Source: an uncultured Verrucomicrobiota bacterium
GTDB taxonomy: Bacteria > Verrucomicrobiota > Verrucomicrobiia > Limisphaerales > UBA9464
Reading direction: 5' to 3'
DNA length: 64,000 bases
NCBI GenBank assembly: GCA_903907995.1
Contig: CAIVQH010000011.1
Coordinates: 1-64,000, forward strand
Shown: one piece after another, positions 1-64,000 of the stretch
Layout of the letters: each line of letters begins with the position of its first letter
How positions within the stretch are numbered: the first letter of the stretch is position 1
Notes under the pieces: model-generated
The model's database searches: none
Told to the model about the DNA's origin: nothing
The model's input: the letters and a program-made list of their open reading frames with translations, nothing else
Program-made: the position numbers and the translations under genes

Positions 1-73
1 GGCCTTTGCGGGTCAGTTCGGTGAGCTGGTCGCGTTCCGCCCCGGTCAGCGTCACTCGGTATCGATTGGCCAT
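1..73 (-). CDS. IS630-like transposase, N-terminal edge (partial)
   Basis: Only the first 24 codons are in the window, reading leftwards off the edge from an ATG at 71-73. The peptide begins MANRYRVTLTGAERDQL, which resembles the start of IS630-type transposases, where a short leader precedes a helix-turn-helix region. The catalytic domain lies outside, so neither intactness nor element ends can be judged. The 147 bases between this start and the PIG-L gene contain no recognisable gene. The identification rests on a short stretch and is tentative. Confidence 0.5.
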   Translation of the reverse strand, partial: MANRYRVTLTGAERDQLTELTRKG

Positions 74-220
74 GCCCCGAGCAAACCCCCGCCACTCGGC
101 CGAAGCAATGCGAAATAAAATGTGTTACACGATACTAGTCGGTTCGACCGCTCGGACAAGAATCCTCCGCTACCCCGTTCAAGGGACAACGACGGACGGG
201 TGACGACTGTGTAAACAGCG

Positions 221-1078
221 TTATCCGAGCAAGGTAGCCGGATTCTCACCGATCGCCAGTGTGCGGCCTCCGGCGAAGGATTCTTCCACCTTCCCGCCGC
301 GCCACACCCGCTGCCGGTAGAGCGTCGCAAAGCCGAAATCCGGCGCCGCCCCGCCCTGGCCACCGACCAGTTCGCTGCCCCGGCGCACGTTGTCCTGCAT
401 CCAGGCGGGCAGCAGCAGGTGGAAGGGGTTCCGGCGTACCTCGCCCACGTGGAACGAGGTGCCGGTGACTTGGTCGGTCAGATTCTCCGCACTCACCTCG
501 ACCATCAGGTTGGGCCGGGTCATCTGGCCCCAGTACTCGGTTTCCACCAGCGCGGTGGTGAAGTCCGCCGGCAGCGAGGCGAGCGCATCCATCACAAGGA
601 AGTGCGTGCCGATATGCGTGCCGTTCCAATCGTGCTCATGGGGGAAGAAAATCGCGCGCGGCCGCTGCACGGCGAGGATGTCCGCGATGGTCCGCACCAT
701 GCCCTGCCAATGGGCGGGATCTTCCGCACGGCACTTCGGCGTCACCTTTTCGAGGCCGGCCGGCGCCGTCTGCACGAGGCCGAAACCGATGTAGTGGCAG
801 GCCTCTTTTAGCTCAGTGAGCCGTTCCGCCTGGCGGGCGCGGTTGCTGCCCTGCGTCACCGCCACGTTCACCACGTTCCACGCGCATTCCCGGCGCAGGC
901 GCAGCGGGAGGGCTCCGATGATGCATTCGTCATCCGGGTGGGGTGAAAAGACCAGCACGGTCGGCGCACCGGGGGCCACCGGCGGGTTGACGGCTGGCGC
1001 GAACCCGCCGAGCGGATGCCCCTTCCCTTCACGGAAGTGGCGGGCGTATTCGGCGACGAGGTTCGCGTACGGATTCAT
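221..1078 (-). CDS. PIG-L family deacetylase (LmbE-like)
   Basis: 285 residues. The family removes N-acetyl groups from GlcNAc-type sugars or small thiol precursors using a zinc ion. The diagnostic PHPDDE motif is at about residues 46-51, and a second metal-binding region with several histidines (FPHEHDWNGTHIGTH) follows in the middle. There is no signal peptide, so it is probably cytoplasmic. The substrate cannot be read from sequence; in this phylum such proteins often accompany sugar catabolism. It stands alone: the neighbouring acyltransferase is 45 nt upstream on the same strand and could be co-transcribed. The ATG start and length fit the family. Confidence 0.85.
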   Translation of the reverse strand: MNPYANLVAEYARHFREGKGHPLGGFAPAVNPPVAPGAPTVLVFSPHPDDECIIGALPLRLRRECAWNVVNVAVTQGSNRARQAERLTELKEACHYIGFGLVQTAPAGLEKVTPKCRAEDPAHWQGMVRTIADILAVQRPRAIFFPHEHDWNGTHIGTHFLVMDALASLPADFTTALVETEYWGQMTRPNLMVEVSAENLTDQVTGTSFHVGEVRRNPFHLLLPAWMQDNVRRGSELVGGQGGAAPDFGFATLYRQRVWRGGKVEESFAGGRTLAIGENPATLLG

Positions 1079-1123
1079 GCGTGGGGCGAAGATAGACGGG
1101 GGCCGGGGCGCGGGGGAATCCCG

Positions 1124-2224
1124 TTATTGGGGAGGCACGGTGTCGGCTTGTTCAGCCCGAAGCCGGGCCCGCCAGCGCAGGAAGGGCTTTTCGAGGAGCT
1201 GCTGCGAAATCCAGGCGGCGACGAAGTTGCAGAGCAGGTTGAGCGGGAAGAGCCCGCTCCAGGTCTGGTTCATCGTGGTGAGAAAGGGCTGGTTCCACAC
1301 GTAGAGGCTGTACGAGAGCCGTCCCAGCCAAGTCATCGGGCGGGTGTTCATCAGCCGCCCGGGCAGGCTCTGGGCGTGGGTCACACACCAGACCACCACG
1401 AGGCAGATGCCGGCGGTTTCCAGCAGCGGGCCCACGGTGGCGTAATAGTAACCGCGCAGCCACTGGCGCAGGTGCGGTGAAACCAGCAGCACAAAGACGG
1501 CCGCCAGCAGGACCCAGCGTCCCGAGGGCAGCGGCAACCGGCCGGTGCCGCCCCGAACCCGTGGCCACAGGGCCAGCAGGCAGCCGGCGATGATCGGGTC
1601 CGACGCTGTGTGAAACATGATGCTGATCAGCGGGCGGGCGGCCGGATACAGGAAATAGGTGGCAATCCGCACCAAGGGCAGCAGCGCCAGCGCGACCACG
1701 CAGGCCCGGGTGGCGCGGCGGATGCCCAGCCAGCCGAGCAGCGCCGGCCACAGCAGGTAGAACTGCTCCTCGACCGCCAGCGACCAGAAGTGGCCGAGAT
1801 ACCACTCCCCATCGTCATGCCCCGCCCCCAGCACGAGCTGTTTGTAGTTCCAGAGGAAGGTGCCGGCGGCGAGGAACTGCTTCGCTCCGATGAGGACCAC
1901 CCCGGCCAGGGCGAGCATGCCCATCACCAACAGATAGCCGTAGAAGACCGGAAAGATGCGCAGCGCCCGGCGCAGGTAAAAGGCCCGCAGGTCGATGCGG
2001 CCCGCCGTGTCCAGCTCCTGCAGCAGCAGCTGCGTGATGAGGTAGCCGCTCAGGACGAAGAACACCATCACCCCCAGCGACGCATTGTGCAGGATCGGGT
2101 CCAGTACGTAAGGAATCCGCCAGCCGGCCGGCAGTGTGGCGAGGCTATGGCCGCAGAGGACCAGGAGGATCGACACCGCGCGCAGCCCGTCGAGCGAGGG
2201 GATCCGGCGAGGTTCGCTGTTCAC
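1124..2224 (-). CDS. Membrane acyltransferase, acyltransferase 3 family (OafA/YrhL-like)
   Basis: 366 residues with about ten hydrophobic segments. The N-terminus carries the typical family opening (IPSLDGLRAVSI) followed by the conserved His in the first membrane span (LVLCGHSLA, around residue 26). This family transfers acetyl or other acyl groups across the inner membrane onto extracytoplasmic glycans such as O-antigen, exopolysaccharide or peptidoglycan. It lies immediately upstream of the PIG-L deacetylase on the same strand, so the two may modify sugars in opposite directions; that pairing is inference. A repeat hairpin lies about 105 nt upstream of the start. Acceptor and acyl group are unknown. 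Confidence 0.85.
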   Translation of the reverse strand: MNSEPRRIPSLDGLRAVSILLVLCGHSLATLPAGWRIPYVLDPILHNASLGVMVFFVLSGYLITQLLLQELDTAGRIDLRAFYLRRALRIFPVFYGYLLVMGMLALAGVVLIGAKQFLAAGTFLWNYKQLVLGAGHDDGEWYLGHFWSLAVEEQFYLLWPALLGWLGIRRATRACVVALALLPLVRIATYFLYPAARPLISIMFHTASDPIIAGCLLALWPRVRGGTGRLPLPSGRWVLLAAVFVLLVSPHLRQWLRGYYYATVGPLLETAGICLVVVWCVTHAQSLPGRLMNTRPMTWLGRLSYSLYVWNQPFLTTMNQTWSGLFPLNLLCNFVAAWISQQLLEKPFLRWRARLRAEQADTVPPQ

Positions 2225-2328
2225 CGCGCGACGCTAGCGGGCGGCGCTGGTGCGAGGCAATCCCGGCGACGAAACGGCGGGTGAAAATACAAAGTCAAAG
2301 CACGATTAACAGCCGTGGCCGTCACTTC

Positions 2329-2399
2329 GGTGTCCTAATCGTAATCTTCATCATAATCATAATCTCTCCGTCTTCCGCGATGATGATGAAGAAGGCACC
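2329..2399. repeat. GATTA-hexamer hairpin repeat, copy A
   Basis: An imperfect inverted repeat bounded by GGTGTC on the left and GGCACC on the right. The left part is made of TAATC-type hexamers (CCTAATCGTAATC), and the right part of GATGATGATGAAGAA. It is related to copies at 6096-6151, 11105-11187 and 59681-59749. It lies in the 307-bp gap between the acyltransferase and ABC ATPase genes. The remainder of that gap holds no gene that I can support. Confidence 0.6.
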
Positions 2400-2458
2400 G
2401 CGCCACTGCCGGCTTGCCAGATCAGGCCCGTCACGCCTCACTCATGGCCGTAATTACT

Positions 2459-2571
2459 GGGCCAGCCCGTTTCCTTACTCATCACACTCCCGCGCAACGG
2501 GGTTGACGGTTCCGGCACGCCGATGCCCACACTATTGTGGCGTGTTCGGGACGGGGAATACGGGCTGGCCC
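2459..2571. repeat. Nested inverted repeat overlapping the ABC ATPase 3' end
   Basis: A perfect 12-nt inverted pair, GGGCCAGCCCGT (2459-2470) and ACGGGCTGGCCC (2560-2571), encloses a second pair, CACGCC (2517-2522) and GGCGTG (2539-2544). The right arm and inner stem lie at the last codons and stop of the ABC ATPase gene, so the final residues of that protein seem to be encoded by the repeat. Confidence 0.5.
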
Positions 2572-3494
2572 GAAATGCCTGCCGGTGACGCGAACGGCTC
2601 TTTGACCGTCTCACGAAACCAGTCCACAAAAAGTTCCTCCAGCGTCAGCGGGAACACGTTCACCCGCACGCCGGGCAGCGCCCGCACCCCGTCGAGCTGC
2701 GCCTCATCGCTCACCCGTGCCAGGGCCGTGACGACCGGGCCTAGCGTCTGCGACTTCAGCGCACCGGGAATGGCGAAATCCGGCGGGGCGAAATGCTCGG
2801 CAAAGACGACCTGCACACGGCGCATGGTGCGCTGCCAGTCCTCGACCGCGCCCTCCGCCACGATCCGGCCCCGGTCCATGATCCCGACCCGCGTGGCCAG
2901 CCGCTCCAGATCGCCGAGGAGATGCGTGGAGAGCAGGATCGTGCAGCCACCCCCGCGCATCAGCACGTCGATCAGGCACGAGTTCAGCTCCCGGCGGGCG
3001 ATGGGGTCGAGGCCCGCTGCCGGTTCATCGAGCAGCAGCACCTCGGGCCGGGTGGCCAGCGCCACGGCGAGCGCGGCAAGGCGCTGGTTGCCGCCGGAAA
3101 GCTTGGAAATGGACAGGTTCAGCGGCAGTTCCCAGCGGCGGGCGTGCTCCTTGAGCAGACTGTCATCCCAGGTCTCGTAAAAGTGGGAGCAGTAGCGGCC
3201 CAGGTCGGCCAGGGTCATCCAGTCCGGCACCTGCTGGCCCTGCGAGACGTAGGCCACCCGTTGGCGATGCTCGCGGGTCGCCTCCCAGAGGTTGAGCCCC
3301 AGCACGCGGGCCTCGCCGGCGTCGGGCCGGAGCAGTCCCATGAGGAGCTTGAGCAGGGTGGTTTTGCCGGCGCCGTTGCGTCCGATCAGCCCGTAAACCT
3401 CCCCGCGCGCCACTTGGAGGTCACAACCGCTTACGGCCACGGTGCCGTTGCGGAAGGCCTTGTCCAGATGGCGCGAGAAGATGACCGGTTCCAT
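2532..3494 (-). CDS. ABC transporter ATP-binding protein (YtrB/CcmA type)
   Basis: 320 residues from the chosen start. It has Walker A (GRNGAGKTT), a signature loop (LSGGNQ) and Walker B (VLLLDEP) in canonical order, followed by a roughly 100-residue C-terminal extension of the kind seen in export-type ATPases. The start at 3494 is chosen because an excellent Shine-Dalgarno sequence, AGGAGGAG, lies just before it; a longer in-frame start upstream would run into the gntR stop. It directly follows the GntR-type regulator, the arrangement known for ytrA-ytrB cassettes that respond to cell-wall antibiotics. No permease gene follows, which is unusual. The last residues overlap a repeat. Confidence 0.9.
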   Translation of the reverse strand: MEPVIFSRHLDKAFRNGTVAVSGCDLQVARGEVYGLIGRNGAGKTTLLKLLMGLLRPDAGEARVLGLNLWEATREHRQRVAYVSQGQQVPDWMTLADLGRYCSHFYETWDDSLLKEHARRWELPLNLSISKLSGGNQRLAALAVALATRPEVLLLDEPAAGLDPIARRELNSCLIDVLMRGGGCTILLSTHLLGDLERLATRVGIMDRGRIVAEGAVEDWQRTMRRVQVVFAEHFAPPDFAIPGALKSQTLGPVVTALARVSDEAQLDGVRALPGVRVNVFPLTLEELFVDWFRETVKEPFASPAGISGQPVFPVPNTPQ

Positions 3495-3498
3495 GGGT

Positions 3499-3506
3499 CT
3501 CCTCCT
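3499..3506 (-). promoter_or_regulatory. Strong Shine-Dalgarno site fixing the ABC ATPase start
   Basis: In complement the bases read AGGAGGAG, four bases before the ATG at 3492-3494. This selects that ATG over the in-frame upstream start at 3539. Confidence 0.7.
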
Positions 3507-3513
3507 GTTTTGG

Positions 3514-3960
3514 TCAGCGCCCGCCGCTGACGACGGCAAATTTCACCGGTGTCTCGTCGGTGGCCTTGTCGTTCGACAACGCGCCCAGTTCCTCGCGCAC
3601 CACGTTGATTACCTTGGGGGTCGGCACCTGCATCTGCGTGGCCTCGACGGCCAGCAGCTTGGCGGAGCGCCGCAGGGCGTCCCCCTGCTCGGCGGAGGTC
3701 AGTGCCGGTGCTTGGGCGGAGACAAACGCCCCCTTGCCGTGGCGCTTCTCGATCACGCCCTCGCGCTCCAGCTCGGTGTAGGCCTTGACGACCGTGGTGG
3801 GGTTGACCGCCAGGGCGGCCGCCAGCTCACGGATCGAAGGAATCTGGTCCCCCGGTCGCAGCGTCCCGCCGGCGACGTAGTATTTGAACTGGTCCATCAT
3901 CTGGCGATAGACCGGAACGCCGGAACGCTCATCAATCTGGAGGTGCAGCCTTGGGCTCAT
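3514..3960 (-). CDS. GntR family transcriptional regulator (YtrA subfamily)
   Basis: 148 residues. The N-terminal winged helix-turn-helix of the GntR type is clear (GVPVYRQMMDQFKYYVAGG, then PGDQIPSIRELA and NPTTVVKAYTELEREG). The C-terminal part is only about 70 residues, which is the short effector region of the YtrA subgroup rather than the large FadR or HutC type. YtrA-type repressors usually control the ABC transporter encoded next to them and themselves. Here the ABC ATPase starts 19 nt downstream, so one operon is very likely. An inverted repeat immediately upstream of the start may be its operator. Confidence 0.9.
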   Translation of the reverse strand: MSPRLHLQIDERSGVPVYRQMMDQFKYYVAGGTLRPGDQIPSIRELAAALAVNPTTVVKAYTELEREGVIEKRHGKGAFVSAQAPALTSAEQGDALRRSAKLLAVEATQMQVPTPKVINVVREELGALSNDKATDETPVKFAVVSGGR

Positions 3961-3963
3961 AAG

Positions 3964-3979
3964 AAAAACGGCTGTTTTT
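3964..3979. promoter_or_regulatory. AT-rich dyad before the GntR gene, possible operator
   Basis: AAAAACGGCTGTTTTT is a perfect 6-bp inverted repeat with a 4-base spacer, ending four bases before the regulator's start codon. GntR-family repressors bind such dyads and commonly autoregulate. Because it lies in the leader it could alternatively form an mRNA hairpin. The functional role is inferred. Confidence 0.4.
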
Positions 3980-4157
3980 AGTTTACGGGTGTATGATGAC
4001 AGCCAAACATTGCCGAGTCAATCTGATTCGGAACGTGGCCGGTCATGGGCGCCCGATTTTCAGGCGACCCGGTCATCACCACACACGGGGGTAGCCGCCG
4101 GTTGCAACTTTCGCCGCCGTCCGGTTGCCGAAAAGCCTGGGTCGGTGAATTACCACG

Positions 4158-5165
4158 TTACCGGGCCGGATCGACGGGTTTGCGGAAGTGCTTCTTCACG
4201 TAAAGCATGGAAGCCACCAGTAGAACCTCCATGAACACCATCCAGCCGATCATCAGGGGTTGGCTGATCTTGCCCATGGCGCGCATCTGCTCCAGTTGCT
4301 GCTCGGGGAACCCCATCAGGCGGTACATTTCCGTCATATCCTGCCGCAGATAGGTAACCACACCGGAAATCAGCATCAGCGTGAAGCTGAGCAGGGTCAC
4401 CCACCAGCCTTTGGGGTCGAGCCGGTAAACGGCCCAGGCCGAGTAGGCCGTGACCACGGCACTCGCCAGGTAGAAGAGGGAGCCGGGCAAGCCGCTCAGA
4501 TACACCCCGAAAAAAGGCATCACCCCGCGATACGCCACCGGCATCAGGAGCAGCATCGGCACGCTGATGGCCAGCCATACGCTGATCGTCAGCACCGGCA
4601 CCGGGCACCGGTCGGTCCAGCGCTCGACCGGATCACGGGCCTCACAGGTCGCCTTCACATGCCGGCTGCGATAAAACAGCACCCAGATTCCCGGGAGCAC
4701 GATGAAGATCACTCCCATGATGAGGAACACGAGGCCCATGACCAGGGGCATGACGCCGGGCGGCAACTGCGGCTGACCAGCCGGCTGGTTGGCCAGTATG
4801 CTCTCCATGACGATGGGTATGGTGATCACCATGAAGGCCATCGAGATCACGCCCATGAGCAGCCAGCTGCCGGCGAGGATCAGCAGCAGCGTCCGGGCCC
4901 AGCGCCGCGCCATGATGGAGCCGTAACCCAGCCAGACCATCACGACGGCCATCATCCCGTAGAGGCCCGCCGCAAACGCCGCCGACTGATAATTGGGCGG
5001 GATTCCCGTCGTCTTTGCCGCCGTCGCCTGCCCGGCAACCATCAGCGGGATCAACAGCGCGCACAGCCCGCCCAGCAAGATCGTGGCGACCCCGAACAGG
5101 GTCAGCCCCGTGGTGCGGTCCTTGTAATGGGTCGCGGCGGGAGAAAGGGGGAGGATTTCGATCAT
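4158..5165 (-). CDS. Uncharacterised multi-pass membrane protein
   Basis: 335 residues with about eight hydrophobic spans (roughly residues 23-45, 60-83, 90-115, 140-165, 200-222, 230-252, 257-276 and 305-325). No catalytic motif is recognised. It lies 197 nt upstream of the GntR gene on the same strand. Because the GntR/ABC-ATPase pair lacks an obvious permease, this protein is a candidate partner, but it does not resemble known ABC permeases and the gap argues for a separate transcript. I do not assign a function. Confidence 0.7.
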   Translation of the reverse strand: MIEILPLSPAATHYKDRTTGLTLFGVATILLGGLCALLIPLMVAGQATAAKTTGIPPNYQSAAFAAGLYGMMAVVMVWLGYGSIMARRWARTLLLILAGSWLLMGVISMAFMVITIPIVMESILANQPAGQPQLPPGVMPLVMGLVFLIMGVIFIVLPGIWVLFYRSRHVKATCEARDPVERWTDRCPVPVLTISVWLAISVPMLLLMPVAYRGVMPFFGVYLSGLPGSLFYLASAVVTAYSAWAVYRLDPKGWWVTLLSFTLMLISGVVTYLRQDMTEMYRLMGFPEQQLEQMRAMGKISQPLMIGWMVFMEVLLVASMLYVKKHFRKPVDPAR

Positions 5166-5351
5166 GGCCTGCCGTTATCTGTAATCACTAAACACCGTTC
5201 CTGCCGATTCGGCGCAAGAATATTGGCAGGCCGGGAGCGGGCGGGGGCATCCATGACAACATGGTCAGCGCGGATTCCGGGCGCGTGGTGGGGCGAGCGT
5301 CCCCGCGAGCCGGGCCGCCCCAGGTCAAGGCCGGGGTGGACCAGCCGGCCG

Positions 5352-6014
5352 TCAGTGGCGGCGGCGCAGCCCGGCCCAACCGAGCAAACCCGTCGCGGTG
5401 ACCGCGGCCCAGGCCAGCATGGAGGGTTCGGGGACGGACGTCGTGCTGACCGTCACCAGATAATTGTCCACCCCGCTGACCGTCACGGTCGGTCCCCCGG
5501 CGACGGTTGTGGCGGAATACCCGAACGTGAACGGCAGGCTGAGATCCGGATGGGCCGCGCCGCCGACTTCGGTGAAGTCACTCGCCGTCAGGCCGCTGCC
5601 GGAGTCAGTGATCCAGCCGCCACCACCGAGGTGTGACACCACGTCCGCAAGATAATAATGGTCCAGCTGGGTGATCAACAACCCATGCTCGATCGCAACC
5701 CCGCTGGCGGCGTTGATGTTGAAGTAGTCGAAGCTGAAGCTGATCGAGGCGACCGGTCCATCAATCGACGGTACATAGACGAAATTCTTCCCCACATCGC
5801 CCACGGTGAACAGGCCGCCGGCATTCTCGATCAACTGGCGGTAAGCCCCCGGATTGCCGCCGGTGAGTGCCTGGGAAGGCGTCACTCCGGTGCTTCCCGC
5901 CACCACGTTGGCCGACCAGTCAAAGTCCGAAAATTCCGTGTCGGAAAAGGTGAAGAGGCTCGCCGAAGCGGCAAACGGGATCAGGGAAAGCAGCACCAGC
6001 GGGAGGGATTTCAC
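5352..6014 (-). CDS. PEP-CTERM sorting domain protein
   Basis: 220 residues from a GTG start. A hydrophobic signal peptide (VLLSLIPFAASASLF) begins right after the start. The C-terminus has the full PEP-CTERM signature: a VPEPS motif, a short hydrophobic span and a basic tail (LRRRH). Such proteins are exported and then processed by exosortase, commonly in exopolysaccharide-producing bacteria; no exosortase gene is in this window. The mature part has no recognised fold and is rich in Gly, Ser and Thr. The frame stays open to 6224, but that extension passes through a palindromic repeat and gives a low-complexity Asp/Asn/His string, so I reject it and use the GTG at 6012-6014. Confidence 0.8.
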   Translation of the reverse strand: MKSLPLVLLSLIPFAASASLFTFSDTEFSDFDWSANVVAGSTGVTPSQALTGGNPGAYRQLIENAGGLFTVGDVGKNFVYVPSIDGPVASISFSFDYFNINAASGVAIEHGLLITQLDHYYLADVVSHLGGGGWITDSGSGLTASDFTEVGGAAHPDLSLPFTFGYSATTVAGGPTVTVSGVDNYLVTVSTTSVPEPSMLAWAAVTATGLLGWAGLRRRH

Positions 6015-6095
6015 GGACTTGCCAATATCGCAGCCGTTACGGGCAGTCAAGCTGGAGCTGGCTCTGGTGGCGGCCGTTCCCGCGTCATCATCTTC

Positions 6096-6151
6096 ATCCT
6101 GATCGTAATCGTAATCTCCGGAGGTGGGATGATTATGATTACGATTAGGAT
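6096..6151. repeat. GATTA-hexamer hairpin repeat, copy B
   Basis: Left arm 6096-6116 and right arm 6131-6151 are inverted copies matching at 19 of 21 positions, separated by 14 bases. The right arm reads GATTATGATTACGATTAGG, a six-base periodic sequence. It lies about 80 nt upstream of the PEP-CTERM start. The flanking part of this 293-bp gap shows no other feature that I can support. Confidence 0.75.
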
Positions 6152-6307
6152 TGAGAGTAAGAGTTCGAATAGCCCTCAGCCTGGCCAGCTTTGCGACCCA
6201 AATGACCTTCCCGGGCGTAATCACGGTGAGACCGGAAATTCCGGTCGGACCCGGGATACGGCCCTTGCCCTATCGGGGTGCCGCTGCTCTGTTAGTCTCT
6301 GCCGAAC

Positions 6308-8041
6308 ATGAAACGCCTCCTGCTTCCGCTGCTTTGCGCCGTCTGCGCACTGTCAGCTGCCGCCCAGCAGATTCCAGTGGTCGAGAAGACGCTGCCCAAC
6401 GGCTTCAAGCTGCTGCTCGTCGAGCGACACGAATCGCCCAGCATCACCGGCGGCTGGGTCGCCCACGTCGGCAGCGCCAATGAGCGTCCGGGCATCACCG
6501 GCATCGCGCACCTCTTCGAGCACATGATGTTCAAGGGCACGCCCACCATCGGCACCAAGGACGCCAAGCGTGACCTTGAGATCCTCGCCGAGCAGGAGCG
6601 AGTCCGGGACGGGATGCGCGCGGAGGAGGCGAAGATGCGCGACGCCTGGCGGCGCGGCGAACTGGCGGACGTCACGAAGCCCGAAACCAAGACGGAGCGC
6701 TGGAAGGAGCTGGAGGTGGAGTTCAAGAAGCTCATCGACGCCGAGCGGGAGGTGCTGGTGAAGAACGAGTTCGACCGCGTGTACACCACCGCCGGTGCCT
6801 CGGGCATGAACGCCTTCACCACCGAGGACCTGACCGGCTATTTCATCAACGTGCCCGCCAACAAGCTGGAGCTGTGGGCCTGGATGGAGAGCGAACGGCT
6901 GTTTCACCCGGTGTTCCGCGAGTTCTACGCCGAGCGCGACGTGGTGTTCGAGGAGCGGCGGATGCGCACGGAGTCCACGCCGCTGGGCAAGTTCGCCGAA
7001 GAGTTCAACTCGATGTTCTGGGAGGCGCATCCCTACCACTGGCCGGTGATCGGCTGGCCGAGCGATATCCCGGCGATTTCCAAGAAGCAGGCCGACGAAT
7101 TTTACGCCCTCTATTACCAGCCGCAGAACATCACGATCATCCTGGTCGGCGACTTCAAATCCGCCGACGCCGAGGCGATGGTGACCCGCTACTTCGGGCG
7201 CATCCCCAAGGGCACCCAGCCACCGCCCGATGTGGGCACGCTGGAGCCAGAACAGCTCGCCGAGAAGCGCATGGACGCCGAGGCCGAGACGAATCCGCAG
7301 GTGGACATCCTCTGGCACACGGTCGGCTTTGGCCACAAGGACAGCTACGCGCTAGACGTGCTGCAACAGATCCTCTCAACGCGTACGGGCCGGCTCTACA
7401 AGGGCCTGGTGCTCGGCCGGCAGGTCTCGACCGACACTTACGCGAGCCAGAATTCGCAGAAATGGGGCGGCGCCTTCAACGTCGGCGGCGAAGCCAAGGA
7501 CGGCAAGACTCCGGCCGACGTCGAAGCGGCGATCTACGAGGAGCTGGACCGCCTGAAGAACGAGCCGGTGCCGGCCGAGGAATTGCAGAAGGTGAAGAAC
7601 CAGTTTGCCGCCGCCGAATACCGCAAGCTCTCGGCGAATTTCCCCATCTTCATGCAGGTGCTCCAAAGCGAGGGCGAAGGCGGCTGGCGCGAGGTCAATG
7701 AGGCCGGCCCAAAAATTCAGGCCGTGACCGCCGAGGATGTGCAGCGCGTGGTGAAGAAGTATTTCACCAAGGAAAACCGGGCGGTGGCCACCTACCTCCG
7801 CAAGGCCGGCTCCGCCGCGAAAGACGAGGACCCCGACCTCGCCGGCCTGAGCGCCGAGCAGAAGCCGGTCGTCCACCGCATCGCCGAGTCGCTCAAGTCC
7901 GAGACGGATGCTGCGAAACTCAAGGAGGCTGCGGCCAAGATGGAGGCGCAGGCCGCGAGCGGCGACCCGAAGCGCCAACAGTTGCAGAAGATCATTCTGA
8001 AGAAGGTCCAGGAGCGCATCGCGGAGCTGGAGAAGAAGTAA
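6308..8041 (+). CDS. M16 family zinc peptidase, catalytic subunit
   Basis: 577 residues with a cleavable signal peptide (about residues 1-20). The inverted zinc motif HLFEH is at residues 68-72, and the distal metal-binding glutamate is in the VVFEER segment near residue 215. Between them is a charged, probably helical insertion of about 70 residues, known from one M16 subfamily. The second M16 domain follows, and the C-terminus ends in a Lys/Glu/Ala-rich region that may form a coiled coil. It is probably periplasmic and degrades peptides together with the zinc-free M16 homologue two genes downstream. A tight cluster (5 nt and 12 nt gaps) suggests one operon. Confidence 0.92.
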   Translation: MKRLLLPLLCAVCALSAAAQQIPVVEKTLPNGFKLLLVERHESPSITGGWVAHVGSANERPGITGIAHLFEHMMFKGTPTIGTKDAKRDLEILAEQERVRDGMRAEEAKMRDAWRRGELADVTKPETKTERWKELEVEFKKLIDAEREVLVKNEFDRVYTTAGASGMNAFTTEDLTGYFINVPANKLELWAWMESERLFHPVFREFYAERDVVFEERRMRTESTPLGKFAEEFNSMFWEAHPYHWPVIGWPSDIPAISKKQADEFYALYYQPQNITIILVGDFKSADAEAMVTRYFGRIPKGTQPPPDVGTLEPEQLAEKRMDAEAETNPQVDILWHTVGFGHKDSYALDVLQQILSTRTGRLYKGLVLGRQVSTDTYASQNSQKWGGAFNVGGEAKDGKTPADVEAAIYEELDRLKNEPVPAEELQKVKNQFAAAEYRKLSANFPIFMQVLQSEGEGGWREVNEAGPKIQAVTAEDVQRVVKKYFTKENRAVATYLRKAGSAAKDEDPDLAGLSAEQKPVVHRIAESLKSETDAAKLKEAAAKMEAQAASGDPKRQQLQKIILKKVQERIAELEKK

Positions 8042-8046
8042 GCCCG

Positions 8047-8238
8047 ATGAAATATGAACCAAATGCACCCACCGCCAAGATTTGGCGGGTGTTGCTCGGT
8101 ACTGTTGGAGTGCTGTTGGCCTTATTGGGCATTTCTAAACTTACCGGAACAATAACCCTTGCAGGAGTCTGCAATCTGGTCGCTGCCACCTGCTTGATCG
8201 TGCTCGCGGTGCGCGGCCGTTCGTTTTCCTCGACTTAA
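8047..8238 (+). CDS. Small two-span membrane protein between M16 genes
   Basis: 63 residues with two hydrophobic segments (about 14-32 and 38-56) separated by a short loop. The start lies 5 nt after the upstream peptidase stop, preceded by a purine-rich stretch (GGAGAAGAAG), and the gene ends 12 nt before the next peptidase gene, so it is probably translated within the operon. Codon use is less GC-rich than in its neighbours, suggesting either a recent acquisition or weak constraint. I recognise no family. It may be a membrane partner of the peptidase pair, which is inference. Confidence 0.6.
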   Translation: MKYEPNAPTAKIWRVLLGTVGVLLALLGISKLTGTITLAGVCNLVAATCLIVLAVRGRSFSST

Positions 8239-8250
8239 TCCATTTTCCCC

Positions 8251-9765
8251 ATGCCCACGTTACGCATATCCCTGAGCCTGGTGGCCGGCTTGCTGTTGCA
8301 AGCGGCCGGCTTCGCCGCCGACATTCCCGACCGCCCGGAAAAGCTCACCTTTCCGCCGCTGACCTTTGAGCCGCCGAATGGCGCGCAGTTCCGCGTGCCG
8401 CTCAAGGCCGGACCGGTCGCCTATGTGGTGCCCGACCGCACACTGCCGCTCATCAACATCAGCATCCTCGTGCGTACCGGGGGCTATCTGGACCCGCAGG
8501 GCAAGGAAGGGCTCGCCGAATTCACCGGCTACCTGCTCGCGCGCGGCGGCACGAAGTCGAAGACCGCCGAGGAGCAGGAGGAACGCCTCGCCTTCCTCGC
8601 CGCGAACCTCAGTTCGGGCGTCGGCGACAATCAGGGCAGCGTGAACCTGAACCTGCTCTCCAAGGACCTGCCCGAGGGCCTGGCCATTCTCCGCGAAGTG
8701 CTCACCGCGCCGCGCTTCCAGAAGGACAAGCTCGACCTCTACCGGGACCAGAGCATCCAGGCCATGAAGCAGCGCAATGACGACTCGACCGCGATTGAGG
8801 GGCGCGAAAAGGAGATGCTCGCCTACGGCACGAACTTCTGGGCCTGCCGCAACGAGACCCAGAAGAGCGTCGAGTCCATCACCGAGGATGACCTGCGCGC
8901 TTTCCACCAGAAGTGGTTTGCGCCGGCGAACTTCGTCGTGGCCGTCAGCGGCGATTTCGACCGCGCCGACATGATCGCGAAGCTGGAGGCGCTCTTTGCC
9001 GACTGGCCGTTCAAAGGGGAGGTGCCGCCGCCCATCCCGACCGACATCGCCATGGCCCGTCCCGGCATCTACATGGTGAACAAGGATGTGAACCAGGGCC
9101 GCGTGTCCGTGCTCCTGCCCGGCGTGCAGCGTGATGATCCCGACATGCCCGCCGTGATGGTGATGAACGACATCCTCGGCGGCGGCGGCTTCACCTCGCG
9201 CATTATGAACCGCGTGCGGTCCGACGAGGGCCTGGCCTACGGCGCCGGCAGCTCGTTCCCGGGCGGTATCTACTACCCGCTCGCCTTCAACGCCGGCTTC
9301 GCCTCCAAGTCCGGCACGGTGACCTACGCCACCAGCATCGTGCTGGAGGAGATGAACCGCATCAGCAGCGCACCCGTCAGCGACGAGGAGCTGAACACCG
9401 CCAAGCGGTCCTTCATCGACACCTTCCCCGAGAACTTCAACACCAAGGGCAAGGTCGCGGGCCTGTTCGCCCGCGAGGAGTTCACCGGCCGCTACGCCAA
9501 GAGCCCCGACCACTTTGCCAAATGGCGCGGCCGCATCGAGGCCGTGACCAAGGAGGACGTGCTCCGCGTCGCGCAGAAGCACCTCCACCCGGAAAAGGCC
9601 GTGATCCTTGTCGTCGGCCAGAAGGATGAGATCCTCAAGGGCCACCCGAACCACCCCATCGAGCTCAAGCAGCTCGCCAGCGGCAACGTGACCGAGCTGC
9701 CCCTCCGTGACCCGCTCACGATGGAGCCGCTCCCGCCCGAAAAGCCCGCGAAGAAGGCGGAGTAG
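8251..9765 (+). CDS. M16 family peptidase homologue lacking the zinc motif
   Basis: 504 residues with a signal peptide (about 1-23). The position of the HxxEH motif is occupied by GLAEFTGYL, so zinc cannot be bound. The second domain keeps the conserved substrate-binding Arg/Tyr segment ([14 protein letters not shown]). This division, with one subunit holding the metal and the other the R/Y motif, is known for two-subunit M16B enzymes such as the mitochondrial processing peptidase and bacterial equivalents. With the catalytic gene just upstream, a heterodimeric periplasmic peptidase is likely. The Pro/Lys-rich C-terminal tail is short and probably disordered. Confidence 0.9.
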
Positions 9766-9782
9766 ATGGTCGGATGTCATAT

Positions 9783-10004
9783 CCGGCCTTATCCCGAAGG
9801 GATTTCATCATTCAGCCCGGCGTTGCGTGACGAAGTCAGGGTAAGGCCGGCAAAAGGAGGTCTGCCCTGAAGGGGCAGAATCAAATTCCGAGATCGACCG
9901 AGGCAACCGCGTTGCGGTTGACATACTTTTCGGAACATTACCCAGGGTAGTCGCTGCACGCCAACCCTGGGCTGATTGATGGAATCCCTTCGGGATTCTG
10001 CCGG
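9783..10004. repeat. 222-bp MITE-like palindromic element
   Basis: The two ends are inverted copies of about 47 bases (9783 onwards, and back from 10004), differing at only a few positions. Each arm contains the small hairpin ATCCCGAAGGGAT. The centre includes a perfect 7-bp stem (TCTGCCC...GGGCAGA) and CCCAGGG/CCCTGGG segments. No open frame or protein similarity is seen, so it looks like a non-autonomous element or a multi-hairpin RNA. It fills most of the gap between the M16 operon and the convergent sialidase gene. Confidence 0.75.
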
Positions 10005-10046
10005 CTTGCTGACCCGATCCCGAATATCGCGGTCCTGTTCCCGAGC

Positions 10047-11072
10047 TCACTTCAGCTGCCAGGGGTCGATCACCACGTATTTGATCTTCTCGCGGCGCCA
10101 CGTGTAGGTCACGTACACCAGCCCGTCACCGGTCTGGATCACCGCCGGGTAGCTGTATTCGCCGTCGTCGTTTTCCAGCGTCAGCTTCCGGGTCCATTGG
10201 GCACCGGTGTCAGAAAGTGCGACGGCGAGCGTATGGCGGGAATCGGTGACCGGATTGTACACCAGCAGCGCCTTGCCTTCCTTGAGCATCACGGCGTCGA
10301 TGCCGCTGTTGGGGTTGGGCAGTTCGGTCCGCCGCATCCGGCTCCACGTCCTGCCGGCATCCACGCTCCAGGTCTCGGTGACGACGTGCTGCTTCGTGCG
10401 GCAGAGGGCCTGCAGCCGGCCATCACTCCACTGCAGGATCGTCGGCTGGATCGCCCCGTAATCCATCGAGGAATTCAAGTCGGCCGTGCGCCACCAATCG
10501 GTGTGATCGTGGTCGCTGAGCTGCAACGTCTCCATGTGGACCCGCCAGCCGGAGTTTTCCTCGCTTGCGCCGCACAGGATGGTCCCGCCGGGCAGCTCAA
10601 TCGGCTTGTTGCGCACCGGGCCGATGTAGCCCGGAGGCAGCCGGCGCGATCGGGACCAGGTACGCCCGCCGTCGTCGGAAATCTTGAGCCGACCCCACCA
10701 TTCCGAGGGGCTTGGACCGACCTTGTAGAAGAGCAGCAGCGGACCGTTCTTCGGCTGGAAGAGCACCGGATTCCAGCAGGCCCACTGCTCATCGCCGTCC
10801 TCGGTGCCGCGCGCGACCTCGACCGGCTTCGTCCAGGTTTTGCCCTCCTCGCGGCTCAGCCAGATCACCACGTCGCGCTGGCGCTCGGCGGTACCACCGA
10901 ACCACGCCGCCACGATCCCATTCTTCGCGTCGCAGATGGTGGAGGCATGCGACGACAGGGTCGGCGGCGGATCGGCCAGGAATCCGGACCGCACGATCGC
11001 GGCCGGGTTTTCCGCCACGAGCGGAAGGGAGGCCAGGACGAAGAGACTCAGCAGAGGACGAAATGCATTCAT
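10047..11072 (-). CDS. Sialidase-like BNR/Asp-box protein
   Basis: 341 residues with a signal peptide (about 1-20). At least three Asp boxes of the S-x-D-x-G-x-T-W kind are visible (SREEGKTW, SDDGGRTW and SVDAGRTW), giving a sialidase-type six-bladed propeller. Secreted homologues remove terminal sialic acids or act on other glycosides. Its upstream neighbour on the same strand encodes a sialate O-acetylesterase, which fits removal of the blocking acetyl groups first. The two are 131 nt apart, separated by a hairpin repeat, so co-transcription is possible but not certain. True sialidase specificity cannot be decided by eye. Confidence 0.82.
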   Translation of the reverse strand: MNAFRPLLSLFVLASLPLVAENPAAIVRSGFLADPPPTLSSHASTICDAKNGIVAAWFGGTAERQRDVVIWLSREEGKTWTKPVEVARGTEDGDEQWACWNPVLFQPKNGPLLLFYKVGPSPSEWWGRLKISDDGGRTWSRSRRLPPGYIGPVRNKPIELPGGTILCGASEENSGWRVHMETLQLSDHDHTDWWRTADLNSSMDYGAIQPTILQWSDGRLQALCRTKQHVVTETWSVDAGRTWSRMRRTELPNPNSGIDAVMLKEGKALLVYNPVTDSRHTLAVALSDTGAQWTRKLTLENDDGEYSYPAVIQTGDGLVYVTYTWRREKIKYVVIDPWQLK

Positions 11073-11104
11073 AATTTAAAAGGCACGAACTGATGGCCTA
11101 TCCC

Positions 11105-11187
11105 GGCGGTGTCCCATCTTAATCTTCTTCTTAATCGCTCGGAGAACTGATTAAGATTAAGCTTACGATTAAGATTAAGACACCGCC
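11105..11187. repeat. GATTA-hexamer hairpin repeat, copy C
   Basis: Bounded by a perfect 9-nt inverted pair, GGCGGTGTC (11105-11113) and GACACCGCC (11179-11187). Inside, the left half reads TCTTAATCTTCTTCTTAATC and the right half is built from GATTAA and CGATTA units. It lies 32 nt upstream of the sialidase start and 16 nt after the esterase stop. Confidence 0.8.
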
Positions 11188-11203
11188 CAGGCTGTCCGTA
11201 CTT

Positions 11204-12790
11204 CTAGTGGATGACCTGCGTGGTCAGATCCCAGCTGTCGGTGCGGAACGGCGAGGCGGGCAACCCGTCAGGATTGGCCAGGTTCACCACCGGATAATCC
11301 GCCCAACCATAGCGGATGGCGACCGGCTTTTCCACCTCGGAGCTGCTGAGTACGACTTGCGACGTCCCGCGGATCTGCGCCGTCGCCGCGTGGAACTTGC
11401 CATCCTCGCCGGCGACCGTGAAGCCGGTCGGGGCAGCGCCGTCGAGGGTCTTCAGACCCTTGCCGACGTGCGTGAAATTCAGGGTCACCTCGCGGCCCTT
11501 CGTAAATTTGCCGGTATAGACCGGGCCGGTGTATTCGACGGCCTGGCCATAGGCCTTGGCGCGGGCCAGCAACGAGAGACGGACGCCGACCGGTCCTTTT
11601 TTGGTCGGATGGATGTCATCCTTGTCGCCCACGTCGGTGATGACAGCCACACCCACGTTCGGGAGCGTCTGGGTCACGTAATTCTGCGCCTCCCGCAGTT
11701 CGGCCCAGCTGGAATCACCCACCTGTGCCGCGATGGTCGCCATGTCACGCTTGCGGTTCATGTCCCACGGCGCGAGCTGCACGGCGTAAAAGTAAAAGTC
11801 GCCCTGACCCCAGTCGCGGCGCCAGTTGGTGATCATGTCTGCAAACAGGCTGCGGTACTGCCACGCGCGGCCGGCATTCGATTCGCCCTGGTACCAGATC
11901 GCGCCCTTGATGCCGTAGGGGATGAGGTTGGCGATCATGCCGTTGTAGAGTTCCGAGGGTTCCCAGGGTGCCCACGGGCGGTTCCCGTTGAACTTCTCAC
12001 CCTTGGCCTCGGCGGCGGCCTTGTCCTGCTCCCACTTTCGGACCGAGTCATGGTAGCTCCGGAGCGAGGCGGGATAGGCCCCGAGGATGTCGCGGTCGTA
12101 CACGTGGTTGTTCTTCAGCACGTCCTCGCTCATCCAAACCTCGGCGGGCGAACCGCCCCAGCTCGTGTGGATGATTCCCACCGGGACATTCTGGCTGCGG
12201 AGCGAAGCCTCCAGGTCACGGCCGAAATAGTAGCCCACGGCGCTGAATCCCGGCGTGGTGTCGGGACCGGACACCGCCCAGGCGTGCTTGGCGTAGTCGA
12301 GGTCGGTCTTGACGATGGAGGAGCGGCGTTTGACGACCGTGAAGAGGCGCAGGTTCGGGTTCGAGCTCGCGGCGATGTCAGGGGCGGACCCGAAGCTGGG
12401 CTTCAGCGGGAACTCCATGTTCGACTGGCCGGAGGCGATCCACACCTCGCCCACCACCACGTCCGTGACCTCCGCCGACTGCTTGGCACCGCTGGCCTTG
12501 AGGGCCATGCCCTTGTTCGTGGCGTGCAGCGGGGCGAGTGCGACCTGCCAGTGGCCGTGCTCGTCGGCGGTCGTCGTGACCTTCTGCTTGCCGAACTCGA
12601 CCGTGACCTTTTCCCCGGCGTCGGCCGTGCCCCACACGGGCAGGCGCCGGCCCTGTTGCAGCACGGCATGGTCGGTGAAAAGCGGATGCAACCGGACTTC
12701 CGCGAAGGAGGTGGAAGCCAGGGCGAAAAACGTGGCAACGGCGGTGCCGATGACGGCACGACGCGACAGCGTGAAAGCGGATGTGGACAT
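11204..12790 (-). CDS. Sialate O-acetylesterase, SGNH family
   Basis: 528 residues from the chosen ATG at 12788-12790. The N-terminus has a twin-arginine-like signal (TLSRRAVIG) followed by a hydrophobic stretch and an alanine-rich cleavage region. Block I of the family, GQSNMEF, contains the nucleophilic Ser at about residue 122, and a D-x-x-H motif (DDIHPTK) supplies the catalytic Asp and His near residue 390. The family removes O-acetyl groups from sialic acids and sometimes from xylans or other glycans. An earlier in-frame ATG at 12862 exists but would put 24 polar residues before the signal. It lies upstream of the sialidase-like gene on the same strand. Confidence 0.87.
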   Translation of the reverse strand: MSTSAFTLSRRAVIGTAVATFFALASTSFAEVRLHPLFTDHAVLQQGRRLPVWGTADAGEKVTVEFGKQKVTTTADEHGHWQVALAPLHATNKGMALKASGAKQSAEVTDVVVGEVWIASGQSNMEFPLKPSFGSAPDIAASSNPNLRLFTVVKRRSSIVKTDLDYAKHAWAVSGPDTTPGFSAVGYYFGRDLEASLRSQNVPVGIIHTSWGGSPAEVWMSEDVLKNNHVYDRDILGAYPASLRSYHDSVRKWEQDKAAAEAKGEKFNGNRPWAPWEPSELYNGMIANLIPYGIKGAIWYQGESNAGRAWQYRSLFADMITNWRRDWGQGDFYFYAVQLAPWDMNRKRDMATIAAQVGDSSWAELREAQNYVTQTLPNVGVAVITDVGDKDDIHPTKKGPVGVRLSLLARAKAYGQAVEYTGPVYTGKFTKGREVTLNFTHVGKGLKTLDGAAPTGFTVAGEDGKFHAATAQIRGTSQVVLSSSEVEKPVAIRYGWADYPVVNLANPDGLPASPFRTDSWDLTTQVIH

Positions 12791-12942
12791 CACCCAGAGC
12801 ATGACTTGAACAGCCGGGGCGCGGTCAACCGGACTTTTTCCGGGAGAAGAAAATTCAGCCATTGCCGGCGGCGAGACACGCTCGCCACCATAGCGGTCGT
12901 GCCGCGAACGACAAGGACCACCACCAACAGGCTTCTTTCCAG

Positions 12943-12961
12943 TTTTCCTGCTTTCCAGATT
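12943..12961 (+). promoter_or_regulatory. 19-nt upstream motif, copy 1
   Basis: TTTTCCTGCTTTCCAGATT, 67 nt before the transglutaminase ATG and in the same orientation. The identical 19 bases occur before the SDR gene (16813-16831, complement) and before fabI (37046-37064). Function is unknown; the constant position suggests a leader or promoter-linked element. Confidence 0.6.
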
Positions 12962-13028
12962 AGATCACCGCCTTGGCTTCCCATGCTTGCGACCGGAGCG
13001 CTCGCTCCCCCACGCTGGGGCGAGCCGG

Positions 13029-13859
13029 ATGAAGCTCTTCATCACCCATCGCACGCACTACCGTTATGCCTCTCCCGTGAAGGAGAGCTTCAACGAGCTG
13101 CGCCTGCAGCCGGTCTCGAACGAGCACCAGACCTGCGAGAGCTTTGAGCTGCGGGTGGAACCGGCGGCCACCATCCGCCGCTATCTGGATTTCTACCGGA
13201 ACTGGGTCCACCACTTCGAGGTGAACCCGCCGCACACCGAGCTGCTCATCGAGTCGCAGACGCGGGTGACGACCAACTCCGCCAACTGGCTCGACCCGGC
13301 CGCGCGTCCCGCCTCCATGAAGCGGATACCCGAACTGGCGCGCATGGAGCGCTGCTTCGACTACCTGCAGGCCAGCAGTTACGTCGAGCTGGAACCGGCA
13401 ATCTGGCGGCTCGCCCTCGACGCCACGGCGGGCGAAACCGACATCTGGCAGGCCGCGCAGGCGCTGAACCGCTTCGTCCACGCCCACATGGACTACCTCC
13501 CCAGGTCCACCGACGCGAAGACACACATGCGTGACGCCCTCGCCGCCCGTGCGGGCGTGTGTCAGGATTTTGCACACATCCTCATCGGCCTGTGCCGCTC
13601 GCTGCAGATTCCGGCGCTCTACGTCAGCGGCTACTTCTGCACGCCGGGCGCACAGGCCAGCCACGCCTGGGCCGAGGTGTTCCTGCCCGAGATCGGCTGG
13701 CGCGCTCTTGATCCGACGCACGCCCGCCAGGCCGATGAGCGGTATGTGAAGATCGCCGTCGGCCGTGATTACGCCGACGTGCCACCCACGAGCGGCAACT
13801 ACAAGGGCACCACCCGGCGCACCATGCTGGTGGATGTGAACGTGCAGCGAATAGATTGA
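13029..13859 (+). CDS. Transglutaminase-like cysteine protease family protein
   Basis: 276 residues. The N-terminal bacterial transglutaminase-like domain ([14 protein letters not shown]) precedes the papain-like core. The catalytic triad is visible: Cys178 in GVCQDFAH, His212 in ASHAWAEVF and Asp228 in LDPTH. There is no signal peptide, so it is cytoplasmic. Bacterial members are protein or peptide hydrolases or cross-linkers, and in many genomes they adjoin circularly permuted ATP-grasp genes; that partner is absent here. The ATG at 13029 is chosen because the family N-terminus begins there, and the longer frame runs back into a palindromic region. It ends 7 nt before thiD, so the two are probably co-transcribed. 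Confidence 0.88.
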
Positions 13860-13866
13860 AATCTTC

Positions 13867-14670
13867 ATGAAACGCCCCCAGCAACCCATCGCCCTCACCA
13901 TCGCCGGCTCCGACAGCGGCGGCGGCGCGGGCATCCAGGCCGATCTCAAGACCTTCGCGGCCCTTGGCGTGCACGGCACCAGCGCGCTCACCTGCCTTAC
14001 TGCGCAGAACCCGCGTGCCGTCACCGCCGTCCACGCCGTTCCTCCGAAGTTTCTGCGTGCCCAGCTCGAGGCGGTGTTCGCCGAGTTGCCGCCCCGCGCG
14101 GTGAAGACCGGGATGCTCTTCAGCGCCCGGCTCATCCGCGAGGTGGCCGGCTTCTGGCGCGCGCTGCCGGCGAAGGGCCGCCCCGCGCTTGTGGTGGACC
14201 CCGTGATGATCGCCACCAGCGGCGCGAAGCTGCTCCAGCCCGCCGCCGTCAAGACGCTCCTGAAGGAGCTGCTGCCGCTGGCCACACTGGTCACCCCGAA
14301 CCTCGACGAGGCCGAGATTCTCGTCGGCCATCCGCTGCGCTCGGTGGACGACGTGCGGATGGCCGCCCTCGAAATCTACCTGCGCTACGGCTGCACCACC
14401 CTGGTCAAGGGCGGCCATCTGCGCGGCGAAAAGCAGGCGACGGATGTTCTCTTCAATGGCCGCGAGGAACTGACCCTGTCCGTGCCCTTCGTACGCGGCG
14501 TCGCGACGCACGGGACCGGGTGCACCTATTCCGCCGCCATCGTCGGCTATCTGGCCCTTGGTCTGGGCCTGTTCGAAGCCGTGGAGCTGGCGAAGAACCA
14601 CATCACGCAGGCCATCACGCAGGCCGTGCAGATCGGGAAGCACACCGCGCTGAACGCCTTCTGGGAGTGA
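13867..14670 (+). CDS. thiD: Hydroxymethylpyrimidine/phosphomethylpyrimidine kinase
   Basis: 267 residues, the normal length for ThiD. It phosphorylates HMP and HMP-P to HMP-PP in thiamine biosynthesis. Recognisable features are the start ([22 protein letters not shown] is the family opening, cut here into two parts: [12 protein letters not shown] and [11 protein letters not shown]), the DPVM segment in the middle and the C-terminal ribokinase-type anion hole with catalytic Asp/Cys region ([12 protein letters not shown]). No other thiamine gene is nearby, and no TPP riboswitch is recognisable upstream. Its only operon neighbour is the transglutaminase-like gene, an association with no obvious metabolic meaning. 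Confidence 0.95.
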
Positions 14671-14734
14671 GCACCACGGGGTGTGTCACTGGATTTCTTG
14701 ACCGTTCCCCGGGCCGGCTGACAGATATAAGCCC

Positions 14735-15775
14735 ATGCAGGTTCTTCCTCAACTGGGTCGCGCGCTTGTCCTCTGCCTGGCTACACTGCTGATGTCGGTC
14801 ACGGGCCGCTCCGAGGAATCTGCGGGCGAGGAGCGCATGGAGACGTTCTTCCGCGTTCGTGGTTATGAGCCGGTCAAGCTGGAGATTACGAAGCAAAACA
14901 AGCTCGTGGCTGCGGGCTTTTTGGAGGACCGAAAAATCAGGTGCCTGGTTGATACAGGCTGGTCGCAATCCAGTGTCAAAGACGCCTGCGTCGGACACGC
15001 CACGGAGCTGACCAATCTTGCGGGCGTCAGCTTTGACGTCTTTGGCACAGCGGTCACTCCGAAACAGGATCATCTGGTTGCGTTGGAAACTCTGAAGCTG
15101 GGGCGCTGCCAGTTTATGGGGCAGCCGATGAATGTCATTGCCGCGACCCACCGGCATTCGAGATTGGACGATGCCCCGACCGGATCGCTGATCCCCCGCG
15201 CCACGAAAGAATCACAGGAATTCAACCTGGTGCTGGGCTGGGATTTTCTGGTCCGCAATTTTACTTTGATCGACTGCAATCGCGCGACCCTCTTTTTTCG
15301 CGGGACCGAGGCACCTGCCAGCCTTCAGACCACGATCAGGGAATCGTTACGACAGAGCGGCTTTAGCGAGATCCCGTTGCAGGAGACGAATCATAATCAT
15401 GGAATCGTGGCCGGCCGGATGAAAGACCGGGAGGTTTTATTCCTGGTGGACACGGGTGGCTTTGCCTCTCTGCTGGATCGGGGGGAAGCGACGCGGCTCG
15501 GACTGGTTGGCCAATCTCTCCACGCCCGAGCCATAGGGGCGGCGGGTGGCAGCAGCGAACTGGATTGGGCACCTACTGACGATATCCAGCTGGCCGGGTA
15601 TCGGGTCGGCAAATTCCGGATCGGAATCTCGGATCTGAGCGCCCTCAACAAGCTTCGTGAGCTGCAGAGGCTGCCGCCCATCATCGGTCTCATCGGCATG
15701 GACCTGTTGTCACGGGATGAGGCCATCATCGACTGCCGGGGCGGACGGATGTTTATGCGCTCTCACGAAAAATAG
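14735..15775 (+). CDS. Secreted protein with two retropepsin-like aspartyl protease domains
   Basis: 346 residues with an N-terminal signal peptide (about 1-27). Two separated catalytic-type motifs are present: LVDTG near residue 70 and FLVDTG near residue 236. Each is followed by a second hydrophobic Gly motif (LVLGWDFL and IGLIGMDLL), the typical second half of a retropepsin-like fold. Retropepsins work as dimers of one-DTG units, so a tandem could form an intramolecular pseudo-dimer. The protein is probably periplasmic; the substrate is unknown. Base composition is less GC-rich than in neighbouring genes. It starts 64 nt after thiD. Confidence 0.8.
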   Translation: MQVLPQLGRALVLCLATLLMSVTGRSEESAGEERMETFFRVRGYEPVKLEITKQNKLVAAGFLEDRKIRCLVDTGWSQSSVKDACVGHATELTNLAGVSFDVFGTAVTPKQDHLVALETLKLGRCQFMGQPMNVIAATHRHSRLDDAPTGSLIPRATKESQEFNLVLGWDFLVRNFTLIDCNRATLFFRGTEAPASLQTTIRESLRQSGFSEIPLQETNHNHGIVAGRMKDREVLFLVDTGGFASLLDRGEATRLGLVGQSLHARAIGAAGGSSELDWAPTDDIQLAGYRVGKFRIGISDLSALNKLRELQRLPPIIGLIGMDLLSRDEAIIDCRGGRMFMRSHEK

Positions 15776-15886
15776 GCCGCTCTAAAAATACCGGAGCCGC
15801 GATTTCCGTCGATTGCGAAGGGCTCGCCTGACGATAGGGAGCAACCGTCGGATGTAAGCTCCCTTCCCGGGGTGAGGGGGAAGCGC

Positions 15887-15952
15887 CCGGCCACAGGGCC
15901 GGAGACTCTCGGAGTCAAGAAAGCACACAACCGGGCGTCCGCTCTTGCGGAC
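15887..15952. repeat. Three short hairpins between convergent genes
   Basis: CCGGCCACAGGGCCGG (15887-15902), GACTCTCGGAGTC (15904-15916) and GTCCGC-TCTT-GCGGAC (15937-15952) are three good stem-loops in the 231-bp gap between the retropepsin-like gene and the convergent SDR gene. None is followed by a T-run, so a Rho-independent terminator is not shown. A role in transcript ends is plausible. Confidence 0.45.
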
Positions 15953-16006
15953 ACAGATTTCATAGAACCGTGATAGGACGCCTCTGAGCGCACCTGGCCA
16001 CGGCAC

Positions 16007-16756
16007 TCACGCGATCCGCATCGTCAGCCCGCCGTCGATCGTGATCGATTCGCCGGTGAGGTAGTCGTTCTTCACCAGCTCCAGGATCACGCTGGCGACC
16101 TGCTCCGGTGTGCCTTCGCGGTGCAGCGGGATGCGCTGGTCGAGATTCAGCTTCTTTTGCGCGTCGGTCATCGCCGCGTGGAAGGCCGTCCGGATGACGC
16201 CTGGCGCGACGCAGTTCACGCGGATGTTGTCGTCGGCGAACTCACGCGCCAGCGCCCGGGTGAATTGCGGGATCGCGCCTTTCACCACCTGGTAGGCGAC
16301 ATTGGTGACCACGCCCCGAATGCCCGCCGTCGAGGAGATGAGGACGATGGCGCCCTCCCGCTTCGGCTTCATGTGCGGGATGGCGGCGCGGCAAAGGTAA
16401 AAGATGGCGTGGATGTGCGTGTCAAACGCACCGTGCCACTGCTCCGGCGTCAGCTCGTGCAGTTTTCCGTTCACCGGGCCGCCGGCCGAGTGAACGAGCA
16501 CATCGAGACCGCCCAGCCGCTGTACCGTCTCCTCCACGAGGCGCGTCGCTTCAGCCGGTTTCCCGCAGTCCGCGAGGATGAGTTCGCAACGGCGTCCCAG
16601 CGCCTCGATGGCCAGTCTGGTGGCATGCGCGCCGGCGTCCTCACGACGGCCGTTGATGGCCACATCCGCGCCGTCCCGCGCGAGCGCGAGTGCGGTGGCC
16701 GCGCCGATGCCCTTGGTGCCGCCGGTGACGAGTGCAACCTTGCCGGTAAGTTTCAT
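16007..16756 (-). CDS. Short-chain dehydrogenase/reductase, FabG-like
   Basis: 249 residues of classical SDR type. The NAD(P)-binding motif TGGTKGIG is at residues 11-18, an NSAG-like HSAGG at 89-93, catalytic Ser at 141/142, and the YxxxK pair is Tyr155/Lys159. The Arg-containing INGRRED after the second strand favours NADPH. The overall sequence is close to 3-oxoacyl-ACP reductases, but many SDRs of this form reduce other substrates, and no fatty-acid gene is adjacent. The 19-nt upstream motif found before fabI is also before this gene, which hints at shared control. Confidence 0.88.
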   Translation of the reverse strand: MKLTGKVALVTGGTKGIGAATALALARDGADVAINGRREDAGAHATRLAIEALGRRCELILADCGKPAEATRLVEETVQRLGGLDVLVHSAGGPVNGKLHELTPEQWHGAFDTHIHAIFYLCRAAIPHMKPKREGAIVLISSTAGIRGVVTNVAYQVVKGAIPQFTRALAREFADDNIRVNCVAPGVIRTAFHAAMTDAQKKLNLDQRIPLHREGTPEQVASVILELVKNDYLTGESITIDGGLTMRIA

Positions 16757-16812
16757 GGATCAGCCGAGGGTGGCAGGCCAGCGGGGCCAATTCAAACACA
16801 AGGGAATGAGCC

Positions 16813-16831
16813 AATCTGGAAAGCAGGAAAA
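16813..16831 (-). promoter_or_regulatory. 19-nt upstream motif, copy 2
   Basis: In complement the bases read TTTTCCTGCTTTCCAGATT, identical to copies 1 and 3. Its 3' end is 56 nt before the SDR start codon, in the sense orientation. With the fabI copy it shares a longer match of about 27 bases. Confidence 0.6.
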
Positions 16832-16869
16832 CAGGAACCAAAGCTCCGATGAGGAGTAGCGCGAACCCG

Positions 16870-19425
16870 TCATCGCCTTCTTAACCGCAGCGCATTGCCG
16901 ACCACCACGACGTCGCTCAGGCCCATTGCCAGCGCGCACACGACCGGGCTGAGAAAGCCCAGCGCCGCGAGCGGGATGGCGGCGGCGTTGTAGAAGAAGG
17001 CCCAGAACAGGTTCTGCCGGATGACCCGCAAGGTTGCCTGTGCCAGGTCGAGCGCGACGGGGATGGCGGTCAGATCGGCCCGCAGCAGCACAATGTCCGC
17101 AGCCTCGCGCGCCACGTCCGTCGCCTGCGCGACCGCGATGCCCAGGTCGGCCTGGGCGAGCGCCGGTCCGTCGTTCAGTCCGTCGCCGATGAAGGCCACC
17201 CGCTGGCCCTTCGCCTGCAAACGTTGCAGGTGCTCGGCCTTCTGTTCCGGACGCACTTCCGCCAGCACGTTGGTCATGGGAATCCCCGCGAGCCGGGCCA
17301 TCGCCTCGGCCGTCTGCCGGTTGTCGCCGGTAAGCAGGTAAACCTGCCGGCCACCTTGCGCCAGTTGCGCGACGACTTCCCGTGCCTGCGGCTTCAGTTC
17401 ATCGCGCAGGGCAAAGGCGCCCCAAACCATGCGGTCCGAAACCAAGAGCGAGACGGTCGCCCCTTCGGCCAGCCAATGATCCAAGAACGGCTGCGTGGCG
17501 GCGAGGTTCACGCCTTCATTGCGAAACCACGCCAACGAGCCCACGCGCAGCTCGTGGCCCCACCACTTTGCGGAAACGCCGGCTCCCCGAAGTTCCTGCC
17601 AATCCTCCAGCGGGAGATCGCCCGGCGCGAGCGCGGCCAGGCTGCGGCTCAGCGGATGCTGCGAACGCCGGGCCAGCGACGCCACCAGCTCCGCCAACGG
17701 GACCGTGCGTTGGTCCGCCGCCCGGTGATCTTCCGTGGCGACCACCTTGGGCCGGCCTTCGGTCAGCGTGCCGGTCTTGTCGAAAACGAGCGTCGTGATG
17801 TTGCCCGACTTTTCCAGCGCCTGCGCGTCCCGGATGAGGATGCCCCGGCGCGCGGCGGCATTCACTCCGGCCATGAGCGCCACGGGCGTGGCGAGCCCCA
17901 TCGCACACGGGCACGCGACAATGAGCACGGCGCATGCGATGCCGACCGCCGCCGAGAGCGGCGAGGCGGGCAAGTGCGAATGCCAGAGGAACGCCGCCAC
18001 CGCATCATGCACCGCCTGGGCGGAGGCGGGGGCCAATCCCCACCACAGCGCCGCCGCGATGGCGATGAGCAGGACCACCGGCACAAAAATCGAGCTGATG
18101 CGGTCTGCGAGCCGCTGGATGTTCGCCCGGCTCGACTGCGCGCGCTGCACGGCGGCGATGATGTGCGCCAGCGCCGTGGCCTCGCCGGTCGCGGTCACGC
18201 GGGCGATGAGCCGACCCGTCTGGTTCACGGTGCCGGCGAAGAGCTTGGCTCCGGCTGTCTTTTCGACAGGCAATGGTTCGCCGGTGAGCATGGCCTCGTC
18301 CACGACGGAGGAGCCGTCGGCCACTTCCGCATCCACCGGCACGCGGTCACCGGGCTTGAGGACAATCCGGTCGCCGCTCCGGAGTTCGGTCACGGGCACT
18401 TCGGTCTCGGCTTCCGCTGCGCCGGCAATTCCGGACTGCGCCGGCAGCCGTCGCGCCGTCGCGGGAGCCAGCTCGAACAGCGCGCGCAGGGAGGCCCCCG
18501 CCTTGGAGCTCATCCGCGCCTCAAACCAGTGGCCGACACTGACGAGCGTGAGGATGGAGGCCGCCTCCATGAAATAAAGGTGCCCCGGCTGCCCGGTGAG
18601 CAGCGCCCACAGGCTGTAGAGAAACGCCGTGGTCGAGCCGAGCGCAACCAGCGTGTCCATGTTGGCCTGCCGGACGCGCAACTGCCGCCAAGCGCCCCGG
18701 TAAAACCCCGCGCCGACGACCACTTGCACCGGCAGCGCCAAGACCAGGCCGACCCAGTGGAACACGGGGTTCATCCCCAGTCCTAGGAACCACTCGGCGA
18801 CGATGAATGTGAGGGTGACCGGCACTCCCAGCCACACGGCCCGCGACCACGCTATTTCAGCGGAGGAAGTTTTCTCTGCTGGGGCCGTCGCCGTTTTGGC
18901 CACCGGTATGGCGCGATAACCGGCCTGCGCCACGGCCGCCACGATGGCCGCTGTGTCGGCGCTCGCGGTCGGCTGCCAAGTCACGGAAGCGCGGCCGCCA
19001 GAGAGATCCACCTGCGCGCTGGCGATGCCGGGGACCGTTTGGAGCGCCTGTTGCACGTGCTGCGCGCAATTGGCGCAGGTCATCCCCTCGATGCGAAATT
19101 CCGTGGCCGTGGCCGAGGCTTTCGCCGCCGGCAGGTGCGCCTCGTAGCCGGCGCCCTTCACCGAGCGGATCAGGGCTTCGACATCCGGGGTGACGCCGGC
19201 TTGCCACGTCACGGAGGCGCGGGACTGCGCCAGTTCAACTTGCACGGCGTCCACACCACCGACCTTGCGCAGGGCAGTGGTGACATGTTGCGCGCAACTC
19301 CCGCAATCCATGCCCTCGATGGTCAGCTCGGTGCGCGACCCGGCAGCCACGCCGGGAGGCGTGTTCAGAGGCGCACCTGGCGGCTGGGTCGGACGCGGAC
19401 GGAACCGGATTGAGGCAGAAGCCAT
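16870..19425 (-). CDS. copA: Copper-translocating P-type ATPase with two metal-binding domains
   Basis: 851 residues from the ATG at 19423-19425. Two heavy-metal domains occupy the N-terminus, with CxxC pairs at Cys41/Cys44 (GMDCGSC) and Cys117/Cys120 (GMTCANC). Eight membrane spans follow. The ion-binding CPC is at residues 505-507, the phosphorylated Asp549 is in DKTGTLTEG, and the hinge GDGLNDGPAL is near the C-terminus. These features identify a P1B-1 ATPase that exports Cu(I) from the cytoplasm. A longer frame begins at 19548 but adds an Arg/Pro-rich stretch before the domains. No copper regulator or chaperone gene is adjacent; a perfect dyad lies upstream. It is divergent from a small conserved gene. 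Confidence 0.93.
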   Translation of the reverse strand: MASASIRFRPRPTQPPGAPLNTPPGVAAGSRTELTIEGMDCGSCAQHVTTALRKVGGVDAVQVELAQSRASVTWQAGVTPDVEALIRSVKGAGYEAHLPAAKASATATEFRIEGMTCANCAQHVQQALQTVPGIASAQVDLSGGRASVTWQPTASADTAAIVAAVAQAGYRAIPVAKTATAPAEKTSSAEIAWSRAVWLGVPVTLTFIVAEWFLGLGMNPVFHWVGLVLALPVQVVVGAGFYRGAWRQLRVRQANMDTLVALGSTTAFLYSLWALLTGQPGHLYFMEAASILTLVSVGHWFEARMSSKAGASLRALFELAPATARRLPAQSGIAGAAEAETEVPVTELRSGDRIVLKPGDRVPVDAEVADGSSVVDEAMLTGEPLPVEKTAGAKLFAGTVNQTGRLIARVTATGEATALAHIIAAVQRAQSSRANIQRLADRISSIFVPVVLLIAIAAALWWGLAPASAQAVHDAVAAFLWHSHLPASPLSAAVGIACAVLIVACPCAMGLATPVALMAGVNAAARRGILIRDAQALEKSGNITTLVFDKTGTLTEGRPKVVATEDHRAADQRTVPLAELVASLARRSQHPLSRSLAALAPGDLPLEDWQELRGAGVSAKWWGHELRVGSLAWFRNEGVNLAATQPFLDHWLAEGATVSLLVSDRMVWGAFALRDELKPQAREVVAQLAQGGRQVYLLTGDNRQTAEAMARLAGIPMTNVLAEVRPEQKAEHLQRLQAKGQRVAFIGDGLNDGPALAQADLGIAVAQATDVAREAADIVLLRADLTAIPVALDLAQATLRVIRQNLFWAFFYNAAAIPLAALGFLSPVVCALAMGLSDVVVVGNALRLRRR

Positions 19426-19481
19426 CGGGTGCAGGTTCGGTCTCCGGGCGCCGGCGGGCAAATCGTTTGCGGGCGAAGGCC

Positions 19482-19500
19482 CACCGCGGATTGCGCGGTG
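19482..19500. promoter_or_regulatory. Perfect dyad in the copA divergent promoter region
   Basis: CACCGCG-GATTG-CGCGGTG is a 7-bp perfect inverted repeat with a 5-base spacer, 56 nt upstream of the copA start and 55 nt upstream of the divergent small gene. It could be an operator for a metal-responsive repressor, but no family consensus is recognised. Confidence 0.35.
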
Positions 19501-19555
19501 CGACTTGTGCCGGGGATGAAGTCGCGCCACGTTCCCGGCGTCACACAATAAGCCT

Positions 19556-19825
19556 ATGACGCGCCAGCAAGTGCTCGACCTCTACTTCATGGACGCCCGC
19601 TGCAAGCTCATCGAGCTCGCGGCGTTCCTCGACCGCGTGGACCGGGGCACCGGTGACGCCGACTTCCGCCTCAAAGCCTTCCGCGACGCCATGAAACACC
19701 TCGCCGACGGCAATCCGCAGCGCGCCGAGGCCGTGCTGCTGGCCTTCAGCGACCCGACGCCCGAACCGATCGCCAAGGCTCCCGGCAAAGGCGCGGTCGG
19801 CGCGTGGCCGGGACAACCGGCCTGA
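19556..19825 (+). CDS. Small conserved-looking hypothetical protein
   Basis: 89 residues, no signal peptide or membrane span. The first 65 residues look like an all-helical domain (LDLYFMDARCKLIELAAFLDR, shown here as LDLYFMDARCKLIEL then AAFLDRVDR, and later DAMKHLADGNPQRAEAVLLAF), followed by a Pro/Gly-rich tail. It is divergently placed from copA and 19 nt before the next gene, with which it is probably co-transcribed. I do not recognise a characterised family. The strong GC-type codon bias and clean spacing argue that it is real. Confidence 0.65.
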   Translation: MTRQQVLDLYFMDARCKLIELAAFLDRVDRGTGDADFRLKAFRDAMKHLADGNPQRAEAVLLAFSDPTPEPIAKAPGKGAVGAWPGQPA

Positions 19826-19844
19826 CCCCACCACGCCGCACACC

Positions 19845-20342
19845 ATGCCCGCCAAAACCACCAAGGCTGCTAGCTCCTCGAAAGCCATTCCGGCGATCGT
19901 GCGTGTACGGATCGTGTGCGAAGGCCTGCCGGCGAACCGGTTCGAGGGTTTTGATTCGCGCCGCAATATCCTCGTGACCTTGCAGACCAAGGATGGCTTC
20001 GCCCTGCCGACGCCCGCCGGCAAAGACGCGCTGGCCTGGACCACAGAGGTCAGTGTAAAGACGGACGCGGAGGACCAGCCCGACTTCTCCGGTCTGGCGG
20101 TCCACGGAAAACGCGGCGAACGCTTCTTCTACCTGAGCTGGTCCGGCGAGCGCAGCGGCATGCGCGAGATGTTCCGCCGGATCAAGGTTCATCTGCGCGA
20201 CGTGACCGCCGCGCAAGTCGCCCGCGCCCACAAATCGGACGGCGCCCTGGTGGCGCGCGTTCACGCCGTGGCGAAAGATGGCGGCCCGGCGTGTGCCTCG
20301 GTGCCGTTGGTGGGCGGCTGGAACATCGGAAAGGCACCATGA
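19845..20342 (+). CDS. Hypothetical protein, possibly DUF5990-like
   Basis: 165 residues. It begins with a Lys/Ser/Ala-rich stretch, then a beta-rich domain containing IVCEGLPANRFEGF, an Asp/Glu-rich middle and a segment (FFYLSWSGERSGMREMFRRI) with aromatic and charged residues. The layout resembles the DUF5990 family of unknown function, but I am not certain. There is no signal peptide. It follows the 89-residue gene by 19 nt, and its stop overlaps the next start in an ATGA arrangement, so translational coupling is expected. Confidence 0.65.
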   Translation: MPAKTTKAASSSKAIPAIVRVRIVCEGLPANRFEGFDSRRNILVTLQTKDGFALPTPAGKDALAWTTEVSVKTDAEDQPDFSGLAVHGKRGERFFYLSWSGERSGMREMFRRIKVHLRDVTAAQVARAHKSDGALVARVHAVAKDGGPACASVPLVGGWNIGKAP

Positions 20343-20779
20343 AGCGCCGGTCCAGAATCGCACTTTTCGCACTGGCCCTGATCTTTTGGGCCCTTCCGTT
20401 CTGGCGGGTGGTTGGCGCACTCCTTGAGGCGCGAGACTACTATTACGAAACGCAGTCCACCGATGCCTGGAATGATGTAACCTGGAATGCCGAAATGCTC
20501 AGCGGTTATTGCCTTCTGTTCGTCACCACCTTGGTCGCCGTCCGTATTTTCCACGTCCGCTGCTTGTGGCGTTGGAGCGCATTGATTCTGGCTGCTCTCG
20601 GAACCGCATTTTACTGCATCTTTCCGTATGAGAGGGTGATTGTCTTGTTCCCAGTTGGAAACCCGTTTTCCTCCTGGTTTGTGGCCCAGGCAGTGGCGAC
20701 ATTTTGCGCCTTCGCAATGGTCCACGACCGGATCAAACGTCGGTCTCCGACGACTGGCTCACCGATCACTGCTCACTGA
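20339..20779 (+). CDS. Small multi-span membrane protein
   Basis: 146 residues from an ATG that overlaps the preceding stop (ATGA). There are about four hydrophobic spans (roughly residues 8-26, 53-70, 76-94 and 106-128) and no recognised motif. Base composition is clearly less GC-rich than that of its neighbours. The last ten or so codons run into a short CTGATTA-type repeat, so the C-terminus may have been changed by a repeat insertion. Function is unknown. Confidence 0.6.
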   Translation: MKRRSRIALFALALIFWALPFWRVVGALLEARDYYYETQSTDAWNDVTWNAEMLSGYCLLFVTTLVAVRIFHVRCLWRWSALILAALGTAFYCIFPYERVIVLFPVGNPFSSWFVAQAVATFCAFAMVHDRIKRRSPTTGSPITAH

Positions 20780-20792
20780 TTACTGATTACTC
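20758..20792. repeat. Short degenerate CTGATTA-type tandem repeat
   Basis: The bases read as imperfect units of about seven (CACCGAT, CACTG, CTCACTGAT, TACTGAT, TAC). The repeat spans the 3' end of the small membrane gene and ends just before the TatD-like gene. Confidence 0.5.
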
Positions 20793-20802
20793 TCCCCAAA
20801 CC

Positions 20803-21609
20803 ATGCGCTACATCGAACCCCACGGCCACATGGTCAGCCGCACCACGGATGACTACCTCGACATGGTCACCGCCGGCTGCGCCGCCGTGTGCGAACCCGC
20901 CTTCTGGGCGGGCTACGACCGCTCGTCGGTGGATGGCTTCCGCGACTACTTCCGCCAGCTCACGGAGTACGAGCCCGCCCGCGCCGCCAGGTACGGCCTG
21001 CCGCACTTCTGCTGGCTCTGCATCAACCCCAAGGAATCCGAGGACGTGAAGCTCGCCGAGGATGTCATCGGGATCATCCCGCAGTTCCTCGACCGGCCCG
21101 GCGTGCTCGGCATCGGCGAGATCGGCCTGAACAAGAATTCGCGCAACGAGCTGCGCGTGCTCGAGAGGCACGTGGAACTCGCCGCGCGCACGGGCCAGCT
21201 CATCCTCGTGCACACGCCGCATCTGGAGGACAAGCTCAAGGGCACCCGCCTCATCCTCGACGTGATCAAAAACGATTCTCGCATCGAGCCTGGCCGCGTG
21301 CTGATCGACCACGTGGAGGAGCACACGGTGAAGGTGGTGCTCGACCACGGCCACTGGGCCGGCATGACGCTCTACCCCATCAGCAAATGCACCCCGGCCC
21401 GCGCCGTGGACATCCTCGACGTGCATGGCAGTGACCGGTTGTGGATGAACTCCGCCTGCGACTGGGGCGAAAGCGTCCCCCTCGCCATCCCCAAGACCGC
21501 CCTGGAAATGCGCCGCCGCGGCTGGAGCGCCGAAGCCATCGACAAGGTGGCGTACCAGAACCCCGTGCGCTTCCTCAGCCAGAGCCCGAAGTTCAGGCTG
21601 CCGGGTTAA
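20803..21609 (+). CDS. TatD-like metal-dependent hydrolase
   Basis: 268 residues. It is an amidohydrolase-type TIM barrel: the N-terminal H-x-H pair (EPHGHM) lies at the end of the first strand, an internal Glu (GIGEIGLN) follows, then His in LVHTPH, His in IDHVEEH and an Asp in ACDWGE near the C-terminus. These are the metal ligands of TatD/phosphotriesterase-like enzymes. It most resembles the TatD-type proteins found in ebo gene clusters of other bacteria, but no ebo partner is beside it. The start is 33 codons inside a longer frame that comes from the upstream gene's region. Its stop overlaps the convergent gene's stop. Confidence 0.82.
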   Translation: MRYIEPHGHMVSRTTDDYLDMVTAGCAAVCEPAFWAGYDRSSVDGFRDYFRQLTEYEPARAARYGLPHFCWLCINPKESEDVKLAEDVIGIIPQFLDRPGVLGIGEIGLNKNSRNELRVLERHVELAARTGQLILVHTPHLEDKLKGTRLILDVIKNDSRIEPGRVLIDHVEEHTVKVVLDHGHWAGMTLYPISKCTPARAVDILDVHGSDRLWMNSACDWGESVPLAIPKTALEMRRRGWSAEAIDKVAYQNPVRFLSQSPKFRLPG

Positions 21610-23588
21610 GGCAGCTCTTGCTGAGCCGGTTTCGGCAGCTTGGTCCACGTCGGCGGAGCATTGGTCTGAATCACCGGCGGCGGGGGCGGGATGAACCGCT
21701 TCTCGTCGCCCGGTTGGGCGAGACGGACGAGATAATAGCGCGACTCCACACCCACGGCGGTATGATCGACGAAGGTGGCCGAGTCGGCGTTCACTACGCC
21801 GGCCCAGATCGGGGCCGAGGATGACCAGGGTGACAAACCGAGCAGATCGGCAGCGGCATAGATGAGGATGCCCCGGCCGCGCAGATGGTTGATCCGGAAT
21901 TGTCGGCTGCCATCGGCCTGCTTCAGCGGTGCGGCGGCCAGTTCGGGAGCAAGCGGCTCGGCCTTGAGCGTGAGGGTGTAGTCACCTTCGGCGTGCGATC
22001 CGGGTATCGGGAATTCCAGCACCTCCAGTTGCAAGACGTCGCCCCGCGCAACCCGCACCGTCAGGTCGCCACCACTCAGGGCGACACGCTCCAGGCTGTT
22101 CAGTGTCGAACCGTGATAGACGGCCAGAAACGGCCAGAAGTTGGTGCTGGCCACGGTCCATTCGGCCACGCAGTCGTCGGGCGCGGTCCACGTCCACCAC
22201 GTCGAGTGGCTCGCCGGACCCAGGGAGGGCTCGCCGGGCTCCATGGTGGCACCCACCGTGTGGCCGGTGGCGCTGGCCTCGACGCCGCTGATGGATATCC
22301 GGTCGGCGAAGTTGTCGTTCTCGGGGGCGGTGAGCTGGAACTGGAAGGTGGCCGGCCCCATCGCGTCGGTGAGGCTGCCGAGCGCGAAGTAGTAGGTCTG
22401 CCCGCCCACGACACCGACCTGGTTGGTCAGGGCCAGCAAACCGCCGGCCAGCAGTTGCAGTTCGGGGAGCGATTCGCCGGCGAAGAGCCGGACCGCCGGG
22501 GTGAACGGAGGGGGCGGGTTCCATTCGTAGAGGGAGTCCGAACCGACGCTCCCATAGTTCCCCCCACCTCCATTATAGGTGTAGGTAACGGTAACCGACC
22601 CATAAGTTCCGCCGCCGTAGCCCCCGCTGTTCGTAGGGTTGCCGATCGGGATCACCACGCCAGCGGGCCAGCCGAGCGGGTCGTCGTAGGCCGGCACCGG
22701 CAGGCGGGCGCGCACGGTCGTGGTCGTCGGTGCGGGCTTGGGTGCTGGGACGCCGGTGCCAAAGTCGAGCAGGCCCGAGCGGGGCGCGGTCCAGCGCCAC
22801 CAGACCGTGTGAAAAAGTCCGTCCGGCTCACCCGGCTCCCGGTTGCTGCCGGTGGTGTCGGCGGCCAGTTCCGCCTGATTTCCCGAAACATCGCCCGCCT
22901 GGGCAAAGGCGTCGTTTGCCGGCGCTGGCACAAAACCAAGTCTAAACATCACGGGACCGCCGACCGAAGGCAGAGCAGGCGGTGGATAGGTAGGCAGCGA
23001 ATAATCGGGTGGCGGAGCACTTATCACGATGATGCCGGTTGGCGGGACGCCCGTTGCGACCGGCACATACGAATTCCAATCGGCGGCAATGTGATATTGC
23101 TGGCCGGCCACGACCGTCACCGAAAGCTGGCTGCGCATCCGCACCTCGTGGCCGAGAAAATTCCCCCAGATCGATTGGTTGCCGCCGAGCAGTTGGAGCG
23201 ATCCCAAATCCTCGCCTGCAAACACAGCCAGGGCCGTGCTGTAGTTGTCCTCCGCGACCGTCAGCGTGAGCTGTCCGTCACCGGGGGCGGTCCAGCTCCA
23301 CCAGACCGACTGGCCGGCGGTGTTGCCGGGAACCACCGGCTCGCCCGGCTCATGTGTCGCATCCATCGTTGATCCGCTTGCTGAAACAGGGGCTCCGACG
23401 AGCGGGATCGCGTCGGCAAAACGGTCGTTCAGGGGCGGCGCACCGGCCAGGGCTGCGGGGAGCGACAGGCACACCAACGCAGCAAGGGTGCAGAAACCCC
23501 GGCGACGTTGAGCGGCTAATATCACAGGTGGAGTCAATCTGCCCAACCCGGTGTGAGTCAACAGCCATTCCCAAGGGGAATGAAACAT
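21606..23588 (-). CDS. Large secreted protein with three repeated lectin/pre-peptidase-like domains
   Basis: 660 residues. A signal peptide is present (RRRGFCTLAALVCLSLPAAL, then AGAPP). Three repeats follow, each opening with N-D-x-F-A-x-A/R, continuing with T-x-x-x-x-EPGEP and then an aromatic VWWxWTAP motif, near residues 54-100, 225-270 and 425-470. This resembles the beta-sandwich domains attached to secreted proteins of this phylum (PPC-like). The C-terminal 110 residues form a separate beta-rich part. It has no enzymatic motif and probably binds carbohydrate or surfaces. The ATG at 23586-23588 leaves an unusually long N-region, so a GTG nearer the signal is an alternative start. Confidence 0.7.
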   Translation of the reverse strand: MFHSPWEWLLTHTGLGRLTPPVILAAQRRRGFCTLAALVCLSLPAALAGAPPLNDRFADAIPLVGAPVSASGSTMDATHEPGEPVVPGNTAGQSVWWSWTAPGDGQLTLTVAEDNYSTALAVFAGEDLGSLQLLGGNQSIWGNFLGHEVRMRSQLSVTVVAGQQYHIAADWNSYVPVATGVPPTGIIVISAPPPDYSLPTYPPPALPSVGGPVMFRLGFVPAPANDAFAQAGDVSGNQAELAADTTGSNREPGEPDGLFHTVWWRWTAPRSGLLDFGTGVPAPKPAPTTTTVRARLPVPAYDDPLGWPAGVVIPIGNPTNSGGYGGGTYGSVTVTYTYNGGGGNYGSVGSDSLYEWNPPPPFTPAVRLFAGESLPELQLLAGGLLALTNQVGVVGGQTYYFALGSLTDAMGPATFQFQLTAPENDNFADRISISGVEASATGHTVGATMEPGEPSLGPASHSTWWTWTAPDDCVAEWTVASTNFWPFLAVYHGSTLNSLERVALSGGDLTVRVARGDVLQLEVLEFPIPGSHAEGDYTLTLKAEPLAPELAAAPLKQADGSRQFRINHLRGRGILIYAAADLLGLSPWSSSAPIWAGVVNADSATFVDHTAVGVESRYYLVRLAQPGDEKRFIPPPPPVIQTNAPPTWTKLPKPAQQELP

Positions 23589-23694
23589 TATGCCTGTTTT
23601 GTCCCTTTGGGCCTTCGGTATTCAGCCACTTCTGATGAACAACTAAGAAACGATGGAACAAAGGCTGATATGAAGAAGCAAAGGCGCGGAACGC

Positions 23695-25977
23695 TCAGTG
23701 AAACTCCGGCCTGGCCGGTCCGTCATACGGTTTCGCGCCGCCCTGAGGGACTTCGGCGGGCTGCACGGTCAGCAGGGCCGGATCGGTCACGGTGGGGGCC
23801 TGAATAAAACCGTAGTAGCGGCCCATCCAGTAGGCCATCAGCCAGCTGGAGGGTTCGACCACGTCGTTGCCGCCGTTGCCGCCGTCGGCCTGCATGATCC
23901 AGTGGTCCCAGCGGAGCGGCTCGGTTTCGCGGGGTGAGAAGGCTTTGGTGCCGCCCTTCGGCGCGACGTAGCCGGGTGCCGGGTGAAGGTCAGCGCGGTG
24001 GGAGTTCTGATAGGACCAGATGCGGAGATCCAGCGGCCACTCGCGCAGATGGTTTACGGCGGGGCCAGTCTCGCATTCGTTGCCGGTGAGGGAGCCGTAG
24101 AGGAAGTTGAACCACGGGTTGTGCTCGCCACGCACGACCTCGTAGCCGCGCTCGTAACCGCGCCGGTAAAGGGCGCGCAGCTCGGGGTCCTGCTCGTGCT
24201 TCAGCAGGTTCGCCCAGCTCCAGAAGCCCAGCTCGTCGAGGAAGTGCAGCACGCTGTCCGGCGGGAAGGTGTTGCGCCAGCGCAGCGTGTAGGCGGGATA
24301 ACCCAGCTTCACGAGCTGGCGGTAGGCGTCGGCATACTTCGCCTCGCCGGTCAGCGCCTCGGCGGTTTTCACAAAGGAAAGCAGCTCCACGGCCTGCAGG
24401 CCCCGGTCGTAGCGGCCCTCGTCGGTGAGGAAATAATCCGGGTCCCAGCGGCCCCAGCGCGTGGGTTTGCCGTCCACATCGATGAGCTGCCAGTGGTGGT
24501 CGATGAGATGTGCGGCCATCTGAGCAAGGTGTGCCTTGGCCTGGGTGACTTCCTGCCCCTGGGCGGCCAGTTCCAGAAACGGGCCGAAGGCATAGAAGTG
24601 ACCGCACAGCTCGTCACTGGAGGTGTCGCCCTTCCACTCAAACTTGCCGTCCGCCGTGTCGTGCCATTCGGCGGGATAGCCGCCGGAGCCGCCGGTGGAT
24701 TTGTGGCCGCGCTCGCCCTTCACCCACATGGAGCGCGCCGGGAAGCCGGGGATACCGGTCATCTGCTGTAGCCAGCGCAGGGCGTGAAAGGTGTTGGTGG
24801 CTTCGCGCCGGGCGACTGGGTCTTTCGTGGTGGCGTAGCGGTAGGATTCCGCCGCGAGGTAATAGCAGGTATAGCCGCCGTCGTTGTCGCCGGCCTCGCG
24901 CACGAACTCCTTCAGGCCCTCATCCCATTCCAGCTTCTGGACGAGACCGAGCCGCTTGTGGCCCCAGGCTTCGAGGTGCTGTTCGTAATACGCCGCCTTC
25001 TTCGCCAGCGTGTAGGGCTCGTGCGCGATGATCCCCAGGCCGCGATCGGTCGCGACATAGGCCGTCAGCCCGCCGACCGCGATGGCGCTCACCCGTTCGC
25101 CGGGCAGCCAGCGCCGGCCGTCGTAGTAGCGGAACTCGCCGCCCACCTGCCGGATCGCCCCGCGCGTCGTGCCGATCCAGAGGTCGTTGGTGAAACCGGC
25201 GGCAAGGCAGGTGGTATCCTCGAAGGGCAGACCTTGCTCGCCTCGCAAGATCGTGAGCGACATGCCGCGCAACACGCCCAGCCCGCGGTCGGTGGCGAGA
25301 AACAGAGTGCTGCCCAGGCTCAGCACATCGCGCGTGTCGGGCGACGGCAGCACGCCCCAATCCCAGGTCTGATCGGTCGGGAAATCATACGCATCGAGCC
25401 CGCCGAATTTGCCGAAGGCATACGTCGTCAGCCGGCCGGGGCCGTGGATGAAGAGCGAGTCCTGATACACGGCGAGGCGCGTGATGCCGAACTTCGCCTC
25501 GGTGCCGCCCAGCCGTTCCAGATGGTCGCCCTCCACCCGCCAGAGCTTGTGATCCACGGCGGCCACCACCTCGCCGCGCCACGCGCACACATCGCTCACG
25601 GCTTCCGGGCTGATCTGTTTCCAGGCCGCGCCCTCGTGGCGGTACAGGCCGGGCGTCGTGATGGCCCAAAGGCTGCCACCGGCAGAGACGAGCCGCTGGA
25701 CGGGCTGCTTCAGCGTGGCGTCTTCCACCAACTTGTCGCCCGCCAGTTGCGCCACGCCGTGGGCCGACCCGACAAAGACCTGCCCTTCCTGCACGGCCAC
25801 CGCCGTCAGCGGTTCCGCCGTGACCACCTGCCGGCCCACCTCCTGCAAAAACACGTCATCGCGAATGGCCTGCCACGACTGCGGCTTGGCCGGCTCGGCG
25901 GCGCGAAGCACCAGCGCTGCGATCAGCAAGAGGCCCGTGAGGAGATGGCGGCCGGGGCGAAGGGGGTTGGCGCTCAT
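23695..25977 (-). CDS. Secreted beta-propeller plus helical-barrel glycosidase-like protein
   Basis: 760 residues from the ATG at 25975-25977, with a signal peptide (about 1-27). The first half (about 40-310) contains propeller strands like those in two-component sensor proteins (repeats such as VFVGSAHGVAQL, LWAITTPGLYRH, LWIGTTRGAIRQ and AYVATDRGLGII). The second half (about 320-720) is helix-rich with many Trp, Tyr and His residues, looking like an alpha/alpha-barrel six-hairpin glycosidase or lyase fold. No kinase region is present, so it is not a sensor kinase. It may process glycans after binding. I found no decisive catalytic motif, and the enzymatic role is inference. Confidence 0.7.
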   Translation of the reverse strand: MSANPLRPGRHLLTGLLLIAALVLRAAEPAKPQSWQAIRDDVFLQEVGRQVVTAEPLTAVAVQEGQVFVGSAHGVAQLAGDKLVEDATLKQPVQRLVSAGGSLWAITTPGLYRHEGAAWKQISPEAVSDVCAWRGEVVAAVDHKLWRVEGDHLERLGGTEAKFGITRLAVYQDSLFIHGPGRLTTYAFGKFGGLDAYDFPTDQTWDWGVLPSPDTRDVLSLGSTLFLATDRGLGVLRGMSLTILRGEQGLPFEDTTCLAAGFTNDLWIGTTRGAIRQVGGEFRYYDGRRWLPGERVSAIAVGGLTAYVATDRGLGIIAHEPYTLAKKAAYYEQHLEAWGHKRLGLVQKLEWDEGLKEFVREAGDNDGGYTCYYLAAESYRYATTKDPVARREATNTFHALRWLQQMTGIPGFPARSMWVKGERGHKSTGGSGGYPAEWHDTADGKFEWKGDTSSDELCGHFYAFGPFLELAAQGQEVTQAKAHLAQMAAHLIDHHWQLIDVDGKPTRWGRWDPDYFLTDEGRYDRGLQAVELLSFVKTAEALTGEAKYADAYRQLVKLGYPAYTLRWRNTFPPDSVLHFLDELGFWSWANLLKHEQDPELRALYRRGYERGYEVVRGEHNPWFNFLYGSLTGNECETGPAVNHLREWPLDLRIWSYQNSHRADLHPAPGYVAPKGGTKAFSPRETEPLRWDHWIMQADGGNGGNDVVEPSSWLMAYWMGRYYGFIQAPTVTDPALLTVQPAEVPQGGAKPYDGPARPEFH

Positions 25978-26036
25978 AAATGAAAGTGCGTGAAAAAGAC
26001 CATCTGCCGACGCACAACGGCAAACACGGAACAAGC

Positions 26037-26711
26037 CTAGTTGCGCAACTCGTTAAGCGGAACCCAATCACCTGGACTGCGTTCGTATTGCCAGAAAAAC
26101 CAGCCGTTCACCGCCTGTTTGCGAACGGCGTATCCGGCTGCCGAGGGCGAATTGAAAACCTTCTTGTTCCATCGGATTTGCCAGTTGCGCTTCAATACCG
26201 CGCGGTAGGTCCGGTTCCGATGAATTGCTCGGATGACGATGGGCTTGGGTAGCTGGCCACTGTCGTCCTCGTCATCCTCGTCCAGCCCCAGCATTCGGGC
26301 GCGCTCTGAGGCGTGCTTGCACTTGATCTCCTGGTGCAGGTTTCGCCAGAGATTTTGCGCTCCATGAAATTTACCGAGCTGTTTGTTACCCGGAGGTCGA
26401 ACCATCCGGAGGACAAGGGCTTCCAACTCCATCAGATGCTTGTCACCTATGGTGAGATAGACCGAAAAAGTGTCCCAAGAATCGCTGTGGCGATTTTTGA
26501 GGTGAGCCTTGAGGCGATAACGCAGATCGGAAGCCAAACCCGCATAATACAGGCGGCCCTTGCGATAGAGCGCGTAGATTCCGTTCCGCTGGGAAATGAA
26601 TTTCCGCACCACGTCCTCATGTTCCTCCAGTGCGTCTCGCGCAATGGCTTCAAGGTACTGAGTGACTAGCTCCGGTTTTCGGTGTTTGGGCATGGGCTCA
26701 AAGCATTTCAT
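26037..26711 (-). CDS. GIY-YIG nuclease fused to a RAMA-like domain
   Basis: 224 residues. The GIY-YIG domain spans about residues 40-115: GIY at 44-46, YYAG at 55-58 in place of YIG, an Arg at 64/66, His70, a Glu in MELEALVL (about 97) and Asn109 in PPGNKQLG. The C-terminal 70 residues resemble the RAMA domain associated with restriction and adenine methylation (TYRAVLKRNW...VFNSPSAAG...VNGWFFWQY). An acidic linker (LDEDDEDD) joins them. The start overlaps the stop of the restriction-methylase remnant by 14 nt, so they were one operon. Base composition is less GC-rich than the flanks, suggesting transfer. Confidence 0.8.
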   Translation of the reverse strand: MKCFEPMPKHRKPELVTQYLEAIARDALEEHEDVVRKFISQRNGIYALYRKGRLYYAGLASDLRYRLKAHLKNRHSDSWDTFSVYLTIGDKHLMELEALVLRMVRPPGNKQLGKFHGAQNLWRNLHQEIKCKHASERARMLGLDEDDEDDSGQLPKPIVIRAIHRNRTYRAVLKRNWQIRWNKKVFNSPSAAGYAVRKQAVNGWFFWQYERSPGDWVPLNELRN

Positions 26712-27609
26712 CCCCGGCCTTGCCCCGCTGCGCCTTTTTGGCGGGTTTGGCGTCTTTGGCTTCGGCGGCGGCGCGCTCCAGGTTGAGGGCGAGCAGTTTT
26801 TCCAGGATGGCCTCGTCGCTCAGGTCGGCGGGCCAGCCGTAGGCGGCGGCAACGGCGGCATCCAGTTTTTTGTGGGCGAGGTCCAACCAGGTGGGACGCT
26901 CGTTATAGAGGTTCGTGAGGGTACGCTTTTTCAGCTTTGCGGCGAAGTCGGCGTTGCGGGGTTCCAGGCGGGGATAACGGACCGTGCCGACGCCGGTTTT
27001 GGCGTCCACGGTGGCGAGGTCAACGTAACGTGCCCATGGTCCGGAAACGCTGCCGGGAAATTCCAGCGTGCGGGTTTCGATCCATTCGGGCGGATTCAGC
27101 CAGCGCTCGCGCAATTCGTTCAATTCCTTCGCGGCGGCGGCAATGGCGGCTTCCTGCGCATGCGTCGGGCTAGGCTGTGGAAAAGTCTCGAAACACTTTG
27201 ACGGCCCATAACGTGGCGTATTGCCTCCAAGCGCCGTGCATTGCCGCAATGCCCACGTCTCGTGGACTCTGGATTGCACCAAGCCTTGAAAGTAATCGTC
27301 ATCACGACCGAACACGATGACTTGGTCAGTGGCTAGGGTTGGAGTTGGCATCCAAACAAAAACCCGATGCTTGGCAACGCGCGGCGTAGCAAGGTAACGA
27401 CGAAAAGGCGAAACCGCCGCCCTCATGGCCTTCTGTGGATCGCCTAAAAGCCACCAGTTCTTCCGGCGCATTGGACGGCGATTCTTTTCGCGAACGGGCA
27501 AAACATTTCGGCGAAGATGCTCAAAGGGTCTTTCATAGAGCGCAGCACTCTCGGTCAGCGCAATCCCACCTGTTCTGGAGCCGCGCGCTGATTGCGTGGG
27601 ATTTCCCAC
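26698..27609 (-). pseudogene. C-terminal remnant of an MmeI-like restriction-methylation enzyme
   Basis: The frame holds the last 280 or so residues of a type IIL/MmeI-like DNA methyltransferase. Similarity starts at ALYERPFEHLRRNVLPVR and continues through WWLLGDPQ, YLATPRVAKHRVFVW, FGRDDDYFQGLVQSRVHETW and GPSKCFETFPQP to the RWLNPPEW segment. The catalytic NPPF/Y motif and S-adenosylmethionine-binding part, which should lie several hundred residues upstream, are absent. Beyond about 27545 the open frame continues to 27609 without similarity. The gene is therefore 5'-truncated. It is followed by the GIY-YIG gene with a 14-nt overlap. Methylation activity is not expected. Confidence 0.75.
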
Positions 27610-28118
27610 ACAGCCAGCACATTGAGTTCACCCTGACCGGCGGCACGAGCATCCATGCCGACCGCTTCAGCGCCTACCGGCTGGGCGGTGCGCTGCCGAT
27701 GAACGCCGAATTCCCGCTCATGGTGCCCGGCTACTACTTTCAGGAGCTCAGCGCCGAGCGCTTTATCCTGCTCAACACCTATTACTCCGTTCCGTTCACC
27801 CGATCCAAGCGCTGGGACCTCGCCATCAACACCGGCCTCGCCAAGGTGGATTTCCTCCCCGGCCTCGAACTGCCCGACAGCTGGCATTGCGGCATCGGTG
27901 GCGGCATCGGCTACACCTCGTCCAACGGGGCCTGGCACTGGGTGCTGGGGTACGCCTACGGTGTCAATGCCGAGCGCGACGGCCACGACGGCGCGCACAG
28001 CGTCGGCCTCGTCATGGAGTACGATCTGGGATCCGGCGGCGCCGGACCGCTGCGCAACGCCGTGCACCACCTGAACCCGAACACCTGGCGTGGCTTCGAC
28101 CGGCTGTTTGGCCGGTGA
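27573..28118 (+). pseudogene. 5'-truncated beta-barrel-like outer-membrane protein fragment
   Basis: From about codon FWSRAL the translation shows alternating aromatic/hydrophobic strands typical of an outer-membrane barrel (IEFTLTGGTS, YRLGGALPM, MVPGYYFQEL, FILLNTYYSVPF, WDLAINTGL, GIGGGIGYTS and WHWVLGYAYG). No start codon or signal peptide precedes it; the open frame upstream of 27573 is antisense to the methylase remnant. I read it as the last 180 residues of a surface protein cut by the same event that truncated the neighbouring gene. The exact family is uncertain, and the last 28 residues after the presumed barrel are an unexplained extension. Confidence 0.55.
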
Positions 28119-28281
28119 CCGGCGGCGGGCTGATCCTGGGGCCCGGGAGACAGCGCCCTTCCTGCTCTAGAGGCACACGCGATCCGCCTCGCCCGCTTTT
28201 CGTGCTGGAAAATCAGCCCGCGACCGTCGGATTTGAAGCCCCTCCTCAGGACCGCTTCGTAGGCGCGGAGCGACAAGCTCG

Positions 28282-29751
28282 CTAGGCCAGCAGGCTCTTC
28301 ACGACCTCGCCGTGGACATCCGTCAGCCGGTAGTCGCGGCCCTGGAAGCGGAAGGTCAGCCGCTCGTGGTCGAAGCCGAGCAGGTGCAGCATCGTGGCGT
28401 GCAGGTCATGCACGTGGACCCGGTCCTTCACGACGTTGAAGCCGAAGTCATCCGTCTCGCCGAGGGTGAAGCCGCGCTTCATGCCCCCGCCGGCAAACCA
28501 CATCGTGAACGCCTGCGGATGGTGGTCGCGACCGAGTGAGCGGCCCAACTCAGCGCTGGCCTCCACTTGCGGCGTACGGCCGAATTCGCCGCCCCACACG
28601 ACCAGTGTGTCCTCCAGCAGCCCGCGCTGCTTCAGGTCCTTCACGAGCGCCGCGCAGGCCTTGTCGGTCACGCCGGCCTGGGCCTTGATGCCGCCCTTCA
28701 CGTCGCTGTGGTGATCCCAGGCCTCGTGGAAGAGCTGCACGAACCGCACACCGCGCTCGACGAGCCGGCGGGCGAGCAGGCAGTTGTTGGCGAAGGAGGC
28801 CTTGCCCGGTTCCGCCCCGTACATCTCCAGCGTCTCCTTGGACTCCTTGGAAATGTCCATGAGCTCCGGCGCGCTGGTCTGCATGCGGTAGGCCATCTCG
28901 AACGAGTTGATGCGCGTCGCGATCTCGGGGTCGCCGACGATGCCGAGGCGCTGCTCGTTCAGCTCCTTCACCGCGTCGAGGGTTTTGCGCTGGAGCGACG
29001 GGCTCATGCCGGCGGGGTTCGAGAGATAGAGCACGGGGTCCGCGCCTTTGCGGAAGAGCACGCCCTGATACATGGTCGGCAGGAAGCCGCCGCCATAGTT
29101 GCCCGCGCCACCGCTGAGGCCGCCGGCGGAGTTCATCACCACAAAGCCCGGCAGGTCCTGCGACTGGCTGCCCAGGCCGTAGGTGACCCATGCGCCCATG
29201 CTGGGCCGGCCAAACTGCTGCGAACCGGTGTTCATGAAGATCTGCCCCGGCGCGTGGTTGAAGGCGTCGGTTGTCATTGAGCGCACGATGGTGATGTCAT
29301 CCGCGACCTCGCTGAGGGCGGGCAGCGCCTCGGAAATCCAGGCGCCGGACTTGCCGTGCTGCGCGAACTTGAACTCCGGCGCGTAGATGGCGGAGTCGGG
29401 CTTGATGAAGGCGTAGGTCTGCCCCTTCAGCACGTCCTTGGGCACGGGCTGGCCGTTGTACTTCGCGAGCGTGGGCTTGTGGTCGAACAGCTCCAGTTGG
29501 CTCGGCGCGCCGGCCATAAAGAGGTAGATCACCGACTTCGCCTTGCCGGGGAAGTGGCCCTGCTTCGGGGCGAGCGGGTTCGGCGGGCTCACCGGCCGGG
29601 GCGCTGGAGCCTTTTCCGAAGCGGCGGATGCCGACTCACCAAGCAACGAGGCGAGCGCAATGCTGCCCAGCCCGAGCCCGCAGTCGCGGAAGAACCAGCG
29701 GCGCGAAAGGAAGCGTTTGCGTTCGAAGTCGAGTTCGTTCGGGAGGTTCAT
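28282..29751 (-). CDS. DUF1501 domain protein with twin-arginine signal
   Basis: 489 residues. The N-terminus has a twin-arginine motif ([11 protein letters not shown], Arg17/Arg18) and hydrophobic segment, so it is exported folded. The body has the DUF1501 layout: [15 protein letters not shown] near the start, then [16 protein letters not shown], and a C-terminal sulfatase/phosphatase-like part with [11 protein letters not shown] and the [17 protein letters not shown] segment. Members are abundant in Planctomycetes and Verrucomicrobia and belong to the alkaline-phosphatase-like superfamily; the biochemical role is not established. The partner cytochrome protein ends only 4 nt upstream of the start, a known and very common pairing. 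Confidence 0.92.
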
Positions 29752-29755
29752 GGCG

Positions 29756-32700
29756 TCATTCCTTCGTGATGGTCTCGTCGAGGTTGAGGATCGCGCGGGT
29801 CACCGTGCTCCAGGCCGCGAGATCGGCGACGCTGGTGTTGGGCGGGAGCGGTGCGGGGTTCTTCGGGTCGGCAAAGGCGAACTGCGCCGCGTCCTTGGGC
29901 TTCGCGGCATACTCCTCGCGTGCGGTCGTGAGCAGCTTCAGCAGCACGGCGGTCTCCTGCGGGCTGGGCGCGCGGCTGACGCACTGGCGGAAGGCCCAGG
30001 TGGCGCGAACGGGGTCCGAGGGCGCGGCGTTCAGGGTGCGCCACGCGAGCCAGCGGGCGGCCTGGTTGAAGGTGGGCTCGTTCAGCGTGGTGAGCGCCTG
30101 GAGCGGGGTGTTTGAGCGGGTGCGGCGGACGCAGCTCTGCTCGGCGGCCGGCGTATCAAACATCAGCAGCGCCGGATACGGCACGCTGCGCTTCCAGAAG
30201 GTGTACATCGCGCGGCGGTAGCGGTCCTCGCCCTCGCTCACGTTCCAGGGCATCTGGTTGTAGGCGAGCGCCATCACGCCATCCGGCAGCGGCGGGTAAA
30301 CGCTGGGGCCGCCGATCTTCGGCGAGAGCAGACCACTGGCCTTGAGCGCGATGTCCTGCACCGCCTCGGCATCGACGCGCACGCGCGGGCCACGCGCCAG
30401 CAGGCGGTTGTAGGGATCCTTCTCCAGCAGCTCCGGCGTGACGCGGGAGGCCTGGCGGTAGGTCGCGGAAGTGACGATGAGCCGGTGCAGCTCCTTGCTG
30501 CTCCAGCCGCGCCGCATGAACTCCGAGGCCAGCCAGTCCAGCAGCTCGGGATGCGACGGCTTGTCCGCTCGCGTGCCGAAATCCTCCGGGGTAGGCACGA
30601 GGCCGGTGCCAAAATACTGCTGCCACACGCGGTTCACGTACACCCGCGCGGTGAGGGGGTTGTTGGTGCTGGTGAGCCACTGGGCGAGGCCGAGACGGTT
30701 GTGCGGTGATTCCGGGGACATCGGCGGCAGCACCGCGGGAACGTCGGCGCTGACCGGCGTGGTCGGCTTCTGCCAGTCGCCCCGCTTGAAGATGCGCGTG
30801 TCGCGCCGGCTGTCGCGGGACTGAAGCGCGAGCGAGGTGTTCTCGGCCGCCGGCCAGTCCTTCCACGCGTCATCCCACTGTTTCGCGGATTCGGCGAGCG
30901 ACGGCTCCTGGAACAGGAACACCCGGAAGAGCTCGCGGCGCTGCTCAGGCGTGCGCTGCGCGGCGGTGATGGCCAGCAGGGCGTGTTGTTTCTCGCTGAG
31001 CGGGTCCACCCGCAACGGAGCGGCGTCGGTCGTGTAGCTCAGGCGGAAACGGCCGGGAATGAAGCTGGAAACACGGTCGCTCGAATTGTTCAGGCCGCCG
31101 CCCGGCTTGGAGTTGATCGTGAGCAGCAGACGCGAGCCGCCTTCGAAGCCGAAGGGCTGCGCCGCCTCGAACACCGCGCGACGTTCCTGATTGCGCCGGC
31201 CCTTGGTGAAGGCCGAGCCCCAGCCCCCGTTGGTGCTCACGCCGTCGATCATCGCGCTGGCCGGCAGGCCCGGCGCCTCGATGTCGGCGAGGGCGCGGGA
31301 GAATTTTACGAGGTTGGTCGTGGCGACAAAATTGGTCGCACCCGCATTGGGCGCGGCCAGTTCCCGGAGCGGGGTCGCCTCGACCGTGAACTCGGTCACG
31401 AGGAAGTCGCCGTTGCCATCCAGGCCGGGACCGTTGAAGGGCAGGTTGCCGTGGTTGAGCGCCTCCAGCCGGAAGCCGGTGAGATTCGTCTGCGGCAGGT
31501 CCACCCATACGCGGATGACACCGCTGTTGTAAACGTCACCGCCGCCGAGAAAGGAGAAATCCTCCTGCTTCTCGAACTTCATGGGCGAAGAATGCCATTC
31601 CCGGGCGTCGATGGGCTGCCAATGCGTGGCGGCCGGACCGTCGGCTTGCGATTGGGCTTCCAGCCAGCCGTTGAACTTCGCGGCCACGGCCGGGTCCGCC
31701 TGCAGGCGGTCCTCGATGGCCCGGGCGGCGGCCACGATGGCGTCGCGCTTCGCCTGTGTTTCCTTGGCGGGCACGTCGAGCTTCGGTTCCACGTCCTGGT
31801 TCAGAAAGTCGTAGAACTGGTAATAGTCCTTCTGCGAGATGGGGTCGTACTTGTGGTTGTGGCACTGCGCGCACGCGATCGTGAGGCCGAGCCAGGTGCG
31901 GCCCACGGCGTCTACGCGGTCGATGATGGTCTCCACGCGGAACTTCTCCGGCTCGATGCCACCCTCCATGTTGACCATGGAATTGCGGAGGAACCCTGTG
32001 GCAGTGCGAAGCTCGACGTTCCGGGCCTCCTGTTTCTGGTCCGTGTCATCCGCCAGCAGGTCGCCCGCGAGCTGTTCGCGGGTGAAGCGGTCAAAGGGCA
32101 TGTCCTCGTTGAAAGCCTGGATGACCCAGTCGCGCCACGGCCAGATGCTGCGGGTGCGGTCCTTCTCAAAGCCGTTCGAGTCGGCGTAGCGGGCGGCATC
32201 CAGCCAGTGCCGGCCCCATTTCTCGCCATAGTGCGGTGATTTCAGCAGCCGTTCGACGACCTTGGTATAGGCGTCCGGTGATTTGTCGGCGACAAAGGCG
32301 TCCACTTCTTCCGGGCTCGGCGGCAGCCCGATCAGGTCGAGCGAGACGCGGCGGAGGAGCGTTGTGCGGTCCGTCTCGGGCGAGGGCGTGAGCTTTTCGT
32401 GCTCCAGCTTGGCGAAGACAAAGTTGTCGATCGGATCGCGGACCGACTTGCTCAGCTTCGAGCCGACCTTCGGCGGCTGCGGGTGGGTGATCCGCTGAAA
32501 TGCCCAATGATCGTGACCATCACCCTTTTTGGCGGCCAGTTCTGGCCAGACGGCGCCCTGATCAATCCACGTCCGGAGCGAGGCGATCTGGTCCGCCGAC
32601 AGCGCGTCGCCTTTCTTCGGCATGCGGGGCAGCTCGGGATGCGTGCCGGTGACGGCCTGGATCAGCAGTGATTCCGCCGACTTGCCGGCGACCAGCGCCG

Positions 32701-32929
32701 GGCCGTGTTCGCCGCCCTTCAGGGCGTCCGCGCGCGAATCCAGGCGCAGGCCGTTTTCGCTGCGGGAGGGGCCATGACACTTCACGCAGTTCGCCTCGAA
32801 GAGCGGCTGGATGTCCTTCCCAAATTCCACCGTCGCGGCGCGCGCCAGCGGCGACCCGAGCGCGGCGATGGCCAGGCTCAGGCGGAGCAGTTGCGGAAGG
32901 GACGGGACGTTCATGCGTTGAGTTTCCAT
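29756..32929 (-). CDS. Planctomycete-type cytochrome c / DUF1549 / DUF1553 protein
   Basis: 1057 residues. A signal peptide (about 6-31) is followed by a single-haem cytochrome domain with CxxCH at 48-52 (NCVKCH). DUF1549 follows ([16 protein letters not shown], then [17 protein letters not shown] and [17 protein letters not shown]), a carbohydrate-binding-like insert occupies the middle, and DUF1553 ends the protein ([20 protein letters not shown], then [16 protein letters not shown]). Such proteins partner with DUF1501 proteins and are associated in this superphylum with polysaccharide use. Transcribed ahead of DUF1501 with a 4-nt gap. The ATG at 32929 and one five codons later (32914) are both possible starts. 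Confidence 0.92.
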
Positions 32930-33118
32930 GGACTCCGGGGTGACTGTCAGCCTTCAAATACTTAACAGATTTGAGGCCGGTGCGCGCAAATTTCGGGAGC
33001 TTTTCCGCTGACGCCCACAGGCGGCGGGGGCCCTTGGGCGGAGAAGCGGCTTGTTTTCGGACGGCGGGCTGTCCGATAAGTCAAGGCGCACCGCTGCGGC
33101 TGTCCGCATCCCATTCTG

Positions 33119-34669
33119 ATGAACCGCCCGACCAACGCAACCCGCGCCTCACTCTGGTGGGTGCTGCCCGTGGTGCTGGTGGGCGTGTGTCTGTGGTGCT
33201 TGCTCCCGCGCGAAGTCGCCTATCAGAACGACGCCAACTTCTATGTGGGCGGTGCGTCCGCCCTGGCGCAGGGGCTCGGCTACCGGGTTGAGCCCTATCT
33301 CGACCTGCCGCCGATGTCGCAGTATCCGCCGCTGCATTCGGCCTATCTCGCTCTGTTCTGGCGGGTGGGGGAAGGGCTGCCCGGCTCTTCGCCATGGTTG
33401 GAGCTGGCCATGGCGGTGGTAGCGCTGGCGGCGCTGGCGTTGCTGGCGGCCATCCTGCGGCGCGAGGGCGTTCCCGTCTGGTTTGGCGGGCTGTGCGTGC
33501 TGCTGGTGGGCACCTCGGTGGCGTGGTTGGATCTGACCGCGCTGTTGTTTTCCGACGTGTCCTTCGCGCTGCTGGCCTACGCGCTGGTCTGGTTCGCGGG
33601 AAGCGAGCCGGAGAAATCCCAGGGCCGCCCGCGCTGGTGGCTGGGTGTCGGAGTGCTGCTGGGGCTGCTGCTGCTGACCCGCAGCGCGGGCATCGCCCCG
33701 GTGCTGGGGCTGGCAGCCATTTGGCTTTACCAACGTGAATCCCGCCGGCTGGCGACGGCCGTGGCGCTGTTGGCCCCGCTGGGGCTGGCATTTCTGGTGA
33801 AACGGTGGGCTTCCGGGAGCGAAGGGACGTACGGCAGCTACTTCAGCGCGCGGATCATCGAACTGGGCGGCTGGGGCGGCTACGCGAAGGATCAGCTCGG
33901 CACCGCGTGGAGCTACCTCGATGGCCGTTGCTGGGTGGAGGCGCTGTTCAGCGTCCCTGCCCGGCTGCGCCATTATCCGGGCAGTCTGGGCCCGGTGCCG
34001 GGCAGCATGTTGCTGGTGGTGTCGGCCTCCCTGGGGCTCCTGCTCATGGCACTGATGATCTGGGGCGCGTGGTCGCAACGGAACCGCCCACTGACGCGCG
34101 CCGCGCTGTGGGTGCTGCTGCTCTATTTCGGAATCCTCTTTGTCTGGCCGTTCCCGATCGGCACCCGCGGGGTGCTGGCGGTCCTGCCCCTGACGCTGGT
34201 GTGGCTGTGGCAGGGGGTCAGCGACCTGACCTGTCTGGCGGGGCTGAACCGGAAGAGGCCGCTCCTCGCCGCCGTGGCGGCTTTCATGGCGCTGAATGTC
34301 ATCGGGAACGTGGAAGTGTCGCGCCGGGAGAGCGGGCAGTTTGCCAGCGATACCGGACGCGAGCTGGCCGGCTTGCGCGATCTGGCGGACTGGTTGAAGC
34401 AGCGTCCGGGCCCGGAAAGCCTCGTCTGCGCCATGCGGGATGTGCCGGTAAACCACCTGCGGGAGTTTCTGGGCCGTCGCCTGCTGGCGAATCCCACGCC
34501 GCAGATCTTGCGAGGCTCGTTTTATGATGTGCCCCCGACCTTGCAAGGCAACCGCACGGCGGATTATGTCGTGGTGCGGAAGGGCGGACCACTGACCTAC
34601 GGCACCAATGTGTTCCGGGTCGAGCAGGAGTTCGGGCCGTTCCAGCTTTGCCGGATTGGGCCGCCCTGA
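33119..34669 (+). CDS. Multi-span membrane glycosyltransferase (GT39/ArnT-like)
   Basis: 516 residues with about eleven hydrophobic spans. After the first span comes an extracytoplasmic loop with an acidic/Asn motif (YQNDANFYVGGASAL) and a Gly-Tyr-Pro-Leu region (LPPMSQYPPLHSAYLALFWR), as in dolichyl/undecaprenyl-phosphate-sugar-dependent mannosyl- or arabinosyltransferases. The C-terminal 110 residues are soluble. These enzymes move sugars from a lipid carrier to glycans or proteins. The GT2 gene 24 nt downstream resembles the synthases that make such lipid-linked donors, so the pair may form one pathway. Divergent from the cytochrome/DUF1553 gene, with a 189-bp gap in which I see no gene. 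Confidence 0.8.
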   Translation: MNRPTNATRASLWWVLPVVLVGVCLWCLLPREVAYQNDANFYVGGASALAQGLGYRVEPYLDLPPMSQYPPLHSAYLALFWRVGEGLPGSSPWLELAMAVVALAALALLAAILRREGVPVWFGGLCVLLVGTSVAWLDLTALLFSDVSFALLAYALVWFAGSEPEKSQGRPRWWLGVGVLLGLLLLTRSAGIAPVLGLAAIWLYQRESRRLATAVALLAPLGLAFLVKRWASGSEGTYGSYFSARIIELGGWGGYAKDQLGTAWSYLDGRCWVEALFSVPARLRHYPGSLGPVPGSMLLVVSASLGLLLMALMIWGAWSQRNRPLTRAALWVLLLYFGILFVWPFPIGTRGVLAVLPLTLVWLWQGVSDLTCLAGLNRKRPLLAAVAAFMALNVIGNVEVSRRESGQFASDTGRELAGLRDLADWLKQRPGPESLVCAMRDVPVNHLREFLGRRLLANPTPQILRGSFYDVPPTLQGNRTADYVVVRKGGPLTYGTNVFRVEQEFGPFQLCRIGPP

Positions 34670-34693
34670 TTTTCGGACCGGCCTCCTTTCCTC

Positions 34694-35416
34694 ATGCAAC
34701 CCTTTGTCCATTCCAACGCTGAAATCGAGCCCTGCCTCTCGGTGGTGATGCCGGTTTACAATGAGGAGCGCACCGTGGGCCGCATCATCGAGGCGGTGCT
34801 GGCCCAGCGCCCGGTGCAGGAACTGGTCATTGTCGAGGATTGTTCGCGGGACGACACGTGGGCGGCCCTTCAGGAATGGCCGCGCCGCGATCCGCGCGTG
34901 CGGCTCTTCCGGCACGAACACAACCGGGGCAAGGGAGCCGCGCTGCGCACCGGGCTCGCGCAGGCCAACGCGCCCTACGTGATCGTACAGGATGCCGACC
35001 TCGAGTACGACCCGGCGGAATACCACCTCCTGCTCGCGCCGATCCTGGCCGGCCGGGCCGACGTGGTGTTTGGCTCGCGTTTCATGGGCGGGCCACGGCG
35101 CGTGCTCTACTACTGGCACTCGGTGGGCAACAAGGTGCTGACCACGCTCTCCAACATGACGACGAACCTCTGGCTCACCGACATGGAAACCTGCTACAAG
35201 CTGTTTCGTCGCGAGGTCATCCGGCAGATCACAATCGAGGAAGACCGTTTCGGCTTTGAGCCCGAGGTCGTCGCCAAGGTCGCCCGGCTCGGTGTGCGAG
35301 TTTATGAGGTGCCCATCTCTTACAACGGCCGCACCTATGCCGATGGCAAAAAGATCAGCTGGAAGGACGGCGTCAGCGCCCTGCGCTGCATCATCCATTA
35401 CGGGCTGCTGCGCTGA
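34694..35416 (+). CDS. GT2 family polyprenyl-phosphate glycosyltransferase
   Basis: 240 residues of GT-A fold. The sequence opens with LSVVMPVYNEERTVGRIIEA, has the nucleotide-binding Asp (IVEDCSRDDTW) and a QDADLEYDP motif, whose Asp-x-Asp binds the metal and sugar nucleotide, then NKVLTTLSN. No C-terminal membrane spans are seen, so it is like the soluble DPM1-type synthases. It probably transfers a sugar from a nucleotide donor to polyprenyl phosphate at the inner membrane for use by the neighbouring membrane glycosyltransferase; sugar identity unknown. Its stop is 5 nt before the methyltransferase gene. Confidence 0.88.
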   Translation: MQPFVHSNAEIEPCLSVVMPVYNEERTVGRIIEAVLAQRPVQELVIVEDCSRDDTWAALQEWPRRDPRVRLFRHEHNRGKGAALRTGLAQANAPYVIVQDADLEYDPAEYHLLLAPILAGRADVVFGSRFMGGPRRVLYYWHSVGNKVLTTLSNMTTNLWLTDMETCYKLFRREVIRQITIEEDRFGFEPEVVAKVARLGVRVYEVPISYNGRTYADGKKISWKDGVSALRCIIHYGLLR

Positions 35417-35421
35417 AGCTC

Positions 35422-36132
35422 ATGAGCGCCGTTCCATCGCCCGCCAACGCTGATTTCGAGTTCACCGCCCTGGGCGAGGCGCGGAACTACCGCGCCGCAT
35501 TGGTGCGCGAGTTTACGCCGCTGCTGCGCGGCCGGGTGCTGGAGGTCGGGGCCGGCATCGGCCAGATGACGGCGGAGTTTGCCCGCGTGCCGGGCGTCGC
35601 CGAAATCGTCGCGGTCGAGCCCGAAACCCGGTTTCACGAGGCCTTCTCCGTGGCCAATCCCGGCCGTCGCCTGATCCGGGGCACCCTGGCCCAGCTCCCC
35701 GCCGGGGAAACATGGGATGCCTTGGTGGCCATCAATGTCCTGGAACACATCGAGCACGACGAGGCCGAGCTGGCTGCCTGGGCGGCGCGACTGCGGCCCC
35801 GCCAGGGCCGGCTCGGGCTTTTCGTGCCGGCGCGGCCTGAGCTATACGCGCCAATCGACCGGGATTTCGGCCACTACCGGCGGTACACGCGGGCGACACT
35901 GCGGGCGCGGCTGGAGGCGGCCGGTTTCACTATCGAGCGGCTGAGCTACTTCAACTGCGTCGGGTACTTTGGCTGGTGGTACATCTTCCGGCTGCTGGGT
36001 CGCCGTCATTTCGATGCCGCGACGGTGCGAAGGTTTGACCGGCTGATTTTCCCGACCGTCCACTGGCTCGAATCACACGTGTGCCGTCCGCCCTTCGGCC
36101 AGAGCCTGCTGGCGGTCGCGCAGGCCCGGTGA
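35422..36132 (+). CDS. Class I SAM-dependent methyltransferase
   Basis: 236 residues. The glycine-rich SAM-binding motif VLEVGAGIGQMT is at about 36-47, the acidic residue after strand two is in VAVEPE, and an INVLEHIEHDE segment marks strand four. The C-terminal half contains HYRRYTRATL and a hydrophobic stretch (YFNCVGYFGWWYIF), typical of methyltransferases tied to lipid-linked sugars. It follows the GT2 gene by 5 nt and is probably co-transcribed; it may methylate a glycan or lipid carrier. Substrate is not readable. Confidence 0.85.
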   Translation: MSAVPSPANADFEFTALGEARNYRAALVREFTPLLRGRVLEVGAGIGQMTAEFARVPGVAEIVAVEPETRFHEAFSVANPGRRLIRGTLAQLPAGETWDALVAINVLEHIEHDEAELAAWAARLRPRQGRLGLFVPARPELYAPIDRDFGHYRRYTRATLRARLEAAGFTIERLSYFNCVGYFGWWYIFRLLGRRHFDAATVRRFDRLIFPTVHWLESHVCRPPFGQSLLAVAQAR

Positions 36133-36198
36133 GGGCGGATTCAGACCCGCTTGCGGCGGACTTGCCAAAAACCGGCCCAAAAGGATCATGTCGCCCTC

Positions 36199-36963
36199 AT
36201 GAAGAAGAAAATCCTGATCGCTCTGGGGGTCCTGGTTGTCCTGGCCGTTGTGGCCGTGTTCCTGGTGGGCTCCAATCTGGGTGGCATCATCAAGAAGGCC
36301 ATTGAGACGGCCGGCCCGAAGATCACGCAGACCACGCTCACGGTTGGCAGCGTGAGCGTGTCGCCCAGTTCCGGCAGCGGCGGCATCAAGGACTTCGTGC
36401 TCGGCAATCCCGAGGGCTACAAATCGGCTTACGCGGTGAAACTGGGCGAGGCCAAGCTGGAGTTGGATCCGTCCTCCGTGCTCAGCGACAAGATCCACAT
36501 CAAGTCCATCGTCGTGACCGACCCGCACATCATCATCGAGGGCGGGCTGACGGACAACAACCTCAAGAAGATCCAGGCCAACGTCGAAAGCTTCGCGGGC
36601 GCGGAAAAGTCGGCCCCGGCCAGTGATTCCGGCCCGAAGAAGAAGCTGCAGGTGGACGACTTCCTCCTCAGCGGTGCGAAGGTGGAGGTCAAAATCGGGA
36701 TCCTCGGAGACACCATCCCGACGCTTACCCTGCCGGACATCCACATGACCAATCTCGGTTCCGGACCCGAGGGCATCACCCCGGGCGACTTGGCCAAGCG
36801 CGTGATCGGCGAGGTTTTCGGCAGTGTTTTCAACCAGGTCACCTCCGTGGCGGGCAACCTGGGCAAGGGTGCCCTCGATGCTGCCAAGGGCATGGGCAAC
36901 GGGGCCAAAGGCACGCTGGAGAAAATTGGCAGCGGAATCGGAAACCCGTTTAAGAAGAAGTAA
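36199..36963 (+). CDS. Membrane-anchored AsmA/DUF748-like protein
   Basis: 254 residues. A single N-terminal hydrophobic anchor (about 5-25) follows a Lys-rich start. The rest looks like a periplasmic domain with beta-strand repeats of the AsmA type (TTLTVGSVSVSP, AKLELDPSSVLSDKIHIKSI and VTDPHIIIEGG), then a Gly/Ala/Lys-rich, probably helical tail. AsmA-like proteins shuttle or influence phospholipids between membranes; here the similarity is modest. The ATG at 36199 directly precedes the Lys-rich start. It lies 66 nt after the methyltransferase gene and about 170 nt before fabI. Confidence 0.65.
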   Translation: MKKKILIALGVLVVLAVVAVFLVGSNLGGIIKKAIETAGPKITQTTLTVGSVSVSPSSGSGGIKDFVLGNPEGYKSAYAVKLGEAKLELDPSSVLSDKIHIKSIVVTDPHIIIEGGLTDNNLKKIQANVESFAGAEKSAPASDSGPKKKLQVDDFLLSGAKVEVKIGILGDTIPTLTLPDIHMTNLGSGPEGITPGDLAKRVIGEVFGSVFNQVTSVAGNLGKGALDAAKGMGNGAKGTLEKIGSGIGNPFKKK

Positions 36964-37045
36964 GAGAGAATAGCGCCTCACGATAGCGTTAGTGGGATGA
37001 GCCTTCGCCGGCTTGGGCTGGCGGATTAATGACCAGCTTTTCCTG

Positions 37046-37064
37046 TTTTCCTGCTTTCCAGATT
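37046..37064 (+). promoter_or_regulatory. 19-nt upstream motif, copy 3
   Basis: TTTTCCTGCTTTCCAGATT, 67 nt before the fabI ATG in the sense orientation. Identical to the copy before the transglutaminase gene at the same 67-nt distance and to the copy 56 nt before the SDR gene. Confidence 0.6.
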
Positions 37065-37131
37065 GGAATCACCCCGGCTTTCGCCCCGGCTTGCCCTTGC
37101 CGGGTTCATCCTTTAAGCCTTCCACGAATCT

Positions 37132-37898
<767 letters not shown>

Positions 37899-37902
<4 letters not shown>

Positions 37903-39293
37903 GCGGAACGGACCTCATCCGCTTAGGTGTGCCGTTGGGCGAGTCCCAGCGGCGCGCGGTGGATTTCATCAGCCGCTTCATCCTCAAGGGAGGCGACAAG
38001 GCGCGGCTGGAGGATGAGGTGAAAGCGGTCGTCGCCAATCCCGGCGCCTTTGTAAAAGACGCGCTGCGTGGCGAACTGGCGAAAGCCATCCTCAAGGCAC
38101 CACCTCCGCCGCGTGCACAGCCTGTGCCGTACCGGCAGTGGGGCACCGGCCTGGAGCATGAGCCGGTGATGCAGATGGAGCGGGCCTGCCTGCTGCCTGT
38201 GGCCGTGGCGGGTGCGCTGATGCCCGACGCGCACGTCGGTTACGGTCTGCCCATCGGCGGCGTGCTCGCGACCGACAACGCGGTCATTCCTTACGCCGTG
38301 GGCGTGGACATTGCGTGCCGGATGAAGCTAATCGTCCTCGACTTCCCCGTGCGTGATCTCGACCGCAAGCGCGAGCGCCTCGTGAAGGCCATCGAGCAGG
38401 AGACGCGATTCGGGGTCGGGGCGCGCTTCCAAGAGCCGCGTGATCACGAAGTTATGGACGCCGACTGGTCCGTCAGCCCCATCACGAAGCAATATCGTGA
38501 CAAGGCCCGGTCGCAGCTCGGCACCAGCGGTAGCGGCAACCATTTCGTCGAGTTTGGCGTGTTCACCAATGAACACGAGATCAACGGTCTGCGGGCGGGC
38601 GAATACGTCGCGCTGCTCAGCCACAGTGGCAGTCGGGGCACGGGCGCGGCGGTGTGCGACCACTATTCCAAGCTCGCCATCGAACGGCACGCCGACCTCG
38701 TCGGTGAATTGAAACGGCTCGCGTGGTTGCCGCTGGATTCGGCGGAGGGTCAGGAATACTGGGCGGCCATGGAACTGATGGGCCGCTACGCCGCCGCCAA
38801 CCACGCGGTCATCCATCGCCACATCGCGGAGCATCTCGGTGCTGAAGTGCGGCTCGATGTCGAGAACCACCACAATTTCGCATGGAAAGAGAAGCACGTG
38901 ATCGACGGACGCGAGCGCGAGGTGGTCGTCCATCGCAAGGGCGCGACACCGGCGGGCGACGGTGTACTCGGCATCATTCCCGGTTCGATGGCCACGCCCG
39001 GATTTCTGGTGCGTGGACGGGGCAACGCCGCCTCGTTGAATTCCGCGTCGCATGGCGCAGGACGGGTGATGAGCCGCAAGGCCGCCAATGAATCCCTCAA
39101 GTGGGAGAAGGCGAAGCGGGTCCTCGACGAGGCGCACGTCCATCTCATTTCCGCCGGCCTCGATGAGGTGCCGATGGTTTACAAAGACATCCATGCCGTC
39201 ATGGCCGCCCAGGCCGATCTCGTGGAAACGCTGGGCCGCTTCGATCCCCGTCTGGTGAAGATGGCGCCGCCCGGCGAGCGCGCAGAGGATTGA
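37899..39293 (+). CDS. rtcB: RtcB family RNA ligase
   Basis: 464 residues. RtcB joins RNA 2',3'-cyclic phosphate or 3'-phosphate ends to 5'-hydroxyl ends with GTP and Mn. Key segments are visible: metal-binding MPDAHVGYGLPIGGV, then VGVDIACRMKL with the conserved Cys, GSGNHFVEFG, HSGSRGTGAAV and the His to which GMP attaches in SASHGAGRVMSR. It starts with GTG inside the end of fabI (overlap of 4 nt), with no archease gene nearby. RtcB sometimes belongs to RNA-repair operons under RtcR, but no such regulator is present. Its stop is 13 nt from the convergent FG-GAP gene. Confidence 0.92.
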
Positions 39294-39306
39294 TTGCGCC
39301 CTCCCC

Positions 39307-41187
39307 TCACGGCTCCCGCACCCGGAAGAACTGGGGGCCTGGCTCCAGGCCCATCCCGGGAAATTCCATCGTCTGCGTCGCATTGGTAAAGGCGAGCACG
39401 CCCTTCCATGATTGCAGATCGGCCGAAGATTCGAGGAGATAGCTGACCTGGGTTCCGCCGTGCAGCGTGAGGTTCACCGCCGCCCCAGCCGGCCTGACCT
39501 CGAGCCGGGAAGGTTCGAAAATCTTCAGAAACTGGCCCGGCCTTACATCCTGCAGCTCCTGCACGGTGCCTGACGGCCATTCGATCCGCACGACCTCCGC
39601 ATTCGTCCCATCCGCGAGTCCGAACAGGGCCCGGAGATCATTCTGGCTGCCCAGGCCGTTGCCGCCGGAAATCTCGCGCATCTGCCACTGGGGTTGGCCA
39701 TGCAGCGTGGATTTGAGCCGAACCTTCGCGCCGATGGCGGAACGGTTCGAGACACGTCCCAGAAGCTGGATCCCAAGCCACTGGTTCGAGTTGCCGTTGT
39801 TGCGATAGAGATGCCCCGGAACACTCGCCCCCGTGGTGTAGAGGTCGGGAAAGCCGTCGTTGTCGTAGTCCCCCCAGGCGGCGGCGATGGCGTTGCCGTC
39901 GGTGACCAGGCTGCCCGTGACGATCTTTGAAAAAGTGCGGTCGCCATTGTTGTGATAGAATAGATTCTGCGCCCCGATCACCGAGATGAAGAGGTCCAGA
40001 TAGCCGTCGTTGTCAAAATCTGACCACTGGCAGCCGCCATTAAAACCGACCGTGTCCGTTACCACCGGGCCGTTGGTGATCTTCGTGAACGTACCGTCGC
40101 CGTTGTTGTGATACAGCAGGCTGTTCGGGATCCGGGTCGCAAACAGGTCCAGATAACCGTCGTTATCGTAATCGCCCCAGGCACAGGGACCGCCTGAGGA
40201 ATCCGTCGTCACCGGCCCTTTCGTCACCGCGGCAAACGAGCCGTCCCGGTTGTTGTGAAAGAGCAGGTTGTTGCCGCCCGAGCGGGTCACGAAGAGATCC
40301 AGATAGCCGTCATTGTCATAGTCGCCCCACGCGCAGCCCTGCGAGTTGCCGGTGTTAGTGACCAACGGCCCGGTGGTGATGCGCGTGAAGGTGCCGTTGC
40401 CGTTGTTATGGAACAGGAAGTTGTTCTCGTTGGAATTGCAGACGTAGAGATCGAGATAGCCATCGTTGTCATAGTCCCCCCAGGCGCAGCCGTTGCCGTT
40501 GCCGCCGCTGCTGACAATGCTGCCGGTCTTCACCTTGGCATAGCCACCGGCCGCGCTTCCCTGAAACAGTAGATCGTTGATGGGACCGCCATTGACGGAG
40601 ACGAACAGGTCCGGCGTCCCGTCATTGTCGAAATCACCCCAGGCACAGCCTGACGAAGCCAGGTTGTCCGCCACCAAGGGGCCGGAGGTGACGCGGGTGA
40701 AGGTCCCATTCCCGTTGTTGGTGAAGAGCAGGTTCGGCCCGCGAATCACCGAGACAAAAAGGTCGGGGTAACCATCGCCGTTGTAATCACCCCACGCGGC
40801 GCCGCTGCCTCCCTGTCCCGGAAAGGTTCCCACCACCGGCCCGGTCGTGATTTTGGTGAAGGCCGGATCGACGTCCACCACCCACGGCCTGCTTTCGGCC
40901 GAACCGCCGCCGTCGGTGACTACGCAGGTGTATCCGCCCGCGTCGGTCACCTGCAGGCCGGCCAGCCTGAGCGTGACGTTGGTCTGGTCCGTCAACGGGT
41001 TCCCCTTGAACCGCCACTGGTAGCTGAGCGGCGGGTTGGCCGTCGTGGCAGTGATGCGGTTGGTCAGGGCGGCGCCAAGACTGACGGAGTTGGTCAGCGG
41101 GGACGGCTGCCTGGTGATGGCCGGTGCCGCCATAACAGATGTAAACAAAATAAGGTCGCCGGTTGCGATCAGGAGTGGTTTGTGCAT
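39307..41187 (-). CDS. Secreted Ig/FG-GAP/ASPIC-UnbV propeller protein, paralogue 1
   Basis: 626 residues with a signal peptide (about 1-22). An Ig-like domain comes first (LSYQWRFKGNPL...GGYTCVVTDGGG). Seven repeats of about 50 residues follow, each with a calcium-type D-x-D/N-x-D-G loop (for example GDYDNDGYLDLFV), giving a probable seven-bladed propeller. Then come an ASPIC/UnbV segment (GIGAKVRLKS-like, here SAIGAKVRLKSTLHG, and VVRIEWPSGTVQEL) and a short C-terminal part. It has no membrane span or anchor. Such proteins are surface or secreted adhesion/binding modules of unknown partner. Paralogous to the gene 34 nt upstream. Confidence 0.9.
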   Translation of the reverse strand: MHKPLLIATGDLILFTSVMAAPAITRQPSPLTNSVSLGAALTNRITATTANPPLSYQWRFKGNPLTDQTNVTLRLAGLQVTDAGGYTCVVTDGGGSAESRPWVVDVDPAFTKITTGPVVGTFPGQGGSGAAWGDYNGDGYPDLFVSVIRGPNLLFTNNGNGTFTRVTSGPLVADNLASSGCAWGDFDNDGTPDLFVSVNGGPINDLLFQGSAAGGYAKVKTGSIVSSGGNGNGCAWGDYDNDGYLDLYVCNSNENNFLFHNNGNGTFTRITTGPLVTNTGNSQGCAWGDYDNDGYLDLFVTRSGGNNLLFHNNRDGSFAAVTKGPVTTDSSGGPCAWGDYDNDGYLDLFATRIPNSLLYHNNGDGTFTKITNGPVVTDTVGFNGGCQWSDFDNDGYLDLFISVIGAQNLFYHNNGDRTFSKIVTGSLVTDGNAIAAAWGDYDNDGFPDLYTTGASVPGHLYRNNGNSNQWLGIQLLGRVSNRSAIGAKVRLKSTLHGQPQWQMREISGGNGLGSQNDLRALFGLADGTNAEVVRIEWPSGTVQELQDVRPGQFLKIFEPSRLEVRPAGAAVNLTLHGGTQVSYLLESSADLQSWKGVLAFTNATQTMEFPGMGLEPGPQFFRVREP

Positions 41188-41221
41188 GGAAAGTGGGGGG
41201 ATTCGACAGGCGCGTCAGGGA

Positions 41222-43144
41222 TCAGGGCGTGCCGGCGTCCGCCTCGACGGCCCGGAGCCATTGCGCGGAGCTGGCCGGATTTGCCGGGGCGGCGACGTGC
41301 AGCACGCCGGAGACGACGGGCGTCGGTGAGGGACGGTCCCACGTTTGTAGATCCCCTGAGGTTTCGAGGAAATACGTAGCCGGGCCGCCCTCCAGCTCGA
41401 CCTGAAAATCTTCCCCGCTGAGGCCACGGGCCCGCAGCCGGGCCGGTTCACGAACGGTCAGAAACTGCCGCGGCGCGACCCCGGTCAGCTCCTGCACCGT
41501 GCCCGATGGCCATTCGATGCGGACGGTTTCAATCTGGGTCGCGTCCCCGAGGCCGAACATCGCCTCCGGGCTGTGCTGGCTGAGGTAGGCCCCGCCCCCG
41601 GAAATCTCGCGGAGCTGCCACATCTCGCGTCCCCCGATGCGGGCCTTCACCCGGACCTTGGCACCGATGCCAGTCGTATTCGAGACGCGGCCCAGGCAAC
41701 GGACCGTCAACCAGGCGTTCGTGTTGCCGCTGTTGTGGTAGAGGTAGTTGCTCTTGTCGCCGTCGGCGAGGTTCTGGAAGTTGGTCACGAACAGGTCGGG
41801 AAACCCGTCGCGGTCGTAGTCGCCCCAGGAGGCGGCGGCACCCTCACCCGTGTCATTGGCCAGGCTGCCGGTGGTGATCTTCGTGAAGGTGCCATCCCCG
41901 TTGTTGTGGTAGAGGAAATCCTTCAGACCGTGCGTCGGACCGCCGCTGCAAACGAAGAGGTCGAGCCAGCCATCGTTGTCGTAATCGGCCCAGCCGGCGC
42001 TCTGGTCGTCGCCGGCGTCGGTGATGATCGGGCCGGCATTGGTCACGGTGGTGAACACACCGTTTCCCTCGTTGTGGAAGAGCAGATGCTGCTGATTGTA
42101 ACCGCACACGAAGAGATCGGGCCGGCCGTCGTTGTCGTAGTCACCCCAGGCGCCGCAGGCGAAATTACCGGCGGTCAGGACGGGCGGCTGGTTCGTGATC
42201 CGCGTGAAGTTGCCGCCGCCGTCGTTGTGGTAGAGCTGACACTTCTGTCCGCTGGTGACCGCGATGAACAGGTCCGGGCGCCCGTCGTTGTCGTAGTCCG
42301 CCCACGAGATGCCCTGGAGGTTGCCGGCGCCGCGCGCCGGGGCATTGGTTGTCACCTTGGTGAGTGCGCCCGCGCCGTTGTTCCGCAGAAACACCCCGGT
42401 GCCGCCGGTGTAGTAATTGCCCGCGAACAGGTCGAGGAAGCCGTCCCCGTCCACATCCGCCCAGCCGAGGCAGTAGGTGCTGCCGACATTGAGCACGGAT
42501 TTCTTGAACGTGCCGTTGTGCTGGTTGTGATACAGCGCGTTGTCGCCCGCGACGAAAAGATCGGGCCAGCCATCGTTGTCGTAGTCGCCCCACGAGGCGC
42601 CACCGATGCCGGAGGCGGCGATGCCCGTACCGGTCGCCTTGCCGAACGTGCCGTCGCCCCGGTTCGTGCAGAGGACCGTGCCACCGGAAAACTTGCCGAC
42701 AATGAACAGGTCCAGCCACCCGTCATTGTTCACGTCCGTCCAGCTCGCGCCGGAGGAGCCGCCGGCGATGTTGAAGAGGGGCGCGGCGATCTGCGTGAAC
42801 ATGGGATCCACGTCGAGCCGCGTCACCCGGCTGGTGATCGCGCCGGCGGAGTTGGCCACCACGAGCTGGTATTCTCCCGCCTGTGTGAGCTGGATGTTGG
42901 TGAGCGTCAGGGTCCGGTTGGTGGCGGCGGGCAGATCCACCGATTGGAACTGCCATTGGAAGGCCGGTGCCGGACTTCCCGTCGTGGTGGCGGTGAAGAC
43001 GACCTTGGCCCCGAGGCTGACCGAGGCATCGACGGGCTGTTTCGTGATCGTCGGTGCAGTATCCGCACCGGCCTGGCCGGTTACCCACAGGCAGCCGCAC
43101 AGGCAGATGCAGAATTGGAGCAAAAGGGTCTTCACGTGACCCAT
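41222..43144 (-). CDS. Secreted Ig/FG-GAP/ASPIC-UnbV propeller protein, paralogue 2
   Basis: 640 residues with a signal peptide (about 1-27). The same architecture as the downstream paralogue: an Ig-like domain (AFQWQFQSVDLPAATNRT), seven D-x-D/N-x-D-G blades (such as ADYDNDGRPDLFIAV and GDYDRDGFPDLFVTN), then ASPIC/UnbV (IGAKVRVKARIGG; VRIEWPSGTVQELTG) and a C-terminal beta module. It is 34 nt upstream of paralogue 1 and 90 nt downstream of the LytTR regulator gene, all on the same strand. The two probably arose by tandem duplication and may be part of the two-component operon's output. Confidence 0.9.
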   Translation of the reverse strand: MGHVKTLLLQFCICLCGCLWVTGQAGADTAPTITKQPVDASVSLGAKVVFTATTTGSPAPAFQWQFQSVDLPAATNRTLTLTNIQLTQAGEYQLVVANSAGAITSRVTRLDVDPMFTQIAAPLFNIAGGSSGASWTDVNNDGWLDLFIVGKFSGGTVLCTNRGDGTFGKATGTGIAASGIGGASWGDYDNDGWPDLFVAGDNALYHNQHNGTFKKSVLNVGSTYCLGWADVDGDGFLDLFAGNYYTGGTGVFLRNNGAGALTKVTTNAPARGAGNLQGISWADYDNDGRPDLFIAVTSGQKCQLYHNDGGGNFTRITNQPPVLTAGNFACGAWGDYDNDGRPDLFVCGYNQQHLLFHNEGNGVFTTVTNAGPIITDAGDDQSAGWADYDNDGWLDLFVCSGGPTHGLKDFLYHNNGDGTFTKITTGSLANDTGEGAAASWGDYDRDGFPDLFVTNFQNLADGDKSNYLYHNSGNTNAWLTVRCLGRVSNTTGIGAKVRVKARIGGREMWQLREISGGGAYLSQHSPEAMFGLGDATQIETVRIEWPSGTVQELTGVAPRQFLTVREPARLRARGLSGEDFQVELEGGPATYFLETSGDLQTWDRPSPTPVVSGVLHVAAPANPASSAQWLRAVEADAGTP

Positions 43145-43234
43145 CTAAGCGCGGGTCACGGGGCAGGGAACGGTTTTGCGACGAACCGAATATTCCAGGC
43201 GTTGAACGGTTCGCCCGACGCGATGAACGGGGGC

Positions 43235-43999
43235 TCAGCCCAGCGCGGAGAGCCGTTCTTGCAGCTGCCGGCCGCCCGTGCGGCTGGCCGCGAGCCGACG
43301 GCCGTCCCTGAGCACGACCACGGATTCGCCCTCATGCACCGGCCGGACTTCCTTAACGGCCTCGAGATTCACGAGCGTCGAGCGGTGGATGCGGAAGAAC
43401 CGCTCCGGGCCGAGGCGCGCCTCCAGCTCGTGCAGGCGCGCCCGCAGCAGGTGGGTTTCGGTGCCGGCATGGATGCGCACGTAGTCGCCCTCCGCCTCGA
43501 TCCAGTCGATCTCCGCCGGGGGCACCAGCACGATGCGGCCATCGGTGCGGATCGCGAAGGGCGGGGCCGGCGGTTTCGCCGGCAGCCGCGCGAGCAGGCC
43601 GGCGAGCTGACGCGGCCAATCCGTTCCGGCGTGGCCCGCGAGCAAGGTCCGCGCCCGTTGCAGCGCCGCGCGGAACCGCGCCTCCCCGACCGGTTTGAGC
43701 AGGTAACCGATCGCCTGCGCCTCGAAGGCTTGCAGCGCAAACTCATCGTGCGCGGTCACGAAGATCACGCCGGGCATCTGGGCGGCCCCGATGGCCGAGA
43801 CGACCTGGAAGCCGTCGAGCTCCGGCATCTGCACGTCGAGGAACACGAGGTCGGGCCGTTGCTGCGTGATTTCGCGAATGGCGGATTCGCCGTCGCCGCA
43901 TTCGCCGATCACCTCCACGTCGGTTTCCCCCTTCAAAAACCGGCGCACGCGCTGCCGCGCCACCGGTTCATCATCCACAATGAGCACGCGTATTTTCAT
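43235..43999 (-). CDS. LytTR-type response regulator
   Basis: 254 residues. The receiver domain has the acidic pair Asp9/Asp10, phospho-acceptor Asp55 (VFLDVQMP), Thr82 and Lys102 (LLKPV). The C-terminal LytTR DNA-binding domain begins near residue 150 (FAIRTDGRIVLVPPAEIDWI, then AEGDYVRI and RFFRIHRSTLVNLEAV). Regulators of this type usually control extracellular or cell-surface functions. Its ATG overlaps the stop of the sensor kinase gene by ATGA, so the two are coupled. The next genes downstream encode the two FG-GAP proteins, possible targets. Confidence 0.94.
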   Translation of the reverse strand: MKIRVLIVDDEPVARQRVRRFLKGETDVEVIGECGDGESAIREITQQRPDLVFLDVQMPELDGFQVVSAIGAAQMPGVIFVTAHDEFALQAFEAQAIGYLLKPVGEARFRAALQRARTLLAGHAGTDWPRQLAGLLARLPAKPPAPPFAIRTDGRIVLVPPAEIDWIEAEGDYVRIHAGTETHLLRARLHELEARLGPERFFRIHRSTLVNLEAVKEVRPVHEGESVVVLRDGRRLAASRTGGRQLQERLSALG

Positions 44000-45132
44000 G
44001 CGGCTGAATGGCCGTCCAGCGTCGGCGTGCCGGCATCAGTGAAGGGCAGTGCCAGCGACACCACCAACCCATGGTCGTTGACCAGCTCCAGGCGCTGGTT
44101 CTGGCCATAGAGCCGTTGCAGGCGGGCCCGGGTGTTGGTCAGGCCGATGCCGTTGCCGCCGGCATCGGACACTCCGATGAGACCTGGCCCGTTATCGCGG
44201 ACCTCCAGATGCAGTGTGCCGTTTTCACGCCGCGCGCTGAGGCACACCTCGCCCCTGGCCTTGCGTGGCGCGATGCCATGGCGGATGGCGTTCTCGACCA
44301 GCGGCTGGAGAATGAGGTTGGGCACGCGGGCGGGCAGGGTGTCGGCCGCGACCTCGTATCGCACCGCGAGCCGGTCGCCGAGCCGCACCTGCTCGATCTC
44401 AAGATATGCGCGGAGGAATTCGAGTTCCTGGGCGAGCGAAACCTCCTGCTCCGCGGCGTGCCGCAGCGTGAGGCGAAGAAGTTCGCCGAGGCCCACCACC
44501 ATGTTCTCCGCCTTCGCCGGTGAACGGTGCACCAGCTCGGCGATCGTGTTGAGCGTGTTGAAGAGAAAGTGCGGCTGCAGCTGCGCCCTCAGCGCCTGCA
44601 ACTGCGCCCGGTTCAGGCTGGCTTCGAGTTCGGCCGCCCGCAGTTCGCGCTCGCGAAACTTCTGCTGGTAATCGGCCAGATGCCACGCCCCGACGATGAT
44701 GGCGTAGGTGAAGAGATTGAAGAGCAGGTGGTTGATGAGCGAGTACTGGAAGACAGTCAGCCACGAAAACGGCTCGCCCACCGATGTCATCGGCCAGCCT
44801 TTCACCCAGGATTCGACGAGCGCCCCGACGGAGCAGATGGCGACCTGCACGGTGGACAGCACGAGCGCGCCGCCGAAATGCACAAACAGGTAGCGTGGCC
44901 GGCTCCAATGCTGGAACGAGCGGCAGATCCAGAAGATCGCCGGCGAGCACACCGCCCACGCATACCACTCCATCAGATGCCACCAGAGCGCTTTCGTCAG
45001 CCGCAGATTTCCGCCGAAGGGCGCGGAGTCGAAGTACAGTTTCAGCCCGAAAAACACCCCGAGCAGCGTCCACAGCCCGAAGCGCGCGGCCCGTCCGCGC
45101 CAGCGGGAAGGGGAGATGTCGGGCGAGTTCAT
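43996..45132 (-). CDS. LytS/YehU-type sensor histidine kinase
   Basis: 378 residues from the ATG at 45130-45132. The N-terminal part has about four membrane spans (residues 18-150), a short coiled coil (155-185), then the His_kinase block with phospho-acceptor His188 in QLQPHFLFNTLN and the ATP-binding N-box (LVENAIRHGI) and G-boxes (DNGPGL, GNGIGLTNTRARL). This pairing with LytTR regulators is standard. The transmembrane part may detect a membrane or cell-wall signal. An earlier ATG at 45204 would add 24 polar residues and is less likely. It is divergent from the copper monooxygenase fusion gene. Confidence 0.93.
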   Translation of the reverse strand: MNSPDISPSRWRGRAARFGLWTLLGVFFGLKLYFDSAPFGGNLRLTKALWWHLMEWYAWAVCSPAIFWICRSFQHWSRPRYLFVHFGGALVLSTVQVAICSVGALVESWVKGWPMTSVGEPFSWLTVFQYSLINHLLFNLFTYAIIVGAWHLADYQQKFRERELRAAELEASLNRAQLQALRAQLQPHFLFNTLNTIAELVHRSPAKAENMVVGLGELLRLTLRHAAEQEVSLAQELEFLRAYLEIEQVRLGDRLAVRYEVAADTLPARVPNLILQPLVENAIRHGIAPRKARGEVCLSARRENGTLHLEVRDNGPGLIGVSDAGGNGIGLTNTRARLQRLYGQNQRLELVNDHGLVVSLALPFTDAGTPTLDGHSAA

Positions 45133-45326
45133 ACGGCAACCATACACCATCGGTGGAGATGAAGGTGATGGGTCACGCTGGACCGCCGTCACGAACGCCG
45201 TCAATCGCGGAGCGGATACGCCTTTAGTGGTAGAAACAAGGAGTTGCCGGCAAAAGGATGAACCGTTTTGCTATGTGCGGCGTCGTAAGTGGCGATCGGT
45301 TGCTAAAAATCACGCCTAATCATTGC

Positions 45327-47132
45327 ATGAACCCGTTCCGTTTCAACGCCTTCTGCCGGATTCTCACCTTCACTGGGGCGCTGCTGGCGGGCTTCGCTGC
45401 CGCCGCGAAATCGCAGGAAGTGCCGAACTTCAACCTGCTCGACCTGCGCGGCCGTAACCACGAACTGCACCGCGCCGAGGGCAAGGCGGTGGTGCTGTTC
45501 TTCACGGGCAATGGCTGTCCGGTCGCGCGGCAGAGCGTGGAGAAGCTGCAGGAACTGCGGGGACATTTTGGCAAGGACGTGACCTTCTGGATCGTGAACA
45601 CCTATGCGGGCGATTCGCTGACCGACTGCATCAAGGAATTCACCGAGTTCGACATGTCGCCGCTCACCTACCTGCGCGATCCCAAGCAGGGCGTGGCCCT
45701 GGCGCTCGGTGTCGAGCGCACGGCCGAGACGGTCGCCATCCGCACGGACGACTGGAAGGTGGTGTATCAGGGTGCGATTGACGACCAGCTCAGCGAAGGC
45801 GCGCAGCGCAAGGACCCGCAGAACAAATTTCTGGAAACGGCGCTGACGGAATTCCTCGCGGGCAAGGCGGTTACCACCGCCCACTCCCAGGCGCATGGCT
45901 GCCGCATCGCCTTTGCGCACGTGGGCGACGAGCAGGGGCAGGTCTCCTATGCCAAGCATGTCGCGCCGCTGCTGCAACAGAAGTGCGTCGAATGCCATCG
46001 CGAGGGCGGCATCGGGCCCTGGCCGATGAGCAGCCATGCCAAGGTGAGCAACTACGCGGCGATGATCGAGGAGGTGCTGCTGACCGGCCAGATGACGCCC
46101 TGGCACGCCGATCCCACCTACGGCCATTGGGCCAACGACCGCTCCATGACCGCCGAGGAGACGCAGACGCTCATCCGCTGGGTGGCCGCCGGCGCGCCGC
46201 GCGGCGATGGGGCCGACCCGCTCGCGGAACCCCTGGCCGCGCTGCCGGACTGGTCGCTCGGCAAACCGGACTTCGTGGTGAAGCTGCCGCAGCCCGAGTC
46301 GGTGCCTGCCACCGGCGTGCTCGATTACCGGCACATCACCGTGGAGCTCCCCACCACCAACGACCTGTGGCTCGCGGCGCTCGACGTGAAGCCGGGCAAC
46401 CGGCGCGTCGTGCACCATGTGATCGTCCGGGCCAAATGGAAGGGCGGTCCGGATGACGGCTCGGGCCGGGGTATCAACATTGTCGGCTGGGCTCCGGGCA
46501 TGTCACTGACCCGGTTTCCTGCGGGCACGGGCAAGTTCATTCCGCACGGGGCGAAGCTCGACCTGGAGATGCATTACACGACCATGGGCACCCCGCAGAC
46601 CGACCAGACGGAGGTTGCCTTCTATCTGCTGCCCGAGAAGCCGGAGCGCGTGCTCTTCACCCATGCGGCGTTGCAGGATGACCTCAACATTTCGCCGGGC
46701 GCGGACGAGTCGCGTGATGCGGCCATCTACGGCTTCAAGAAACCCGCCACCATTTACACCCTCATGCCGCACATGCACCTGCGGGGAAAATGGATGCGCT
46801 TCGACCTCCTGCAACCGGATGGCAAGCGCGAGACGCTGCTGAATGTGCCCCGCTACGACTTCAACTGGCAGACCGTCTATCACCTCGCCCAACCGCGCCA
46901 CGTGCCGGCGGGCGCTTGGCTGGTGGTCACGGGCGGGTTCGACAATTCTAAGGGCAACCCGGCCAATCCGGAGCCGACCAAGCGTGTCCATTTCGGCCTG
47001 CAATCTTGGGACGAGATGTTCATCGGCTTCCTCGACGTCGCGGATGATCCCGAACCGGCGAAAACCTCCTACGCCACCGGCACGACCTCCAACTCTGCCG
47101 ACACTTCCGCGAACACCGTCGTGCGCCGCTGA
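45327..47132 (+). CDS. Redoxin - cytochrome c - PHM-like copper monooxygenase fusion
   Basis: 601 residues with a signal peptide (about 1-30). An alkyl-hydroperoxide-reductase/thioredoxin-like redoxin comes first, with a single Cys64 (NGCPVAR). A cytochrome c motif follows at Cys220/Cys223/His224 (CVECH). The C-terminal half has the copper ligands of peptidylglycine/dopamine-type monooxygenases: His363-His364 for one copper, and His482, His484 and probably Met564 (SWDEMFIG) for the other. The enzyme would be periplasmic, receiving electrons through the haem and possibly thiol domains. The substrate is unknown. Homologous fusions occur in this superphylum. The ATG at 45327 is chosen because it begins the signal peptide. 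Confidence 0.85.
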   Translation: MNPFRFNAFCRILTFTGALLAGFAAAAKSQEVPNFNLLDLRGRNHELHRAEGKAVVLFFTGNGCPVARQSVEKLQELRGHFGKDVTFWIVNTYAGDSLTDCIKEFTEFDMSPLTYLRDPKQGVALALGVERTAETVAIRTDDWKVVYQGAIDDQLSEGAQRKDPQNKFLETALTEFLAGKAVTTAHSQAHGCRIAFAHVGDEQGQVSYAKHVAPLLQQKCVECHREGGIGPWPMSSHAKVSNYAAMIEEVLLTGQMTPWHADPTYGHWANDRSMTAEETQTLIRWVAAGAPRGDGADPLAEPLAALPDWSLGKPDFVVKLPQPESVPATGVLDYRHITVELPTTNDLWLAALDVKPGNRRVVHHVIVRAKWKGGPDDGSGRGINIVGWAPGMSLTRFPAGTGKFIPHGAKLDLEMHYTTMGTPQTDQTEVAFYLLPEKPERVLFTHAALQDDLNISPGADESRDAAIYGFKKPATIYTLMPHMHLRGKWMRFDLLQPDGKRETLLNVPRYDFNWQTVYHLAQPRHVPAGAWLVVTGGFDNSKGNPANPEPTKRVHFGLQSWDEMFIGFLDVADDPEPAKTSYATGTTSNSADTSANTVVRR

Positions 47133-47197
47133 GGCCCGGTCGGTAAGCGGTTCCACGATATTTCCGTGCTGGGTCACACACCCCGAAAATGTCGGGC

Positions 47198-47227
47198 TTG
47201 ACTTAACAACTACCAAGGTAGTATTAC
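47198..47227 (+). promoter_or_regulatory. Predicted promoter of the BlaI-type gene
   Basis: A -35 box TTGACT (47198-47203) is followed 18 nt later by a -10-like TATTAC (47222-47227). Transcription would start near 47233, which rules out the GTG at 47229 as start codon and favours the ATG at 47241, leaving a very short leader. Confidence 0.55.
47209..47222. promoter_or_regulatory. BlaI-type operator inside the promoter spacer
   Basis: ACTACCAAGGTAGT has 6-bp inverted arms (ACTACC/GGTAGT) separated by two bases. BlaI/MecI repressors bind sequences of the form TACNNNNGTA, and this fits. It lies between the -35 and -10 boxes, so bound repressor would block RNA polymerase. Confidence 0.65.
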
Positions 47228-47240
47228 CGTGGTCGTTCTC

Positions 47241-47627
47241 ATGAAATCCCCCTCTCATCGTCTGGGCGACCTGCAGTTGCGCATCCTGCAGTCGCTCTGG
47301 GCCCGTCCCGACGCCTCGGTTGCCGAGGTCCATGCCGAACTGAAACCGGAGCGCGACCTGGCCCACACCACCATCGCCACGATGCTGCGCAAGATGGAGG
47401 CGCGCGGACTGGTCACGCATCGCGAGGAGGGGCGCAGCTTTCTCTACCGCGCGAAGGTCGCCGCCGACGAGGTCAGTCGCAGCGTGGGTCAGCACCTGGT
47501 CGAGCGGCTCTTCGAGGGCAGTCTGACTGATGCGGTAAGTCATCTGCTCACAACCCGTGAGGTGAGCCGCCAGGAACTCGACGAGCTGGAGAAACTTATC
47601 CAGCAGGCGAAACGGAGGACCAAATGA
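47241..47627 (+). CDS. BlaI/MecI family transcriptional repressor
   Basis: 128 residues. The winged helix-turn-helix of the BlaI/MecI/CopY family is clear (LGDLQLRILQSLW, then AEVHAEL, TTIATMLRKMEARGLVTHREEGRSFLYRA), followed by a helical dimerisation region. Repressors of this family are inactivated when a membrane M56-type protease (BlaR1/MecR1) is activated. Here the next gene, whose ATG overlaps this stop as ATGA, encodes an M56 protease, so the pair is a classical module. The ATG at 47241 is chosen from the position of the predicted promoter; the frame opens a little earlier with GTG. Confidence 0.93.
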   Translation: MKSPSHRLGDLQLRILQSLWARPDASVAEVHAELKPERDLAHTTIATMLRKMEARGLVTHREEGRSFLYRAKVAADEVSRSVGQHLVERLFEGSLTDAVSHLLTTREVSRQELDELEKLIQQAKRRTK

Positions 47628-50600
47628 CCCCGACCCTTTCCTTCTGGCTGCCGTTGCTGGGCCGGTTGGCGACGGAAGCACTGCTGCTGGTCGCGCTGGC
47701 CACGGCGGCGCAACGGTTCATCACGTCGCCCCGCGCGCGGGGTACGCTCTGGCAGGCGGTGCTGCTGGGTGTAGCCCTGGTGTGGCTCGCCGAACTCGGT
47801 GGGGCACGCGGGCAGATCGCGCGCTGGTGGCCGCAGCCGCACGAGCCGCGACAGATGGTGGTCACGCTGGCCGATCCGCCGGCAATCCTGGTGCCGCTTG
47901 CCACCACCGGGTCCGGGTCGGTGACACTTTTTCCCGCGACTGAGGAACCGGCGGCCGAGAAGACGGTCTGGTGGCCGCTCCAGCTGTGGATTGCGGGCTT
48001 GTCGGCGCTGGCTTTCCGGGCACTCGGGCTGCGGCTCTGGCTCGGGTTCGCGGCGCGCCGGCGGGGTCGCGTGACCACTGATGCCCTGTTGCTTGCCCGG
48101 GTGGAAAACCTCAGGCGCCGTGTCGGTTTGCGCCGTGTGCGTGTGCTTACGTGGCCCGGGCTGCGCAGTCCCATCGCGTTCGGGGCCTTGCGCCCGATCA
48201 TTGCGCTACCGGCGGATTTTGCCGGGCGCTTCAGCCCGGAGGCGCAGGACGCGATGCTGGCGCACGAGCTGGCGCACCTGGCGGCCAGTGATCCGTTCTG
48301 GCTCGCGATTGCGGACGCCGTGCTGGCGCTCTCATGGTGGCATCCCGCTGTGTGGTGGGCGCGGCGACAACTGCGGGCGGCGAGCGAGGCGAGCGCGGAC
48401 GAGGCGAGCGCGCTGGTGCCGGGCGGTCGCGTGGCCCTGGCCGAATCGCTGGTCAACTTCGGCCGCGAACTGGCCGCGCCCGGCTGGACGCGCGGTCTGG
48501 GCGTCGCGGGTGACGGCCTGAAATCACAGCTCGCCCGGCGCGTGACAGCGCTGTTGCACCCCGCCGGCGAATGGCGAGCGGTGCGGCCGGCCCCGTTATG
48601 GCTGGCCCGGGGCGCGGCGCTGATCACGACGATGATATTCATGGCCATACCTTGGCCGGGTGCCAGCGGACCGACTTTCGCGGAAGTCCTGCTGGCGGCT
48701 TCCGCTGCTGAACCACCGCCGGCAGGTTTGGCTCCATCCGATTCACCGGCTGAGCCGCCCTCGGCGCAATCCGCAGCCCCCCACCAGCCGGTTCTGGTCA
48801 ATTCTCCTGCGCGGCCGGCACCAAGCTTCCACGCGACGGCAGACAGTTTGGAAAATCCGGCGCACTTGAGCTATGAGGCGGCACCCACCCGGTCCTCATC
48901 CAGCGTGGACCATCCCGGCCTCGCGCTCACTCCGCCTCCCTCCGTGGGATTTCTGCCGGACGCGGATCCGAAATCCCCCCACCGGCAATATGTGGAAACG
49001 GCCCGTCAATTCAGGCTGCAAGGCGAACAGATTGCGGCGTTCAGCGAGCGCATCCGACCGTTCATGCCGGCGGGCGAGACCAATATCCAGGTGGCCCTTT
49101 GCGGATTTTGCGCAGCCAACGGGGTGAAATTTCCGGAGCATGGCTATGATTCCTCGGGCAAGCCCGTCTGGCCCAGCCAGCAGCCGGCCATCTTCTTCGA
49201 CGACCATACGGGCGTGATCCAGATGCGCGCCAACACGGAAGATCTCGACCGGATCGAAAGGGCGATCCAAATGCTCAACCTGCCTTCGGCGCCGACGGCT
49301 AAGCTGCCACCCGGCAAATCGGGGCCGGAAGAGAATCCAACGATGCAGGCGCGTTACCAGTTGGCATTGCAGGCCGTGAAGCAGGCCGATCTGGATGCGG
49401 TCCCCATCTTCGAAAAGTACGGGAAAGACAGTGCCGAAGCCGCCGAGGCGACCGCGCGCTATCAACGGGCCAAGGAAAAGGCCCAACTCCTTAAAACGGC
49501 CAATGACGCGTTCAAGGGATTGGAAGTTCTGGGAAAGTCGTATGAGCCGGTGCAGCCGCAGACGCCGGCGGACGGAACCGGACGGAATGACCTGCTCGCC
49601 AAGGTGGAGGGAACCACGTCCGAGACGACGAACGCAGCGACCCTCTACACCCGCCAATTCAATTTTTCGGGGGAGCAATTGGCGGCGTTCAAGGAACACA
49701 TCCGCCAGTTCCTGCCCGCTGGGGAGACCAATTTCGTGCGGGTCGGCGAGAACGGCCTGACGGCCGCTCAGTTTGGCGCGCGCGTCTTCTGCGTCACGAA
49801 CGGAGTGGACATGCAGATGGGTCTTACTTTGCCGACGCAACAGTCGAATAAGGCCGTGTTTTTCAACGACCGCAGTGGAGTGCTCTTTGTACGGGCCACC
49901 TTGGAGGACCTCGATCGGATTGAGCGGGCCCTCCAAGCGGTGGGCATCCCGCTCGCCGAGGCCGACGAGATTCGCGCCGGCCAGATGAAGACACTGAAGG
50001 CCAGTGAGGCCCGTCTCGCCGAGTTGCGTACGCGCTACCATGACCGGCATCCCAAGGTGCTGGAAGAACTGGCCTCGCAGGCGCAAATACGGGCTTCACT
50101 GCGCAACATGGAACTCAACGGACGAACCGCCGCCACCAATGGTGTATTGACCGGCGCTTCGACGAATTCCCGCCGGCAGGTCGTGCTTGAAATTCAGTTC
50201 GCTGAAGTCACGGAGAGTGGTTCCGACGATCTCGGACTGGACTGGATCTTCGGCCAGTCGCCGACGAACAACCCCGCTTTGCAGAGTGGTCCGGCGACCA
50301 ACCTGCTAACCGAGCCCGGCTCGCCCCACGGGCAGGCCCTGCGGGTCGATCTGCTTCGCACGGTGGGTCAGGCCGCCACCCTGACGGCGGACCAGTACGT
50401 GGCCTTGCGCGAACGTTTGCTAAGCCGGAGCCGCGTGGATTTCCTCGCTGCGCCCAAGGTCATCACGCAGTCCGGCCGGGAGGCGCAGGTCTCGGTTGGC
50501 GACGAAAAAACCATTGTCACCGGCATGCTAGAACAGCCGGCCACGACGACCAACCAGGCCGGGATCCATTATCAGACCGAGAAAGTTACTGTTGGGCCGA

Positions 50601-51004
50601 AGGTGGACATCATCCCTGAATTGGAAGGGACAGAAATTCGGTTGGGCATTGTGGCGACGGTCACGGAATTTCTGGGCTACGACCAGCCAGTCGCATCGCC
50701 CGGGCGCAAGCCGGCGAAAGCGGTGAAAGGCGTGGAGCCATTGCCGCGCATGCGGGTGCGCGCGTTGCATGCTGATTCGGTATCCAAGTCGGGCGAAACG
50801 GTCGCGCTCCGCGGGCCGCTGGTGGCCGATACCGTGCTCACGAAGGACAAAGTGCCGGTGCTGGGGGATATTCCGCTGCTGGGCCGGCTCTTTCGCAGCG
50901 AAGGCCGGATGACGCAGCGCAAGCGGCTCTACGTGTTCATCACCCCGGTGGAGGTCACGGCCACGGGTGAGCGCGTGGAAGCGCAGGCCGTTCCGGGGCG
51001 GTAG
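47624..51004 (+). CDS. M56 (BlaR1-type) metallopeptidase fused to a secretin-like region
   Basis: 1126 residues. The first 350 residues are the BlaR1/M56 membrane part: several spans and the zinc motif H214-E-L-A-H218, with a last span near 331-347. A Pro/Ser/Ala-rich linker (about 350-450) follows. Then come two related modules of about 100 residues (about 458-553 and 674-776), each with ARQF/TRQF at the start, AIFFDD/AVFFND, and LDRIERA at the end, which look like secretin N-domains; a charged helical stretch (about 785-840); and a secretin-type C-terminal domain (about 849-1110) with VPVLGDIPLLGRLF and YVFITP. No penicillin-binding motif is present. Normally secretins sit in the outer membrane and M56 proteins in the inner membrane, so the topology is puzzling. 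Translationally coupled to the BlaI-type gene. Confidence 0.85.
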   Translation: MTPTLSFWLPLLGRLATEALLLVALATAAQRFITSPRARGTLWQAVLLGVALVWLAELGGARGQIARWWPQPHEPRQMVVTLADPPAILVPLATTGSGSVTLFPATEEPAAEKTVWWPLQLWIAGLSALAFRALGLRLWLGFAARRRGRVTTDALLLARVENLRRRVGLRRVRVLTWPGLRSPIAFGALRPIIALPADFAGRFSPEAQDAMLAHELAHLAASDPFWLAIADAVLALSWWHPAVWWARRQLRAASEASADEASALVPGGRVALAESLVNFGRELAAPGWTRGLGVAGDGLKSQLARRVTALLHPAGEWRAVRPAPLWLARGAALITTMIFMAIPWPGASGPTFAEVLLAASAAEPPPAGLAPSDSPAEPPSAQSAAPHQPVLVNSPARPAPSFHATADSLENPAHLSYEAAPTRSSSSVDHPGLALTPPPSVGFLPDADPKSPHRQYVETARQFRLQGEQIAAFSERIRPFMPAGETNIQVALCGFCAANGVKFPEHGYDSSGKPVWPSQQPAIFFDDHTGVIQMRANTEDLDRIERAIQMLNLPSAPTAKLPPGKSGPEENPTMQARYQLALQAVKQADLDAVPIFEKYGKDSAEAAEATARYQRAKEKAQLLKTANDAFKGLEVLGKSYEPVQPQTPADGTGRNDLLAKVEGTTSETTNAATLYTRQFNFSGEQLAAFKEHIRQFLPAGETNFVRVGENGLTAAQFGARVFCVTNGVDMQMGLTLPTQQSNKAVFFNDRSGVLFVRATLEDLDRIERALQAVGIPLAEADEIRAGQMKTLKASEARLAELRTRYHDRHPKVLEELASQAQIRASLRNMELNGRTAATNGVLTGASTNSRRQVVLEIQFAEVTESGSDDLGLDWIFGQSPTNNPALQSGPATNLLTEPGSPHGQALRVDLLRTVGQAATLTADQYVALRERLLSRSRVDFLAAPKVITQSGREAQVSVGDEKTIVTGMLEQPATTTNQAGIHYQTEKVTVGPKVDIIPELEGTEIRLGIVATVTEFLGYDQPVASPGRKPAKAVKGVEPLPRMRVRALHADSVSKSGETVALRGPLVADTVLTKDKVPVLGDIPLLGRLFRSEGRMTQRKRLYVFITPVEVTATGERVEAQAVPGR

Positions 51005-51022
51005 GTGGCTCGGGCCGTGGCC

Positions 51023-51159
51023 GGAGCGCGGGTCTGTGACCCGCAGCAACGCCCCTCTGCCAGAAGGGTGACGGGCAGAATAAGATTAGGATGAGAGGCG
51101 GCGGAGAATGGGCGTGATCCGACATACGCACGCGGCTGCGGGTCACAGACCCGTGCTCC
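51023..51159. repeat. 137-bp palindromic element upstream of panB
   Basis: Terminal arms 51023-51047 and 51135-51159 are inverted copies matching at 24 of 25 bases, each containing the hairpin CGGGTCTGTGACCCG. The interior holds a smaller pair (CGCCCCTC and GAGAGGCG) and a half-site of the GATTA-type hexamers (AATAAGATTAGGATG). It begins 18 nt after the M56-secretin stop and ends 74 nt before the panB start. Confidence 0.75.
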
Positions 51160-51233
51160 GTTTTGACGGATCGGATACCGGTGTCCCTTGTTTGTGGATT
51201 GGACGCCGGGCGATTTCCCGCGAAACTTCGGCC

Positions 51234-52037
51234 GTGAACGTAGCCGGGCTTCCGCAGAAGATCACTGTCCAGTCCCTCGCCAGCATGAAAGGACGCGCCG
51301 CTGTAGCGGCCCTGACCGCCTACGATTTCCCGATGGCGAAGCTGCTCGACGAGGCGGGCATCCCATTTCTGCTGGTCGGCGATTCGCTGGGCATGGTCGT
51401 GCTGGGCTATCCCGACACGACGCACGTGACGATGGAGGACATTCTCCATCACACCCGCGCCGTCGCCCGCGCGAAGCCGAACGCGCTCGTGGGCGCGGAC
51501 CTGCCTTACCGCAGCTACGACACCCCCGAGCAGGCCCTGGCCAATGCCCGCCGGCTCGTCGAGGCCGGTGCGGAGTTTGTGAAGGCGGAAGGCGGACGCG
51601 AAATCCTGCCGCAGATCGAGGCGATCCTCGCCGCCGGAATTCCCTTTTGCGCGCACCTCGGGATGCTGCCCCAGCATGTGGTTGAGGAGGGCGGCAAGTA
51701 TCGCATCAAGGGTCGCGACGAGGCCGGCCGCGCGAAGCTGATCGACGATGCGCTCGCCTTGGAAACGGCCGGCGCCTTTGCCTGCGTGCTCGAGCTGGTG
51801 ACGCCACCGGTCGCGGTGGAAATCACCGAACGCTGCCGGAAGATGCTGACCATCGGCATCGGCAGCGGACCGGGCTGCGATGGGCAGATTCTGGTGACGC
51901 CCGATCTCATCGGCGCATTCCCGTGGTTCACGCCCAAGTTCGTGACGCCCAAGGTACAGACGGGCGAGGCGATACGGGCAGCGGTACGGGAGTGGGCGAG
52001 GGAAGTTTCGAGTGCCGAGTTTCGAGTTGCGAATTGA
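51234..52037 (+). CDS. panB: 3-methyl-2-oxobutanoate hydroxymethyltransferase
   Basis: 267 residues. It makes ketopantoate from 2-oxoisovalerate and methylene-tetrahydrofolate in pantothenate (CoA) synthesis. The TIM-barrel landmarks are present: AALTAYDFPMAKLLDEAG, LLVGDSLGMVVLGY, DLPYRSY, VKAEGG, HLGMLPQ and GIGSGPGCDGQILV, with Mg-binding Asp and catalytic Glu in their usual places. The GTG at 51234 is chosen because the family N-terminus (KITVQSLASMKGR) begins there; the frame stays open upstream only through a repeat. The last ten or so residues are encoded by an inverted repeat. No other pan gene is nearby. Confidence 0.95.
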   Translation: MNVAGLPQKITVQSLASMKGRAAVAALTAYDFPMAKLLDEAGIPFLLVGDSLGMVVLGYPDTTHVTMEDILHHTRAVARAKPNALVGADLPYRSYDTPEQALANARRLVEAGAEFVKAEGGREILPQIEAILAAGIPFCAHLGMLPQHVVEEGGKYRIKGRDEAGRAKLIDDALALETAGAFACVLELVTPPVAVEITERCRKMLTIGIGSGPGCDGQILVTPDLIGAFPWFTPKFVTPKVQTGEAIRAAVREWAREVSSAEFRVAN

Positions 52038-52119
52038 AAAGACGCTGGCAGCGAAACATTTCAGCCGGCCGTTTCCCTCATCTCGGTTGCTGCCTGGATT
52101 CGGAACTCGGCACTCGAAA
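52006..52119. repeat. Inverted repeat providing the panB 3' end
   Basis: Left arm TTTCGAGTGCCGAGTTTCGA (52006-52025) and right arm 52100-52119 are inverted copies at 19 of 20 positions, separated by 74 bases. The left arm encodes the last residues of PanB and is followed by its stop at 52035-52037. The right arm ends 6 nt before the L,D-transpeptidase stop region. Confidence 0.75.
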
Positions 52120-52125
52120 TTCCCC

Positions 52126-53325
52126 TCAAGGCTCGATCCACACCGGGGTGCCGACGCTCACCAGCTGCCGGAGGTACTCGGCATTCCAGTTCGCGAGCCG
52201 GAAACAGCCGTGGCTCTCGGTCCGGCCCACCTGTTCGGGGACGGGCGTTCCGTGCATGCCGTAGCCGGGGCGGTCGAGGCCAATCCAGGCGACGCCCACC
52301 GGATTGTTGGGTCCGGGGGGGATGATGAGCCGGCGGCCCAGTTCGCGCGCCTCTTCAGATTCAGGAAATACCGCCGGGTCGAACGTGTAATTCGGATCCT
52401 TCACCGACACGACGACGTGCAGTTCGCCCACGGGACGCTTTTCCGCGATGTGACCAATGCTGCACGGAAAGTGTGCAAGTAGGGTACCCTTGGCGTCGAA
52501 GGCTCGAATCCAGCGCTGGCCGAGGCTCACGCGGACGAGGCTGGCGCGGCGGGCAGGCGGGAAGACGGCGGCGGGAATGACGAGCTCGGTTCCAGGTTTC
52601 ACGGCGCTCCAATCCACGGATGGGTTCAGCCGGCGAATGAGCGCCGGATGCGCCTGGCTCTGCTCCGCAACCATTTCCAGCACGGTCTCGAAATCGAGGC
52701 GGTCGAGCTGGGATTTCGCGAGCCATGTTTTGGGAACCGGCTGGAGCCGGGCGAGGTCGGCCTCGCTCACGATCCGGTTGGTCAGCGGTTCACGGTCCAG
52801 GTGCAGTTCGCGCAGCGTGTCGTGGTCGATCCAGCCAGTCTGTTCCAGACCGTGCTGCATCTGGAAGGCCCGGAGCGCGGCGGCGGTTTGCGCGCCGCCC
52901 ACGCCGTCGATGGGTCCGGAAGAAATGCCATGGGCCACCAGCGCGATCTGGGCTACGAGGAGGTTGGTCGCGGAAGTCTCGCCCCGGGTCGGCGGGGCCG
53001 GATGGGAGGGCAGCGTGGCGGCGTTGGTACGCGGAGTTTCGGGAGGCGTGGGAGTCGGTGTGGGAACCGCGGGAAGTTTGATCGCAGGCGGATTCGTCGC
53101 CAGCGGCGGCGGCGGAACAACGGAAGGTTGCTCAGTCGTCGGGTTGGTGCGTGGGGCAACGGGTTTCTCGGGTTTAGGCTTGCCTGTGCCGGACGGGTGT
53201 TGCCGGTGCCACAGCCACCACCCAATCCCTGCCAGCAAAACCAGCACCAAAACCCAGCGCAGCCAGCGACCAGGCCCGCCCCGAGAACCGGAGCTGCGGG
53301 GACGCGGGTTTTTGCGGCGGGCCAT
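52126..53325 (-). CDS. L,D-transpeptidase with peptidoglycan-binding-like domain
   Basis: 399 residues. One N-terminal membrane span (about 20-40) follows a basic segment, then a long Pro/Thr-rich linker (about 48-115), a peptidoglycan-binding-type helical domain (about 120-175), a LysM-like segment (about 205-250) and the YkuD catalytic domain. The catalytic motif is HGTPVPEQVGRTESHGC with His372 and nucleophile Cys374. It would sit in the inner membrane with the catalytic part in the periplasm, making 3-3 cross-links or attaching proteins to peptidoglycan. The holin-like gene 5 nt upstream on the same strand may share the transcript. Confidence 0.93.
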   Translation of the reverse strand: MARRKNPRPRSSGSRGGPGRWLRWVLVLVLLAGIGWWLWHRQHPSGTGKPKPEKPVAPRTNPTTEQPSVVPPPPLATNPPAIKLPAVPTPTPTPPETPRTNAATLPSHPAPPTRGETSATNLLVAQIALVAHGISSGPIDGVGGAQTAAALRAFQMQHGLEQTGWIDHDTLRELHLDREPLTNRIVSEADLARLQPVPKTWLAKSQLDRLDFETVLEMVAEQSQAHPALIRRLNPSVDWSAVKPGTELVIPAAVFPPARRASLVRVSLGQRWIRAFDAKGTLLAHFPCSIGHIAEKRPVGELHVVVSVKDPNYTFDPAVFPESEEARELGRRLIIPPGPNNPVGVAWIGLDRPGYGMHGTPVPEQVGRTESHGCFRLANWNAEYLRQLVSVGTPVWIEP

Positions 53326-53330
53326 GGGGA

Positions 53331-53762
53331 TCAGACGTCGATGACAGGGCCGTCACCGCCGCCCCCGGACTTGGGCCGGCCACCGCCCCTTTTCACCCGC
53401 ACACGCGGGCCGCGACCGAGAAAGAAATTGGAAATGACCGACGTGATACTGATGACGAGCGCACCCCAGAAGGCGGGCCAGAAGCCCAGGACGTGAAAGC
53501 CCTTCACGAGGCTGCCGACCATCCACAGCAGCACCGCGTTGATGGCGAGGAAGAACAGGCCCATCGTGCCGATGAGCAGGGGCAGGGAGAGCAGGAGCAG
53601 CAGCGGCCGCACAAAGGCGTTGAGGAAGCCCAGCAGCAGCGAGGCGACCAGAAGGGCGCCGACCGTGTCGTAGCCGATGCCATGGACGACATTGGAGGCA
53701 ACCAGGACGGCGAGGGTCGTGACGACCCAGCGCTGGAGAAATTGCAGGCCGGTGGCGGACAT
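53331..53762 (-). CDS. Phage holin family 4-TM membrane protein
   Basis: 143 residues with about four hydrophobic spans (roughly 10-27, 34-56, 60-85 and 90-113) and a Gly/Lys/Arg-rich tail. The segments LLLGFLNAFVRPLLLLLSLP and GTMGLFFLAINAVLL match the phage_holin_4_2 family. Despite the name, most members are chromosomal membrane proteins without known lysis function. It is 5 nt upstream of the L,D-transpeptidase gene on the same strand, so they are probably co-transcribed. No phage gene is nearby. Confidence 0.87.
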   Translation of the reverse strand: MSATGLQFLQRWVVTTLAVLVASNVVHGIGYDTVGALLVASLLLGFLNAFVRPLLLLLSLPLLIGTMGLFFLAINAVLLWMVGSLVKGFHVLGFWPAFWGALVISITSVISNFFLGRGPRVRVKRGGGRPKSGGGGDGPVIDV

Positions 53763-53829
53763 GGCGGGCGGACTATAGCGGGCGCGCGCCGGCTGTCAGG
53801 GAGGAGTTACCCCCAATTCCGGCGCGGGG

Positions 53830-55749
53830 TCAGTCGGCAGAAGCGGCGTGGTCCTGCAGGCCGGCGCGCACCTGGTCGAGCCAGGCGATCTGCGGCGGCA
53901 ACAGGAAGGCCGTGTTAACCCGGCCCAAGGCCTCGAGGGCAAGCTGGGGCTTGTGCTCCTGCCGGTAGAGGTCGGTCTGGGCAAAGGCGAGCATGGTGCG
54001 CTCGATGTCCTGCAGCCTCTCGGTATCGATGGAGAGCAGCAGCGGTTTGGCGGCGCCGGGGTTTTCATGCTGGAGCAGGGCCAGGGCATGGTTGATCCGT
54101 GCGGCCAGGGAGGTGGGGTTCGCTTCGAGCACACGCCGCGTGAGGGCCAGGGCCTGCTCCGGATCACGCCGGAAAATGAGCAGCACGGCGGCCAGGTCGT
54201 TCATGGAGTCCACCCGGTCCGGCGCGAGGGCGAACTGGTGCTGCGCGGCATCCAGCAGCAGGTCGGCGTCGTGCTCATGATAGGCGGCCCGCACGAGCGA
54301 CTGCCAGTATTCCAGCCTCAGCTGGAGCTCGCTCTCGTGGGCGCGCAGCAGGTCCAGGGCGGGCTTGTAGCTGCCCAGCTTCATCAGGTCCCGGGCGACC
54401 CCGAGCACCACCTCGGGCTCGTGGATGGAGTTCTGGGCGATTTTGGCGAAAGCGACGGCCACCTCGTTGGTGTGGTGCGTGGAGATTTCGGCGAGGCCGT
54501 CCAGATAATGGCTGTAGCCGCCGAGCACCCCGCGGGAGAGGTCGTTCTTGCGGATTTCCAGGGCCAGGCTGCGGAGATCGTCCCAGTTCTGGCGCTGGAT
54601 GAGCAGGTCCGCGTAGGTGAGCCAGATGCGGCTGGTGCTGCCGAGGGTGGGGGCGAAGTGTTCGAGGAACTGGATCGCCTGGTCGGTCAGGCCCAGCCGG
54701 AGAAAGGTGTCGGAGATGCGCGTCACCTCGCTGGCGGTGATCGGCGGATCGGCGAACTGGCTGGCCAGCTGCCGGGCCTCGTCGGCGCGGCCCCGGGACT
54801 GCAGGAGCTGCCAGTAGGCGGCGTGTTCCAGCGGGTAATCCTCATGCAGGTCGCGCAAGCGGCCGAGTGCGGGGGCCACTTCCTCGGGTTTGCGGCGGAT
54901 GATTCCCGCCAGCAGCTGCAGCCGCAGCGCCCGCACGCGCACGGCGGCGTGGTCCGGCGTCTGGTAGCTGGCCAGCACGGCCTGCGCGGCGGCGGTCTGG
55001 GATGAATCACCCCAGATGAGCTGCGCGGCGGCGTCGTAGACCGGCAGCTCGGGGTCGGTGGCGGCCACGGCGGGCGGCAGATTGGAACGCGCGGTCAGGA
55101 AAGCGGCCTTCTCGCCGGACTGCAGCCGGGCCTTCAGCAGCGAAAGCCTGAGGTGGTCACTGTAAGGCTGTGGGTGGCCGGCGAGCAGGGGATACAGCAG
55201 TTCCTCGGTGCCGAAGTGCCGGTACACGTCACTGACCAGGTCCAGATCGGCCGAATTGGTCTGGTTCAGGTGCAGCAGCCACAGGGAATTCCACCGCGCA
55301 TCGGCAAACCGCTGGGCGTTGCGCGCCGGCAGGTGCATCAGGTTCGAGAGGGAGCTGCGCAGGACCGGCGCATCGGCAAGGTTGTAGGAGACGGCGCTGC
55401 GCCAGTAATAATAGGCGCGTTCCCGTTCGTCCATGGCCTCGGTTTTTCGGGCCAGTCCGGCGTAAACGCGCGCCTCGATCATGCTGAGCCAGCTGACCCT
55501 GACGACCGGGTTGAACCCGCGGGGCGTGACGATCCAGATTGAGGGCAGCCCCAGCGCGAACAGCAGGAAGACGAACGCGCAGGCCAGCCCGGCGTAGCGG
55601 AACCGCCGCTCAAACATCAGATGGCGCAACAGCGGCCAGTCATGGAGATGGCGCTGGGCGTCCTCAGTGGTCCAGATCCACCAACGCCGAGAACGCCGCT
55701 CGTCAGCCGGGGCGCGGCCAAGTTCGGGAGGTGTGGGTGTCTGGTTCAA
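53830..55749 (-). CDS. Membrane-anchored TPR protein, paralogue 1
   Basis: 639 residues. A single hydrophobic anchor lies near the N-terminus (about 50-72, AGLACAFVFLLFALGLPSIWI) after a basic cytoplasmic segment. The rest is made of helical pairs with the spacing of tetratricopeptide repeats (for example RARALRLQLL, HAAYWQLLQSRGRADEARQLA and NPTSLAARINHALALLQHE). TPR proteins of this type are protein-protein scaffolds. The upstream paralogue has the same architecture with a 69-nt gap. The partner is unknown; proximity to cell-wall genes suggests an envelope role only as inference. Confidence 0.8.
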   Translation of the reverse strand: MNQTPTPPELGRAPADERRSRRWWIWTTEDAQRHLHDWPLLRHLMFERRFRYAGLACAFVFLLFALGLPSIWIVTPRGFNPVVRVSWLSMIEARVYAGLARKTEAMDERERAYYYWRSAVSYNLADAPVLRSSLSNLMHLPARNAQRFADARWNSLWLLHLNQTNSADLDLVSDVYRHFGTEELLYPLLAGHPQPYSDHLRLSLLKARLQSGEKAAFLTARSNLPPAVAATDPELPVYDAAAQLIWGDSSQTAAAQAVLASYQTPDHAAVRVRALRLQLLAGIIRRKPEEVAPALGRLRDLHEDYPLEHAAYWQLLQSRGRADEARQLASQFADPPITASEVTRISDTFLRLGLTDQAIQFLEHFAPTLGSTSRIWLTYADLLIQRQNWDDLRSLALEIRKNDLSRGVLGGYSHYLDGLAEISTHHTNEVAVAFAKIAQNSIHEPEVVLGVARDLMKLGSYKPALDLLRAHESELQLRLEYWQSLVRAAYHEHDADLLLDAAQHQFALAPDRVDSMNDLAAVLLIFRRDPEQALALTRRVLEANPTSLAARINHALALLQHENPGAAKPLLLSIDTERLQDIERTMLAFAQTDLYRQEHKPQLALEALGRVNTAFLLPPQIAWLDQVRAGLQDHAASAD

Positions 55750-55818
55750 GACAACGGGAAAAATCGTTTACGTCTGTGGAAACGCAAGCGATGAATCGAC
55801 GGAACCTGTTCAGGCGCT

Positions 55819-57732
55819 TCAGCCGGCGGGGAGTTCGGCGCGCGCCTGCTCCAGCCATTGCACCTGCGGCGGAAAGAGGTGGCGCACGTCGATCTGGTCG
55901 GCAGCCGCCTTGGCGGCGGCGACCCGGCCCGCCTGGCGGTGGCACTGGAACCAGACAAACTGGAGCACGCTGCGGGCGGAATCCGTCAGATCCTGCGGGG
56001 AAACCGTCTTCAACAGCTGCTCGCCCTCCTCCAGGCGCCCGTTCTGCACCAGTGCGAGCGCGTGGTTGACCCGGGCCAGCCGGGACTGCGGGGAGTGGGT
56101 GTAAACCTGCAGGGTCAGCCGCACCGCTTCGGAGGGGCGTTCCCGCATCATCAGCAGTGCCGCCGCGAAGTTGGTGGCGGTCGCGTCGTCCGGCTGGAGC
56201 TGGTAAACCTTCTCGCTGGCCATGAGCAGCTGTTCTGCCTGCCGCCCCTCGAACGCGGTCAGCTGCAGCTGCCGCCAGAACGTGAGGTCGTTGCCAGCCA
56301 CCTTTTCCAGCTGGTGCAGCACGACCGCCGCCGGCCCGGGATAACCGAGCCGCGTGAGCAGGACCGCCGTCTGAAACGTGATCGAGGGATCTTTGGGCAG
56401 TTCCTTGGCGAACTCGTTGAACTCCTCCTCCGCCTCCTGCGGGCGGCCCAGCCCGTGATTGGCCACGCCCTCCAGAAACAGCGAGTAATTGCCGAGCTGC
56501 GACTTGAGCCGGAAGCGGGAACGCAGGGCCAGAGCCAGGGCGCGCAAATCATCCCAGCGCTTCCCGGCGGTGAGCAGCTGGCCGGCCCGCACCCAGATGA
56601 CCGGGCCCTGCGCAAAGGCGGGCAGCTGCCTGCCGATGAAATCGGCCCCCTCATCGTAAAGGCCGAGCCGCATCCAGGCGGCCAGCAGCTGCTCGGCTTC
56701 GCCCGCCGATTGGGGCAGCGTGGTGTCGGCGCGGGCGAGCACCACCGCGCGTTCCCGCTGGCCCGAGAGGTCCAGCAGGAGCCAGTGCGCGATGCTGTCC
56801 TTCAGGGTGTCAGCATGCAGGTCGGTCAGCTCGGCGAGCCGCCGTTCATAGGAGGCCAGGTCCAGTTTTTTGTAATGCACCCGCAGCAGCAGCGAGAGGG
56901 CGAGGGGGCGCAACGCCGGTTCAGCCAGGGCCGCTTCCAGGCGGGTCTGGCCCGCGGCGGCCTCGGCCGACGGTCCCCAGCCGGCCTGCCAGGCGGCGCG
57001 ATACAGCGCGGTGTCGGCCTGGCTGGCCACGTTGGTGCCGCGCTGCTGCCAGGCGGCTTCAAATTTTTGCATCTGCCCGGATTGGAACAGTGCCCGCAGC
57101 AGGGCGGCGGTCAGGGCCGGGCTGGTCGGCATTCCCGGGTCCGTCAGCCGGCTGGCCACCCATTCATGCTGGTCGTAGCGCTGGTGGAAGTTCACCGCGA
57201 GTTCCAGGTCAGGAAGATTGGTGTGCGTCAGTCGCAGGAGGTTGGCGGCCGACTGCTGGCCGACTCCCAGCCAGGCGCGTTCGGGCAGGGGCTGGCGGGT
57301 GAGCGTGCGCAGCAGGCCGCGCAGGGTTTGCGGATCTGCCGCATTGTTGGCCGTCGCCGACATCCACGCCTGGATCGCGCTCGGAATCCGGCCGGCCGCC
57401 TCGTCCCGTTCCGCGCTATGGCGCAGTGACCAGGCCTGCAGCAGGTCCAATCCCCGCACCTTGATCTGCGGGGTGTAGTCCTCCGGCGAGGTGATCCAGA
57501 TGCGCGGCAGGAGCAGTCCCAGGGACAAAAACACCAGCATCGTGGCGATCAGCGCCCAGCGAAACCGTCCGTCATAAAACAGGATGTGGAGGAGGTAATT
57601 CGTCCGCACCGCCCGCGGGATGCGCCGACCCTTCGTGCGCACGCGTCGCCGGATCCGCGTCGTCGAGTCGTCCGGGGAGCCGGGCGAATTCGTCGGGCTG
57701 GTCGATGACGGATGGTCAGGGTTGGTGTCCAT
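55819..57732 (-). CDS. Membrane-anchored TPR protein, paralogue 2
   Basis: 637 residues with the same plan as the neighbouring paralogue: a Ser/Thr/Pro-rich cytoplasmic start, one membrane anchor (about 62-82, WALIATMLVFLSLGLLLPRI), a shared motif after it (RIWITSPEDYTP against SIWIVTPRGFNP), and TPR-like helical repeats to the end. The conserved residues after the anchor show common ancestry with paralogue 1. It is 58 nt from the kinase-MurQ gene upstream on the same strand. No enzymatic motif is visible. Confidence 0.8.
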   Translation of the reverse strand: MDTNPDHPSSTSPTNSPGSPDDSTTRIRRRVRTKGRRIPRAVRTNYLLHILFYDGRFRWALIATMLVFLSLGLLLPRIWITSPEDYTPQIKVRGLDLLQAWSLRHSAERDEAAGRIPSAIQAWMSATANNAADPQTLRGLLRTLTRQPLPERAWLGVGQQSAANLLRLTHTNLPDLELAVNFHQRYDQHEWVASRLTDPGMPTSPALTAALLRALFQSGQMQKFEAAWQQRGTNVASQADTALYRAAWQAGWGPSAEAAAGQTRLEAALAEPALRPLALSLLLRVHYKKLDLASYERRLAELTDLHADTLKDSIAHWLLLDLSGQRERAVVLARADTTLPQSAGEAEQLLAAWMRLGLYDEGADFIGRQLPAFAQGPVIWVRAGQLLTAGKRWDDLRALALALRSRFRLKSQLGNYSLFLEGVANHGLGRPQEAEEEFNEFAKELPKDPSITFQTAVLLTRLGYPGPAAVVLHQLEKVAGNDLTFWRQLQLTAFEGRQAEQLLMASEKVYQLQPDDATATNFAAALLMMRERPSEAVRLTLQVYTHSPQSRLARVNHALALVQNGRLEEGEQLLKTVSPQDLTDSARSVLQFVWFQCHRQAGRVAAAKAAADQIDVRHLFPPQVQWLEQARAELPAG

Positions 57733-57790
57733 GCTGGGCAGTGGGGAGCTAAGCGCCCCGATGAAACACTGGAAAGTGAGGAATTTGCGG

Positions 57791-59620
57791 CTAACGGCGC
57801 GCGCGCCCCAGGTCCTGGATCGCGTGTGACACCACCCAGTGGTGGATTTCGAGTGTTTTCCAGGCGACGGCGTACTCGGCTCCGGTCAGTTCGGCGACGA
57901 TCCGTGCCGCCCGGTCACGCAGTTTCACGTTCGATGGATTCAGGTCCACCATCAGATTTCCGATCACCTTGCCCTGCCGCACCATCGCCAGCGTGGTCAC
58001 GGCGTTGAGGATGAGCTTGGTCGCCGTGCCTGCTTTCAGGCGGGTCGAGCCGGTCAGCACTTCCGGCCCCAGATCGGGTGCGATGACCACGTCGGGCTTC
58101 TGGCCCCGGACGAAGGCAAGGTGCGGATTGAAGCAGATCAGGGCCGTCTTCGCGCCACGCCGGCGCGCTTCCGCGAGGGCACCCCAGACAAAGGGGGTGC
58201 GGCCGCTGGCGGCAATGCCGACCACGACATCCCTTTTGCCGACGCCGCGAAATTCCAGGGCTCGCCTGCCCTCCTCCGCGTCGTCCTCGGCACCTTCGAC
58301 GGCCGAATGCAAGGCTTTGACTCCGCCGGCCATAATGCCCTGAACCAGCTCCGGAGAACTGCGGAAGGTGGGTGGACATTCGCTCGCATCCAGCACGCCC
58401 AGACGACCGCTCGTGCCTGCCCCGATGTAGAAAAGCCGCCCGCCGGACTGGAAGGCGCGCACCACCAGCCGGATCAGTTTCTCGACGGGCTGGCGCTGCG
58501 TGCGCAGGGCGTCCGGGATTTTCGCCTCTTCCGACCACATCAGTTCCAGCGCTTCCGCCAGCGGCAGCCCGTCGAGGTGGGTGGAACGCGGGTTACGGCA
58601 CTCCGTGGGAGAGAGTTGGCGCGAGGACGGAACCGGCGGAAGTTTGGAAGCGCCCGGATTCTGCGGTTGGACGCGGGGCGAACGGATGGGGTCCGTTCCC
58701 GGGCGGGCCACCGCAGTGCGAGCCATCGCGACCGCACCCCAGACGGATTCCCGCGTCAGAGGGAACACCTTTGCCGTGGGCCATTCCGTGCGGAGGCGGC
58801 GGGCCACGCATCGGGCAAACGCCGGTTGCCGCAACAGCACGCTGCCCGTGAGCACGAATTCGACGCTCTTTCCCGCCCGGGTCAAATGCCGGGCACAGGC
58901 CGCCGCATCCGCAGCCAGAGTCCGGGCGAGACAATCCAAAAGGTCACGGACCACTTTGTCCCCTTCCTTCGCCGCGGCAAACACTTCGGGAGCCAGCGCC
59001 GCGATTTCCGTCTTGGAGGCTTCCTGCATCCACGCGATGAGCTCGTTGGGCTCGGTTAGCTGCAAGGCGCGCAACACCCGCTGCCCGAACCGCCCGAACT
59101 GCCGCTGGCGATCCAGGGTAGTGATCGTGTCACAGAGGCTCCGATGCACGATGTGGTAGCCGCTCCCGCGGTCCCCGAGCAGATGTCCCCAGCCACCGAC
59201 CTTGGCGACGCTTCCCCGCGCACTGCGGCCATAGCAGCAGGAGCCGGTGCCGCTCAGCACAATGACCCGGGCGGCAGGGGGCTGGCCGGTGGCGTCCAGT
59301 TCGGCGGCGGCGAGCGCGGATTCCAAGTCGTGATCCACGCGCCGGGGCACCCCGGGCCACACCGTTTCCAACACGCGTTCCACCCGGGCGCAGTCGGCGG
59401 CGTCGCGGACACCGGCCATGCCCACCCCGATCGCGCTCGGTGCCGGCAGCTGCCGGCGCAGCGCCCGAAAGTGCATGACGAGCTGGGCGTCCGTGACGAG
59501 GCGGAGGTTGGCCGGGCCGGCTTCCACCTGGGCGAGCGGCTTCAGGCCGGCATCGGCGGCGAGGGCCACCGTGCGGGTGCCGCCGCATTCGAGACCGAGG
59601 AAGACAGGCGTGTCGGACAT
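57791..59620 (-). CDS. murQ: Bifunctional amino-sugar kinase - MurNAc-6-phosphate etherase (MurQ) fusion
   Basis: 609 residues from the ATG at 59618-59620. Residues 1-305 are an ASKHA kinase of the BadF/N-acetylglucosamine kinase type (GLECGGTRTVALAAD, VLSGTGSCCYG and GWGHLLGDRGSGY). A Pro/Ser/Asn-rich linker (about 305-335) follows. MurQ starts near 337 (PTECRNPRSTHLD) and has the sugar-isomerase motif GAGTSGRLGVLDASECPP near 397, GVKALHSAVEGAEDDAEEG, and a conserved end. The enzyme would phosphorylate MurNAc or GlcNAc and cleave the lactyl ether of MurNAc-6-P, salvaging peptidoglycan sugar in the cytoplasm. A longer frame to 59830 runs through a repeat and is rejected. Confidence 0.9.
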   Translation of the reverse strand: MSDTPVFLGLECGGTRTVALAADAGLKPLAQVEAGPANLRLVTDAQLVMHFRALRRQLPAPSAIGVGMAGVRDAADCARVERVLETVWPGVPRRVDHDLESALAAAELDATGQPPAARVIVLSGTGSCCYGRSARGSVAKVGGWGHLLGDRGSGYHIVHRSLCDTITTLDRQRQFGRFGQRVLRALQLTEPNELIAWMQEASKTEIAALAPEVFAAAKEGDKVVRDLLDCLARTLAADAAACARHLTRAGKSVEFVLTGSVLLRQPAFARCVARRLRTEWPTAKVFPLTRESVWGAVAMARTAVARPGTDPIRSPRVQPQNPGASKLPPVPSSRQLSPTECRNPRSTHLDGLPLAEALELMWSEEAKIPDALRTQRQPVEKLIRLVVRAFQSGGRLFYIGAGTSGRLGVLDASECPPTFRSSPELVQGIMAGGVKALHSAVEGAEDDAEEGRRALEFRGVGKRDVVVGIAASGRTPFVWGALAEARRRGAKTALICFNPHLAFVRGQKPDVVIAPDLGPEVLTGSTRLKAGTATKLILNAVTTLAMVRQGKVIGNLMVDLNPSNVKLRDRAARIVAELTGAEYAVAWKTLEIHHWVVSHAIQDLGRARR

Positions 59621-59680
59621 GGCGCGAGCATGGGCGGGTCCGTGGCATGCGGGCAAGTTGGAGCAGGGGAGCAGCATCCT

Positions 59681-59749
59681 AATCTTACTCTTACTCCTAA
59701 TCATAATCACCTGCTTTACGCGATTACGATTAAGATTAGGAGTAAGATT
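59681..59749. repeat. GATTA-hexamer hairpin repeat, copy E
   Basis: Left arm 59681-59708 and right arm 59722-59749 are inverted 28-nt copies matching at 24 of 28 positions, separated by a 13-base loop. The right arm is built from GATTAC/GATTAA/GATTAG/GAGTAA units. It lies between the divergent kinase-MurQ and old-yellow-enzyme genes, 60 nt from one start and 86 nt from the other. Confidence 0.8.
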
Positions 59750-59835
59750 GGGAAGGGGCGCTACCGAAGGTGGAAGCTTCCGAGCGGAGGCTTCAGGCTT
59801 CGTTTCCGCGCCGGTTTTGGCTTCACTCACACGCG

Positions 59836-61263
59836 ATGAAGTTTCCGAAGCTCGCCCAGTTCAAGTCGGTGCCTGATTTTCAGGGCCGGCTGGCCGAACT
59901 GGGCCTGGATCTGCCCATTTCGGAAGTGCCCGATCCGATGCATTTCGCCCGGGCCTGCCGGTTGGGAGCCGCCACGTCGCGGGTGATCGGCAACCGTTTC
60001 GCCATCCTGCCGATGGAGGGCTGGGACGCGACGGCCGACGGCCAGCCGACGGACTTGGTGCGCCGTCGCTGGCAGCGGTTTGGGCAGAGCGGGGCCAAGC
60101 TCATCTGGGGCGGCGAGGCGGTGGCGGTCCGCCACGACGGGCGGGCGAATCCGCGCCAGCTGGTGTTTTCGGAGGCCAATCTTCCGGGCCTTGCCGAGTT
60201 ACGCGAACTGCTCGTGGCCGAACACGCGCAGCAAGGCACGACGGACGATCTGCTGATCGGGGTGCAGCTCACCCATTCCGGCCGTTGGTCGCGGCCGAAC
60301 GATCCGAAGCGGCTCGAACCGCGCCTCGCCTACCGCCATCCCATCCTCGATGGCCGCGCCGGCATCACGAGCGAGGCGGCGGTGCTGAGCGACCTGGAGC
60401 TTTCGGACCTGGTCGCCGATTTTGTGCGGGGGGCCGTGCGCGCGCAGCAGGCCGGTTTTGACTTCGTGGATGTGAAGCACTGCCACGGCTATCTCGGCCA
60501 CGAACTGCTCAGCGCGGTGGAACGTCCCGGGTGTTACGGGGGGGCGCTGGAGAACCGCACGCGTTTCCTCCGCGAGATTGTGGCGGGCATCCGTCGGGAC
60601 GCGCCGGGCCTGGAGATCGGTGTGCGCCTGAGCCTGTTTGACCAGCTGCCCTTCCAAAAAGGGCCGGAAGGTGTGGGCGTACCTGTGCCATGGACCGGGC
60701 CATATCCGTATGCGTTCGGCGGTGACCCGGAGGAGCCCGCGCGGATCGCTTGGGCGGAACCCCTGGCCTTCCTGCGGGTGCTGAGCGAGCTGGACATCCG
60801 GCTGGTCTGCCTTACGGCGGCCAGCCCGTATTACAATCCGCACCTGCAACGCCCCGCAGCCGTACCACCCAGCGATGGCTATCTGCCGCCGGAAGACCCT
60901 TTGGTCGGCGTGGCCCGGCAGCTCAACGCGGTGGCGCGGGTGAAGCGGGAGTTTCCCGAACTGCTGCTCGTCGGTTCCGCCTACAGTTACCTGCAGGAAT
61001 GGCTGCCCAACATGGCCGATGCCCAACTGGCGGCGGGGAATGTGGATTTCATCGGCCTCGGCCGCACCGTGCTGAGCTATCCTGAGCTGCCCAGGGATAT
61101 TCTCGCTGGCCAGCCGCTGCAGCGCCGGAAGGTTTGCCGCACCTTCAGCGATTGCACGACCGGTCCTCGCAACGGGCTGGTGAGCGGCTGCTTCCCGCTG
61201 GACGACTTTTACAAGGCGCATCCGGATGCGGCGAAACTGAAGGCCCTGTCCAGGGCCGGCTGA
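59836..61263 (+). CDS. NADH:flavin oxidoreductase, old yellow enzyme family
   Basis: 475 residues. A TIM barrel of the OYE type is indicated by [22 protein letters not shown]-type opening (seen as [15 protein letters not shown]), QLTHSGRWS with the conserved Gln/His, the catalytic/active-site [22 protein letters not shown] and [11 protein letters not shown]. These bind FMN and orient the enone or dienoyl substrate. An inserted segment in the middle ([16 protein letters not shown]) and a Cys-containing C-terminal region ([15 protein letters not shown]) are present. No second FAD/NAD domain follows, so it is a single-domain-type reductase. The ATG at 59836 begins the family sequence. It ends 4 nt from the convergent GT4 gene. 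Confidence 0.85.
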
Positions 61264-61267
61264 ACCT

Positions 61268-62425
61268 TCACCGGGCGGGCACGGTGCAGGCGGCATAAAC
61301 CGGGGCGAGCTGTTCCGCCATGGCGAGGGCCGAGCGTGAGCGCACCGATTCCCGGAGGGCGGCTGGCAGGGGTAGCCTGACTTCGCCCCGGATGATGGCG
61401 GCCAGCTGGGCGGTCAGATCATCGACATCATCGGGCCGGAAGTGCCGCCCGTTCAGTCCCGGAGTGACGGTGTCGCGCGGTCCACCGCTGGCGGAGACGA
61501 GCGCCGGCACTCCGAGCGCGATGGCTTCCACGAGGGCGACGCCGGCCGGCTCGTTGGTCGTGGGGTGCAGCAGCCAGTCGGCCTCGTGCAACACCTCGGG
61601 CACCCGGCTGGTGGGTCCGCACAGGATGACGACATCCTGCAAACCTCCGGCCACAACGAGCGCCGTCAGCTCCTCGGCGAAGCGCCGGGAGTCCGGGTCG
61701 TCCGGAACCGGCCCCCACAGCTGGAACTCGCATTGCGCGCGCAGGTTTTCCGGCAGGCGGGCGAGTGCCCGCAGGGCGAGCTCCCAGCCTTTCCAGCGGA
61801 CCAGGTTTCCCAGGCCCACGAAGCGCAGGCGACGGGCCGGGTTTGCCCGCCGGCTGCCCACGGCCAACGGCAGTTCAAAGAAACGCTGGGCGCAGCCCGA
61901 CGGGATGAGGCTGATTTTGGGCGGGGAGGGGATGAGACGGTAATGTTCCGCCATCTCCTGCGAAATGAGGACCAGGTTGAGCCGCGGCTGCCGGGCGGCC
62001 CAGCGGTAGAGACCGGCCCGGGCGCCGCGGGCATGGCTCGTAAACACGGTGGGGCGGCGGGCCAGCCGGGCGAGCCACACGTTCAGCCAGAAGGCCCCCC
62101 GGGAATGGCCATGCACCACGTCAAAGGGTTCGGAACGGAGCAGCCGGCGCAGCTCCGGCCAGGCGCGCACCGCGTGCCAGGTCAGCCGCAGGTGGCTGGA
62201 TGCCTCATCCAGCAAATGCCGGCCGCGACGGTAGTCCAAGGCGGGCGAGCGGCGCTCAACGTAGCCTGGGCGCACCCAGACCGCATGTCTCCAACCGCGT
62301 TCGCGGGTCACTTCCTGCACGTTGCGCAGGACTGTCAGGACGCCGCCGTGGTCGGATTCCGTGCCCACGAGGTGCAGCACCCGCAGCGGTCCCGGGGCGA
62401 CGCCGGGTTCAGACGGCGGGGGCAT
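61268..62425 (-). CDS. GT4 family glycosyltransferase
   Basis: 385 residues from the ATG at 62423-62425. The N-terminal Rossmann domain starts with LRVLHLVGTESDHGGVLTVL, where the Gly pair binds the donor. The C-terminal domain has GNLVRWKGWELALRAL and the EPAGVALVEAIALG motif (Glu-x7-Glu) typical of GT4 retaining enzymes. It is cytoplasmic or peripheral. It overlaps the preceding polymerase gene by 17 nt and is therefore probably part of the same surface-polysaccharide operon. The longer frame to 62629 is antisense-like, rich in Pro/Ser/Trp, and rejected. Confidence 0.9.
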   Translation of the reverse strand: MPPPSEPGVAPGPLRVLHLVGTESDHGGVLTVLRNVQEVTRERGWRHAVWVRPGYVERRSPALDYRRGRHLLDEASSHLRLTWHAVRAWPELRRLLRSEPFDVVHGHSRGAFWLNVWLARLARRPTVFTSHARGARAGLYRWAARQPRLNLVLISQEMAEHYRLIPSPPKISLIPSGCAQRFFELPLAVGSRRANPARRLRFVGLGNLVRWKGWELALRALARLPENLRAQCEFQLWGPVPDDPDSRRFAEELTALVVAGGLQDVVILCGPTSRVPEVLHEADWLLHPTTNEPAGVALVEAIALGVPALVSASGGPRDTVTPGLNGRHFRPDDVDDLTAQLAAIIRGEVRLPLPAALRESVRSRSALAMAEQLAPVYAACTVPAR

Positions 62426-63956
62426 TTTCAAGCTGGACCGCTTCGGGCGGTGCGCTCTCCGGCTGGGCGAAGAGGTGCCGTGAGCAGGCCAGCAGCAGCC
62501 CGGCAGGCAGGCCGAACTCCAGCATGGTGAACTGCGCGTCGCCGTGGAGGAAGGTGAAGAAAACCACCTTGGCCAGCCAGTTGGCCGCCAGCACGCAGGA
62601 CAGCCGGGAGAAGTTGTCGTTGCAACCATGACTACGCAGATGCCGCAGGACTTTCAGCGCCAGCCCTGACATCCCCAGCAGGAAAATGTAGCAGAAGGCC
62701 AGCCCGGGAATGCCCGCATTCACCAGCAAACCCACAAAGCCATTGTAAAAGTGGCCCATCTTCATGTACTCGTGAATGAAGCCGTAGGGGTCGTATTCCG
62801 GCGAGGGAACCACGTCGGGGTTGAGACCGAAGCCGCGTCCGACCCAGTAGTAGTTCGGGGCGATTGCCCAGCCCACCCGCCGCATCACGAGGCGACCGTT
62901 AAACGTCGCCTGCCCGTCGTCTTCGGCGAGGGAATCCACCTCGATGCCCGGCAGCAGCGAAAGGGTCCGTTGCACGGGAAGGGGGAATTGCCGGGCATAG
63001 GTATAGGTGCCGAAGAGCAGCATCGCCAGCAGCACCAGGCTGACCAGCAGGCGGGGTACCGTCATGAACCGCTGGCCATAGATGCAGCCCAGGATGGTGA
63101 TGCCCATCAGCACCAGCATGCCGCGATGTCCGCCGGCCGCACCGATGGCGAACAGCAGCAGGGTAAGAGGGGCCAGCCAGAGGAGCGAACGGCTCAGGAA
63201 CCGGCTGAGGTTGACCCGGATCAGCAGCAGAAAGATGAAGGCCTGTCCGACAATGGTCAGGGACTGGAAGCGCCGCACGCCGCCGCCCATCGCCTGGCTT
63301 TCAAAGGCGAGACCGTCATTGGACACGCCGAAGAAATAGAGCAGTACCCAGAGCTTGCTGCCGACACCCGTGGAAAGTGCAAAATCGGAGATGATGTACG
63401 TCAGGCTCAGGACGCACTGCCAGGTGTACAGCTTGACGAGCTGCTCGCTAGTCAGGGGGATCGCGAGGAACAGGATCGGAAAAATGGCGCAGGCGATCTG
63501 CTGGTAGTATACCCGGCCACCGATCTGATTCGACCCGAACAGGTTCAGGCCCGTGCCACGCACCGCGATCAGCATGAACAGGATTCCGACATATCCAACC
63601 AGGCCCAGCAGGGTCACCCCGTGCCGGCGAATCTGCCGGCCGTAGTCCGGTGCCTGCTCACGGAGGCAGAAGGTGACAACCAGTCCCGACCAGCCGAGCA
63701 AGGCGGCAAATTCCCACATGGTGGGTCGTCCTGGGAAAAACGGCAGGATCAGGGCCGAGCTGAAACTGGTCACGCCCAGCGTGAGGGCGAGCCTGGCATG
63801 GTAGGGCAGCAGGGCCAGCCAGCCAATGCCGCCCACCAGCAGGATTACCATGTAGTTTCCTGTGGTCAGGATCATGGAGAACACCACCAGGCCCACAAAG
63901 AAGGCGGCGAACCACATCAGGCGCTCAAACTGGAGCTGGCGGGCAAAGGCAGACAT
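62409..63956 (-). CDS. O-antigen polymerase/ligase-like membrane protein
   Basis: 515 residues with about twelve hydrophobic spans and a large periplasmic loop between the later spans (about 330-395, containing VDSLAEDDGQATFNGRLVMRR, shown as VDSLAEDDGQ and TFNGRLVMRRVGW, and GRGFGLNPDV). This arrangement, with the Arg-rich periplasmic loop and a GxG segment, is that of the Wzy/WaaL family. It would polymerise or ligate lipid-linked glycan in the periplasm. Its 3' end overlaps the GT4 start by 17 nt. Upstream of 63956 only 44 bases remain, in which I see no recognisable promoter. Confidence 0.82.
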   Translation of the reverse strand: MSAFARQLQFERLMWFAAFFVGLVVFSMILTTGNYMVILLVGGIGWLALLPYHARLALTLGVTSFSSALILPFFPGRPTMWEFAALLGWSGLVVTFCLREQAPDYGRQIRRHGVTLLGLVGYVGILFMLIAVRGTGLNLFGSNQIGGRVYYQQIACAIFPILFLAIPLTSEQLVKLYTWQCVLSLTYIISDFALSTGVGSKLWVLLYFFGVSNDGLAFESQAMGGGVRRFQSLTIVGQAFIFLLLIRVNLSRFLSRSLLWLAPLTLLLFAIGAAGGHRGMLVLMGITILGCIYGQRFMTVPRLLVSLVLLAMLLFGTYTYARQFPLPVQRTLSLLPGIEVDSLAEDDGQATFNGRLVMRRVGWAIAPNYYWVGRGFGLNPDVVPSPEYDPYGFIHEYMKMGHFYNGFVGLLVNAGIPGLAFCYIFLLGMSGLALKVLRHLRSHGCNDNFSRLSCVLAANWLAKVVFFTFLHGDAQFTMLEFGLPAGLLLACSRHLFAQPESAPPEAVQLENAPAV

Positions 63957-64000
63957 GCTTGGCCCTTAGCTACAGATATCGCCGGGTACCGGCAACCGCG

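What the first reader, a model, noticed from the sequence alone, without database searches (positions are those of the whole stretch)
47624..51004. M56 BlaR1-type protease fused to secretin-type modules, coupled to a BlaI repressor
One 1126-residue frame joins an inner-membrane M56 peptidase (HELAH at 214-218), two secretin-N-domain-like modules and a full secretin C-terminal signature (VPVLGDIPLLGRLF, YVFITP). In ordinary BlaR1 the C-terminal part is a penicillin-binding sensor; here it is a secretin-like part with no penicillin-binding motif. BlaR1 sits in the inner membrane and secretins in the outer, so this protein could be an envelope-spanning sensor or could use the secretin fold for oligomer sensing. 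Established: BlaI-M56 pairs cleave repressors upon signal; secretin domains multimerise. Inference: the fusion senses envelope state and derepresses its own operon.
Basis: partly seen in the sequence, partly recalled or inferred. Interest (0 to 1): 0.85.

Follow-up and report, generated by a model that had tools for sequence, protein, structure and literature searches.

The report
BlaI-controlled M56 protease fused to secretin
A bacterial repressor-and-protease switch of the kind that senses penicillin carries, instead of the penicillin sensor, a copy of the ring-forming outer-membrane part of a secretion machine, and the unit recurs across one order of Verrucomicrobiota, which suggests a way to monitor envelope machinery that I found described nowhere.

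Summary
Window 47624-51004 (+) is one 1,126-residue frame with a complete M56 zinc-protease half (Pfam 3.9e-24; model superposes on BlaR1, Z 16.9) and a complete secretin half (Pfam 1.3e-23). It overlaps a blaI gene by 4 bases. It is not an assembly artefact: a relative in another assembly is 89% identical, and 15 same-family genomes hold the unit. The secretin half is under purifying selection (dN/dS 0.15).

New here: the unit is two genes behind one near-invariant double-palindrome operator (47209-47236), detected once per genome and only before blaI, so it appears to control only itself. All 54 distinct clade pairs share two departures from BlaR1/BlaI: His-Leu at the presumed repressor cut site, and Leu for the BlaR1 Tyr261 equivalent. 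Across the order the same chassis carries complete, degraded or no secretin. Some relatives carry periplasmic pieces of other envelope machines (SecDF P1 head, ExbD, SLBB, Poly_export; YscJ/FliF in a distant lineage).

Best reading: an autoregulated proteolytic switch whose periplasmic half mimics an envelope machine and reports its state. The anatomy is solid; signal, location and cleavage are inference. I found no earlier report in the open-access library searched.

The parts
47198..47203 (+). TTGACT, -35-like element of the blaI promoter (a candidate -10, TAGTAT/TATTAC, lies inside the operator)
   Evidence: TTGAC-N-operator conserved upstream of blaI in nearly all clade loci
47209..47236 (+). 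Double operator ACTACCAAGGTAGT-ATTACCGTGGTCGT, two abutting 14-bp pseudo-palindromes
   Evidence: Found in 17 of 49 family genomes, one site each, 0 hits for the reversed control pattern, every site directly upstream of the clade blaI; no other site above chance in the genus
47241..47627 (+). blaI repressor (probable start ATG 47241 by alignment with relatives; ORF finder start GTG 47229)
   Evidence: Pfam Penicillinase_R 2.2e-29; MecI/BlaI structures matched; 75-97% identical in 15 family loci; dN/dS 0.009 against L040
47541..47546 (+). Presumed BlaI scissile pair His105-Leu106 (numbering from GTG 47229), aligned with MecI Asn-Phe
   Evidence: HL in 54 of 54 distinct clade pairs
47624..51004 (+). 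M56-secretin fusion gene, 1,126 aa
47624..48583 (+). BlaR1-type membrane part and M56 protease, residues 1-320 (TM1 5-30, TM2 36-59, TM3 117-146, protease 147-320)
   Evidence: Pfam PF05569; AlphaFold model superposes on S. aureus BlaR1 8exs Z 16.9, 245 residues, rmsd 3.3
48263..48277 (+). HELAH zinc motif, residues 214-218 (further ligand E255; D223, D259 and R306 also match BlaR1 residues)
   Evidence: Invariant in alignments A1 and A4 and
48587..48646 (+). Last transmembrane helix, residues 322-341, leading to the periplasm
   Evidence: Hydropathy peak 324-342; helix 322-341 in model
48647..48982 (+). Low-complexity, mostly disordered linker, residues 342-453
   Evidence: pLDDT under 50 over 368-467
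48983..49276 (+). Secretin-N-like module 1, residues 454-551 (low-confidence fold)
   Evidence: 48% identical to module 2; pLDDT about 40-70
49340..49525 (+). Helical hairpin, residues 573-634
   Evidence: model; resembles coiled hairpins of adaptor proteins at Z about 8-9, which may be only a common shape
49646..49939 (+). Secretin-N-like module 2, residues 675-772
   Evidence: Secretin_N E 0.0014; aligned together with the barrel to GspD/PilQ
49961..50140 (+). Second helical hairpin, residues 780-839
   Evidence: model
50171..50956 (+). Secretin barrel domain, residues 850-1111
   Evidence: Pfam PF00263; GspD TIGR02517 849-1111; GspD/PilQ structures by sequence and fold
50663..50683 (+). TEFLGYD lip motif, residues 1014-1020, shared with the PilQ (Amuc_1098) secretins of the phylum
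50852..50893 (+). VPVLGDIPLLGRLF, amphipathic helical (outer-membrane insertion) loop, residues 1077-1090
   Evidence: sequence; lost in 13 of 31 clade members that keep the lip motif; role as described in PMC6532946; assignment of this motif to that loop is from my own knowledge of secretin structures

Best explanation
A self-contained, autoregulated BlaI-M56 proteolytic switch whose periplasmic half is a captured secretin (N-like modules plus full barrel). Shown by sequence and model: a BlaR1-type membrane protease with all zinc and catalytic residues; a long flexible periplasmic linker; a complete secretin domain; a dedicated BlaI; and one operator, in front of blaI only. Inferred mechanism: BlaI shuts off the two-gene operon. 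The secretin half samples the state of the envelope by assembling with itself, or with the type IV pilus secretin ring (PilQ, Amuc_1098 type). When that assembly is absent or perturbed, the change is passed through the last transmembrane helix and the first extracellular loop to the protease. The protease cuts BlaI at His105-Leu106 and the operon is derepressed, so more of the sensor/secretin is made. On this reading the periplasmic half is a mimic of an envelope machine used as a sensor, and channel activity is secondary.
For: Domain hits; BlaR1 and secretin folds in one model. The same architecture is present in all 15 complete same-family loci, and in 19 of about 30 complete loci from other families of the order that carry this BlaI (my profile); Pfam Secretin is significant in 14 of 15 and 22 of 29 members scanned. 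Purifying selection: M56 0.23, secretin 0.15, BlaI 0.009. Single autoregulatory operator per genome. Clade-wide paired signature, BlaI His-Leu and M56 Leu272, in 54 of 54 pairs, fits a dedicated protease-substrate pair. Sensor rather than channel: the insertion loop is often missing while the lip motif stays; some relatives keep only Secretin_N modules (L198, L200) and others add or substitute periplasmic pieces of other envelope machines: SecDF P1 head and ExbD (L102), SecDF P1 head (L223), SLBB (L197), Poly_export without secretin (L210), YscJ/FliF (L113, distant lineage).
Against: The window's own protein keeps every secretin feature including the insertion loop, so it may really form a channel. 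No signal, cleavage, oligomer or location was tested. The BlaR1 Tyr261 equivalent, whose mutation abolishes induction in B. licheniformis (PMC9834060), is Leu here, so catalysis or its control may differ. Nothing ties the unit to pili by neighbourhood: gene context is not conserved. Fusion presence cannot be correlated with PilQ, because PilQ-type secretins occur in most family genomes with or without the unit. Other BlaI targets with weaker operators would be missed.
Confidence: 0.4

Rival explanations
1. A true envelope-spanning secretin: the barrel sits in the outer membrane as a channel covalently tied to an inner-membrane protease, and BlaI cleavage is feedback that sets how much channel is made. 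The secretin is then the effector of the operon.
For: No other operator in the genome, so the fusion is the only predicted product besides BlaI; complete barrel and insertion loop in the window and most same-family full-length relatives; linker long enough to cross the periplasm, with helical hairpins and modules added in longer members.
Against: Loop lost in many clade members and secretin absent in others on the same chassis; no conserved secretion genes nearby; the smallest complete member has no N domain at all (703 aa).
Confidence: 0.25
2. The secretin fold is only a scaffold for binding an external ligand (peptide, polysaccharide or antibiotic), as the penicillin-binding domain is in BlaR1; no relation to secretin assembly remains.
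For: Many fusion secretins sit on longer branches than PilQ; loss of the insertion loop in many; one relative carries LysM (L209).
Against: Residues at the lip (EFxGY) and the barrel strands stay conserved, and modules recruited elsewhere are mostly machine parts rather than typical ligand-binding domains.
Confidence: 0.2
3. A processed polyprotein: cleavage after the last transmembrane helix (signal peptidase, as reported for BlaR1 in PMC9834060) frees the secretin to act alone in the outer membrane while the M56 part regulates.
For: The last transmembrane helix could act like a signal sequence; BlaR1 itself is cut by signal peptidase.
Against: No conserved signal-peptidase motif at the right distance in the 15 aligned members; a Pro-rich PWPG stretch follows the helix instead (by inspection).
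Confidence: 0.1
4. Assembly error, frameshift join or decaying gene.
For: Two relatives do look decayed (L047 without blaI, L205 with a broken fusion).
Against: Dozens of independent assemblies with the same order and purifying selection.
Confidence: 0.01

Closest known systems
BlaR1/MecR1 sensor-protease with BlaI/MecI repressor (peptidase family M56)
   Same: Membrane topology, HExxH...E zinc site, second-shell Asp and Arg residues, BlaI partner, operator ahead of blaI; model superposes on BlaR1 at Z 16.9
   Different: No penicillin-binding sensor; secretin instead. Tyr261 equivalent is Leu; presumed BlaI cut site His-Leu rather than Asn-Phe; no separate target gene found
Type II secretion / type IV pilus secretins (GspD, PilQ)
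   Same: Full barrel domain, N-like module next to it, insertion loop
   Different: No own signal peptide; begins with M56 transmembrane helices. Scores far under the GspD and PilQ cut-offs of NCBIfam
Amuc_1098-type PilQ of Verrucomicrobiota (own-genome copy at G000:C8, L036 3485-6238)
   Same: Nearest secretin in the own genome (44% identity over the barrel), same TEF(L/V/I)GYD lip motif; outer-membrane location shown for A. muciniphila (PMC4960237)
   Different: The own-genome copy is M56-free, has a long non-M56 N-terminal part and lies in a pilus-like operon; the PilQ group is separate from the window's fusion group in the tree
Psp response to mislocalised secretins (PMC5596341)
   Same: A response that registers wrongly placed secretins at the inner membrane
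   Different: Unrelated proteins; there the sensor contains no secretin

Membership tests
Peptidase family M56 | M56 profile match and HExxH...E zinc site | tested here: met
   PF05569 85.8 bits against cut-off 31; H214 E215 H218 E255 invariant
Peptidase family M56 | BlaR1-like membrane protease fold | tested here: met
   Z 16.9, rmsd 3.3, 245 residues to 8exs
BlaR1 beta-lactam sensor | C-terminal penicillin-binding sensor | tested here: not met
   No transpeptidase match; BlaR1 equivalog 43.7 bits against cut-off 400, matching only residues 120-261
BlaR1 beta-lactam sensor | Near-invariant Tyr261 | tested here: not met
   Leu272 in 54 of 54 clade pairs
BlaI/MecI repressors | Penicillinase_R fold | tested here: met
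   PF03965 2.2e-29; MecI 8.2e-10
BlaI/MecI repressors | Phe at P1' of the cleavage site (near-invariant, PMC9834060) | tested here: not met
   Leu106 throughout the clade
BlaI/MecI repressors | Binding to a dyad operator and cleavage by the partner | not testable with these tools
   Conserved dyads found; binding and cleavage need bench work
Secretin superfamily | Secretin barrel domain | tested here: met
   PF00263 83.8 bits against cut-off 27.5, profile 4-165 of 169; fold matches
Secretin superfamily | At least one N domain before the barrel | tested here: inconclusive
   Module 2 aligned with N domains but Secretin_N is under its cut-off here; minimal relative L045 has none
Secretin superfamily | N-terminal signal peptide as an exported outer-membrane protein | tested here: not met
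   The chain begins with M56 transmembrane helices
Secretin superfamily | 12-15-subunit outer-membrane ring | not testable with these tools
   No multimer modelling or fractionation available
Amuc_1098-type PilQ | NCBIfam equivalog | tested here: not met
   69.6 bits against 750, best stretch residues 1055-1119

The most novel reading that the evidence does not exclude
An order-wide family of M56 sensor-proteases that watch trans-envelope machines by carrying copies of those machines' periplasmic parts (secretin; elsewhere SecDF P1 head, ExbD, SLBB, Poly_export, YscJ/FliF) and report to a self-regulating BlaI. In the window's form this would be, as far as I know, the first inner-membrane protease covalently joined to an outer-membrane secretin ring.
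Probability: 0.35. Interest if true: 0.88.

Novelty: new variant of a known kind. Interest (0 to 1): 0.72.

Why it matters
BlaR1-type proteases are known mainly as antibiotic sensors. A conserved branch that replaces the antibiotic sensor with a secretin, and in relatives with other envelope-machine parts, suggests that the same protease chassis is used to monitor secretion and pilus machinery. How a cell knows that a two-membrane machine is correctly built is poorly understood; a single protein that contains both the machine part and the signalling protease would make that directly testable.

Tried and rejected
Assembly or frameshift error rejected. Other regulon members: none with the double operator, or with TTGAC plus one dyad, beyond chance in the genus. 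The operator pattern was found in no other of 388 phylum genomes drawn largely from other orders. Conserved gene neighbourhood: none across genera; only short shared stretches between close relatives, apart from antisense shadow ORFs. RNA element or tRNA near the locus: none. Plasmid relatives: only ordinary secretins. Prior literature: no paper held joins BlaR1 with a secretin domain, or peptidase M56 with secretin and Verrucomicrobia; looser searches gave nothing relevant. Signal-peptidase site: judged by eye only, no program available. Adaptor-like matches of the helical hairpin (Z about 8-9) are not taken as relationship.
Full report
The observation. The frame 47624-51004 (+) is open over 1,126 codons. 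Pfam gives Peptidase_M56 at 3.9e-24 over residues 34-279 and Secretin at 1.3e-23 over 934-1108, with a sub-threshold Secretin_N match at 745-776. NCBIfam places residues 849-1111 on the GspD model, but far under its cut-off. The upstream gene is a Penicillinase_R repressor (2.2e-29), overlapping by four bases.

It is not an artefact. A search of 50 genomes of the same family found the same two-part protein in many of them. Fetching the loci showed the unit blaI plus M56-secretin in 15 complete cases, the closest 89% identical in another assembly. The named collection gave further cases, nearly all from metagenome-assembled Verrucomicrobiota. In the order, 57 of 293 genomes (37 of 118 genera) hold this BlaI, almost always once. 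Of about 30 complete downstream genes outside the family that I fetched, 19 show a clear secretin domain by my own profile, a few a weak or split one, and seven none. Pfam agrees: M56 in 15/15 and 29/29, Secretin in 14/15 and 22/29 members. Between the window and its close relative the rates of change show constraint on the main parts: M56 0.23, secretin 0.15, BlaI 0.009; module 2, with few changes, gave 0.52, too few for a conclusion.

Anatomy. The AlphaFold model (36 sequences, mean pLDDT 74; above 85 over most of the M56 half and much of the barrel) shows three early transmembrane helices, a cytoplasmic protease, a last transmembrane helix at 322-341, a disordered linker to about 453, a weakly modelled first module, a helical hairpin, a better second module (675-772), a second hairpin, and the barrel 850-1111. 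Charge distribution fits a cytoplasmic protease and a periplasmic C-terminal part. The N half superposes on S. aureus BlaR1 (8exs, Z 16.9, 245 residues); the C half, from about 672, on GspD and PilQ structures (the secretin Z values near 9 come with high overall rmsd, probably because domain angles differ). The smallest complete family relative I modelled, 703 aa, goes from M56 through a short linker straight into the barrel with no N domain, whereas others are extended to 1,800 aa.

The switch. The zinc ligands and neighbours known from BlaR1 (H201, E202, H205, D210, E242, D246, R294; PMC9834060) correspond to H214, E215, H218, D223, E255, D259 and R306, all conserved in the clade. Two clade-wide departures stand out. 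BlaR1 Tyr261 is Leu272, and the BlaI cut site, Asn-Phe in MecI, is His-Leu; both hold in 54 of 54 distinct pairs, while own-genome paralogues and distant M56-secretin fusions keep Tyr. This fits a dedicated protease-repressor pair, but cleavage is not shown.

The operator. Upstream of blaI lies ACTACCnnGGTAGT-ATTACCnnGGTCGT, two abutting 14-bp dyads behind a TTGAC box. With up to three mismatches it occurs in 17 of 49 family genomes, one site each, always directly upstream of this blaI, and never for the reversed control pattern. A shorter version and a TTGAC-plus-dyad version give no further site above chance in the genus. The same operator precedes blaI across the order, and also in Planctomycetota relatives whose M56 proteins have other C-terminal parts. 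It was not found in 387 other phylum genomes, nearly all from other orders. The unit therefore appears to regulate only itself.

Where the secretin came from and what happens to it. The genome has three secretins (the fusion, the Amuc_1098-type PilQ, a GspD-like one) and three M56 proteins, each next to a BlaI. In the tree the PilQ group is separate from the window's fusion group; several deep forks are open, and fusion secretins do not form one clade, so the number of captures is unsettled. The lip motif EFxGY is kept in 31 of 47 clade members, and 13 of those lack a recognisable insertion loop (by pattern). Relatives on the chassis carry other machine pieces: SecDF P1 head with ExbD and TPR (L102), SecDF P1 head (L223), SLBB (L197), LysM (L209), Poly_export without secretin (L210), Secretin_N only (L198, L200), and YscJ/FliF in the distant fusion lineage (L113).

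Interpretation. Because the chassis (BlaI, operator, M56) is constant while the periplasmic half is exchanged among parts of envelope machines, and because the outer-membrane loop is dispensable in many, I judge a machine-mimicking sensor more likely than a simple channel, at modest confidence. In the window's own lineage the channel remains possible. What triggers the switch, whether the secretin half oligomerises with itself or with PilQ, and whether it reaches the outer membrane are open.

Known work. Papers used: BlaR1 structure and mechanism (PMC9834060), secretin insertion loop (PMC6532946), location of Amuc_1098 PilQ (PMC4960237), Psp and mislocalised secretins (PMC5596341, title and abstract only). 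Targeted searches of the open-access library found no description of this fusion; subscription papers and domain-architecture databases were not searched.

Noticed in passing
L260 (G010:C8:134000-153900), 9449-19765 (-): A related genome encodes a secretin of at least 3,438 aa with 33 Secretin_N domains before one barrel; frames of about 3,900-4,300 aa with a secretin hit occur in many genomes of the family. No such giant is in the own genome's PF00263 list.
   Followed up: partly
L141 1157-8776: A blaI, a 1,750-aa M56-secretin fusion and two more secretin genes stand in a row, suggesting local duplication of the secretin part in the distant fusion lineage.
   Followed up: no
L189 around 1000-1075; L192: L189 carries a different palindromic operator (GACAGTTGTAGTACTACAACTGTC) upstream of the same type of blaI, while L192, a relative, keeps the usual one.
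   Followed up: no
L037 2934-5591 (-) and L038 2456-3553 (-): The own genome's two other M56 genes also sit beside a blaI; one carries a long coiled-coil-like C-terminal part, the other almost nothing.
   Followed up: partly
L047 5463-6836; L205 1176-2021: Apparently decayed copies of the unit: secretin end with only a piece of M56 and no blaI, and blaI followed by a secretin fragment.
   Followed up: no
window 45258-47132 (+): Upstream neighbour joins an AhpC/TSA-type thioredoxin domain to weakly matched cytochrome- and copper-monooxygenase-like parts; shared only with the closest relative.
   Followed up: no
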